From Spirosoma fluviale (GTDB lineage Bacteria; Bacteroidota; Bacteroidia; Cytophagales; Spirosomataceae): DNA of 39,039 nucleotides. A program made the translations under genes and the position numbers. Numbering within the stretch: position 1 is the stretch's first letter; each line of letters starts with the position of its first letter. The stretch is from positions 1 through 39,039 of the forward strand of contig CAMBGA010000006.1 of NCBI GenBank assembly GCA_945866095.1. The letters run 5' to 3'. Of the stretch, positions 1-39,039 are shown in pieces. The notes below the pieces were generated by a model, which saw nothing but the letters and a program-made list of their open reading frames with translations, searched no databases and was not told the DNA's origin.

Positions 1-312
1 CCGATCGTAGGTAAAACACATATTGCTTATATCTCTTCAGGTAAAGTAATTGGTCTTTCCAAGTTGAATCGAATTGTTCAATACTATGCCAAGAGGCCAC
101 AAGTTCAAGAAAGGCTAACGATGCAAATTGCGAAGCATTTGCAAAAAGTATTGGAATCAGAAGATGTGGCTGTTTTTATTGATGCCAAGCATTTATGTGT
201 ATCATCGCGGGGTGTCAAAGATGACACAACATGTACCATCACTTCTTATTATGGTGGTAAATTCCAAGAAGAAAATACCAAAAGAGAATTTTTAGGATCG
301 ATTCAATCGTAA
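1..312 (+). CDS. folE: GTP cyclohydrolase I, C-terminal part (5' end outside window)
   Basis: This is the last 103 codons of a gene that enters the window from the left; no start is visible. FolE converts GTP to 7,8-dihydroneopterin triphosphate, the first step of tetrahydrofolate and pterin synthesis, in the cytoplasm. The visible part carries the family signature GKVIGLSKLNRIVQYYAKRP and then HLCVSSRGVKDD, whose cysteine is one of the zinc ligands of the type IA enzyme. Length after the signature fits a normal C-terminus. The stop codon is followed after one base by the ATG of the next gene, so the two are probably one transcript. Confidence 0.95.
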   Translation, partial: PIVGKTHIAYISSGKVIGLSKLNRIVQYYAKRPQVQERLTMQIAKHLQKVLESEDVAVFIDAKHLCVSSRGVKDDTTCTITSYYGGKFQEENTKREFLGSIQS

Positions 313-313
313 G

Positions 314-1009
314 ATGGGTAAATACATTATTATAGGTGGGAGCCAAGGAATTGGGCAAGCCATTGTGTCAAAATTAATTTCTGAGGGTCATCAAGTTATT
401 AATCTATCCAGAAATCCTTGTGATGTCCAAGGGGTTGAGAATATCAAATACGATGCTCTAGAAATTAATGAAGGAGCTTTTAGTGCAATTTCAGGTCCTG
501 TCGACGGACTCGTTTATTGTCCAGGAAGTATCAACTTAAAACCTTTTCATCGCTTAACGACAGCCGATTTTGAAAAAGATTTTCAAGTAAATGTGCTAGG
601 GGCGGTTAAAGCAATGCAAGGATTTTTACCTTTATTAAAAGCGGCTTCGAATTCTTCTATTGTACTTTTCAGCACTGTGGCCGTACAAACAGGAATGGGC
701 TTTCACGCTTCCATCGCGAGTTCTAAAGGAGCCATTGAAGGATTGACTAGATCTCTTGCCGCCGAACTAGCTAGTTCGAAAATAAGAATCAATGCCATTG
801 CGCCTAGTTTAACCCAAACACCATTAGCAAATGCACTATTAAACAGTGATGAAAAAATTGAAGCTGCGGGAAAAAGGCATCCATTAGGCCGTGTAGGCCA
901 AGCGGCTGATCTAGCAAACATGGCGGTATTTCTTTTACATCCTGAAAATTCGTGGATTACGGGGCAAATTTTAAAAGTAGATGGTGGAATGGGAGATCTA
1001 AGAGCTTAA
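314..1009 (+). CDS. SDR-family protein with altered catalytic tyrosine
   Basis: A 231-residue classical-size short-chain dehydrogenase/reductase. The nucleotide-binding glycine motif GGSQGIG is at about residues 8-14, the N-V (helix 4) region at about 92-94, and a serine at about 120. The active-site segment reads HASIASSKGAIEG: the lysine (about 138) is present, but the position expected for the catalytic tyrosine (about 134) is isoleucine. The protein therefore either uses another acid/base, or is a binding protein. It is one base downstream of folE, suggesting a role in pterin metabolism or co-regulation with it; that is inference from position only. Its last 12 bases overlap the convergent CDF gene. 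Confidence 0.85.
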   Translation: MGKYIIIGGSQGIGQAIVSKLISEGHQVINLSRNPCDVQGVENIKYDALEINEGAFSAISGPVDGLVYCPGSINLKPFHRLTTADFEKDFQVNVLGAVKAMQGFLPLLKAASNSSIVLFSTVAVQTGMGFHASIASSKGAIEGLTRSLAAELASSKIRINAIAPSLTQTPLANALLNSDEKIEAAGKRHPLGRVGQAADLANMAVFLLHPENSWITGQILKVDGGMGDLRA

Positions 1010-1984
1010 TCCATGTTCATTAAAGTGCTTTTGATTCAAAGCTAAATTAACTTTATTCCATTCAATCTCTTTGATAAAATCCTGTTTTCTAATTTGACAA
1101 TTTTTTATTGGACAATGTGTGCAACATTCATCTAAACATGGATCTACATGGACAAATATTTCAATGTCCGTGGGCATTACTTGGCCTATAGTCACCTCAA
1201 ATTCATGAATTTCATCATGCACACGGTTTAAATCCCAATACCGAGGTAGCGTTAAATGGCAATCAATATGTAAATCTCCTCCATATTGTTGGACTCTCAA
1301 ATTATGTAAATCAATCCATTCTTGTTTTTTGTTGGAAACAATCCATTGAATAACCTTTTGAAATACCTCCGGATTTGTCTCGTCCATCAAAGCAGCTATC
1401 GCCTCGCGAATTAAATTAAGGCCTTGCCAGCACATCACCGAGGCAAAAATCAAAGAGGCAATGGAGTCAATCCAAAATAAATTGGTCACGTAGGTAATGA
1501 CTAAAGCGATGACAACAAAAACTCCATTCAATGCATCTAGTTGAAGATGCTTGCCATCCGCCAAAATAGCCGGTGAATGAGAAGACTTGCCTTGACTAAC
1601 CAAATAGTATCCAAGAATTCCATTGACAGCAGCCGAACTTATGGAAATAATAATCCCAAGGTCTAAACTTTTTAACTCTGGACGTGCATATAAATGTTGC
1701 CATGCATGTAAAAATATATACATGGCGGCTAATAAAATTAAAACTCCTTCTAAGCCAGAAGCAAAGAATTCAATTTTTCCATGCCCATACGGGTGATTTA
1801 AATCACGAGGTTGCGAAGCTAAGTATATGGAATAGTAGGCAAATGCCGCCGCAACGACATTGACTATAGACTCCAGCGCATCTGTCAATAAAGTTGTAGA
1901 ACCACTCGCATAATAGGCATAAAATTTAGCTCCCATGATGGCTAAACTGACTAAAAATGATAAAATGATTAAACGTTGCTTCAT
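998..1984 (-). CDS. Cation diffusion facilitator (CDF) metal efflux transporter
   Basis: A 328-residue inner-membrane protein with about six hydrophobic segments in the first 205 residues and a cytoplasmic C-terminal domain, the normal CDF layout. Metal-site signatures are visible: LLTDALESIVN in TM2, HPYGHGKIEF in the TM2-TM3 loop, and LADGKHLQLDALNG in TM5. The family exports Zn, Fe, Mn or Co by proton antiport; the substrate cannot be read here. Unusual is a cysteine-rich tail, DPCLDECCTHCPIKNC, with five Cys near residue 290-305, which may bind metal. The ATG is 26 bp from a TATCTTTG box shared back-to-back with the NUDIX promoter. Confidence 0.93.
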   Translation of the reverse strand: MKQRLIILSFLVSLAIMGAKFYAYYASGSTTLLTDALESIVNVVAAAFAYYSIYLASQPRDLNHPYGHGKIEFFASGLEGVLILLAAMYIFLHAWQHLYARPELKSLDLGIIISISSAAVNGILGYYLVSQGKSSHSPAILADGKHLQLDALNGVFVVIALVITYVTNLFWIDSIASLIFASVMCWQGLNLIREAIAALMDETNPEVFQKVIQWIVSNKKQEWIDLHNLRVQQYGGDLHIDCHLTLPRYWDLNRVHDEIHEFEVTIGQVMPTDIEIFVHVDPCLDECCTHCPIKNCQIRKQDFIKEIEWNKVNLALNQKHFNEHGLSS

Positions 1985-2003
1985 TCTTGATTAAAAAAGT
2001 GTA

Positions 2004-2011
2004 CAAAGATA
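2004..2011 (-). promoter_or_regulatory. Bacteroidota -7 box for the CDF gene
   Basis: On the minus strand this reads TATCTTTG, a perfect match to the TAnnTTTG -7 element of Bacteroidota sigma factor. It lies 20 bp upstream of the CDF ATG. No TTG at the expected 19-21 bp further upstream is evident. Confidence 0.6.
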
Positions 2012-2012
2012 C

Positions 2013-2020
2013 TATTTTTG
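2013..2020 (+). promoter_or_regulatory. Bacteroidota -7 box for the NUDIX gene
   Basis: TATTTTTG matches TAnnTTTG; a TTG lies at 1987-1989, 23 bp upstream. The ATG begins 4 bases after the box, so the transcript should be leaderless or nearly so. Confidence 0.65.
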
Positions 2021-2024
2021 CAAC

Positions 2025-2579
2025 ATGGAAAATAAAGAGAATCCCTGGAAGACATTAAGTAATACCACAAAGTATGAAAATCCTTGGATTAAAATTGAAC
2101 ATCATGAGGTGATCAACCCAAATGGCAACCCAGGCATTTACGGAAAAGTTTGCTTTAAAAACATAGCCGTATCCATTGTGGCTTTGGATCATGAGAATCA
2201 TGTCTATCTAGTAGGCCAACATCGATATACGATTGATGCTTATTCATGGGAATTGCCGGAAGGCGGCTGTTTAATTTCAAATCAAGAAGATTCATTGGAA
2301 GCAGCAAAACGAGAACTGTTGGAAGAAACAGGCTTGCAAGCTAATCAGTGGACACTGATGGGAGAAATTTTCCTTAGTAACTCAGTGACCGACGAAAAAG
2401 CTTATATGTATTTGGCCACTGAATTGAGTCAAAACGAATCGAGTCCAGAGGATACCGAAAAGCTAGAAATTAAAAAATTACCTATCAGAGAAGCCATTGA
2501 AATGGCACACAATGGCGAAATAAAAGATTGCTTAAGTGTTGTGAGCTTATTAAAGGTCCCACGATTTCATCAATGCTAA
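2025..2579 (+). CDS. NUDIX hydrolase, ADP-ribose pyrophosphatase type
   Basis: A 184-residue NUDIX protein. The Nudix box is readable at about residues 79-102: GGC..., then EDSLEAAKRELLEETGL, giving E-x7-RE-LL-EE-x-G-L; the spacing from the first glycine to the first glutamate is one residue longer than the textbook box. The WELPEGG segment before it and the preceding beta strands resemble ADP-sugar/ADP-ribose pyrophosphatases, which cleave nucleoside diphosphate sugars to AMP and a sugar phosphate. The substrate is not determinable. Start chosen at the ATG directly behind a -7 box. Its 3' end overlaps the convergent surE by 30 bp. Confidence 0.9.
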   Translation: MENKENPWKTLSNTTKYENPWIKIEHHEVINPNGNPGIYGKVCFKNIAVSIVALDHENHVYLVGQHRYTIDAYSWELPEGGCLISNQEDSLEAAKRELLEETGLQANQWTLMGEIFLSNSVTDEKAYMYLATELSQNESSPEDTEKLEIKKLPIREAIEMAHNGEIKDCLSVVSLLKVPRFHQC

Positions 2580-3326
2580 CTCAGCATAATCCGTTAAATC
2601 ATACTTGACAGGAACAATACTGACAAAATTATCTGATAGGGCATCTAAATCCGTATTATTATTTAAATCATTATTTTCCAAATTCCCATCCATCCAATAA
2701 TAGGATAGGCCATACGGATCTTTGCGTTCCTCAAAAAATTCTCTATAAACGGCATTGGCTTGTTTGGCAACTTTAATACCTTTTAAAGGAATCTCAGATT
2801 TTGCAGGAAAATTGACGTTTAAAGTCAATCCTTTGGGCAAACCATGAACTAAAACTTGTTGGCATATCTTGATTATATAATCGTGGCAATGGCTAAAATC
2901 TGCATCTGCACCGTATTCGCATAATGAAAAACCAATGGCGGGAATTCCTTCCATAGCAGCTTCAATGGCTGCAGACATAGTTCCTGAATATAAAACAGAT
3001 ATGGAAGCATTGGAACCATGATTAATTCCTGAAACGACTAAATCAATTTTCCTTCCTTTCAATATTTGATGCTTACCAAATTTCACGCAATCGGCAGGCG
3101 TACCCGAACATTTATAAGAAAGAATATTGGGACCAAAATCAGATGTTTTACTCACACGAAGCGGAGATCCCAAGGTAATGGCATGGCCCATTCCAGATTG
3201 ATGCGTATCTGGTGCGACCACAACAACTTCTCCCATTTCAGACATAATTTCAACTAAAACACGAATTCCCTTAGAATAAATTGAATCATCATTGGCAATT
3301 AAAATAAGTGGCTTTTCTTGACTCAT
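2550..3326 (-). CDS. surE: 5'/3'-nucleotidase SurE
   Basis: A 258-residue SurE. It dephosphorylates nucleoside 5'- and 3'-monophosphates with a divalent metal. The N-terminus shows LILIANDDSIYSKG, with the N-DD metal ligands, followed by the phosphate-binding region APDTHQSGMGHAIT and VVSGINHGSN, all diagnostic. I place the start at MSQEKPL (ATG at 3326); an in-frame ATG at 3362 would add 12 residues not typical of the family and would lie inside the inverted repeat of the divergent promoter. Neighbouring NUDIX and nucleoside phosphorylase genes make this a nucleotide-recycling neighbourhood. Confidence 0.95.
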   Translation of the reverse strand: MSQEKPLILIANDDSIYSKGIRVLVEIMSEMGEVVVVAPDTHQSGMGHAITLGSPLRVSKTSDFGPNILSYKCSGTPADCVKFGKHQILKGRKIDLVVSGINHGSNASISVLYSGTMSAAIEAAMEGIPAIGFSLCEYGADADFSHCHDYIIKICQQVLVHGLPKGLTLNVNFPAKSEIPLKGIKVAKQANAVYREFFEERKDPYGLSYYWMDGNLENNDLNNNTDLDALSDNFVSIVPVKYDLTDYAELALMKSWDL

Positions 3327-3332
3327 AACTTT

Positions 3333-3340
3333 TATATTTG
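3333..3340 (+). promoter_or_regulatory. -7 box for the GNAT gene
   Basis: TATATTTG matches TAnnTTTG, giving a 5' UTR of about 30 nt before the ATG at 3378. Its last two bases are also the first two of the inverted repeat at 3339-3365. No well-placed TTG was found upstream. Confidence 0.5.
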
Positions 3341-3365
3341 CGTGCAATTTACAAATTTGCACGCA
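3339..3365. repeat. 9-bp perfect inverted repeat between surE and GNAT
   Basis: TGCGTGCAA (3339-3347) and TTGCACGCA (3357-3365) are exact reverse complements separated by 9 bases. It sits between two divergent genes and overlaps the -7 box of the GNAT gene, so it could be an operator or a 5' UTR hairpin. Such repeats also arise by chance a few times in a window of this size. Confidence 0.6.
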
Positions 3366-3377
3366 TAAATTAGACGC

Positions 3378-3884
3378 ATGAAGATTAGGAAAGCAATATT
3401 ATCTGATATACCTATTATTAAAGAAATCGCAGAAAAAGCTTGGAGGCCTACCTATGACCATATTTTAACTGAGCAACAAACCCTCTATATGCTCGAATTA
3501 ATGTATAATAGCCTCACATTAGAAAATCAAATTAATGGGAACATTGAATTTTTTGTGGTTGACCTAGGCCAAGAAACCGTTGGTTATTTTGCTGTAGAAA
3601 ATGTAAACGAGCAAAATGTTAAACTGCATAAACTCTATTTAGATCCCACGCAAAAACAAAAAGGGTTAGGACGAAAAATTATCCAATATATTCGGGATTG
3701 GACCTTAACAAATCAAAGGGGAAGCATCATTCTAAACGTGAATAAAAATAATTCAGCGGTCCAATTTTACCTAAAAATGGGCTTTATAATTATCGAAGAG
3801 CTTATTCTTGACATAGGGGAAGGGTATGTAATGGATGATTACGTTATGCAATTAGATCTAGGGTCAACTCAATCAATTGCTTAA
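3378..3884 (+). CDS. GNAT-family N-acetyltransferase
   Basis: A 168-residue single-domain acetyltransferase. The acetyl-CoA pyrophosphate-binding motif A is LYLDPTQKQKGLGRKIIQYI at about residues 90-110 (Q-x-x-G-L-G form of the Q/RxxGxG/A loop), followed by NVNKNNSAVQFYLKMGF, the usual motif B with the N..A..FY..GF pattern. The N-terminus MKIRKAILSDIPIIKEIAEKA is typical of RimI/small-molecule GNATs. The acceptor is unknown. Its last 41 bases overlap the convergent nucleoside phosphorylase gene, one of several tail overlaps in this region. Confidence 0.9.
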   Translation: MKIRKAILSDIPIIKEIAEKAWRPTYDHILTEQQTLYMLELMYNSLTLENQINGNIEFFVVDLGQETVGYFAVENVNEQNVKLHKLYLDPTQKQKGLGRKIIQYIRDWTLTNQRGSIILNVNKNNSAVQFYLKMGFIIIEELILDIGEGYVMDDYVMQLDLGSTQSIA

Positions 3885-4707
3885 TTTGACTTTCGGGATT
3901 TTTAGAAAATTCATGTGTCAACCGATTAGCCAAAATTGCATTCAAAGAAATCATTTCATGTCCAAGAGAAGCTGAAAAGGCATAATAAGCCGCTGTTTCC
4001 ATTTCTATGTTGGTAATGATTTCACCTTCAAATTTAGTCTTGGAAACATCTCGTAAAAAGTCAGGCAACAAAGATTTCATTCTGACAGTCCGACCTTGCG
4101 GCGCATAAAAACCGGGCGCGGTTAAGGTATATCCATGCTGTGAAATAGACGAAAATTGCTTGATTAATTTCTCACTGGCCTTCGCTCCATACACAGGAAG
4201 CTTGTAGTTGATTTGTTGGCACCACAAATTAAGCGCATCATTAGGCAACATATTGATGGATTCAAAACCATAAAATTGGGCTAAATTATCAAAACCAATA
4301 GCCGCTTTAGACACCAAAAATGAGTCCACAGGAATATCTTCTTGTATGGAACCGGAAGTACCGATTCGAATCAATTCTAAGGATATTTTTTGCTCTTTAG
4401 CATAGCGAGTTTTAAAATCAATATTGGCCAAAGCGTCTAATTCATTCATGACAATTTCCACATTGTCAGCTCCAATTCCGGAGGAAATCACACCAATCGA
4501 CTGATTTCGAAATTGGCCAATATGGCAAACAAATTCTCTCTTATGAATCTTATGGTCTATTTTGTCAAAATACTTGGAAACAAAAGGAACTCGTTCAGGA
4601 TCACCCACCATGATTATTTTATGAGGCAATTGATCTGGACGAATATGTAAATGATACGTGCTTCCGTCCGGATTAATGATGAGGTCTGTGGGTGAAAAAT
4701 AGGTCAT
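3844..4707 (-). CDS. Nucleoside phosphorylase (PNP/UDP family, uridine phosphorylase-like)
   Basis: A 287-residue member of the purine/uridine phosphorylase superfamily, which splits nucleosides with phosphate into base and ribose-1-phosphate. Family marks are the phosphate loop GDPERVPFVSKYFD near residue 36, VISSGIGADNVEIVMNEL, RIGTSGSIQ, and NIEMETAAYYAF, the ribose-binding M-E pair. The overall length and the E-M-E-T context resemble uridine phosphorylase more than trimeric PNP; base specificity is uncertain. A TACCTTTG box (minus strand, 4763-4756) could drive it with a 43-nt leader. It faces surE's neighbourhood and fits nucleoside salvage. Confidence 0.92.
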   Translation of the reverse strand: MTYFSPTDLIINPDGSTYHLHIRPDQLPHKIIMVGDPERVPFVSKYFDKIDHKIHKREFVCHIGQFRNQSIGVISSGIGADNVEIVMNELDALANIDFKTRYAKEQKISLELIRIGTSGSIQEDIPVDSFLVSKAAIGFDNLAQFYGFESINMLPNDALNLWCQQINYKLPVYGAKASEKLIKQFSSISQHGYTLTAPGFYAPQGRTVRMKSLLPDFLRDVSKTKFEGEIITNIEMETAAYYAFSASLGHEMISLNAILANRLTHEFSKNPESQIKQLIELTLDLIA

Positions 4708-4745
4708 TCGCGAATTTATTGATAATTTTCTAAAGAATTAAAATT

Positions 4746-5198
4746 ATGCAAATTTCAAAGGTAGAAATACACGAAACCATTTTAAAATTATTGACTAATT
4801 CCATCCTTCAAGCCACAAGGGATTATGAATTAGCGAAAGAGTCGCGTGATTCAGATACTAAAAGTAGCGCGGGAGACAAATTTGAGACGGGTAGGGAAAT
4901 GATGCAAAGGGAAATGGACAAAATAAGTGCGACCCTGGATCAATATAAAAACCAGGTAAACCTTTTGTCAAAGATTAATCTAAATCGTGCCTATCCAATC
5001 GTTGATTTAGGTGGTTTAATCGAAACAGACCAAGGCATTTATTATTTATCGATCGGTTTAGGAAGGATTGAAATCAATGCTGAGATCATCTATGCGATTT
5101 CCCTTGATTCTCCGATAGGCCAATTATTTAAAGGAAAAAGGGTAGGAGATGAATTAGAATTTAGAGGTAAAACACTTAAAATCAATCAATTTATATGA
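4746..5198 (+). CDS. GreA/GreB-like transcript elongation factor family protein
   Basis: A 150-residue protein. Residues 15-85 look like a long alpha-helical hairpin, including SAGDKFETGREMMQREMDK, and the C-terminus ISLDSPIGQLFKGKRVGDEL resembles the Gre C-terminal FKBP-like domain, where 'SPLGxALLGKxxGDxV' is typical. The family is common in Bacteroidota and often mislabelled 3-oxoacyl-ACP synthase. True Gre factors insert an acidic coiled-coil tip into the RNA polymerase channel; whether this divergent version does is unproven. It overlaps the following small membrane gene by four bases (ATGA), implying translational coupling. Confidence 0.7.
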   Translation: MQISKVEIHETILKLLTNSILQATRDYELAKESRDSDTKSSAGDKFETGREMMQREMDKISATLDQYKNQVNLLSKINLNRAYPIVDLGGLIETDQGIYYLSIGLGRIEINAEIIYAISLDSPIGQLFKGKRVGDELEFRGKTLKINQFI

Positions 5199-5527
5199 AA
5201 AATGAATCTTATTTTTATCTGTTATTATCGTTAATCGGAGGAGGTTTTACTTTTTATTTCGCAATGAAGGGAGTTGTAAGCCATCAAGGAAATTTTGATG
5301 TCATCGCATTTGTTCAAAGCACATGGATTCAAGATGATTATGCAAAGAGTTTAACGTTGGATTTTTGGACAGGCGCTATTGCCGGTACATTTTTTATCTT
5401 GAGTGAGGGAAGGAGATTAAAAATAAAATACCATTACCTTTATGTTATACTGACGATGCTGATTGGATATGCCTTTGCATTTCCGCTGTTTTTATTTGTC
5501 CGTAGTAAATACGTCAATCAAATTTAA
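5195..5527 (+). CDS. Small three-TM membrane protein, DUF2834-like
   Basis: A 110-residue protein with three predicted membrane segments at about residues 7-25, 56-72 and 83-103. The pattern of a first TM, a loop with FVQSTW, a second TM following LDFWTGAIAG and the GRRLK motif before the third TM resembles the DUF2834 family, whose function is not known. Start codon overlaps the stop of the GreA-like gene (ATGA). Identification as DUF2834 is from pattern memory and should be treated as tentative; that it is a real gene is well supported by coupling and composition. Confidence 0.7.
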   Translation: MKNESYFYLLLSLIGGGFTFYFAMKGVVSHQGNFDVIAFVQSTWIQDDYAKSLTLDFWTGAIAGTFFILSEGRRLKIKYHYLYVILTMLIGYAFAFPLFLFVRSKYVNQI

Positions 5528-5529
5528 GC

Positions 5530-5871
5530 ATGGAAGAATATATTGCATCGTTTCCAGAAAATACTCAGAAAATTTTAATTGAAGTTTGTGAGGCTATACG
5601 AAGTGTGGTCCCTGAAGGAACCGAGGAATTATTGGCCTATGGGATGCCTACTTTTAAATACAAGAAAAATTTGGTGCATTTTGCCGCATGGAATAATCAT
5701 CTAGGATTTTATCCAACGCCCAGCGGGATAAGGGAATTTCAGGATCAATTATCTATTTATGAAGGTGCCAAAGGATCTATAAAATTCCTTTATAGCCAAC
5801 CCATACCCATCGATTTAATCAAACAAATCGTTGAATTCAGAGTCAAGGAGGTAATTAGTAAATCAAATTAA
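5530..5871 (+). CDS. DUF1801 / YdhG-like small protein
   Basis: A 113-residue soluble protein with the family motif AYGMPTFKYKKNLVHFAAWN, then HLGFYPTPSGI and SIKFLYSQPIP, characteristic of DUF1801 (YdhG/frataxin-like fold described as possible intracellular iron chaperone in Firmicutes). Function here is unknown. It starts two bases after the preceding gene and is likely the third gene of that transcript. Its stop codon shares the palindrome TTAA (5868-5871) with the stop of the convergent trhO. Confidence 0.85.
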   Translation: MEEYIASFPENTQKILIEVCEAIRSVVPEGTEELLAYGMPTFKYKKNLVHFAAWNNHLGFYPTPSGIREFQDQLSIYEGAKGSIKFLYSQPIPIDLIKQIVEFRVKEVISKSN

Positions 5872-6860
5872 TTGATTTTTCTTTTCTCAATTTTCAGATT
5901 TCGCCCAAAAGATTTGAAGCCTAATTCGGGTGAATAACCCACAGATTGCTTTGAATAATATCCTTTTTCATTGTATGGACGTTTGCGAGGATGCTCTTTG
6001 CAAGTTTGAGAACAGGCACCTTCCATTTCTTGTAAGCAAGTAGGGCAGATAGCTAAATGTTCATTGCATTCTGGATTAGCGCAGTTCACCATGTGGTCTG
6101 ATAAAGAATCGCAAACATGGCATTTTGAGATAACTTCAGGGTTAATGGAATTAACGAGGGTAGCTACGCGGTTGTCAAACACATAACAAGAACCATCAAA
6201 GTCTTCACCACCTTCTTCTAAACCATACTTAATTATTCCTCCATGCAATTGGTATACATTCGTAAATCCTTTTTCTAACAAATAGGCGGAAGCTTTTTCA
6301 CATTTAATTCCACCGGTACAATACGTAATCACTTTTTTATTTTTCAAGTGATCAATTTCATGCACATGATCTGGTAGATCTCGGAGATTCTCCATGTCAA
6401 AAGTATAAGCGCCTTTAAAGCGGCCTAATTCATGTTCGTAGTTTGATCGCATGTCGACTAAAACGACATCAGGATCATTCTTAAGCATGTTTTTGAACTC
6501 GGCAGGTTTTAGATGCTTGCCCGTACGTTCTAAGGGATTAACGGGTAATTCTGAATGAACGATTTCATTTTTAACACGGACATGCAATTTGGCAAAAGTA
6601 TGCGCACCATGATTTTCAATTTTAAAATCAAAATCGGTGCCTTGAAAAATTGGATCCTCTTTAAGCCATTGCATGTAATTTTCGCAATCCACATGAGTGC
6701 CGGAAACGGCCCCATTTAACCCTTCACTTGCCACAATAATCCTACCTAAAATACGATTCTCGATACAAAAAAGGTGATGTTTCTCCCTATATGATTCAGG
6801 ATCAGCAATAGGGGTATAGTTATAATAAAGCAATACACTGTAAGGTTTCATCTTCAACAT
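5868..6860 (-). CDS. trhO: tRNA uridine(34) hydroxylase TrhO (rhodanese family)
   Basis: A 330-residue YceA-type protein. TrhO makes 5-hydroxyuridine at position 34 of tRNAs in an oxygen-dependent reaction. Three parts are visible: an N-terminal acylphosphatase-like domain (1-100), a rhodanese domain with the active loop VITYCTGGIKCEKASAYL (Cys at about 181 and 187), and a C-terminal cysteine-rich region CHVCD...CANPEC...CPTC. Start could be the ATG at 6860 or, equally plausibly, the ATG at 6851 (MKPYSV). It lies 22 nt behind tRNA-Leu on the same strand and may be read from the tRNA promoter. Confidence 0.94.
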   Translation of the reverse strand: MLKMKPYSVLLYYNYTPIADPESYREKHHLFCIENRILGRIIVASEGLNGAVSGTHVDCENYMQWLKEDPIFQGTDFDFKIENHGAHTFAKLHVRVKNEIVHSELPVNPLERTGKHLKPAEFKNMLKNDPDVVLVDMRSNYEHELGRFKGAYTFDMENLRDLPDHVHEIDHLKNKKVITYCTGGIKCEKASAYLLEKGFTNVYQLHGGIIKYGLEEGGEDFDGSCYVFDNRVATLVNSINPEVISKCHVCDSLSDHMVNCANPECNEHLAICPTCLQEMEGACSQTCKEHPRKRPYNEKGYYSKQSVGYSPELGFKSFGRNLKIEKRKIN

Positions 6861-6882
6861 GATTTACAGATTAAACAAAAAG

Positions 6883-6965
6883 TGACGATGGGGAGATTCG
6901 AACTCCCAAACCTTAACGGCACTACCACCTCAAGGTAGCGTGTCTACCAATTTCACCACATCGCC
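6883..6965 (-). tRNA. tRNA-Leu (anticodon GAG)
   Basis: The minus strand folds as a class II tRNA: acceptor GGCGATG/CATCGTC with one G-U pair and discriminator A, anticodon stem CTACC/GGTAG with loop TTGAGGT (GAG), a variable arm TGCCGTTAAGGT, and T arm with GTTCGAATC. The 83-nt length and long variable arm fit Leu. CCA is not encoded. Confidence 0.95.
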
Positions 6966-6976
6966 AAAACGGTTAG

Positions 6977-7007
6977 CAAAATTACCAATAATTTACTTAC
7001 TTGCCAA
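6977..7007 (-). promoter_or_regulatory. Promoter of tRNA-Leu (and probably trhO)
   Basis: Minus strand TAATTTTG (6984-6977) matches TAnnTTTG, with TTG (7007-7005) exactly 20 bp upstream. The -7 box ends 12 nt before the mature tRNA 5' end. Confidence 0.7.
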
Positions 7008-7038
7008 GAATTCGAAATACTCAAAATTAATTAATAAG

Positions 7039-7413
7039 ATGGCTTTAGAACTAAGCGGAAAATTAATCAAAAAATTACCTGAGGTTACAGGAACAGGTAA
7101 AAATGGTACAAATTGGATCAAACAAGAATTTGTACTTGAAACTCAAGATCAATACCCTAAAAAAGTATGTATGTCGGTATGGGGTGATAAAACCCAAGAT
7201 TTAACTCCCGTACAAGAGGGTGAAATTGTAAAAGTTCAATTTAATGTAGAATCCAGAGAATACAATGATCGCTGGTATACGGAAATTAGAGCGTATAAAT
7301 TAGATCGCACTGGGTCAAGCCCAAGTGTTCCCCCTAATGTGGAGCCAAGTCCAGCGGGGGGATATCAATTTCCTCCATTAGCCACAGAAAGTGGCGATGA
7401 TTTGCCTTTTTAA
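7039..7413 (+). CDS. DUF3127 domain protein with SSB-like acidic tip
   Basis: A 124-residue protein. MALELSGKLIKKLPEVTGTG followed by WIKQEFVLET, KVCMSVWGDKTQDL and GEIVKVQFNVESREYNDRWY is the DUF3127 pattern, a small beta-rich, OB-like Bacteroidota family without a settled function. A Pro/Gly/Ser linker follows (about 95-112) and the protein ends in SGDDLPF, the same kind of acidic-hydrophobic tail by which single-strand DNA-binding protein recruits partners. The longer reading frame upstream runs through the tRNA-Leu gene, so I place the start at 7039. Confidence 0.85.
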   Translation: MALELSGKLIKKLPEVTGTGKNGTNWIKQEFVLETQDQYPKKVCMSVWGDKTQDLTPVQEGEIVKVQFNVESREYNDRWYTEIRAYKLDRTGSSPSVPPNVEPSPAGGYQFPPLATESGDDLPF

Positions 7414-7431
7414 GATCAACGTAATCAAATA

Positions 7432-7470
7432 AATCAGTCATTGAGTTTTCGAAAAATTCAGTGACTGATT
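7432..7470. terminator. Stem-loop between convergent DUF3127 and GNAT genes
   Basis: AATCAGTCA (7432-7440) pairs with TGACTGATT (7462-7470), and the stem continues inward through a T-G pair and TGA/TCA. T-rich sequence flanks both sides, so it may end transcription in both directions. Confidence 0.65.
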
Positions 7471-7476
7471 ATTTAT

Positions 7477-7923
7477 TTAGCGATTGATGGTCTTCTCCAT
7501 CGCTTGATGAACGATATCTGCCTCAATAAAAGTATTCCCATACGCTATAAATCCTAATTTTTCATAAAGAGGTTTTACACTTACTTGTGCATGTAAATAA
7601 AAATGATGCACATCTTCAAATGTATTCTGGGCAACCGCCATCAAATGATTGATGAGCTCAGTCGCATAGCCTTTTCCACGGTATTGTTTGAGTGTAGCTA
7701 TGCGTTCTATTTTAATCCCTTTATCTGTTTTACGAAAACGTCCCGTTGCGACCGCCAATTCATTTTCAAACAGTAAGTAATGTTGGGCCACCGCATCTAA
7801 TTCATCAAATTCCTCTGAGGGCAAACACTTTTGTTCATGAACAAATACTTCAGTTCGAATGGCAAAAACTTGCTTGATTAATACAGGGTCTTCTGCTTGA
7901 ATTATTTTAAGGTTGGGCATCAT
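7477..7923 (-). CDS. GNAT-family N-acetyltransferase (ElaA-like)
   Basis: A 148-residue acetyltransferase. FAIRTEVFVHEQKCLPSEEFDELD near the N-terminus is the ElaA/YjcF-type opening, and the acetyl-CoA loop is ATLKQYRGKGYATELINHL at about residues 76-95, followed by LHAQVSVKPLYEKLGFIAYG. Substrate unknown. The first two codons are both ATG. The start overlaps the phoH stop by one base (TAATG), so it is translationally coupled to phoH and probably the second gene of that operon. Confidence 0.9.
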   Translation of the reverse strand: MMPNLKIIQAEDPVLIKQVFAIRTEVFVHEQKCLPSEEFDELDAVAQHYLLFENELAVATGRFRKTDKGIKIERIATLKQYRGKGYATELINHLMAVAQNTFEDVHHFYLHAQVSVKPLYEKLGFIAYGNTFIEADIVHQAMEKTINR

Positions 7924-8882
7924 TATTTCGATTGCTTTCCGTAAGCTTCAATAATCTCACGGACTAATCGGTGACGCACTACATCAGAACCATCCAATTC
8001 CACAAAGGCGATTCCTTCTATCCCGGCAAGAATTCGTTCTGCATCCCCTAAACCGGACGTTTGGTTTTTCGGTAAGTCGACCTGCGATTTATCACCCGTT
8101 ATGATGGTTTTGGATTGAATACCCATTCTAGTAAGAAACATTTTCATTTGCATCGAAGTCGTATTTTGCGCTTCGTCCAATAAAATAAATGCCTTATTTA
8201 ACGTTCTTCCTCGCATATAGGCTAAAGGGGCAATTTCAATGGTACGATTTTCCAAATAAAATTTAAGCTTATCCGGAGGAATCATATCATCCAAAGCATC
8301 ATAGATCGGGCGTAAATAGGGATCAATTTTTTCTTTTAAATCACCGGGCAAGAAACCTAAATTTTCACCGGCTTCCACAGCTGGGCGGGTGATGATTATT
8401 TTCTTTACTTCTTTATTTTTTAAAGCTTTAACCGCTAGAGCTACCGCCGTATAGGTCTTACCGGTACCGGCTGGTCCGATCGCAAAAACAATATCATTTT
8501 TGGAGGCTGACTCAACTAATTTTCGTTGATTCGGTGTTTTCACCTTGATCACAATCCCTTTATTTCCAAAAAGTAATACGTCTTTGTCATCCACCCAAGG
8601 CGTGACCTTTTCTTCTCCTGTTGGATTTAAAACACCGTCGATAAATAAAGTCATGTACTTAGCGCTCAGAGAACTATGAGATTCTAAATGCGCAATGCAT
8701 TGATTGACAATAGCTTCCACTAAAGAAATTTGATCATCAGAACCTCGAATGGTAAGTTGTTCACCTCTGGCTATAATCTTAGTTTGAGGAAAAGCATTCA
8801 TTAATGCTTGAAGATTTGCGTTTGAGACCCCAAAAAAATCAATTAGGGAGATGTCGGCTAAAGAAATTATTTTTTCTAACAA
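7923..8882 (-). CDS. phoH: PhoH-family ATPase
   Basis: A 319-residue PhoH-like protein. The N-terminal part (1-100) has the KH-like domain usual in this family; the ATPase domain carries Walker A GPAGTGKT at residues 136-143 and the Walker B region ILLDEAQNTT near 235. PhoH proteins are RNA-associated ATPases/helicases, often beside RNA-processing genes, and induced by phosphate starvation in E. coli. The start is TTG (complement of 8880-8882): no ATG or GTG lies near, and MLEKIISLADISLIDFFG matches where homologues begin. Confidence 0.93.
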   Translation of the reverse strand: MLEKIISLADISLIDFFGVSNANLQALMNAFPQTKIIARGEQLTIRGSDDQISLVEAIVNQCIAHLESHSSLSAKYMTLFIDGVLNPTGEEKVTPWVDDKDVLLFGNKGIVIKVKTPNQRKLVESASKNDIVFAIGPAGTGKTYTAVALAVKALKNKEVKKIIITRPAVEAGENLGFLPGDLKEKIDPYLRPIYDALDDMIPPDKLKFYLENRTIEIAPLAYMRGRTLNKAFILLDEAQNTTSMQMKMFLTRMGIQSKTIITGDKSQVDLPKNQTSGLGDAERILAGIEGIAFVELDGSDVVRHRLVREIIEAYGKQSK

Positions 8883-8956
8883 GAAGAATTATTTTAATGA
8901 TGAATGAAAACACTAAAATATAAAATAATTGAAATTTTAATAGAATGAGAAGATGA

Positions 8957-8964
8957 TATTTTTG
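8957..8964 (+). promoter_or_regulatory. -7 box for dnaB
   Basis: TATTTTTG matches TAnnTTTG, with a TTG at 8929-8931 (25 bp spacing, longer than ideal). It lies downstream of the first possible in-frame ATG (8953), which argues for the dnaB start at 8989. Confidence 0.55.
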
Positions 8965-8988
8965 ATAAATTATCGTAAAATTGTACCT

Positions 8989-10590
8989 ATGGAATCTAAC
9001 ACACAATCCTCCATTTTTAAAAAGGGAAATCAGCAAGCAAATACGGCTAATCGGTCTAATATACCTCAAAGACTTAGTGATATGGGTTTGGGGAAATTAC
9101 CTCCACAAGCCTTAGATTTAGAAGAAGCACTTTTAGGGGCACTCATGCTGGAGAAAGAACCTTTGGCAAATGTGATTGAATTATTAAAACCAGATACGTT
9201 TTATAAAGAAGCGCATCAAAAAATATTTGGGGCGATCCAAGCTTTATTTCAAGCGTCACAGCCCGTTGATTTATTGACGGTCAACAATCAGTTAAAATCA
9301 AATGGTGAATTAGAAAAGGCAGGTGGGACTAGTTATTTAGCCCAATTGACCTCCAGGGTAAGTTCAACATCCAATGTTGAATTCCATGCGCGTATTATCA
9401 TTGAGCAATATATCAAAAGACAGTTGATTCATATTTCATCTGAAATCCAAAGGCAATCGTATGAAGATACATCCGATGTTTTTTTGATTTTGGACCGAAT
9501 GGAGCAGGAATTATTCACGATAGCTGAGTCCAATATTCGTAAAAATTACGAAAGTATGTCGGACATTTTGAAAAAGGCTGTTGAAGAATTAGAGAAGAAA
9601 CAATTGCAAAAAAGTGGCTTGACAGGTATTCCGTCAGGTTTTACAGATTTGGATCGATTAACCTCAGGCTGGCAAAAGCAAGAATTAATCATTATTGCGG
9701 CAAGACCCGGTATGGGAAAGACAGCCTTTGTCGTTTCTGCCTGTCGAAATGCAGCTGTAGATTTCGGACATTCAGTCGCCTTGTTTTCGCTTGAAATGTC
9801 GGCGGTCCAATTGGTCAACAGGATTATCTCGGCCGAAGCAGAAATAGAGGCAGATAAAATTAGACGAGGAAAATTGGAAGCACATGAGTGGCAACAATTG
9901 CACTCAAAAATAAAGTCCTTATTTGACGCTAAAATATTCATTGACGATACACCTGCATTATCCATTTTGGAGTTGAGAGCAAAATGCAGACGTTTAAAAG
10001 CGCAAAAAAATATCGAATTAATTGTGATTGATTACTTGCAATTAATGACGGGGGACTCGTCCGGAAAAGGACCTTCAGGAAACAGAGAGCAAGAAATTGC
10101 GCAAATTTCCAGGGCTTTAAAGCAATTAGCCAAAGAATTAGATGTACCAGTGATTGCATTATCGCAATTAAATCGTTCTACGGAGACCCGAGGAGGAAAT
10201 AAGAAACCTCAACTATCTGACCTTCGTGAATCTGGGGCCATTGAGCAAGACGCGGATCAGGTAATGTTTATTTACCGACCCGAATATTACCAAATTACAC
10301 AAGATGACCAGGGGAACTCGTTGGTTGGCATGGGAGAAATCATCATGGCTAAAAACCGTTCCGGTTCATTAGAAAATGTATGGTTGAAGTTTATAGGTAA
10401 ATTCACCAAATACTGCGATTTAGATTTCCAACCTTTTGGCAATCAAGAGGGATCTCAAAACCATGTACTTAGTGCATTAGGAGATCAAACGTCTAGTTTT
10501 GAGCAGCAAAAAAATGAATCGTCTGTATTCAAGTCAAGTAAAATGAATTTACCTCCAGAAGATTATGATCCATTGAATACTCCCTTCTAA
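8989..10590 (+). CDS. dnaB: Replicative DNA helicase DnaB
   Basis: A 533-residue hexameric helicase that unwinds DNA at the replication fork and binds primase through its N-terminal domain. The N-terminal domain begins at about residue 37 (PPQALDLEEALLGALML); the linker LTGIPSGFTDLDRLTSGW precedes the RecA-type core, with Walker A ARPGMGKTAF at about 238-247, Walker B ELIVIDYLQLMT, and LSDLRESGAIEQDADQ. The C-terminal 60 residues are a polar tail. I use the ATG at 8989 rather than the in-frame ATG at 8953 because the -7 box lies between them. No intein is present. Confidence 0.96.
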   Translation: MESNTQSSIFKKGNQQANTANRSNIPQRLSDMGLGKLPPQALDLEEALLGALMLEKEPLANVIELLKPDTFYKEAHQKIFGAIQALFQASQPVDLLTVNNQLKSNGELEKAGGTSYLAQLTSRVSSTSNVEFHARIIIEQYIKRQLIHISSEIQRQSYEDTSDVFLILDRMEQELFTIAESNIRKNYESMSDILKKAVEELEKKQLQKSGLTGIPSGFTDLDRLTSGWQKQELIIIAARPGMGKTAFVVSACRNAAVDFGHSVALFSLEMSAVQLVNRIISAEAEIEADKIRRGKLEAHEWQQLHSKIKSLFDAKIFIDDTPALSILELRAKCRRLKAQKNIELIVIDYLQLMTGDSSGKGPSGNREQEIAQISRALKQLAKELDVPVIALSQLNRSTETRGGNKKPQLSDLRESGAIEQDADQVMFIYRPEYYQITQDDQGNSLVGMGEIIMAKNRSGSLENVWLKFIGKFTKYCDLDFQPFGNQEGSQNHVLSALGDQTSSFEQQKNESSVFKSSKMNLPPEDYDPLNTPF

Positions 10591-10616
10591 GAGCGATTTT
10601 GAAGTTATATAAAATA

Positions 10617-10648
10617 AAAAAGACGTGTAATTAGCACGTCTTTTTTTT
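10617..10648. terminator. Bidirectional intrinsic terminator between dnaB and rlmD
   Basis: AGACGTG (10621-10627) pairs with CACGTCT (10635-10641) around a 7-nt loop, flanked by A4 on the left and T8 on the right, so it works as a rho-independent terminator for both convergent genes. Confidence 0.88.
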
Positions 10649-10666
10649 ATGGAAAATCTCACGTTA

Positions 10667-12085
10667 TCATGATTTCAAACGTAATCTGACTATATTTTCC
10701 ACATGATGTGTTTGAGGAAACATATCCACAGGATGTACAATGTCAACCGAATAAGCAACGTCCAATAAGGCTAAATCTCTAGCTTGAGTGGCAGGATTAC
10801 AACTTACGTAGACAATTGTTTTAGGCAATACTTTTAAAATTTGTACGATTACTTCTTCATCCATTCCAGCCCGAGGAGGATCCGTAATAATCACATCAGG
10901 CTTTCCGTGAATGGAAATAAATTCCTCCGTTAGTACCCTTTTCATGTCCCCAGCAAAAAAAGAAGCGTGATCTATATTATTTAATTTAGCATTAATATGC
11001 GCATCTGCCACTGCCATTTCGACATATTCCAAACCCACTATTTTGGCGGCTTGCTTGGCCAAAAATAAACCAATCGTACCAGTTCCCGAATACAAATCAT
11101 ATACGATTTCGGATCCTGTTAGGCCAGCGTATTCGCGAACTAATTGGTATAAACGAATCGCTTGTTTTGAATTGGTTTGAAAAAAGGATTTGGGACCAAT
11201 CTGAAAGACTAAATCCTCCATTTTTTCCTCTATGAAAGGTTTTCCATGGTAACAAACTACGTCTAAATCATGAAAAGTATCATTCCCTTTTTGGTTAATT
11301 ACGTAATTTAATGAGGTAATGATAGGGAATTCGGCTTGCAGAAAAGCCATGACAGCTTCTATTTCTTTGGTGTCCGCATAGGCAAACTGAACCGTGACCA
11401 TCCACTGACCAATGCTCGTATTTCGAATAATCAAATTACGTAAAGCACCTTCCTTTTGAAATTTTAACTCATAAAATGAAATATTATTTTCTTCTGCAAA
11501 AGCAAAGACACTATTCCGAATGGCATTGGAGGGATCGGGTTGAAGGTAGCAATGATCTACAGCTAAAATTTTATCAAATCGGCCGGGAACATGAAATCCT
11601 AAGGCATGCAAAGAACCTAAGTCCTCAGAACCTATTTCATCATTGGTAAGCCAACGAGCCGACGAAAACGTGAATTCAAGTTTGTTCCGATAGTAATATG
11701 CCTCATCAGAACCTAGGATAGGCATAAACTCAGGGAGTGGAACTTTAGCGATTCTGGTTAAATTATCTGAAACTTGGCGCGTTTTAAAAGCTAATTGAGA
11801 TTCGTAGGAAACATGTTGCCATTTACAACCCCCACATACCCCAAAATGAGAACAAGGAGCATCAACTCGATGTGCCGAAAGGGCTTGAATATTGATGGCC
11901 TGGGCTTGTTTAAACTTTTTTTTAGACTTTAAAATACGTAAATCAGCTATGTCACCGGGAGCCACTGGCCCTTGAACAAAAATAATTTCATCGTTTACTT
12001 TAGATATGCATTTGGCTTCGGCGGCAAAATCTAAAATTGGTATTTGTTCTAAGACAACGGGAATTCTCTCTTTCTTTTTACTCAT
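10667..12085 (-). CDS. rlmD: 23S rRNA (uracil-5-)-methyltransferase, RlmD/TrmA family
   Basis: A 472-residue SAM-dependent methyltransferase that forms 5-methyluridine in rRNA. The first 65 residues form a TRAM domain. The four [4Fe-4S] cysteines are at about 78, 84, 87 (APCSHFGVCGGCKWQ) and 179 (VDHCYLQP). The SAM site is DLYSGTGTIGLFLA, then ITDPPRAGMDEEV, and the nucleophilic cysteine lies in IVYVSCNPATQARDL. The cluster cysteines favour RlmD/RlmCD over TrmA; which uridine is modified cannot be told. A minus-strand TATTTTTG box is 49 bp upstream of the ATG. Confidence 0.92.
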   Translation of the reverse strand: MSKKKERIPVVLEQIPILDFAAEAKCISKVNDEIIFVQGPVAPGDIADLRILKSKKKFKQAQAINIQALSAHRVDAPCSHFGVCGGCKWQHVSYESQLAFKTRQVSDNLTRIAKVPLPEFMPILGSDEAYYYRNKLEFTFSSARWLTNDEIGSEDLGSLHALGFHVPGRFDKILAVDHCYLQPDPSNAIRNSVFAFAEENNISFYELKFQKEGALRNLIIRNTSIGQWMVTVQFAYADTKEIEAVMAFLQAEFPIITSLNYVINQKGNDTFHDLDVVCYHGKPFIEEKMEDLVFQIGPKSFFQTNSKQAIRLYQLVREYAGLTGSEIVYDLYSGTGTIGLFLAKQAAKIVGLEYVEMAVADAHINAKLNNIDHASFFAGDMKRVLTEEFISIHGKPDVIITDPPRAGMDEEVIVQILKVLPKTIVYVSCNPATQARDLALLDVAYSVDIVHPVDMFPQTHHVENIVRLRLKS

Positions 12086-12133
12086 TTACATTAAAATATT
12101 GACGAAAATACGGCTTTATATGTGCAAGCCAAT

Positions 12134-12141
12134 CAAAAATA
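12134..12141 (-). promoter_or_regulatory. -7 box for rlmD
   Basis: Minus strand TATTTTTG matches TAnnTTTG, giving a leader of roughly 45 nt. No well-spaced TTG was seen. Confidence 0.45.
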
Positions 12142-12166
12142 TTAACTTCGTTCTAAATTTTTTCAC

Positions 12167-12973
12167 ATGAATAACAAGGTTATTATCATTACAGGGGGGT
12201 CCTCAGGAATAGGAAAAGCATTAGCCTTACAATATGGCCTGTTGGGTGCCCGAGTAGTTATAACAGGTAGAAACAAAGAAAAACTGCAAGAAACGACGGT
12301 TGAGTTACAAAAGGTTGGAATTTCGATTGTAGGCATTCCCTGTGACAGCAGTTTGGAAAAGGAGACCCGATTAATGGTTGAACAAGTGAAGAATCAGTTT
12401 GGGCAAATTGACCTATTGATCAATAATGCAGGAATATCGATGAGATCTATGTTTGAGGATGTGAGTATAGATGTACTAAAAACAGTCATGGACATCAATT
12501 TTTGGGGTACTGTTTATGCGACGCAAGCAGCATTGCCCTATTTAAAGGAATCAAAAGGAGGAATCATTGGTATTTCATCGATTGCAGGTTATCGGGGATT
12601 ACCCGTTAGAAGTGGATATTCAGCCTCCAAATTTGCCATGAATGGATTTTTAGAAGCCTTGAGGACAGAATTACTTCATTCTGGAGTACATGTATTGATC
12701 GCTTGTCCAGGGTTTACTGCATCTAATATTAGAAATTCGTCACTCAATGCTGAGGGCAATATTACTGGGGAAACCATGAGAGAAGAGGATAAAATGATGT
12801 CGGCAGATGAGGTAGCGCTTAAAATTATTCATGCATACCAACAAAAGAAAAAGACTTTAATTATGACCTTTCAGGGCAAATTGACCGTTTTTTTAAATAA
12901 ATGGATGAATGGTTTGATGGATACTTTGGTTTACAATTCGTTAAAAAAAGAACGCAATAGTCCATTAAAATAA
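12167..12973 (+). CDS. Short-chain dehydrogenase/reductase (DHRS7-like)
   Basis: A 268-residue classical SDR with all catalytic marks: ITGGSSGIGKALA (NAD(P) loop, residues 7-19), LINNAGIS, serine in ISSIAGYRG, and YSASKFAMNG (Tyr/Lys). An arginine in GRNKEKL after the second strand suggests NADP. The C-terminal tail with FLNKWMNGLMDTLVYN is like the membrane-proximal end of DHRS7B-type reductases, which act on lipid or retinoid-like carbonyls. The true substrate is unknown. It stands alone between divergent rlmD and the TonB receptor. Confidence 0.9.
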   Translation: MNNKVIIITGGSSGIGKALALQYGLLGARVVITGRNKEKLQETTVELQKVGISIVGIPCDSSLEKETRLMVEQVKNQFGQIDLLINNAGISMRSMFEDVSIDVLKTVMDINFWGTVYATQAALPYLKESKGGIIGISSIAGYRGLPVRSGYSASKFAMNGFLEALRTELLHSGVHVLIACPGFTASNIRNSSLNAEGNITGETMREEDKMMSADEVALKIIHAYQQKKKTLIMTFQGKLTVFLNKWMNGLMDTLVYNSLKKERNSPLK

Positions 12974-13005
12974 TAAAGCTAAGAACTATAAGTCCCTAGC
13001 TTTAT
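12973..13005 (+). terminator. Stem-loop after the SDR gene
   Basis: ATAAAGCTA (12973-12981) pairs exactly with TAGCTTTAT (12997-13005) around a 15-nt loop. No clear T-run follows, so terminator strength is doubtful. The rest of the 236-bp gap to the next gene holds the -7 box at 13178 and nothing else I can name. Confidence 0.5.
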
Positions 13006-13177
13006 GTAATCCTAGTTCTAAAAATTACCAATTAAACTCAAATTCCTTCTTTTATTTTCGAGATGGTGGTAGGCTTAAAAAATTCAGAATAAAAAATTAC
13101 GTAACATTTTCGACCAAAGCCTTAAATCCTGCCACATAAACTTATATGTCAGTATAAATAATATGAATTAGTCTTTT

Positions 13178-13185
13178 TAAGTTTG
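13178..13185 (+). promoter_or_regulatory. -7 box for the TonB receptor operon
   Basis: TAAGTTTG matches TAnnTTTG 24 bp before the TTG start codon. No TTG was found at the -33 position. Confidence 0.4.
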
Positions 13186-13209
13186 TAGCTTAATTTAAAT
13201 CAAATTAAT

Positions 13210-15636
13210 TTGAAAAATTCTTTATTCTATTGGGTTGCCTTAAGCCTACTCACTTTCAATACGTCCATTGCTCAAACAGGAGCAAAAGGTAAACTTACCG
13301 GAAAGACCATCGACGAAGCAACCCAAGAAATCATTCCATTTTCTAGCATTAGATTAATGAGTGGAAACCCACAAAAAGCAATGGCAGGGGCTATTGGAAA
13401 CGAAAAAGGGGATTTTGTAGTAGAAGCAGCTTATGGAACGTATGATTTGATCATTGAAAGCGTAGGTTTTGAGCCTATCACCTTAAAAAATCAAAACTTA
13501 ACAAAAGAAAACCCCACCATCAATATAGGTGTTGTTAAGATAAAATCAAGCACGAAGACCTTAGCAGAAGTGACCGTAAAGGGCCAAAAAGCCAGTATGG
13601 AACTCGCATTGGATAAACGGATATTTAATGTTGGAACCGATTTAGCCAATAAAGGAGCGACAGCAGCTGAAATATTAGGCAATTTACCCTCGGTCCAAGT
13701 CGATGGAGAAGGTGGCGTAAGATTAAGAGGAAGTGAAAATGTTCGGATATTAGTCGACGGAAAACCATCTACCATGGTGGGAATGAGTGGTGGCGGATTG
13801 GCTGGATTGCAAGGTAACCTGATCGACAAGGTTGAAATTATCACCAATCCATCTGCCCGCTATGAGGCTGAGGGAATGGCTGGAATCATCAACATCGTGT
13901 TAAAGAAAAATACGACCCAGGGATTTAATGCGGCATTTGAAAGCACTACGGGGTATCCAGAAAATTTTGGGGCCACGGCAATTCTAAATTACAGAAAAGA
14001 TAAATTAAACTTTTTCGTCAATTATGGTTTGTTATATCGCCGCTCACCAGGCAGAAGTAATATATACCAAGAAATTTATGTTCCCGGACAAACCAATTAC
14101 ACCCGTCAAAATAATAAAAATAACGTCACGGGAACAGTTAACAATGTACGTGGAGGGGCCGATTATTTCTTCAATGAAAAAACAATATTAACGGGTTCCT
14201 ATATATTCAGAAGAATGGACACAGAGCGTATTTCAGACTTCCACTATGACGATTATCAAAAATCGCTAAGTAATTTATACGCTGTGACTGATCGCCAACA
14301 AGTGGAAACAGAGGCGGAACCCAATTCAGAATATGCCTTAACGTTTAAAAAGTCATTTGCAAAAAAAGGAAAAGATTTCACAGCGGATCTTCGATATTTA
14401 AATTATTGGGAAAAATCGGATCAGACCTACACCCAAGTAGGTAAAAAAGCGGATGGCAAATCATGGCCAGAAAATTCAAAAATCCAGCGTGCTGTCAACG
14501 ACGAATTTGAAAATCAATGGATATTAACAGCCGACTACGTGAACCCTGTTGGCAAGAATGCAAAAATAGAAACAGGTCTAAGAACAAGTTTCCGTGACAT
14601 GATCAACGACTACATCGTGACTGAAAAGCAGCCAAATGGACTTTTTGAGGTTATGCCAGGCTTCTTAAACAAGTTTATCTACAAAGAGAACATTTCAGCG
14701 GCCTATGCGATTTTTGGCAATAAAATAAATAAATTCTCCTACCAATTGGGCATACGTGGAGAGGTGACCGACATACAAACCGAATTAGAAAAAACGGCGG
14801 AAAAGAATCCTCGTAACTATGCGAATTTATTTCCAAGCATGCATTTCACCTATGCTGTGTCGCCGAAAAAATCATTCCAGTTAGGTTACTCGCGCCGAGT
14901 AAGACGTCCTACCTACAATGAATTAAGTCCTTTTGTGACGTATTCCGACAATCGGAATTACTTTTCAGGTAACCCTGATTTAAATCCTGAATTCACTGAT
15001 TCCTATGATTTGGGAGGATTGAAGTATTTGGAAAGTGGAACATTGAGTGCTTCCTTATATTATCGAAATACCAACGGGAAAATTGAGCAGATTAGAAGCG
15101 TAGATGCCAACGGATATTCCAAAAGGCTTCCCTTAAACTTCTCCAACATGCAATCCATGGGTGCCGAGTTTACGAGTTCGAATAATATAAATAAAGCCTG
15201 GAAAGCAGATTTAAGCTTAAACTTATTTAGAGCCATCACAGATGCACGTAATTTGGATGCAAGCTTTTATAGTGACACGTACTCTTGGTTTGTGCGACAT
15301 ACTTCTCGGGTGAAATTAGGAGCCGGTATCGATGCTCAAATCAGGGCCAACTACGAAGCTCCACAGAAAACGCCGCAAGGATCTAGAGGCTATATGTCTT
15401 GGATGGATTTATCTGCGAGTAAAGATATCATGGATGGAAACGGAACCATAACATTTAACGTATTAGATGTGTTTAGTTCTCGCATCATGCGATCAGAGAT
15501 CAAAGGTGTCGGTTTTTTTACAGAAGCCGAAATGCAAGGACGCTTAACCCAATTTAATTTTACTTTTAATTATCGATTTAAAACCACCAAACAAGCAGCC
15601 AAACAACGCCGCAGTATGATGGACGAAGAAAACTAA
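13210..15636 (+). CDS. TonB-dependent receptor / outer-membrane beta-barrel family protein
   Basis: An 808-residue outer-membrane protein. A signal peptide (1-21, ending SIAQ) is followed by a carboxypeptidase-regulatory-like domain (about 27-105, GKLTGKTIDEATQEIIPFSS), a plug (about 120-230, ILGNLPSVQVDGEGGVRLRG, IEIITNPSARYEAEG-like segment) and a long beta-barrel with alternating aromatic strands and LGYSRRVRRPTYNELSPF. It belongs to the OMP_b-brl_3 branch, not the SusC branch, and no SusD follows. The start is TTG, as no ATG precedes the signal peptide. Ligand unknown. It is 4 bp from the next gene, with which it forms an operon. Confidence 0.92.
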   Translation: MKNSLFYWVALSLLTFNTSIAQTGAKGKLTGKTIDEATQEIIPFSSIRLMSGNPQKAMAGAIGNEKGDFVVEAAYGTYDLIIESVGFEPITLKNQNLTKENPTINIGVVKIKSSTKTLAEVTVKGQKASMELALDKRIFNVGTDLANKGATAAEILGNLPSVQVDGEGGVRLRGSENVRILVDGKPSTMVGMSGGGLAGLQGNLIDKVEIITNPSARYEAEGMAGIINIVLKKNTTQGFNAAFESTTGYPENFGATAILNYRKDKLNFFVNYGLLYRRSPGRSNIYQEIYVPGQTNYTRQNNKNNVTGTVNNVRGGADYFFNEKTILTGSYIFRRMDTERISDFHYDDYQKSLSNLYAVTDRQQVETEAEPNSEYALTFKKSFAKKGKDFTADLRYLNYWEKSDQTYTQVGKKADGKSWPENSKIQRAVNDEFENQWILTADYVNPVGKNAKIETGLRTSFRDMINDYIVTEKQPNGLFEVMPGFLNKFIYKENISAAYAIFGNKINKFSYQLGIRGEVTDIQTELEKTAEKNPRNYANLFPSMHFTYAVSPKKSFQLGYSRRVRRPTYNELSPFVTYSDNRNYFSGNPDLNPEFTDSYDLGGLKYLESGTLSASLYYRNTNGKIEQIRSVDANGYSKRLPLNFSNMQSMGAEFTSSNNINKAWKADLSLNLFRAITDARNLDASFYSDTYSWFVRHTSRVKLGAGIDAQIRANYEAPQKTPQGSRGYMSWMDLSASKDIMDGNGTITFNVLDVFSSRIMRSEIKGVGFFTEAEMQGRLTQFNFTFNYRFKTTKQAAKQRRSMMDEEN

Positions 15637-15640
15637 AATC

Positions 15641-18600
15641 ATGAAAAAACAATTATTATTATTATTAGCCTGTGCTGGACCCATTTTCCTGTATTCATGT
15701 ATGAATAAATTGGAAAAAGACACCTACCAAGTGATCGTAGAGGACCAAGATAATTTAGCTGAAAAAGCGCAAACAGCTCGAGACAAAACACCGATCAAAA
15801 TCGCCCCAGGGTTTAAAATAACCCGTTGGGCTTCTGATTCCTTAGCCATCGACCCAGTTTCCATGGACATCGATGATCAAGGTGCGGTATTTTTAACGAG
15901 AACAAACCGACAAAAAAATTCGGAATTTGACATTCGTGGCCATCGTGATTGGATGACCGAATCCATAGGTTTACAGACGGTGGAAGATCGTAGAGCATTT
16001 CTACGAAAGACTTTTGCTCCCGAAAAAAGTGCTCAAAATGAGTGGCTAAAAGATTTAAATGGAGATGGTTCCCATGACTGGAAAGATTTAGCTGTAGAGA
16101 AGGAAGAGATTTGGAAGCTTGAAGATAAAGATGGTAATGGTTTTGCTGATCTTGCATCCCGAGTTTTCAATGGCTTTAATGAAGAAATTACGGACGTATC
16201 TGGAGGTATCTTGGTTCGTAAAAAAGATGCATTCATTGCCGTAGGTCCCGATTTATGGCGATTGGAAAATACCCATAAGAAAGGTTTATGGACTAAGCCA
16301 GTTTCAATATCTCATGGATATGGAGTTCACATAGGTTTTGGTGGTCATGGAATGTCAGGCGTTGTGGAAGGACCTGATGGAAAAATTTATTGGCAAATAG
16401 GCGATATTGGCGCCAACATCACCGCTGTGGATGGCAAACAATATAAGCATCCCAATTCAGGTGTTATTGTTCGTTCAAATCCTGATGGAAGTAACTTTGA
16501 AGTATATGCTTCAGGTTTGAGAAATACACATGAATTTGTTTTTGACACTTACGGAAACTTAATCAGTTCTGATAATGATGGAGATCATCCAGGCGAAAGT
16601 GAACGTTTAGTGCATGTGGTGGAAGGTTCGGATGCGGGCTGGCGTTCCAATTGGCAATATGGAAAATATACGGATCCGACCAACAATCTATACAAAGTAT
16701 GGATGGACGAGAAATTATTTAAACCTCGTTGGGATGGACAAGCCGCCTACATCATACCGCCGATCCGTAATTTTCACAATGGTCCAACAGGAATGGTTTT
16801 TAATCCGGGAACGGCTTTAGGGAAACAATGGCAAAATCATTTCTTCTTAGTTGAGTTTGTGGGCAATGCGACCAATTCACATATTTGGTCTTTCGATTTA
16901 AAGCCAAAAGGCGCCAGCTTTGATTTCAAATCAGAGGTGGATGTGGTGAGTGGAATTTTGCCAACCGGTATACGTTTTGGGCCTGAAGGGGCGCTGTATG
17001 CGGCGGATTGGGTGTTTGGTTGGGATACTAAAAACTATGGCCGAGTATGGAAACTGGATGTAGATGATAAAAACAAAGATCTAACAGAGGAGAGAGCGCA
17101 AACTAAAATCTATATCCAACAAGATTATGCGCTTCAAACCTTAGATCAACTATCCAATCTCTTAACTTATGGAGATCAACGAGTTCGATTAAAAGCGCAG
17201 TTTGAATTGGTCAATAGAGCAGCTTCAGATCGTTTGTTGAATGCCATCAATCAAAAAACAAACCAATTAGCTCGTGTGCATGGTGTGTGGGGAATGGGCC
17301 AAATGATTGAAAAAAATAGAAGCTTAGGTGATAATCTAATTCCATTATTAAAAGATGAGGATGTTGAATTAAGGGCTCAAGCAGCGAAGGTTTTAGGAGA
17401 TGCTTTTTATGTACCAGCTGAAGATGCATTAATTTCTTTATTAGCAACCGATGCGCCAAGAAGTCAGTTTTTTGCGGCACAGGCATTAGGTAGAATCAAA
17501 TCAACTAAATCTATACCAGGATTAATTTCCTTGTTGGAACGCAACCAAGATGTAGACCAATACATACGCCATGCAGCCGTTTTAGCTCTTTCTAGAATAG
17601 GTAAGGAGGAAGCGATTGTCGCAATGCAAAACTCGGCGAATAAATCATTGAGATTAGCCTCTGTTTTAATTTTACGTCGGATGGCAAGTCCCAAAGTAGC
17701 CAAATCTCTCCTAGATTCAGACGAATTCATTGCTACAGAAGCGGCAAGAGCCATTAATGATGATGAGTCCATTGTGGATGCATTACCTGCCTTAGCCGCT
17801 AGTTTAGCTAATCCTGCTTGGAAAGGGGAACCATTATTACGTAGAGCCATCAATGCTTGCCTTCGCGTAGGAACGGCCAAAGAAATTGACCTATTAATTC
17901 AGTTTGCTGAAAGAAATGATATCTCCGATGTCATCCGAGCGGAAGCCATTGCGACTTTAGGTTCTTGGGCTAATCCATCGCTCATGGATCGCGTAGATGG
18001 ACGTCACCGTGGAGCATTAAAAAGAAATCCGGCCGATGTAGTGGCTAAAATAAAAAGCAAAATGCCAGAGTTTTTACGTAGCAAAAACCCTGAGGTATTA
18101 ATCGCCAGTGCACGTTTATTAGCAGAACTAAATATTACTGATTTACGTTCAGAGCAAACACAAATTTTTGCCAATCATCCAAGTGCCAAAGTTCGTTCGT
18201 CTCAATTATCGTCATTAGCCGCGCTAAATGACCCTAATTTGGCTTTAATCATCCAAAAAGGAATGGATGATTCGGATAGAGGAGTTCGTGGAGTTGCGTT
18301 AAGCAATTTGAATAAAATTGAAATTCCAAAAAGTCAATTGCCATCCATCGTGAACATAATATTCGAAAAAGGCAGTATGCCTGAGCAACAACAATTGTTG
18401 CAAAGTATGGGGAAAATGAAATCTGAAAACACGAGTGATATTTTTGAAGATTTGATTCAAAAAATGGTTGGTGGTAAATTAGAGAATGGAATCAAATTAG
18501 ATTTAATGGAGGCCGTGGAAGCAAGTAAATCAGATAAATTAGTCGCTAAACTAGATGCACTCAAAACAAAAGGTACCTTGACGGATGAGTTTAAAGAGGC

Positions 18601-19030
18601 GCTTTTTGGTGGTAACTTACAAGTGGGAAATAGTATTTTTAATCGCAATCCAACCGTTCAATGTGTGCGTTGTCATAATGTAAATGGTGAAGCAGGAAAC
18701 GTAGGACCCTCATTAAAGGGGGTTGGTAGTCGATTAACTCGCGAACAAATACTTCAATCGTTAATCGAACCTAGTGCGCGCATTGCACCAGGTTTTGGTA
18801 ATGTAACCGTCGTATTGACCGATGGCCAAGAAGTATCTGGATTATTGGTAGTCGAAAATGAAAAAGAAATCCAATTGAAAACCAATGAAGCGGAACCATT
18901 AAAAATTGCCCTATCACGGATTAAGTCCCGAGTGAATGCTCCATCCAGCATGCCGCCGATGGGCAGCTTACTTTCAAAAAGAGAAATTAGAGATGTGGTT
19001 GAATTCCTAAGTTCATTAAAAGCTAGATAA
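15641..19030 (+). CDS. Membrane-bound dehydrogenase lipoprotein: beta-propeller + HEAT repeats + cytochrome c
   Basis: A 1129-residue periplasmic lipoprotein; the lipobox is LYSC (Cys about 20). Residues 50-490 resemble the PVC/Bacteroidota membrane-bound dehydrogenase domain, a propeller related to glucose/sorbosone dehydrogenases (PDGKIYWQIGDIG, GLRNTHEFVFD, PEGALYAADW). Two calcium-loop-like insertions, DLNGDGSHDW (about 138) and DKDGNGFADL (about 162), interrupt its start. Residues 500-970 are HEAT-like repeats. The C-terminal cytochrome c has CVRCH at 1008-1012 and a likely distal ligand in SSMPPMG. It probably oxidises a sugar-like substrate and passes electrons to its own heme; substrate and cofactor are unproven. 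Confidence 0.88.
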   Translation: MKKQLLLLLACAGPIFLYSCMNKLEKDTYQVIVEDQDNLAEKAQTARDKTPIKIAPGFKITRWASDSLAIDPVSMDIDDQGAVFLTRTNRQKNSEFDIRGHRDWMTESIGLQTVEDRRAFLRKTFAPEKSAQNEWLKDLNGDGSHDWKDLAVEKEEIWKLEDKDGNGFADLASRVFNGFNEEITDVSGGILVRKKDAFIAVGPDLWRLENTHKKGLWTKPVSISHGYGVHIGFGGHGMSGVVEGPDGKIYWQIGDIGANITAVDGKQYKHPNSGVIVRSNPDGSNFEVYASGLRNTHEFVFDTYGNLISSDNDGDHPGESERLVHVVEGSDAGWRSNWQYGKYTDPTNNLYKVWMDEKLFKPRWDGQAAYIIPPIRNFHNGPTGMVFNPGTALGKQWQNHFFLVEFVGNATNSHIWSFDLKPKGASFDFKSEVDVVSGILPTGIRFGPEGALYAADWVFGWDTKNYGRVWKLDVDDKNKDLTEERAQTKIYIQQDYALQTLDQLSNLLTYGDQRVRLKAQFELVNRAASDRLLNAINQKTNQLARVHGVWGMGQMIEKNRSLGDNLIPLLKDEDVELRAQAAKVLGDAFYVPAEDALISLLATDAPRSQFFAAQALGRIKSTKSIPGLISLLERNQDVDQYIRHAAVLALSRIGKEEAIVAMQNSANKSLRLASVLILRRMASPKVAKSLLDSDEFIATEAARAINDDESIVDALPALAASLANPAWKGEPLLRRAINACLRVGTAKEIDLLIQFAERNDISDVIRAEAIATLGSWANPSLMDRVDGRHRGALKRNPADVVAKIKSKMPEFLRSKNPEVLIASARLLAELNITDLRSEQTQIFANHPSAKVRSSQLSSLAALNDPNLALIIQKGMDDSDRGVRGVALSNLNKIEIPKSQLPSIVNIIFEKGSMPEQQQLLQSMGKMKSENTSDIFEDLIQKMVGGKLENGIKLDLMEAVEASKSDKLVAKLDALKTKGTLTDEFKEALFGGNLQVGNSIFNRNPTVQCVRCHNVNGEAGNVGPSLKGVGSRLTREQILQSLIEPSARIAPGFGNVTVVLTDGQEVSGLLVVENEKEIQLKTNEAEPLKIALSRIKSRVNAPSSMPPMGSLLSKREIRDVVEFLSSLKAR

Positions 19031-19051
19031 TTTAAAATCCTAGTTCTAATA

Positions 19052-19083
19052 CATAAAAAAAGCCCTTTCGGGCTTTTTTTATG
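19052..19083 (+). terminator. Strong intrinsic terminator
   Basis: GCCC (19062-19065), TTTC loop, GGGC (19070-19073), with the stem extended by A7/T7 and CAT/ATG. It ends the TonB receptor-dehydrogenase transcript. The remaining 185 bp to the next gene are AT-rich with no recognised element. Confidence 0.92.
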
Positions 19084-19267
19084 CGTTTTAAAATGCAATC
19101 TGTTGGTAAACGTTTTTAAGGAGTCCAAAAATAGATTTTGAACCCATAAATAATTTAGCTGAAAAAAAATTACAAGCCTTTCATTTAAATTTATTTTAAA
19201 ATAATATCAAAATCATTACCTTAGTTTCTTGTAAAAATGACAAGCAATTTCTAAACCTATTAAAAAT

Positions 19268-20632
19268 ATGAAATCATTTAACATTAATCGTAGGCAATTT
19301 GTCAAGGGCGCTACCGCATCCTTAGCCTTATCACAGTTTGGAGCCTATGGATTGGATTTAATCAATCCGGACAAACCTTTAAAAGTGGGCTTAATAGGTA
19401 CCGGTTGGTACGGAAAAAGTGACCTTTTCCGCCTCATGCAAGTAGCTCCCGTAGAGGTTTTAGCCCTATGTGATCCAGACCGAAATCAATTGAATCAAGC
19501 AGGAAAAATGGTCTCTGAGCGTCAAAAATCAGGTAAAACTCCTAAGTTATACAATGATTATCGCCAATTATTAAAAGAAAATGAATTGGACATCGCCATC
19601 GTGGGAAGTCCAGATCATTGGCATCCTTTACAAATGATTGACGCTGTCAAAGCAGGAGCCCATGTATACGTTCAAAAGCCCATTTCGGTCGATGTATTAG
19701 AAGGTGAGGCCATGGTCGCCGCGGCTAGAAAATATAATAAAACGGTCCAAGTAGGTACTCAACGTAAAAGTACACCTCATTTAATTCAAGCAAAGCGAGA
19801 TATCGTAGATAAGGGTTTATTAGGCAAAGTAGGACATGTTGAGATGTGCTGCTATTTTAGCATGCGAAATAACGGGAACCCACCGGTCCAACCTGTCCCT
19901 GAATTTTTTGATTATGAAATGTGGACTGGACCAGCACCTATGCGTCCCTATGACGGATTACCACACACAAGATGGTGGAGAACTTTCAATGAATACGGAA
20001 ATGGAATTATGGGCGATATGTGCATTCACATGTTTGACACAGCTCGCTGGATGTTGGATTTAGGTTGGCCTAACCGCATCAGCTCTGAAGGTGGCATTTA
20101 CGTCCAAAAAGGGGGTAAATCAAATATTCCTGATACCCAAACCGCTGTTTTCGAATACAATGATTTAAACTGTGTTTGGCAGCATCGTTCTTGGGGAACA
20201 CCTCCAGATCCTGATTATCCATGGGCTTTAATACTTTATGGTGAAAAAGGTACCTTGAGAATGAGTACTATGCGCTATGACTTTACTCCTGTAGATCCGA
20301 AAGCTTCTAAAATACACCAAGATGTTATTTTTGAAAAAGAAAAATATCCAGAAGATTTAAAAGAAGAGCGCATTGAATTAAATGCTGCTCCGGCAACCCG
20401 TGGGCATATGTTGGACTTCTTAGCGGCCATCGACAAAAAATCGAGACCTATTGCTGATATTGAAGCTGGTCATATTTCCACCGCTAGTTGCATCATCGCT
20501 AATTTAGCCATGCGTTTAGGTCGACCACTTTCCTATGACCCCGTTAAAAAAATCATCATCAATGATCCTGAAGCGACGGCCTTATTAGCTCGTCCTTATC
20601 GTGGGCCATGGAACAGAAATATGTTAAAATAA
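19268..20632 (+). CDS. Gfo/Idh/MocA-family oxidoreductase, Tat-exported
   Basis: A 454-residue NAD(P)-dependent sugar oxidoreductase. The N-terminus NINRRQFVKGATASLALSQF is a twin-arginine signal, so the protein should be folded with its nucleotide and exported. The Rossmann motif KVGLIGTGWYGKSDL is at about residues 38-52, the EKP-like motif appears as VQKPISVD (Gln for Glu), then GTQRKSTPH and GIMGDMCIHMFDTARWML in the C-terminal domain. The family oxidises or reduces sugars and cyclitols; exported members such as glucose-fructose oxidoreductase keep their cofactor bound. Substrate unknown; context suggests envelope sugar oxidation. Confidence 0.92.
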   Translation: MKSFNINRRQFVKGATASLALSQFGAYGLDLINPDKPLKVGLIGTGWYGKSDLFRLMQVAPVEVLALCDPDRNQLNQAGKMVSERQKSGKTPKLYNDYRQLLKENELDIAIVGSPDHWHPLQMIDAVKAGAHVYVQKPISVDVLEGEAMVAAARKYNKTVQVGTQRKSTPHLIQAKRDIVDKGLLGKVGHVEMCCYFSMRNNGNPPVQPVPEFFDYEMWTGPAPMRPYDGLPHTRWWRTFNEYGNGIMGDMCIHMFDTARWMLDLGWPNRISSEGGIYVQKGGKSNIPDTQTAVFEYNDLNCVWQHRSWGTPPDPDYPWALILYGEKGTLRMSTMRYDFTPVDPKASKIHQDVIFEKEKYPEDLKEERIELNAAPATRGHMLDFLAAIDKKSRPIADIEAGHISTASCIIANLAMRLGRPLSYDPVKKIIINDPEATALLARPYRGPWNRNMLK

Positions 20633-20646
20633 ACCGGATCAAACAC

Positions 20647-22017
20647 ATGAAAAAATTACTGATATTGTTGTTATTCGTTGCCTTTCGCATGCAAGCAGAT
20701 GTGCAATTGCCCGCTATTATAGGGGATCACATGGTACTCCAACAAAAATCCAAGGTGACTCTTTGGGGCTGGACGACAAATCCAGGGGAGGAAGTTAAGG
20801 TCACTGTAGATTGGGACACGACCCAATATAAAGCCAAGTCAATCTTTGGTCATTTTTCTTTGCAGGTCAATACACCAAAAGCAGGGGGTAACCACAGAAT
20901 TACCTTTAAAACAAATGGAAATAGCATCACGGTTTCCGACGTGGTTTTTGGGGAAGTTTGGGTTTTTTCAGGCCAAAGTAATATGGAATGGAGCGGCTCA
21001 CAAAATCTGAAAGAGTCCATCGACGAAATGCCCAATGCAACCAACGATCAAATTCGATTCTTTTACATTCCAAAAGGAACAGCCAAATATCCGCAAGAAG
21101 ATGTCAGAGCTAAATGGGTAGTTTGTAATCCCACGGATATGAAAGCATTTTCAGCCATCGGATATTTCTTTGGTAAAAAACTTCAAGCGCAATTAAAAGT
21201 TCCTATGGGATTAATTAGTTCAAATTGGGGAGGTACACGAGCAGAAGTTTGGATTGCCAGAGATTCGGTGATGAAAAAACCTCATTTAGTTCAGGCCATT
21301 AAAAATGCACAAAATACCATCGGCATGAACTATAATGCCATGATTGCTCCCATCATCAATTACAATATTGCCGGGGCTTTGTGGTACCAAGGAGAAAGTA
21401 ATGTGGGTCAATACGGCTCTTACACAGAACTAATGAATGATTTGATTGTATCATGGCGTACTTCCTTCAATAAAAACTTTCCTTTCTATTTTGCACAAAT
21501 TGCTCCCTATGATAAATACGGAGACAATGTCAATGGAGCGAAACTAAGAGAAGCTCAAACGAACAATTTAAAATTGGAAAATACGGCGATGGTTGTTTTA
21601 ACGGATTTGGTGCCTGATGTGACCAATATCCATCCAACGATTAAAGTAGAGGTGGCTAATCGTTTTGCCAATTTAGCTTTAGTCAAACATTATGGCCAAG
21701 AAGCGGGACCCATTTTCTATCCTAAATACGATCGCATGAAAGTAGAAAAAGGAAAAATCAGAATTTATTTCCGTGAGTTAAATGGGAAATTGGTTGCCAA
21801 AGATGGCGATCCTAGCCATTTAATGATAGCCGGTGAAGATAAGAAGTTCTATCCAGCTACAGGGAAAATCGACGGTTCATCCTTAGTGGTTTCAAGCCCA
21901 ATTGTACCTAATCCAGTGGCGGTTCGTTATGCATTCAAAAATGCCGATATGCCTAATTTATTTAGTCGGGAAGGCTTACCAGTCAACCTTTTCAGGACGG
22001 ACGATTGGGATAATTAA
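20647..22017 (+). CDS. Sialate O-acetylesterase-like SGNH esterase
   Basis: A 456-residue secreted esterase. MKKLLILLLFVAFRMQA is a signal peptide, and this ATG (20647) is preferred over an in-frame one at 20608 that lies inside the previous gene. LPAIIGDHMVLQQKS and a beta-sandwich (20-100) precede the SGNH domain: block I GQSNMEW with nucleophile Ser111, block III-like LWYQGESN (about 246-253), and the catalytic His in NIHPT (about 329). The family removes acetyl groups from O-acetylated sialic acid or plant and algal polysaccharides. The ORF follows the Gfo/Idh gene by 14 bp, in the same transcript. Confidence 0.92.
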   Translation: MKKLLILLLFVAFRMQADVQLPAIIGDHMVLQQKSKVTLWGWTTNPGEEVKVTVDWDTTQYKAKSIFGHFSLQVNTPKAGGNHRITFKTNGNSITVSDVVFGEVWVFSGQSNMEWSGSQNLKESIDEMPNATNDQIRFFYIPKGTAKYPQEDVRAKWVVCNPTDMKAFSAIGYFFGKKLQAQLKVPMGLISSNWGGTRAEVWIARDSVMKKPHLVQAIKNAQNTIGMNYNAMIAPIINYNIAGALWYQGESNVGQYGSYTELMNDLIVSWRTSFNKNFPFYFAQIAPYDKYGDNVNGAKLREAQTNNLKLENTAMVVLTDLVPDVTNIHPTIKVEVANRFANLALVKHYGQEAGPIFYPKYDRMKVEKGKIRIYFRELNGKLVAKDGDPSHLMIAGEDKKFYPATGKIDGSSLVVSSPIVPNPVAVRYAFKNADMPNLFSREGLPVNLFRTDDWDN

Positions 22018-22022
22018 TCATT

Positions 22023-22054
22023 AAATGACAGCGCTTTATGCGCTGTCATTTTTT
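22023..22054 (+). terminator. Intrinsic terminator after the esterase
   Basis: AAATGACAGCGC (22023-22034) pairs perfectly with GCGCTGTCATTT (22040-22051) around TTTAT and runs into a T-run. It ends the Gfo/Idh-esterase transcript. Confidence 0.93.
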
Positions 22055-22118
22055 AAAATCGTCCTCTTTTCTTTCAAATAGTATTTCATACGCATTGCAT
22101 TCATCCATATCCTACCAT

Positions 22119-24602
22119 ATGAAAAAATTATTTACCCTAATTCTATTATTTAGTTTGTTTGGCGTACAAGCCCAACAAAGAACCTCGGCTCAATTATACG
22201 AGGATTTAAAAGGTTTAAAAGTCTTAGGGACTGTATTGCATATCGCAGCACACCCAGATGATGAAAGCACGCATATGTTGACCTGGTTCGCTCAAGAGCA
22301 ACAATGGGAGACAAATTACTTTGCATGTAATCGGGGAGAAGGAGGACAAAATTTAATCGGTGATGAGCAAGGAGTTGCCTTAGGATTAATCAGAACACAA
22401 GAATTATTGGCCGCCAGAAGAATCGACGGAGCTAATCAATATTTCTCTAGAGCCTTCGATTTCGGCTTTTCCAAATCAACGGACGAGGCTTTAGGCTTTT
22501 GGGGGAAAGAATTAATTCTATCCGATATGGTTTGGGTGATCCGTAAATTACGCCCAGATATCATTTTTACCCGTTTTCCACCTGATGCAAGAGCAGGGCA
22601 TGGGCACCATTCCGCTTCAGCCGTTTTAGCGATAGAAGCATTCAAAGCAGCTGCAGATCCCAATCGATTTCCTGAACAATTAAAATTAGGGGTGGAAGTA
22701 TGGCAAGCAAAACGTTTACTTTGGAATACTTTTCGTTTCCCTGGATCCCCTAATTCAACCATCAGCGAAGATCAATTCAAATTTGAAATTGGGAATTATT
22801 TACCTTCCATAGGTCAGAGTACGGGTGAAATGGCTGCTTTTAGTAGGAGCCAACATAAAAGCCAGGGATTTGGATTTTCAGCAGACCGAGGAAAAAGTAT
22901 GGAATATTTCGTGACTTTAGCTGGAACCACACCTGTAAATAAATTATGGGATGGAGTGGATGTTTCTTGGTCCAGAATTCCAGGAGCTGCGGCGATTGAA
23001 AACGCCATCGATCAAACCATTCAAAATTATAAAATAAGTCAACCGCATTTAAGTATCCCTAGTTTGATTGCTTTGAAAAAATCTATCTCAGCCCTGCCTA
23101 AATCGACGTTAAGAGATAAAAAATTAAGGCAAATCAACGAATGGGTCATTAAGGCTGCTGGAATCAATTTAAATGCTTATTCAAGCGCAGGGATCGTTTC
23201 GAGGGGAGATTCCATTAAAGTAAAAGCTGAATTCATCGTGCGCACTCCGGTAGAAGTGGGCCAATTAAAAATGACCGTAGGAGATCAAGATTCTACTTGG
23301 ACTGGAAAAATAGGTTCATCAAAAAAACAAATCCTTTCCAGAACATTGCTTGCTGGGAGTGAAATAACCCAGCCATATTGGATTAAAAAACCCAAAGAAA
23401 TTGGTCGATTTAATGTCGATGATCCTTTGAAAATAGGCCAACCAAACCCCGATCCAGCTATAATGGCTTCAGCCACTTTTCTAATTGACGGAGAAGAGTT
23501 TCAAATAGAAAAGCCAATCCAAGAAATGATTGTTGACCCTGTAAAAGGTGAAATATACCAACCCATTAGCATTACTCCAAAATCAGTCTTTTCATTAAAC
23601 TCCAATGTGCTATTGCTAACTAAAGGCTCTAAATCGAAGAAGACGGTTGAGCTAACCATTTTTGCTCTAGGGAAAATAGCCCCCGGAACGGTAAAAGTTC
23701 AGTCCAATAGCCAAAATACGCTAGGCAATATTTCTTTACCTAAAGGGTTGAAAAAGGGGGAGAAGTTGACGTATAACGTCCCTTTAGACGAAACTAAATT
23801 TTCTGAATCAGGAAAAATAAAGCAAAAACTATCACTTGCTTATGAAACCCAACAAGGAAACTGGGTTGATTCTTTGGAATTACAAACCATAGAATACCCA
23901 CATATTCCTACTCAAAGGTATTTTTCTCCCGTTAATTTAGACATCTTACACATCGATATAAAGAAACAAGGAACTCGGATTGGTTATATTAAAGGAGCGG
24001 GTGATAAAGTTCCTGAAGCCATTAAACAGTTAGGATATCAAATTGATTTTTTAGGTGAAAACGATTTGAACTTGGCCAACTTAAAAAAATATGATGCAGT
24101 GGTGACTGGTGTTAGAGCTCACAACACCCTTAATTATATGGTCAATGCCTATCCTGAGCTCATGAAATATGTAGAAAATGGGGGTAATTATATCGTTCAA
24201 TACAATACAGCAAGTTTTTTAGGCCCGATTAAATCATCCATTGCACCTTATCCAATGGCTGTGGGCAGAGGTCGAATTACTCGAGAAGACGCAAAACCCG
24301 ACTTTTTACTTCCTTCCCATGCTTTATTAAATATACCTAACAAAATTTCAGATATCGATTTCGAAAATTGGGTTCAAGAGAGATCCATTTATAACGGCGA
24401 ATCTGAAGATGCTCACTTTGAATTTCCTTTAGGATTTACGGATCCCGGTGAAAAATTAAATAAGGGTAATATTACGGTTTGTAAATACGGAAAAGGCCAA
24501 TTCATCTATACAGGATTAGTTTTCTTCCGGGAATTACCAGCCGCAGTGCCAGGTGCTTGGAGATTATTTGCCAATTTAATTTCGAATCCCAATCTGAAAT
24601 AA
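22119..24602 (+). CDS. PIG-L (LmbE)-family deacetylase, secreted, with long C-terminal extension
   Basis: An 827-residue exported protein (signal peptide 1-19, GVQAQQ). The zinc-dependent N-deacetylase domain occupies about 30-270: AAHPDDES (His45, Asp48 as ligand/base region), CNRGEGGQNLIG, RTQELLAARR, and GHGHHSAS at 160-167 with the second zinc histidine. PIG-L enzymes remove acetyl from N-acetylglucosamine-containing molecules. The rest is beta-sandwich-like (about 390-640) and a C-terminal GATase/ThuA-like domain beginning at IGYIKGAGDKVPEAI. I reject an upstream in-frame start at a non-ATG codon because it lies in the terminator before it. Confidence 0.9.
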   Translation: MKKLFTLILLFSLFGVQAQQRTSAQLYEDLKGLKVLGTVLHIAAHPDDESTHMLTWFAQEQQWETNYFACNRGEGGQNLIGDEQGVALGLIRTQELLAARRIDGANQYFSRAFDFGFSKSTDEALGFWGKELILSDMVWVIRKLRPDIIFTRFPPDARAGHGHHSASAVLAIEAFKAAADPNRFPEQLKLGVEVWQAKRLLWNTFRFPGSPNSTISEDQFKFEIGNYLPSIGQSTGEMAAFSRSQHKSQGFGFSADRGKSMEYFVTLAGTTPVNKLWDGVDVSWSRIPGAAAIENAIDQTIQNYKISQPHLSIPSLIALKKSISALPKSTLRDKKLRQINEWVIKAAGINLNAYSSAGIVSRGDSIKVKAEFIVRTPVEVGQLKMTVGDQDSTWTGKIGSSKKQILSRTLLAGSEITQPYWIKKPKEIGRFNVDDPLKIGQPNPDPAIMASATFLIDGEEFQIEKPIQEMIVDPVKGEIYQPISITPKSVFSLNSNVLLLTKGSKSKKTVELTIFALGKIAPGTVKVQSNSQNTLGNISLPKGLKKGEKLTYNVPLDETKFSESGKIKQKLSLAYETQQGNWVDSLELQTIEYPHIPTQRYFSPVNLDILHIDIKKQGTRIGYIKGAGDKVPEAIKQLGYQIDFLGENDLNLANLKKYDAVVTGVRAHNTLNYMVNAYPELMKYVENGGNYIVQYNTASFLGPIKSSIAPYPMAVGRGRITREDAKPDFLLPSHALLNIPNKISDIDFENWVQERSIYNGESEDAHFEFPLGFTDPGEKLNKGNITVCKYGKGQFIYTGLVFFRELPAAVPGAWRLFANLISNPNLK

Positions 24603-24617
24603 TTCATTGATTGATAG

Positions 24618-24662
24618 AGACATAAAACATATTCCTAGTTCAAAGGTTCATGTTTTATGTCT
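24618..24662 (+). terminator. Stem-loop after the PIG-L gene
   Basis: AGACATAAAACAT (24618-24630) is the exact complement of ATGTTTTATGTCT (24650-24662); a 19-nt loop separates them and TATTATTTT follows. A plausible terminator. Confidence 0.75.
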
Positions 24663-24705
24663 TATTATTTTAAAATCCTAAGGGACCATTCTTACCAAAA
24701 AACAT

Positions 24706-26781
24706 ATGAAACTTATTTATAGCCTAGTATTTTCAATGGCTTGCCTAAGCCTTTTTGCTCAAAATACCAATTTCCCTGACATTCATGTGGACAAAATAAC
24801 CATCGCAAGAGACAGCTATGGCGTACCCCATATTTTTGCTCCCACAGATCCAGAAGTGGCTTATGGCCTTGCATGGGCACATGCAGAAGATGATTTCAAA
24901 ACCATTCAAACACTTATTTTAACCGGAAAAGGGAAATTATCTACTTATATGGGTAAGGAAGGGGCGCCTGTCGACTTTGTTTTTGGGCTATTAAATACGA
25001 GAGCGACAGTAGACCAACAAATTAAATCGATGGACCCTAAGTTCATCCAATTACTTCAAGGCTATTTAATGGGAATACAGGCCTATGGAAAAGCGCATCC
25101 AAAGGAAATTTTAAATAAACATGTGTTTCCAATTTTCCTTGAGGACTATATCGCAACATCCATGTTTTCGGTGGCTGTTTTTTGCGGGGTTGACAAAACA
25201 TTGCCTAAAATTCTCAACGGTTCCATCGCGAATTTACCTGGTTTTACCGGAGAAGGAAGTAATGCATTTGCCATCAGCAGTAAAAAATCGACCACTGGCG
25301 AGCCTATGTTGGTCATTAACGCACACCAACCCATAGAAGGAGCCACCGCTTTTTATGAAGCCCATTTACAAAGTGAAGAAGGTTGGAACATGTTAGGGGG
25401 CCTATTTCCTGGTGCACCCCTCATTTTCCATGGGGCAAGCCCTAATTTAGCTTGGGCCCACACGGTTAATATGCAGGATAAAGTGGACGTATTCCAATTG
25501 CAAACTGACAAAAAACATCCAGGACAATATCTAGTGGATGGTGAGTGGTTGACCCTAGAGAAAAGAAAAGTCAAATTGCACATTAAAGGAATCCCTTTCC
25601 CAGTTTCAAAAATGGCTTACAAATCTATTTATGGACCTACAGTAGCTAATCCCAAAGGAGAGTTTTTCTCCATGCGCTTACCTTCTTTAATGGATGCCAA
25701 GGCACTCCAGCAATGGTATTTCATGAATAAGGCGAAAAATTGGAGTGAATTTAAATCAGCTTTAGAACAAAATCATTTGGCCATGTTTAATATTATTTAT
25801 GCCGATAAGCAGGATAATATTTTCTATGTGTCCAATGGGAAAATGCCCTATCGTAATCCAGATCCTAAATATCACTGGAATTCAACTTTACCTGGAAATA
25901 CGCGTGCGACATTGTGGGATAAGTTCAAGCCATTCAACGAGTTACCGCAGCATTTAAATCCTGCCAGTGGCTATTTATTTAATACCAACCATTCACCTTT
26001 TTTAGCGACCGCTGAAAATGAGAATTTAAATCCGGCCAATTATGATAAAAATGATGGCTATGAAACGTATCACAATAACCGGAGCCGGAGAGCTAAAGAC
26101 CTAATCGATTCTTATTCAAAAATTAGTTTTGAGGATTTGAAGAAAATTAAATTTGATCGCCAATTACCTAAACAAATTTTATACCCATACGGCTATTCGT
26201 CAGATTCGTTGTTTATGGTCGACGAGTCAAAATATCCCCAATTAGCTCCATTAATTACTTCATTAAAGAATTGGGATCATGTCACCAATCCGGATAGTAA
26301 AGGAGCATTGGTTTACAATTTGGCCTATTATCATATTTCCAAAGCCATGAAAGGCAATGCCCAAAGTACATTAACTCTAGCGCAAGGGGTCGAAGTGTAT
26401 CAGCATGTTTATGATTATTTAATGAAGAACTTTGGTACAATTGGCCTCGTTTTAGGCGATGTACAAAAATTAGTTCATGGGAAAGAAGAGTGGCCACAAG
26501 GCGGTATGCCGGATGTTTTATCTGCTGTGATGTCGAAGAATCATGAAAATGGAAAGAAAAAAATGGTCAGTGGAGATGCCTATATTGGTTTTGTGAAATT
26601 CCCTAAGGATGGAAGTCTTCCAGTGATCGAAACAGTGAATACTTTTGGAGCTAGTTCAAATCCAGAAAGCCCACACTTTGCGGATCAAAGAGCTTTATAC
26701 CAGGCTCAAAAAACAAAAACAATGTCTTTAGATAAAGCTCAAGTTTTAAAAACAGCAGAAAAAATATATAATCCGAAATAA
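24706..26781 (+). CDS. Penicillin acylase-family N-acyl amidase (Ntn hydrolase), exported
   Basis: A 691-residue precursor with signal peptide MKLIYSLVFSMACLSLFAQ. As in penicillin, aculeacin and AHL acylases, an alpha chain (IARDSYGVPHIFAPT, YGLAWAHAEDD) is followed by an autocleavage site: GEG|SNAFAIS, where Ser185 would become the N-terminal nucleophile of the beta chain. NAHQPIEGATAFYEAHL and LAWAHTVN (oxyanion and stabilising positions) follow, and NHSPF/RSRRAKDLI later. The family hydrolyses amide bonds of fatty acyl or aryl-acyl compounds, including acyl-homoserine lactones and lipopeptides. Substrate unknown. Ends one base before the convergent operon, with no terminator between. Confidence 0.93.
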   Translation: MKLIYSLVFSMACLSLFAQNTNFPDIHVDKITIARDSYGVPHIFAPTDPEVAYGLAWAHAEDDFKTIQTLILTGKGKLSTYMGKEGAPVDFVFGLLNTRATVDQQIKSMDPKFIQLLQGYLMGIQAYGKAHPKEILNKHVFPIFLEDYIATSMFSVAVFCGVDKTLPKILNGSIANLPGFTGEGSNAFAISSKKSTTGEPMLVINAHQPIEGATAFYEAHLQSEEGWNMLGGLFPGAPLIFHGASPNLAWAHTVNMQDKVDVFQLQTDKKHPGQYLVDGEWLTLEKRKVKLHIKGIPFPVSKMAYKSIYGPTVANPKGEFFSMRLPSLMDAKALQQWYFMNKAKNWSEFKSALEQNHLAMFNIIYADKQDNIFYVSNGKMPYRNPDPKYHWNSTLPGNTRATLWDKFKPFNELPQHLNPASGYLFNTNHSPFLATAENENLNPANYDKNDGYETYHNNRSRRAKDLIDSYSKISFEDLKKIKFDRQLPKQILYPYGYSSDSLFMVDESKYPQLAPLITSLKNWDHVTNPDSKGALVYNLAYYHISKAMKGNAQSTLTLAQGVEVYQHVYDYLMKNFGTIGLVLGDVQKLVHGKEEWPQGGMPDVLSAVMSKNHENGKKKMVSGDAYIGFVKFPKDGSLPVIETVNTFGASSNPESPHFADQRALYQAQKTKTMSLDKAQVLKTAEKIYNPK

Positions 26782-26782
26782 T

Positions 26783-27637
26783 TTAATTCAAAAAATCAGG
26801 GTCTCGATAAGCAGGATTAGGATAGGTATAAAATCCTTCTCCTGTTTTTTCACCTAATTTACCCGCATCGATATAAGTTTTAACCAATGAAGCAAATGCT
26901 TGCGAGGCTGGATCTTCTAATTTATGAGTCACATGCCAGGCCGTATCTAAGCCAATCGAATCTAAAATCCCGAATGGACCCATGGGCATATGAAAATTGA
27001 CCATCCAAGATTTGTCAATATCTTCAATGCTAGCGACTTCTTTCGTCCTTAATTTACCTGCAGAACCAATCAGAGCCATCAGCATTGAGTTGAAAATATA
27101 GCCATGGTTTTCTTTTCGAACCACTACGGGTACTTGGTTTAACGCACGTCCAAAATCCTCTAAAATCGAAATTAAATCTTCTGATGTTCCTAGATGCGGC
27201 ATAATATCCACGACTGTAGAATAAAAGACATCATGAAAATGAAAGGCACAAAATAGGGAAGGCCTTCCTGTAAAATCAGCAATTTGAGAAGGCAATAAAT
27301 AACTTGTATTAGTCGTAAAAATTGTTTTTTCAGGCGCTATGGCTCCAAATTGGGCCCACACTTGTTGCTTTAAAGCCAAATCCTCCGTAACACTTTCTGA
27401 AATAATATCGGCATCTAAAACAGCTTCCATGGGATCCGTCGTAAATAATATCTGGTCGATGATCGATGCATCCATTTTAATTTGCTTCAAAACCTTTGCC
27501 ATCATTTTGCGAGAAGATTCAAAAACGCTTTCCTGAATATCGTACACGCGAACCTGAAAACCTGAAATCGCCGACTGCAAAGCGATTCTTGAACCAAGGG
27601 TACCTGCACCTAAAATACACACTTTATTTATTTTCAT
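26783..27637 (-). CDS. 3-hydroxyacyl-CoA dehydrogenase, NAD-dependent, divergent active site
   Basis: A 284-residue soluble enzyme of the PaaH/FadB type that oxidises L-3-hydroxyacyl-CoA to 3-oxoacyl-CoA. The NAD loop is KVCILGAGTLGSRIA (5-19), then TTNTSYLLPSQIA. The usual HFFNP...LVE segment reads FHFHDVFYSTVVDIMPH: the catalytic His is at about 133, but Asn-Pro is His-Asp, and the partner Glu seems to be Asp144. The C-terminal dimerisation domain holds GPFGILDSIGLDTAWH and GEKTGEGFYTYP. Last gene of a four-gene operon; 2 bp from the upstream kinase-like gene. Confidence 0.9.
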   Translation of the reverse strand: MKINKVCILGAGTLGSRIALQSAISGFQVRVYDIQESVFESSRKMMAKVLKQIKMDASIIDQILFTTDPMEAVLDADIISESVTEDLALKQQVWAQFGAIAPEKTIFTTNTSYLLPSQIADFTGRPSLFCAFHFHDVFYSTVVDIMPHLGTSEDLISILEDFGRALNQVPVVVRKENHGYIFNSMLMALIGSAGKLRTKEVASIEDIDKSWMVNFHMPMGPFGILDSIGLDTAWHVTHKLEDPASQAFASLVKTYIDAGKLGEKTGEGFYTYPNPAYRDPDFLN

Positions 27638-27639
27638 AT

Positions 27640-28641
27640 TTAATTCAATTTAATACTTTCCATGGCCTTAATTCCAGCCGCTTTAACTACTTGGTTTAAT
27701 ATGGAGAATCGCACATCGGTGGAAAATCCTAAGGCGTATCGCTTGTAAATTTGTTGGGCGATCACCGCCACTTTACACAATCCAAAAACATAATAAAAAA
27801 GGATTTTGGAAACATCTAAATTACTTTTTGACGCATAATATTCAACAAGTTCTGCCCGGGTAAAATTACCTTCTACATAGCTTAAATTGAACATTTTTAA
27901 AATATCAGGATCGCCTTCCTCGGCCCAATAAGCCAACGTGGTTCCTAAATCCATCAATGGATCGCCCACAGTCGCCATTTCCCAATCCAATACGGCAGCC
28001 ACAGAGGCATCGTCTCGGATGACCATATTGTCATATTTAAAATCATTGTGAATAAAGGCCACAGAAGAATGTAAAGGCTGATTTTGCGCCAACCAATCAA
28101 AGGCTTGATTCAATTCAGGAACATCATCTGTTTGGGCTTTCATGTACCTTTCGGACCAACCAGTTATTTGGCGCGCGACATAACCCTCCGGCTTTCCCAA
28201 AGCGATTAAGCCTGAATCATGTAATTCCAAGGCATGCAATTCTAACAAAACATCGATGGCAGAATGAGATAGTTTGGTAAAAAAATCGGATTCAAGTCCC
28301 TCAGGAGCTTTATTTCGGATGATTAATCCATCCACTTTTTCCATAAGAAAAAAGGGAGCACCTATTATACTTTCGTCTTCACAACATAAAATAGCCTTCG
28401 GAATTTTATCATAACCTGCTTTATGTAAGGACATTAAGATTTTAAATTCACGAACCATGTCATGCGCTTTGGAGATTTTATTCCCGAAAGGAGGCCGACG
28501 TAACACATAGGAAAAAGCCTCAGACTCGATTAAATAAGTCAGGTTGGAAAATCCTCCTTTAAATGCCTTTATATGTAATTCAGGAATTGGGATAGACCAT
28601 TGAGCCGACAAATAAGCGGGTAATTTCTCAAATCCCTCCAT
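27640..28641 (-). CDS. APH-like phosphotransferase (ACAD10/11 kinase-domain type)
   Basis: A 333-residue kinase-fold protein. Brenner motif HNDFKYDNM near 195 (catalytic Asp and metal Asn) and VLDWEMATVGDPLMDLGTTL (second metal Asp) are intact, as is a likely ATP lysine in the N-lobe region SYVLRRPP. This sequence type equals the N-terminal half of animal ACAD10/ACAD11 and LvaA of Pseudomonas, which phosphorylate 4-hydroxyacyl-CoA. It overlaps the acyl-CoA dehydrogenase gene by 14 bp; the two would act in sequence. Not an antibiotic resistance gene as far as the context shows. Confidence 0.88.
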   Translation of the reverse strand: MEGFEKLPAYLSAQWSIPIPELHIKAFKGGFSNLTYLIESEAFSYVLRRPPFGNKISKAHDMVREFKILMSLHKAGYDKIPKAILCCEDESIIGAPFFLMEKVDGLIIRNKAPEGLESDFFTKLSHSAIDVLLELHALELHDSGLIALGKPEGYVARQITGWSERYMKAQTDDVPELNQAFDWLAQNQPLHSSVAFIHNDFKYDNMVIRDDASVAAVLDWEMATVGDPLMDLGTTLAYWAEEGDPDILKMFNLSYVEGNFTRAELVEYYASKSNLDVSKILFYYVFGLCKVAVIAQQIYKRYALGFSTDVRFSILNQVVKAAGIKAMESIKLN

Positions 28642-29833
28642 TCAATGTTCTTGATTTTAAAATGCTTTTCGCCAATACCGATTTGTGTACTTCATCAGGT
28701 CCATCATAAATCCGGGCCCCTCGTTCATGGCGATACCAAAACGAAAGCAAGGTGTCATCCGTAATTCCTAAGGCTCCATGCACCTGAATAGCGCGATCCA
28801 AAACCTTCATTAAAACATCAGAAACAAAGAATTTAATGATTGATATATCTTCTTTAGCTGCTTTTGCGCCTTCCTTTTCAATTTTTTCTGCAGTGTGCAA
28901 AACCAATAAGCGAGAAGCTTTTATCTCGGCTGCACTCTCCGCGATCCAATTTTGAATGGTTTGTTGGCCCGATAAGAACTTCCCCGGATTCAACTCCCTA
29001 GACATCGCCCGATCACACATTAATCCCAGCGCTCTTTCACAAATACCGATCCAACGCATGCAATGGTGAATTCTTCCGGGTCCAAGGCGCACTTGGGCTA
29101 AAGTAAATCCTTGTCCTTCCTCACCGATTAAATAGGATTTTGGCACACGGCAATTGGTAAATTCAACTTCCCCGTGAGATAAATAATCTTCCCCCTCATC
29201 GCCCATAATCGATATATTACGAATCAAACGGTATCCAGGATTATCCAAGGGAACTAAAATCATGCTAGCCCTTTGGTATACATTTTCTGCTTTAGGATTT
29301 GTAATCGCCATCACGATGGTAAATTGGGCCCCATCTGCAGCAGTAGTGAACCATTTATGTCCGTTGATCACATATTCATCTCCTTCCAAAACAGCCATGG
29401 TAGACATATGGATGGGATTACTACCCGCATGTTCAGGTTCGGTCATCGAAAAACAAGAACGAATTTCACCACGTTGCAATGGTTTCAAAAAGGTTTCTTT
29501 CAAAAATGGAGAAGCAAAAGCATGCATCAGTTCCATATTTCCAATGTCGGGCGCATTGCAATTGAAAATATAATGGCCTAAAGGACTTGTGCCTAAAATC
29601 TCTGATACTCGGGCAAATTCAGGTAAAGAAAGTCCCAAACCACCTTCGTCTACGGAAAGATGTGGAGTAAACAAACCTTTTGATTTAGCTAATTCACGTA
29701 ATTCACGCAATTTGGGTAAATGAGATTTAAATGAACCGTATATAATTTCTTTTTCGATCGGATAAATAAATTCCTTTAAAAAAGCTTGATAGCGAGAAAC
29801 TAAATCGAGCAACTTAGCGGATGTTTGCATCAT
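28628..29833 (-). CDS. Acyl-CoA dehydrogenase (ACAD10/11-like)
   Basis: A 401-residue FAD enzyme. SCFSMTEPEHAGSNPIHM (FAD/substrate loop), YVINGHKWFTTAADGA, and QVHGALGITDDTLLSFWYRH are the ACAD signatures. The segment around the usual catalytic Glu reads RIYDGPDEVHKSV; that DGPDEVH form is the one I associate with ACAD10/11 and bacterial partners of APH-like kinases rather than with classical beta-oxidation enzymes. Together with the kinase it could turn 4-phosphoacyl-CoA into 2-enoyl-CoA. ATG is 6 bp behind the SDR stop. Confidence 0.92.
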   Translation of the reverse strand: MMQTSAKLLDLVSRYQAFLKEFIYPIEKEIIYGSFKSHLPKLRELRELAKSKGLFTPHLSVDEGGLGLSLPEFARVSEILGTSPLGHYIFNCNAPDIGNMELMHAFASPFLKETFLKPLQRGEIRSCFSMTEPEHAGSNPIHMSTMAVLEGDEYVINGHKWFTTAADGAQFTIVMAITNPKAENVYQRASMILVPLDNPGYRLIRNISIMGDEGEDYLSHGEVEFTNCRVPKSYLIGEEGQGFTLAQVRLGPGRIHHCMRWIGICERALGLMCDRAMSRELNPGKFLSGQQTIQNWIAESAAEIKASRLLVLHTAEKIEKEGAKAAKEDISIIKFFVSDVLMKVLDRAIQVHGALGITDDTLLSFWYRHERGARIYDGPDEVHKSVLAKSILKSRTLNGGI

Positions 29834-29839
29834 GACATG

Positions 29840-30598
29840 TTAAATGGTTAACCCTCCATCAGCCGTAATGACAGAACCGGTGGTATATAATGCTCCAGGA
29901 GAAGCTAAATAAAGCGCGGCAGCAGCTATTTCCTCGGGCGTTCCGATTCTCTTGATGGGCAAAGCTTTCAACGTATGTTTTAAAATCTGCTCATTGCTCC
30001 ATAAAGCTTCCGAAAATTTTGTTTTAATGAGGCCGGGACAAATTGCATTGACACGAATGTTGAACTCGCCCCATTCCTTGGCAAACGCTTTGGTCATCGA
30101 AATCAAGGCCGCTTTGCTAACACTATAAATACCTAAGCCCGATTCAGGAGATATTCCGCCGACCGAGCTGATGTTTATGACGGAAGGATTTTCGGATAAT
30201 TTTAAATAGGGAAGACAAAGGCGCATCAGTTGGAACGGCGCTTTTAAATTCACATTCATAATTTTATCAAAGGCGTCTAAAGTCGTATCGTGAATAGGGC
30301 CAAAAACTGGGTTAGTAGCGGCGTTATTGACCAATATGTCGATTTGACCATATTTTTCGATGGTCTTTTGCACTAAAACTTCCAAAGCGTCCATTTTCCC
30401 AACATGGCAGGCAATGCCTGTAACATCGTAGCCTTTTTTTTGTAATTCTGAGGCTAATTGATCTAAGGTTGGTTGGTCTCTGCTGCTAATAACGACTTTG
30501 GCACCAGCGGCGGCAAAGTATTCTGCAATGCTAAAACCGATGCCCTTGCTAGCGCCTGTAATGAGGGCTACTTGGTTTGTTAATAAAAATGGATGCAT
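29840..30598 (-). CDS. Short-chain dehydrogenase/reductase (DHRS4-like), first gene of acyl-CoA operon
   Basis: A 252-residue classical SDR: LITGASKGIGFSIA (13-26), LVNNAATNP, serine in NISSVGG, YSVSKAALISM (Tyr/Lys) and VNAICPGLIKTKFS. SSRDQ after the second strand suits NADP. The overall look is of the DHRS4/peroxisomal carbonyl reductase group. As the first gene of the operon, a reductase of 4-oxoacyl-CoA to 4-hydroxyacyl-CoA would make chemical sense, corresponding to LvaD, but that is inference. Divergent to the MDR gene across 69 bp, where no clear -7 box is seen for this strand. Confidence 0.9.
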   Translation of the reverse strand: MHPFLLTNQVALITGASKGIGFSIAEYFAAAGAKVVISSRDQPTLDQLASELQKKGYDVTGIACHVGKMDALEVLVQKTIEKYGQIDILVNNAATNPVFGPIHDTTLDAFDKIMNVNLKAPFQLMRLCLPYLKLSENPSVINISSVGGISPESGLGIYSVSKAALISMTKAFAKEWGEFNIRVNAICPGLIKTKFSEALWSNEQILKHTLKALPIKRIGTPEEIAAAALYLASPGALYTTGSVITADGGLTI

Positions 30599-30667
30599 GT
30601 TTGAAAATTTTAAACAATTTAATTATTAAATATGGTAATTTGCTTCAGAATTCAACAAAAAATATAG

Positions 30668-31624
30668 ATGAAACAAGTTATTTTTAAGGCGACTGGTTTG
30701 CCAGAAAGCGTATTACTATTAGAAGAAGCAGCTATTCCTGAGCCTCGAGCGCACGAATCTTTAATCCGAATTACAGCTAGAAATATTAATCCATCTGACA
30801 TCATGTTCATCCAGGGTCGCTATGGAATTACACCAAAATTACCCAGCAGTGCGGGTTTTGAAGCGGCAGGAGAGGTCGAAAAATCAGAACAATATCCGAA
30901 AGGAACTCGTGTAATATTCACAGCCATAGGCACTTGGAAAGAGTATGTTTGCGTACCCACGGCCCAATTGATACTTACTCCCGAAGGGATGAGCGATGAG
31001 GTAGCTTGCCAGGCCTTTGTGAATCCGATTACAGCGTATGGGATGTTGGAGACGAGTGGATTACAAAAAGGCCAATGGCTTTTAATCACAGCAGGAGCCT
31101 CAGCCTGGGGAAAATTAGTGATCCAAATGGCTAAAATGCGCGGCATACAGGTGATTTGTACGGTTAGAAATGGAGCGCAAAAACAAGCTTTACTGGATTT
31201 AGGAGCCAGCATCGTGGTTGACGTACAAACGGAAAACCTGGGTAAAATAGTGCGTGCAGCCGTAGAAACGGGTGTTGACGCTGTTTTTGACGCCGTCGGC
31301 GGAGAGCAAGGAGCCAAAGCGCTTGCTTGTTTAAAAATAGGAGGGAGCATGTTGGTCTTCGGATTATTAAGTTTAGAACCCATTCCTTTAAACTCAGGCT
31401 TATTAATTTTCAAAAACTTGAAAGTAGAAGGTTGGTGGTTGACCTCTTGGTGGGAAAGCTTAGGCCAAGAAGGAATAAAGAAAGCCTTAAAAGACGTTTT
31501 TACCTATTTAATGACGCAAGAGGTACATGTAGATGTTCAGGAGAAATTTGCATTATCTGAATTCAAAGAAGCGGTCATTGCCTACCAAACAGAGGGCAGA
31601 ACGGGAAAAATATTAATTTGTTAA
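30668..31624 (+). CDS. Zinc-independent MDR (quinone oxidoreductase / enoyl reductase-like)
   Basis: A 318-residue medium-chain reductase. No zinc-site cysteines are present. The N-terminal half has ARNINPSDIMFIQGRYGITP, close to the NPSD...G.Y motif of MECR/Etr1 trans-2-enoyl reductases; the NADPH site is ITAGASAWGKLVIQMAKMRG (about 139-158), and FDAVGGEQGAKAL follows. It may reduce enoyl thioesters or quinones; substrate is not readable. Being divergent to the acyl-CoA operon suggests shared use. The next gene follows after 22 bp on the same strand. Confidence 0.88.
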   Translation: MKQVIFKATGLPESVLLLEEAAIPEPRAHESLIRITARNINPSDIMFIQGRYGITPKLPSSAGFEAAGEVEKSEQYPKGTRVIFTAIGTWKEYVCVPTAQLILTPEGMSDEVACQAFVNPITAYGMLETSGLQKGQWLLITAGASAWGKLVIQMAKMRGIQVICTVRNGAQKQALLDLGASIVVDVQTENLGKIVRAAVETGVDAVFDAVGGEQGAKALACLKIGGSMLVFGLLSLEPIPLNSGLLIFKNLKVEGWWLTSWWESLGQEGIKKALKDVFTYLMTQEVHVDVQEKFALSEFKEAVIAYQTEGRTGKILIC

Positions 31625-31646
31625 AGGAGAATAAAAACCTATTGCT

Positions 31647-32828
31647 ATGAAAAATCAATTTATTGTCAGTATTTCTTTAATGATATGCCTTGGAAGCACA
31701 CAGATTATGAAAGGACAAACAAACCAAAATGCAGTATCGACTGATTTATGCCGGGGAAAATATTTCACGGAGCTTCAGGGCGCAGAATTTTTGAATGCAC
31801 ACGTACCTGAGTCAAAAAAAGCCTGGGAAAGCAGGTCGAAATTGATCGTCCAACAAATCAAAGAGGGGATGGGCTTACAAAAATTTCCGGCCAAATTAAA
31901 TTCAAAAGCCGTCATACATAGTAAAAAAGAGTTTGATGGCTATACCATCGAAAGTCTCTATTTTGAGAGTCTACCTGGGTTTTATGTCACCGGAAGTTTA
32001 TACAGACCCACCAAAAAATACGCTAGCTATGCGGGTATTTTATGTCCTCACGGACATGATAATCAATTAAAAGGACGTACCAGAGATCAAACGCAAATCC
32101 GTTGCGCTACCTTAGCTCGCATGGGAGCCGTCGTATTTGCTTGGGATATGGTCGGATATGACGATAGCAAGCAATGTTCACATGGCATTGCGTCTTCGTT
32201 GAAATTACAAACGATCAATAGTGTTAGGGCATTGGATTTCTTATTGGATTTGCCATCGATCGACAAAAATCGGATTGGCATTACCGGTGAATCGGGAGGG
32301 GGAACGCAAACATTTTTATTAACGGCTATAGATTCTCGCATTAAAGTATCAGCGCCAACGGTCATGATTTCATCTCATTTCTTTGGCGGATGTAATTGTG
32401 AGAGCGGCATGCCGATTCACAAGAAAGGGGATTATCAGACCAATAACGTAGAAATAGCTGCATTAACCGCACCTAAACCTATGTTGATGATTTCAGATGG
32501 GGCTGATTGGACTCAAAATACTCCCAAAGTGGAATTTCCATTTATGCAAAAAATTTATGCACTATACCAAAAAGAAAACCTGGTAGAGAATGTGCACTTA
32601 GCCAAAGATGTACATGATTATGGACCCAATAAACGCATGGGCATGTATCCCTTCATGGCTAAATACTTATCCTTAGATTTACCAAACGTCATGGATGCAG
32701 GTGGCAATATAGATGAAGGTCCTTCTAAAGTCCTAAGCCCAGCTGAATTGAGTGTATTTAACGAAGCATATCCATTACCTGTCAATGCAGTCAAAGGGGA
32801 TGTGGAAGTGATGAAATTATTGCAATAA
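31647..32828 (+). CDS. Exported alpha/beta-hydrolase, acetyl-xylan-esterase-like
   Basis: A 393-residue secreted serine hydrolase (signal peptide 1-23, KGQTNQ). The fold is alpha/beta: the nucleophile elbow is GITGESGGGTQTF (Ser at about 215), the acid is probably the Asp in MISDGADWTQN, and the His is in AKDVHDYGPN. CPHGHDNQLKGR provides the oxyanion strand. This resembles the acetyl-xylan esterase/dienelactone hydrolase-like exported enzymes that are frequent in Cytophagales. A possible carbohydrate ester is the substrate; a peptide bond is less likely. It may share a transcript with the MDR gene. Confidence 0.85.
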   Translation: MKNQFIVSISLMICLGSTQIMKGQTNQNAVSTDLCRGKYFTELQGAEFLNAHVPESKKAWESRSKLIVQQIKEGMGLQKFPAKLNSKAVIHSKKEFDGYTIESLYFESLPGFYVTGSLYRPTKKYASYAGILCPHGHDNQLKGRTRDQTQIRCATLARMGAVVFAWDMVGYDDSKQCSHGIASSLKLQTINSVRALDFLLDLPSIDKNRIGITGESGGGTQTFLLTAIDSRIKVSAPTVMISSHFFGGCNCESGMPIHKKGDYQTNNVEIAALTAPKPMLMISDGADWTQNTPKVEFPFMQKIYALYQKENLVENVHLAKDVHDYGPNKRMGMYPFMAKYLSLDLPNVMDAGGNIDEGPSKVLSPAELSVFNEAYPLPVNAVKGDVEVMKLLQ

Positions 32829-32856
32829 ATATCTAAAAAAAGCTTACTGGCTTAGA

Positions 32857-32864
32857 TAAATTTG
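32857..32864 (+). promoter_or_regulatory. -7 box in front of the small ORF
   Basis: TAAATTTG matches TAnnTTTG and ends 5 bases before the ATG, the same leaderless layout seen at the NUDIX gene. No TTG at -33. It is also inside the inverted repeat arm. Confidence 0.4.
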
Positions 32865-32869
32865 AATAG

Positions 32870-32938
32870 ATGAAGGGGCTATTAGTGTTTTTAAGCATCT
32901 GTTTGACAGCAACAGGCTTACTATTTAATTTAATGTAA
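32870..32938 (+). CDS. Possible 22-residue single-TM peptide
   Basis: ATG to TAA encodes 22 residues, beginning MKGLLVFLSICLTATG and ending LLFNLM: one Lys near the N-terminus and then a wholly hydrophobic stretch long enough for one membrane helix. It follows a -7 box directly, and 11-bp complementary arms (32852-32862 and 32942-32952) enclose it. Small hydrophobic peptides with 5'-3' pairing of their mRNA occur among type I toxins, but nothing here proves translation, and an AT-rich gap can give such an ORF by chance. I do not recognise a family. Confidence 0.3.
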   Translation: MKGLLVFLSICLTATGLLFNLM

Positions 32939-32991
32939 TTGAATTTATCTAAAAAGAGAGACTCCACAGAGACTCAAGAATCTTAGACCAC

Positions 32992-33022
32992 AAAAAAAGC
33001 CCATACAATGAAGTATAGGCTA
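32992..33022 (-). terminator. Terminator of tRNA-Lys
   Basis: On the minus strand AGCC-T-ATAC / GTAT-G-GGCT form a stem with one mismatch around TTCATT, followed by T7 (top strand A7 at 32992-32998). Confidence 0.75.
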
Positions 33023-33036
33023 TCTTTTAAAATTGG

Positions 33037-33112
33037 TGGTGATCCCGCTGGGATTCGAACCCAGGACCCATACATTAAAAGTGTATTGCTCTACCAACTG
33101 AGCTACGGAATC
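33037..33112 (-). tRNA. tRNA-Lys (anticodon TTT), CCA encoded
   Basis: Minus strand cloverleaf: acceptor GATTCCG/CGGGATC with a T-G pair, D arm GCTCAGTTGGTAGAGC, anticodon stem ATACA/TGTAT with loop CTTTTAA (TTT), T arm CTGGGTTCGAATCCCAG, discriminator A (33040). CCA is encoded, and a second CCA follows at once (CACCACCA). Confidence 0.96.
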
Positions 33113-33186
33113 ATCAAGCTTGCGCTTGTATATTAATTGGTTCACTCTGGAACCGAAAGGAAGTTCAACCAACGGTTGGCCTTCGT

Positions 33187-33213
33187 TTGCAAAAAAGTAA
33201 ATAAATACCTTTA
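33187..33213 (+). promoter_or_regulatory. Weak promoter for the TPR/SH3 gene
   Basis: TTG at 33187-33189 and TACCTTTA at 33206-33213, 16 bp apart; the -7 box differs from TAnnTTTG in its last base. The ATG follows 33 bp later. Confidence 0.4.
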
Positions 33214-33246
33214 TTGCGGTGCAAAACTATCATAGTTTTTCGAATT

Positions 33247-33984
33247 ATGCAAGCAAGCCATCTAAATAAAATTATATTTTCCTGCATTTTATATCTCGGT
33301 ATTTGGCAAAACGCTAATTGCCAAATAGATACAAAGCAAATCAGCAAAGCAGATTCACTGTTTAAAACGAACCAACTTTTAGAAGCGGAAAAAATTTACC
33401 TACAATTTTATAATCCTCGATATAAAGAAATTGAAAATATTAAATTTAAACTGGCTTTCATCGCCAAAGAAAAAAATGACTGGGCCAACGAAATATATTA
33501 TCTCTCTAGCATTCAAGCCGAAAATGCAAAACCCAGTATCAGCCAACGATTAAATCAGATCAGCCAAAAGCACCAATTAGGAGGATATGAGATAGACTTT
33601 ATAGACCAATTAATATGGATTTACTTTGCGTTTTTTCCTTACATCATGGGATTTCTGCTGAGTATCGCCATGTATGCGGCCATTATTCTCATCTATAAAA
33701 AACAAAAAAACAGAAAATCTCCCCCTGCATACCTTTATTCGCTTAGCCTTTATCTTGTTTTTATTTATTTATTTGCCAATTTTCCTTCCTTTCTTAACTT
33801 TGGTATCATCACAAAAAATAAAGTGTATTTACGAGAATTTTCATCTTCAGCCGCACCTGTGGCAAAAATACTGAGCCAAGGAAATCGAGTTACCCATTGG
33901 TATAAAAAGGATATTTGGACCCTATGCTATTACGAAGGAAATGTGGGTTATATCAAAACAGAAGACTATCTGCCCATCAATTAA
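33247..33984 (+). CDS. BatE-like TPR/SH3 membrane protein
   Basis: A 245-residue envelope protein. After a signal sequence (about 1-23, ending NANCQ), residues 25-105 hold TPR-like helices (KADSLFKTNQLLEAEKIY, KFKLAFIAKEKNDWANEIYY). Two membrane segments follow (about 120-150 and 165-185), and then an SH3-like domain with VYLREFSSSAAPVAKILSQG and WYKKDIWTLCYYEGNVGYIK. The layout resembles BatE of the Bacteroidota aerotolerance operon, but no other bat genes are here. Start set at ATG 33247; the frame is open upstream only with a TTG. Its stop shares TTAA with the holA stop. Confidence 0.7.
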   Translation: MQASHLNKIIFSCILYLGIWQNANCQIDTKQISKADSLFKTNQLLEAEKIYLQFYNPRYKEIENIKFKLAFIAKEKNDWANEIYYLSSIQAENAKPSISQRLNQISQKHQLGGYEIDFIDQLIWIYFAFFPYIMGFLLSIAMYAAIILIYKKQKNRKSPPAYLYSLSLYLVFIYLFANFPSFLNFGIITKNKVYLREFSSSAAPVAKILSQGNRVTHWYKKDIWTLCYYEGNVGYIKTEDYLPIN

Positions 33985-35048
33985 AGATGTAAAATCTCAA
34001 AACTTAAATCCAATATAATCTCTCGATCCGTGGTTTGTTGGCCTATTACCCCCTTCATCTTCAAATCCGCATTTTTTATAGCCTCAATAACTCGAACAAC
34101 TTTCCCCAAAGGGTAATTACGCTTCGCCGTTAAATAATCTCGGACAAAATAAGGGTTTATGCCAAGGACTTTTGCCATCTCCGCATCCGAAACAGCACCC
34201 ATATCATGTGTCTGAAGGACTTTAGCGAAAAAATTGAATAGCATAATCAACATCGGTGCAATCGGATTTTGCTTACTATTTTCAGCAAAATAAAAAGCAA
34301 TTTTCTGGGCCTTTTCTACATTTCGTTGCATCAAGGCCTTTTGGAATTCAAAATAATTGTACTCACGGCTAATGCCCACATACTTTTCCACCTCCTCAAT
34401 GCCCACTTCGGAACCTGCCGGTACATTAATAATCAACTTATCCGCCTCATGCGCCATCCTTTGTAAGTCAGCACCTACATTGGTCACCATTAATTCCAAC
34501 GACACCGTCTGAATCAGCAAATTATGTTGAGCTAAATAATCCTTTAACCACTGACCGACCTTATCATCTGATATCTTTTTAGAGGTCACAATAACCCCTT
34601 GAGATGCCAAAGGCGGAAATAACTTAGATTTATCCGTTAGTAAATTTTTAATCGTAAAGACCAAAAGCGTAGAAGGAGTGGGGTTTTTACAATAATCTTC
34701 AAAGGCCTTCCACTCTTCATTTCCTTTTTCTTTTGAATTTCCTTCCGATTTGGTATCTATTTTTCCTTTGGCCAATGCTTCTAAAAATATAGCCTCCTTT
34801 ACGATGATTACTTGCTTTTCAGCCATCATAGGGAACCTGCGCGCATAGGAAACCACCGAGGCCATCGTCTGATCCTTGCCATACAAAACAAATTGATTGA
34901 AACTTTTTTGATCTTCCGAAAGAATGCCTGCCTCAAACGCATCCGTTAGTTGGTCTATAAAAAAATGCTCATCCCCATGCAATAGATAAATAGGGGATAA
35001 GCTATTCTTGTGAATATCTTTTAATACTTCAGTCGTCGTTTTTTGCAT
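33981..35048 (-). CDS. holA: DNA polymerase III subunit delta
   Basis: A 355-residue clamp-loader subunit that opens the sliding clamp. The N-terminal segment LSPIYLLHGDEHFFIDQLTDAF is the HolA signature of a degenerate AAA+ nucleotide site, followed by YARRFPMMAEKQVIIVKEA; the middle has VTSKKISDDKVGQWLKDYLA; and the C-terminal collar domain has QNPIAPMLIMLFNFFAKVLQ and NPYFVRDYLTAKRNYP. I start at ATG 35048 (MQKTTTEV) because the in-frame ATG at 35072 is directly at the -7 box and would not be transcribed. Confidence 0.92.
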   Translation of the reverse strand: MQKTTTEVLKDIHKNSLSPIYLLHGDEHFFIDQLTDAFEAGILSEDQKSFNQFVLYGKDQTMASVVSYARRFPMMAEKQVIIVKEAIFLEALAKGKIDTKSEGNSKEKGNEEWKAFEDYCKNPTPSTLLVFTIKNLLTDKSKLFPPLASQGVIVTSKKISDDKVGQWLKDYLAQHNLLIQTVSLELMVTNVGADLQRMAHEADKLIINVPAGSEVGIEEVEKYVGISREYNYFEFQKALMQRNVEKAQKIAFYFAENSKQNPIAPMLIMLFNFFAKVLQTHDMGAVSDAEMAKVLGINPYFVRDYLTAKRNYPLGKVVRVIEAIKNADLKMKGVIGQQTTDREIILDLSFEILHL

Positions 35049-35073
35049 AAGAAATCCAGGATAATCAGGCATG

Positions 35074-35102
35074 CAAATCTAATGAAAAGAGCGCATTGGC
35101 AA
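35074..35102 (-). promoter_or_regulatory. Promoter of holA
   Basis: Minus strand TTG (35102-35100), 18 bp, TAGATTTG (35081-35074). It decides the holA start at 35048. Confidence 0.7.
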
Positions 35103-35106
35103 AAAT

Positions 35107-35114
35107 TATATTTG
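35107..35114 (+). promoter_or_regulatory. -7 box for the FKBP gene
   Basis: TATATTTG matches TAnnTTTG. It lies only 5 bp from the holA -33 element on the other strand. An ATG at 35117 directly follows, another in-frame ATG is at 35171. Confidence 0.55.
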
Positions 35115-35170
35115 AAATGGATTCATTGTCAAATTATTCCCGTAGGTTTGCCAAAAATATTCCAAAACTC

Positions 35171-35683
35171 ATGCAAATTAAACCGAATTCAGTCGTTTTT
35201 ATATCATATCAATTAGCTTTTCCGGGTGAAAATGGAGAAGCAGAAGTCGTTGAAATCGTGGATGATAAAGAACCTATGGTATTTATTCATGGACTTAGTG
35301 GGCTTCCTGAGGCTTTTGAAGCGAACCTGCTCAACTTAAAAGAGAATGACACCTTTGACTTTACTATTTCTGCAGAAGATGCTTATGGTAACGTAGATCC
35401 TGAAGCCATTATTTCCTTGCCAAAAAATATATTTCAAGTAGATGGACAAAATCCAGACGATATCCTCCAAGTAGGCAATTTCATCCCGATGACGGATGAC
35501 CAAGGAAATAGAATGCAAGGAATGGTTGTTTCAGTAGGACCTGAAAATGTCATGATGGACTTCAACCACCCATTGGCCGAAAAAGACTTAATGTTTAACG
35601 GAACTGTATTAAAAATCAGAGAAGCTACCGCTGATGAACTCGCACATGGCCACGTACATGGCGATGGAGGAGTGGAGCATTGA
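35171..35683 (+). CDS. FKBP-type peptidyl-prolyl isomerase (SlyD-like)
   Basis: A 170-residue cytoplasmic isomerase/chaperone. MQIKPNSVVFISYQLAF begins where SlyD-type FKBPs begin; PMVFIHGLSGLPEAFEANL is the FKBP active-site region, and EDAYGNVDPEAIISLPKNIF starts the IF (insert-in-flap) chaperone domain, which returns at FNGTVLKIREATADE. The C-terminal tail, AHGHVHGDGGVEH, is histidine-rich as in metal-binding SlyD, though short. The alternative start ATG at 35117 would add 18 residues and would lie just behind the -7 box; family alignment favours 35171. Single-gene unit, followed by the GTAATAG repeat. Confidence 0.85.
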   Translation: MQIKPNSVVFISYQLAFPGENGEAEVVEIVDDKEPMVFIHGLSGLPEAFEANLLNLKENDTFDFTISAEDAYGNVDPEAIISLPKNIFQVDGQNPDDILQVGNFIPMTDDQGNRMQGMVVSVGPENVMMDFNHPLAEKDLMFNGTVLKIREATADELAHGHVHGDGGVEH

Positions 35684-35685
35684 AA

Positions 35686-35833
35686 TTAAGTAATAGGTAT
35701 TTTTAGGTAATAGGTAAGAGGTATCAAGTAAGAGGTATTTTTAGGTAATAGGTAATAAGTAAATCTTTTTTTCTATTACCTATTACATGTTACCTAATTT
35801 TATTACCTCTTACCTAATACCTATTACCTAAAC
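35686..35833. repeat. Degenerate GTAATAG/GTAAGAG repeat, inverted about its centre
   Basis: The left half (35689-35763) is made of GTAATAG, GTAAGAG and GTATTTTTAG units in tandem; the right half (35773-35831) is the same set reversed (CTATTAC, CTCTTAC). The centre is the T-run at about 35765-35772. The RNA could fold into one long imperfect hairpin between the FKBP and dCMP deaminase genes, which converge here. The right end supplies the TAG stop of the deaminase gene (35828-35830). Confidence 0.8.
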
Positions 35834-36292
35834 ATACTGTACTACTTCCACTCCGAATTTCCTTAAAAATTCAACGCCTTCGTCGGTGGGTAATCCTTTG
35901 TATGCCGCATATGAGTTTAAAAAGATCACCTTTTTGATTTTCATGCTATAAATTATCCGTGCACAAGAGATACAAGGTGACAAAGTGACGTATATCGTGG
36001 ACCCTTCCATGCTTGCGCCATTTTTAGACGCATATAAAATCGCATTTTGCTCCGCATGCAAAGCTAATGAGCAAGAACCCTTCGAATCTTTTGGACAACC
36101 CCCTTCATCTTTAAAATCCTCATCGCAATTATGTGTACCAGAAGGAGGACCATTATAGCCAATGGAAATAATCCGAGTATCTTTCGTCAATACACAACCT
36201 ACCTGCGCTCTCGTGCAATGAGATCTTAGCGCTAAATTTTGCGCCAAATCCATGAAAATCTCATCAAATGAGGGTTTTATAATCATATCCAT
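35828..36292 (-). CDS. dCMP deaminase / ComEB-type deoxycytidylate deaminase
   Basis: A 154-residue zinc enzyme that makes dUMP from dCMP for thymidylate synthesis. The zinc motifs are LALHAEQNAI (HAE; His ligand and catalytic Glu) and TLSPCISCARII (PC-x2-C). RAQVGCVLTKDTRIISIGYN and THNCDEDFKDEGGCPKDSKG, with a second set of Cys, are typical of T4-like/ComEB deaminases. The start could be the first Met or the third codon. The gene lies downstream of tRNA-Met on the same strand behind its terminator; no own -7 box was found. Confidence 0.93.
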   Translation of the reverse strand: MDMIIKPSFDEIFMDLAQNLALRSHCTRAQVGCVLTKDTRIISIGYNGPPSGTHNCDEDFKDEGGCPKDSKGSCSLALHAEQNAILYASKNGASMEGSTIYVTLSPCISCARIIYSMKIKKVIFLNSYAAYKGLPTDEGVEFLRKFGVEVVQYV

Positions 36293-36331
36293 ACCTTAAA
36301 GGACTTTAAATTAATCATTAAATAAGAAAAT

Positions 36332-36361
36332 AAAAAAGGATGACCTTGGGTCATCCTTTTT
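36332..36361 (-). terminator. Intrinsic terminator of tRNA-Met
   Basis: AAAAAGGATGACC (36333-36345) pairs perfectly with GGTCATCCTTTTT (36349-36361). Read on the minus strand it follows the tRNA by 4 nt and ends in T6. Confidence 0.92.
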
Positions 36362-36365
36362 AAAG

Positions 36366-36439
36366 TAGCGGGGAGCAGAATCGAACTGCCGACCTTTGGG
36401 TTATGAATCCAATGCTCTAACCATCTGAGCTACCCCGCC
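36366..36439 (-). tRNA. tRNA-Met (anticodon CAT, elongator type)
   Basis: Minus strand cloverleaf: acceptor GGCGGGG/CCCCGCT with a terminal G-T pair and discriminator A, anticodon loop TTCATAA, T arm GGCAG/CTGCT with TTCGATT. The paired first position and absence of three G-C pairs in the anticodon stem exclude the initiator. Closing pair 31-39 is A/C. CCA is not encoded. Confidence 0.93.
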
Positions 36440-36450
36440 AAATCAGGATG

Positions 36451-36481
36451 CAAAGGTAATCGAAAGCCTCAAGAAACTCAA
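36451..36481 (-). promoter_or_regulatory. Promoter of tRNA-Met
   Basis: Minus strand TTG (36481-36479), 20 bp, TACCTTTG (36458-36451), 12 nt before the tRNA 5' end; near-perfect Bacteroidota consensus. Confidence 0.8.
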
Positions 36482-36516
36482 ATATTTTATGAATACTTAT
36501 TAATTTTGAATCATAT

Positions 36517-36546
36517 TTGGGAATTAACGTATAAATAATACCTTTG
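36517..36546 (+). promoter_or_regulatory. Promoter of the START-like/LptF-type operon
   Basis: TTG at 36517-36519, 19 bp, TACCTTTG at 36539-36546. The leader before the ATG at 36590 is about 40 nt. Confidence 0.8.
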
Positions 36547-36589
36547 TTTACAGGAAATAAAAATACTTATCTCTCTAAATGTATTGAAT

Positions 36590-36982
36590 ATGGATCAACC
36601 ACACTTTGAATTTGAATACGAGGTAAAAGCCTCTCCCAAAGTACTTTATCCTTACATTAGTACGGCTTCTGGACTCCAACAATGGTTTGCAGAAAAAGTG
36701 ACCATCAAAAATGGAGATAATTTTAATTTTTTCTGGGATGATGAAAATCATTTAGCCACTTTAACCCACAGCAAGCAAAATAAATTTGTCAAATTCGAAT
36801 TCAATAAACCTGAAAAGGGAGATGCCTTAGCCTATATTGAAATAAAATTAGACGTGAGCGAGTTGACAAATGCCACTTACTTAAAAGTGTATGACAGCGC
36901 GTCAACCTTCAAAAGTGATGAAGATGCCACAGAATTATGGGATTATTTAACCGATAAACTGAAAGAAATCGTCGGCAGTTAA
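36590..36982 (+). CDS. START-like (SRPBCC/AHSA1-type) small protein
   Basis: A 130-residue soluble protein with a helix-grip fold pattern: an N-terminal strand FEFEYEVKASPKVLYPYIST, LQQWFAEKVTIKNGDNFNFF, then ATLTHSKQNKFVKFEF, and a C-terminal helix YLTDKLKEIVG. Bacteroidota carry this small START-like family widely; ligand and role are not known. ATG 36590 preferred over the in-frame TTG two codons upstream. Stop and next ATG overlap by one base (TAATG), so it is translationally coupled to the LptF/LptG-type permease, hinting at an envelope-lipid connection. Confidence 0.82.
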   Translation: MDQPHFEFEYEVKASPKVLYPYISTASGLQQWFAEKVTIKNGDNFNFFWDDENHLATLTHSKQNKFVKFEFNKPEKGDALAYIEIKLDVSELTNATYLKVYDSASTFKSDEDATELWDYLTDKLKEIVGS

Positions 36983-38424
36983 TGATAAAGAAAATTGACA
37001 AATTAATTTTAAAGGCATTCTGGGGGCCATTTATTCTAACCCTATTGGTTGTAATTTTCATATTTCTATTACGCTTAGTCCTTTTTTATTTTTCGGATTT
37101 ATTTGGCAAAGATTTAGGAACCACCGTCTATGTGGAGCTTTTTTTCTATTTCTCCCTAATCACCATTCCACTCGCATTGCCTTTAGCCATGTTATTATCT
37201 TCCCTAATGACCTTTGGAAAATTAGGCGAGAATTTTGAGTTGACTGCCTTAAAAAGTGCAGGCATTTCAATTATCAGAATACTCAGACCCATTTTTGCCG
37301 TAGCGGTTTGCTTAAGTATATTCATGTTTTGGTTTACGAATGTCGCCTTGCCTTGGGCCAATTTAAAAGGCTGGAGTTTATTATATGACATCAAGACAAC
37401 AAAAACTACCTTAAATATCAAAGAGGGCATTTTTTATACCGACCTTCCAGGCTATGCCATTAAAGTAGCCAAAAAATACCCTGACAATAAAACACTCAAG
37501 TCGCTCATCATTTATGATCATACCCACAATGATGGCAACCGTCATGTAACCCTCGCAGATTCAGCTCAGATGTACACCATCTTAGGAAAGAAATATTTGA
37601 TTTTTGAGCTCTTTAATGGGAAAGATTATTTAGAAGACGCAGACCGAGGAAGTAATTTGGATGCCACAGATATGGCTTTACATAGTTTCAAAAAAAGTAA
37701 AATAGTGATGTCCTTGGACGCTTTTGACCTACACAAAACAGAAGAAAATCAGTTTGCCCATCATGAAATCATGCGGAACAATTGGCAACTTGCCGACGAC
37801 TCTGATTCTCTGAATAGTGTCATTAATACCATGAAACGTGGTTTTACTAAATCTACCGGTCCTAACTTCATGTACCATCAAAGATCCCTTACGCAATCAT
37901 TGATGTTTTTGGAAAATACCAAATGGATTAAAAAAAGATTGGCTAAAGGATTAAAAAAGTCCAATAAAAATCCCTACGACATCGCGCTCCAACAAACTCA
38001 AAATATGTTGACCTTCGGGCAAACCAATTTAGTGAGCTTAGATGACAAAGAAACTGTGCTAAAAAAAACAAACCTGGAATGGCATCATAAATTTACCAAT
38101 GCCCTAACCATTCTAGTTATGTTTTTAATCGGCGCACCATTAGGAGCCATCATTAAAAAAGGAGGATTTGGAATTCCAGTGGTTGTGGCCGTATCCTTTT
38201 TTATCTTGATGTATATCTTAACCCAACAAGGAGATAAGATGGCGAAAGAAGGGAAATTGATCCTGCAAATTGGCGCATGGGCATCAAATACAATTCTAGG
38301 TCTCATAGGTATTTATTTCCTGCGCATTTCCCTAAACGACTCCAGACTTTTTGAATCAGATTTCTACCAAGTCACTTGGCAGAGACTAAAAGCTTGGATA
38401 CATAAAAAAAGGCTTTCATCTTGA
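36982..38424 (+). CDS. LptF/LptG family LPS export permease
   Basis: A 480-residue inner-membrane protein of the YjgP/YjgQ family, one of the two permease subunits that pull lipopolysaccharide from the inner membrane into the Lpt bridge. Three TM segments lie in residues 13-38, 50-78 and 98-120 with the conserved LDKLILKAFWGPFILTL-type opening and AMLLSSLMTFGKLGENFELTALKSAG loop; a periplasmic jellyroll domain (about 135-365) follows and three TM segments at about 375-455 with FLIGAPLGAIIKKGGFGIPV. F or G cannot be told. The jellyroll region has a long polar insertion near 260-330. Confidence 0.92.
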   Translation: MIKKIDKLILKAFWGPFILTLLVVIFIFLLRLVLFYFSDLFGKDLGTTVYVELFFYFSLITIPLALPLAMLLSSLMTFGKLGENFELTALKSAGISIIRILRPIFAVAVCLSIFMFWFTNVALPWANLKGWSLLYDIKTTKTTLNIKEGIFYTDLPGYAIKVAKKYPDNKTLKSLIIYDHTHNDGNRHVTLADSAQMYTILGKKYLIFELFNGKDYLEDADRGSNLDATDMALHSFKKSKIVMSLDAFDLHKTEENQFAHHEIMRNNWQLADDSDSLNSVINTMKRGFTKSTGPNFMYHQRSLTQSLMFLENTKWIKKRLAKGLKKSNKNPYDIALQQTQNMLTFGQTNLVSLDDKETVLKKTNLEWHHKFTNALTILVMFLIGAPLGAIIKKGGFGIPVVVAVSFFILMYILTQQGDKMAKEGKLILQIGAWASNTILGLIGIYFLRISLNDSRLFESDFYQVTWQRLKAWIHKKRLSS

Positions 38425-38438
38425 GCCAAGAATTTCGC

Positions 38439-38469
38439 TTGCATATAACATTCATTTTTTGTACTTTTG
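38439..38469 (+). promoter_or_regulatory. Promoter of rpsO
   Basis: TTG at 38439-38441, 20 bp, TACTTTTG at 38462-38469. Leader of roughly 30 nt. Confidence 0.8.
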
Positions 38470-38504
38470 CGAATTAATTTATAAAACTTTAAAACTGGTA
38501 AAAG

Positions 38505-38780
38505 ATGTATTTGTCACCCGAGAAAAAACAAGAGATTTTCGAAACTAAAGGGAAAGCAAAGTCAAAAATCGATACTGGTTCTTCTGAATCGCAAATTGCG
38601 TTATTCACGTACAGAATCAATTATTTGACTGAGCACCTTAAAAAGAACAAAAAAGACCATAGCACACGCTTGGGACTTTTAAAATTGGTAGGTAAGCGTC
38701 GTCGTTTACTTGATTACTTAACTCGGACCGATATCTCTAGATATCGTGCTATTATTTTAGAATTAGGTATTCGTAAATAA
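38505..38780 (+). CDS. rpsO: 30S ribosomal protein S15
   Basis: A 91-residue S15, the normal length. S15 binds the central domain of 16S rRNA and starts platform assembly. [20 protein letters not shown] (helix 1-2 and the conserved GS-E-Q), [19 protein letters not shown] with the H-S-R-L loop that contacts the rRNA three-way junction, and LLDYL complete the signature. The rpsO-pnp order is the classic bacterial one. A terminator-like hairpin follows, so pnp is read either through it or from its own start. Confidence 0.97.
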
Positions 38781-38786
38781 TATATT

Positions 38787-38820
38787 CAGGGTTCCATTTA
38801 GTTGGAGCCCTGTTTTATTT
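38787..38820 (+). terminator. Stem-loop between rpsO and pnp
   Basis: CAGGGTTCCA (38787-38796) pairs with TGGAGCCCTG (38803-38812) with one T-G pair, followed by TTTTATTT. Reads as an intrinsic terminator or attenuator. Confidence 0.8.
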
Positions 38821-38896
38821 GCCATTTATCAACATTTGTCGTCGACAAACAAAGCTTATTACACGCAAGATTGCGTGAGAATTTATTCACAAACGT

Positions 38897-39039
38897 ATGT
38901 CATTTAACATTATTCAAAAAAATATTTCGATGCCCAATGGCAAGGAAATCCAAATTGAGACTGGCAAATTAGCCAAGCAAGCGGATGGATCTGTAGTTGT
39001 TCGTTCAGGAAATATGATGTTGTTAGCCACTGTGGTTGC
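38897..39039 (+). CDS. pnp: Polyribonucleotide nucleotidyltransferase, N-terminal part (3' end outside window)
   Basis: The first 47 codons of PNPase, a trimeric 3'-5' phosphorolytic exonuclease. The visible N-terminus contains [20 protein letters not shown] and MMLLATVV, the first strands of the RNase PH-like domain 1 and diagnostic of the family. ATG 38897 is the first in frame. The 76-nt stretch between the upstream terminator and the ATG holds two small hairpins (38835-38849, 38862-38877), which may matter for its control. Confidence 0.95.

Follow-up and report, generated by a model that had tools for sequence, protein, structure and literature searches.

The window analysed here is a 39,039-nt stretch of Spirosoma fluviale (assembly GCA_945866095.1, contig CAMBGA010000006.1, positions 1–39,039 of the forward strand). 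Between positions 26783 and 30598 of this freshwater bacterium's DNA, four genes lie in a row on the minus strand: an SDR (30598–29840, 252 aa), a proposed 4-oxoacyl-CoA reductase resembling DHRS4 and PRK07035; an acyl-CoA dehydrogenase of probable ACAD10/11 type (ACAD; 29833–28628, 401 aa); an APH-type kinase (28641–27640, 333 aa), proposed to act on 4-hydroxyacyl-CoA; and a 3-hydroxyacyl-CoA dehydrogenase (HAD; 27637–26783, 284 aa), in which Asp144 replaces the canonical Glu. The first-pass annotation of this DNA had described the same row, and its spacing matches the list of open reading frames (ORFs) to the base, i.e. a 6-bp gap between SDR and ACAD, a 14-bp overlap between ACAD and kinase, and a 2-bp gap between kinase and HAD. 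The motifs it had named (DGPDEVH, HNDFKYDN, and LDWE) are all found in the sequence. Pfam matches above cut-off are adh_short_C2 (1.3e-67), Acyl-CoA_dh_1 and Acyl-CoA_dh_M, APH (3.7e-43), 3HCDH_N (6e-37), and 3HCDH. Because the genes are so closely spaced, we infer that they form a single transcript.

A conserved neighbor omitted by that annotation, an MDR oxidoreductase resembling quinone and 2-enoyl reductases (30668–31624, plus strand, 318 aa; assigned on ADH_zinc_N), diverges from the SDR. The 69-bp spacer separating the two (30599–30667, no strand) is AT-rich when read directly and is likely a shared promoter region. A sigma-70 scan of positions 26600–31000, whose coverage excludes Bacteroidota promoters, places no site in this spacer and finds 10 promoter-like sites overall vs 11.4 in shuffles.

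The gene row has no spare ORF of at least 90 aa, and no AMP-binding protein appeared in the scanned neighbors. The ORF list and the neighbor scan thus agree with the earlier statement that the operon lacks an LvaB-like partner and an acyl-CoA synthetase. It also lacks a transporter and a regulator, and its gene content therefore does not reveal the substrate. The same genome encodes, next to a thiolase, an 801-aa FadB-like protein that combines 3HCDH and ECH domains, and it has five AMP-binding matches.

Conservation of the gene row

The four-gene order recurs in 12 of the 15 other same-genus genomes found to carry the kinase, including one (L029) in which both outer genes are partial, and in the remaining three (L024, L027, and L028) a contig end cuts the row. 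A public scan identified 502 relatives, the best 80 of which form our set of named loci, overlapping with the same-genus set. Among these best 80 of 502, 79 have the ACAD ahead of the kinase and 79 have the HAD behind it; the two exceptions (L059 and L044) are loci cut by contig ends. An SDR of the same family is found in 70 of these 80 loci, is truly missing in 7, and is cut off in 3. The gene order is also kept in named loci from Aquirufa and Cyclobacteriaceae. Because the order recurs in same-genus genomes and in the named loci, the arrangement is not chance, and conservation of the kinase/ACAD pair, which the first-pass annotation had singled out for checking in related genomes, is borne out. 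In one Aquirufa genome (G006), the flanking genes lie on one contig, the whole HAD-to-esterase block is absent, and there is no kinase elsewhere; the block was therefore gained or lost there as a unit.

Our phylum sample comprises 296 Bacteroidota genomes, 22 with the kinase and 274 without. The ACAD signature is present in 17 of the 22 kinase-bearing genomes and in none of the 274 others (Fisher 1.5e-23, uncorrected for kinship), with signature and kinase on different contigs in 3 of the 17. The HAD adjoins the kinase in only 5 of the 22 kinase-bearing genomes of this wider sample.

The acyl-CoA dehydrogenase and the kinase

The nearest solved relative of the ACAD is mouse ACAD11 (E 8.6e-83), and a column check reveals equivalents of all five ACAD11 active-site residues R626, R631, H634, R637, and D753. 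The roles of these residues, which include the phosphate-binding Arg626, His634, and Arg637, are described in section 7 of PMC12440821. Four of the five are lacking in the conventional dehydrogenase 4l1f, which has Glu where the D753 equivalent is the catalytic Asp in our ACAD. The string RLGPGRIHHCMR is present in 80 of 80 related ACADs, and HHCMR occurs in none of 7 frames longer than 350 aa from 6 control loci chosen by their matches to other ACADs.

Paquay et al. stress a pocket proline, Pro463, of human ACAD11. At this position, as we infer it from Arg627, the S. fluviale ACAD and all 17 rows of the Bacteroidota/Gemmatirosa clade have His, as do 80 of 80 related ACADs (75 by column check and 5 read separately). 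Five proteobacterial rows that carry all five ACAD11 residues have Ser or Ala there, and the pocket proline is therefore not universal. In a tree with few outside ACADs, the S. fluviale protein falls in a 28-row clade with mouse ACAD11 (99/98), within a Bacteroidota/Gemmatimonadota (Gemmatirosa) subclade (99/99) that is sister to ACAD11 and other bacterial rows. It is 40% identical to mouse ACAD11; for ten bacterial ACADs in the other subclade, the figure is 50–58%.

Solved relatives of the kinase are 9o56, the best and labelled an aminoglycoside phosphotransferase, and mouse ACAD11, to which it is 30% identical. Equivalents of the ACAD11 catalytic D220 and N225 and of the CoA-side R176 are kept, and 81 of 81 related kinases have them too. 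The alphaC helix carries an Arg-Glu pair in all 80 related kinases that reach it. By count, the alphaC Arg aligns with mouse residue 84 vs R86 in PMC12440821, and its equivalence to the CoA-side Arg86 is therefore unsure. NCBIfam gives only weak matches, led by thiamine kinase and by kinases for aminoglycosides or macrolides, and every one scores far under its cut-off. In the tree, Azoarcus, Caballeronia, and 3dxp join the ACAD11 kinase in one clade (100/99). The S. fluviale kinase is not part of it and belongs to another group, of 27 rows (82/97, drawn open). It does not group with unrelated APH proteins, which are represented by a single row (9fsg).

Active-site residues, nearest structures, and co-occurrence support, at the sequence level, an ACAD of the phosphate-eliminating ACAD10/11 type and a kinase of the 4-hydroxyacyl-CoA kinase type. 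This much of the first-pass reading, a phosphorylation-dependent 4-hydroxyacyl-CoA pathway, holds. The close LvaA/LvaC-type identity it had also proposed finds no support, because the ACAD sits in the sister clade and the kinase does not group with the ACAD11 kinase, in trees built without LvaA or LvaC rows.

A candidate relay and its alternatives

We consider it probable that the operon encodes a salvage relay for 4-oxo- and 4-hydroxyacyl-CoAs, shifting the oxygenated position from C4 to C3 and thereby letting beta-oxidation proceed. The SDR would reduce 4-oxoacyl-CoA to 4-hydroxyacyl-CoA, the kinase would use ATP to place a phosphate on the 4-hydroxyl, and the ACAD would expel this phosphate to give 2-enoyl-CoA, its flavin cycling as in ACAD10/11 and without ETF. 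Hydration would fall to a FadB-like enzyme encoded elsewhere, or partly to the ACAD itself; ACAD10 and LvaC preparations also form 3-hydroxyacyl-CoA, with a contaminating hydratase not excluded. The HAD would then oxidize 3-hydroxyacyl-CoA to 3-oxoacyl-CoA, and cleavage by a thiolase would end the relay. The weakest step of the proposal is that of the MDR, which may reduce an alpha,beta-unsaturated precursor.

In favor of the relay we count the five ACAD11 residues, the kinase residues, co-occurrence, gene order, the Aquirufa genome lacking the block, and the FadB-like, thiolase, and AMP-binding genes. Against it stand the 40% and 30% identities to ACAD11, the kinase outside the ACAD11-kinase clade, His in place of Pro463, a HAD without the canonical Glu, the 84/86 mismatch of the alphaC Arg, the small share of kinase-bearing genomes in the phylum sample (5 of 22) where the HAD adjoins the kinase, and the missing synthetase, transporter, and regulator. 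We found no enzyme assay for the Bacteroidota sister clade.

The best NCBIfam match of the SDR is PRK07035 (294 bits, under the 373 cut-off), and its best solved relative is DHRS4 (E 6e-61). SDR partners in the Caballeronia, Azoarcus, and Azospirillum clusters score 466, 457, and 443 bits with PRK07035 and are 41–45% identical to the S. fluviale protein. The same type of SDR in kinase/ACAD clusters of three Pseudomonadota agrees with its earlier placement as a pathway member.

Solved relatives of the MDR include quinone reductases, 2-enoyl thioester reductases, and prostaglandin reductase 3. Among the best 80 of 502 loci, the gene lies upstream of the SDR and divergent from it in 65, and is missing from an uncut contig in 9. 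The operon could serve in oxidized-lipid clean-up, where acids from 4-oxo-2-alkenals or 4-hydroxy-2-alkenals are saturated by the MDR before entering the relay; the 65 loci and the latter two kinds of relative favor this, and ACAD10/11 have been proposed to act downstream of 4-hydroxynonenal. However, family membership does not predict the MDR substrate, the operon has no aldehyde dehydrogenase or CoA ligase, and 9 loci lack the MDR, and we see this version as possible but unlikely.

The HAD reaches the NCBIfam cut-off for a 3-hydroxyacyl-CoA dehydrogenase (PRK08293, 317 bits vs 312), and its active-site Ser112, His133, and Asn183 are the same in every row compared, 14 of 14 in one check and 25 of 25 in another. 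In PMC11476959, the signature is HXFXPXXXMXLXE, with Glu170, at His+12, holding the catalytic His. By contrast, 79 of 79 HADs have Asp at His+11, in a loop one residue shorter, and on its sequence the HAD is a distinct subfamily. This change, a fold nearest diketoreductase 4dyd and then a long-chain secondary alcohol dehydrogenase (human HAD being among the next), and a genome already holding a FadB-like protein with 3HCDH domains would suit an enzyme acting on another position or carrier, e.g. a secondary alcohol at C4. Given the NCBIfam match and the retained Ser, His, and Asn, we judge this quite improbable.

A bolder form of the relay, which we offer as speculation, would be a self-contained transposition of the carbonyl, taking 4-oxoacyl-CoA to 3-oxoacyl-CoA and using a HAD subfamily of its own with a rebuilt His-Asp dyad. 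DHRS4 is peroxisomal in mammals, and on this speculative view the DHRS4-like SDR, which recurs in operons of this kind across Bacteroidota and some Pseudomonadota, would mark mammalian DHRS4 as the missing 4-oxoacyl-CoA reductase that supplies peroxisomal ACAD11.

That this is a true lva operon of Bacteroidota, serving the catabolism of levulinate (C5) and confined to short 4-oxo acids, is very doubtful. Kinase, ACAD, and SDR are the same core classes, and the P. citronellolis cluster likewise lacks LvaB. Yet neither the operon nor the adjoining genes include a levulinyl-CoA synthetase, transporter, or sigma-54-type regulator, the trees show separate clades, and the lva literature, as far as available, names no dedicated HAD. 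Mammalian 4-hydroxy acids also span 4 to 22 carbons, and such chemistry is therefore not tied to C5. An ordinary ACAD beside a kinase for some unrelated small molecule (a drug, choline, or sugar-type APH) would fit the weak NCBIfam matches and the label of 9o56 but is highly improbable given the phosphate-binding residues of the ACAD, the Arg176 equivalent of the kinase, and their co-occurrence.

Only in 2024–2025 were named mammalian enzymes linked to a phosphorylation-dependent route for 4-hydroxy acids (PMC11342911, PMC12440821); in bacteria, that route has been linked to levulinate use in Pseudomonas. The compact and conserved set of genes in S. fluviale very probably relies on phosphorylation to bring 4-oxo or 4-hydroxy fatty acids, which could not otherwise be degraded, into normal fat breakdown. 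The set resembles the human enzyme pair and the Pseudomonas operon, but its proteins come from a separate branch, a deep sister now placed in common freshwater and marine Bacteroidota, whose conserved SDR, HAD, and MDR suggest steps before and after the kinase and ACAD. If true, the salvage relay would make flavin-rebound elimination of phosphate open to study in separate soluble enzymes and offer a natural test of a Glu-to-Asp exchange in a classic dehydrogenase; for the human gene DHRS4, it would supply a hint that can be tested.

Comparison with known systems

Mammalian ACAD10/ACAD11 share with S. fluviale a kinase and an ACAD with R626, R631, H634, R637, and D753, and D220, N225, and R176, the comparison of residues and identities being with mouse ACAD11. 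They differ in that kinase and ACAD are fused in mammals, whereas the S. fluviale genes are separate, accompanied by SDR, HAD, and MDR, and more distant in sequence, with sister-clade placement and His for the pocket proline.

Compared by gene classes, the lva operon of P. putida and P. citronellolis (LvaA, B, C, D, and E) also co-encodes kinase, ACAD, and SDR. The S. fluviale operon lacks LvaB, a histidine phosphatase, a CoA synthetase, and a regulator, and has a HAD and an MDR instead. The first-pass description of a reduced Bacteroidota version does not hold, because a published lva cluster already lacks LvaB, and because 79 of the best 80 loci have the HAD after the kinase and 65 have the MDR upstream. 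LvaB is mentioned nowhere in the two ACAD10/11 papers.

Nine ACAD11-type plasmid clusters, from Azoarcus, Caballeronia, Azospirillum, Pseudoalteromonas, Rhodobacteraceae, Ideonella, Deinococcus, Streptomyces, and Cytobacillus (L176, L177, L121, and L145–L150), likewise have a kinase, a five-residue ACAD, and one or two SDRs near one another. Unlike S. fluviale, they have no HAD annotated adjoining the kinase. Of the 12 plasmid regions with annotation that we viewed, 7 encode a histidine phosphatase, an enzyme absent from the S. fluviale operon. In Haloferax (L151), the kinase is followed by a protein of 654 aa that contains a 3-hydroxyacyl-CoA dehydrogenase domain, and the ACAD motif is looser. 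Finally, PRK08293-type HADs and diketoreductase 4dyd share the fold and the active-site Ser, His, and Asn of the S. fluviale HAD, which differs from them in its Asp for the catalytic Glu and its shorter loop.

Conservation of the operon and co-occurrence of kinase and ACAD

The genome that holds the window is a draft of 2.48 Mb, 81% complete, of which the window represents one contig (C6). Its minus-strand operon at 26783-30598 encodes an SDR, an ACAD10/11-type acyl-CoA dehydrogenase (ACAD), an APH-type kinase and a 3-hydroxyacyl-CoA dehydrogenase (HAD), and the Pfam and NCBIfam classes of the four genes agree with these names. The genes, gaps and overlap described in the first-pass annotation are exactly those found among the window's ORFs, and the gene order is also kept in related genomes. 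Specifically, in the freshwater genus Aquirufa (Bacteroidota) the kinase is present in 16 of 25 genomes, this one included, and the four-gene order is whole in 12 of 15 fetched neighborhoods and interrupted by contig ends in the other 3. Outside Aquirufa, 3 of 14 genomes sampled from the order carry the kinase.

We also inspected the best 80 of 502 relatives, a set of named loci that overlaps with the 15 Aquirufa neighborhoods. Among these, the ACAD precedes the kinase in 79 and the HAD lies downstream of the kinase in 79; an SDR of the same family is found by tblastn in 70 (7 real absences, 3 cut by contig ends), and the divergent oxidoreductase gene (MDR; 30668-31624, plus strand, transcribed away from the SDR at 29840-30598) in 65 (6 cut, 9 absences not caused by a cut). 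The real exceptions are L100, L106, L110, and L117, with neither SDR nor MDR seen; L109, L112, and L113, with a distant SDR only and no MDR; and L086 and L118, where the MDR is missing. At L117 the ACAD and kinase are 1.6 kb apart. By eye, the interval between them (L117:4240-5869) holds a small ORF resembling a transposase, plus an additional start-like fragment from the kinase N-terminus, and it looks like a mobile-element insertion.

In one kinase-less Aquirufa genome that is 86% complete (G006), a single contig carries both the acylase flank and the HolA-side flank, separated by unrelated ORFs, i.e. operon, MDR, and esterase are jointly missing at that locus. In four more kinase-less genomes (G020, G012, G023, and G011) other genes follow the acylase, on stretches that cover the acylase side, with the far flank lying outside.

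At the level of the phylum, we sampled 296 Bacteroidota genomes: the window's own and 295 with a completeness of 90% or more. Of the 296, 22 match the kinase profile at E 1e-30. A GPGRIHHCMR DNA pattern, taken from the ACAD signature, is found in 17 of these 22 and in 0 of the 274 others, a significant association when genomes are treated as independent (Fisher 1.5e-23). Kinase and ACAD are on separate contigs in G227, G312, and G320, and about 9 kb apart in G215. The five pattern-negative kinase genomes comprise G286, where an ACAD overlooked by the strict pattern adjoins the kinase, and four from the genus g57 (L140-L143). The g57 kinases are 38-39% identical; neither an ACAD relative within 1.5 kb nor an exact signature match accompanies them, and they are possibly members of this kinase group with a different role. 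Among viral contigs, 12 stretches matched a pattern, but no kinase relative is encoded on any of them. The HAD adjoins the kinase in only 5 of the 22 kinase genomes, so the full module is a property of some families and not of the phylum.

Catalytic residues of the ACAD, kinase, and HAD

The best solved relative of the ACAD is mouse ACAD11 (E 8.6e-83), followed by human ACAD11 and 4hr3 (E 3e-78), with ordinary ACADs appearing only from E 1e-38. In mouse ACAD11, R626, H634, and R637 bind the 4-phospho group and D753 is catalytic (Rashan et al., PMC12440821), and disruption of the phosphate-binding region leaves the phospho-intermediate (PMC12440821). Based on aligned columns, as for all ACAD and kinase residues here, the window ACAD has equivalents of these four residues and of R631, and RLGPGRIHHCMR together with DGPDEVH is present in 80/80 related ACADs, 79 of them from Bacteroidota loci and one from Gemmatirosa. 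In the conventional 4l1f, R626, H634, and R637 are missing and Glu takes the place of D753, and HHCMR occurs in none of 7 frames longer than 350 aa from 6 control loci chosen for other ACAD matches. The pocket proline reported by Paquay et al. (PMC11342911) is His in 17/17 rows of the window ACAD clade and in 80/80 related ACADs; it is likewise missing in 5 proteobacterial rows that have all five signature residues.

The kinase best matches 9o56 (E 4e-71, labelled "aminoglycoside phosphotransferase"; no publication naming it was found in the open-access literature) followed by the kinase domain of ACAD11 (E 4e-44). Equivalents of ACAD11 D220, N225, and R176 are found in 81/81 related kinases, and all 80 kinases that reach the alphaC helix have its Arg-Glu pair, which by our count aligns with mouse residue 84, whereas the paper gives R86 (PMC12440821). 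Failed matches to the ACAD or kinase motif patterns reflect pattern misses rather than absence; the one kinase miss in the scan of the related loci, L055, carries Asn in place of the first His of the motif.

The HAD scores 317 against the NCBIfam 3-hydroxyacyl-CoA dehydrogenase model (cut-off 312). The folds nearest to its structural model (mean pLDDT 77; mostly >90 in the NAD-binding half, poor in the C-terminal half) are diketoreductase 4dyd, long-chain secondary alcohol dehydrogenase and human HAD. In the human enzyme, Glu170 holds His158 (PMC10988713) and is contained in the signature HXFXPXXXMXLXE (PMC11476959). This dyad is altered in the operon's HAD: 79/79 related HADs have Asp at His+11; in the 42% identical HAD of Niallia, Glu occupies His+12. 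The model places His133 close to the end of one strand and Asp144 in the next. That the Glu-to-Asp change is fixed argues for a dedicated HAD and against decay of the enzyme. As a standalone marker for this HAD, the HFHDVF DNA pattern was rejected: it matches 17/296 genomes, 5 at the cassette, and the other 12 are at the level of a backward control pattern (16 matches), so it is usable beside the kinase only.

Flanking genes and the remainder of the proposed pathway

We infer every reaction step of the proposed pathway. In the same genome, an 801-aa 3HCDH + ECH protein adjoins a thiolase (contig C25), and a second crotonase adjoins one of five AMP-binding matches; judged by length and position, this pair is putatively MenB/MenE-like. 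No ACAD match besides the operon's was found in this incomplete draft; the nearly complete relatives G007, G010, and G013 have two each, the operon's being one. The pathway may not strictly require a separate hydratase, because LvaC and ACAD10 preparations gave 3-hydroxyacyl-CoA too, with a contaminating hydratase not excluded (PMC11342911).

As to the substrate, oleate hydratase was considered as a general source of 4-hydroxy acids. Its 10-hydroxystearate, once shortened, would give 4-hydroxydodecanoyl-CoA. Near-full-length PF06100 is found in 7/296 genomes, and this source was rejected because only 1 of the 22 kinase genomes (G183) has it; the window's draft genome has none.

A penicillin-amidase family acylase (24706-26781) is convergent with the HAD and scores 212 bits against the PvdQ model, far under the cut-off of 950. 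The acylase and a PIG-L protein were dropped as pathway parts, since among the best 80 of 502 loci they are found in Aquirufa only, and an acylase copy (73-95% identical) is retained in 8 of 9 kinase-less Aquirufa genomes. An alpha/beta-hydrolase-like protein (31647-32828) with weak AXE1 and UilS lactonase matches adjoins the MDR in near relatives. Elsewhere in the window, the 1129-aa protein encoded at 15641-19030 combines DUF7133 with HEAT repeats and a cytochrome c domain; it has a TonB-type barrel (13210-15636) on one side and a GFO/IDH/MocA oxidoreductase (19268-20632) on the other.

Relationship to ACAD10/11 and the lva operon

The best solved relative of the SDR is DHRS4 (E 6e-61), and its best NCBIfam match, PRK07035, is under the cut-off. 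SDRs in ACAD11-type clusters of Caballeronia, Azoarcus, and Azospirillum match PRK07035 above the cut-off and are 41-45% identical to the window SDR, and that of Caballeronia likewise has DHRS4 as its best solved relative. These similarities give only a hint of a DHRS4-ACAD11 link, because the SDRs of other clusters are of other types (Pseudoalteromonas, Deinococcus, Streptomyces, Ideonella, and Rhodobacteraceae; 23-31% identical) or are 33-37% identical to the window SDR (Cytobacillus, Haloferax, and Cupriavidus). In the archaeon Haloferax mediterranei (L151:4956-8235), the gene downstream of a related kinase encodes a protein of 654 aa that includes a 3-hydroxyacyl-CoA dehydrogenase domain, and an ACAD gene lies upstream in divergent orientation.

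Among 12 annotated plasmid regions around kinase/ACAD, 7 encode a histidine phosphatase (L121, L145, L147, L149, L150, L176, and L177), as does the lva cluster of P. citronellolis. It is perhaps a counterpart of the phosphatase-like domain of ACAD10.

In the trees, where outside rows are few (a single further APH and two or three further ACADs), signature ACADs and mouse ACAD11 form one clade (28 rows, 99/98). It holds two groups. One (11 rows, 100/99) joins mouse ACAD11 to Proteobacteria, actinobacterial rows, Deinococcus, and Cytobacillus; the other (17 rows, 99/99) consists of Bacteroidota, the window ACAD included, and Gemmatirosa. Among the kinases, that of ACAD11 clusters at 100/99 with Azoarcus, Caballeronia, and 3dxp. 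Outside this cluster, the window kinase is placed among kinases that mostly adjoin signature ACADs too. Identity to mouse ACAD11 is 40.4% for the ACAD and 30.2% for the kinase.

No Bacteroidota version of the pathway was found in the open-access literature, which leaves most subscription journals outside. The first-pass annotation had read the operon as a 4-hydroxyacyl-CoA pathway in the form of a reduced LvaA/LvaC set. Residues and co-occurrence bear out the core of that reading, but the reduced LvaA/LvaC set does not hold; likeness to the Pseudomonas levulinate (lva) operon was judged from published descriptions (PMC6692424, PMC12440821, and PMC11342911). Judging by residues, the kinase/ACAD pair probably works like ACAD10/11, yet by trees and identities to mouse ACAD11 it represents a separate branch.
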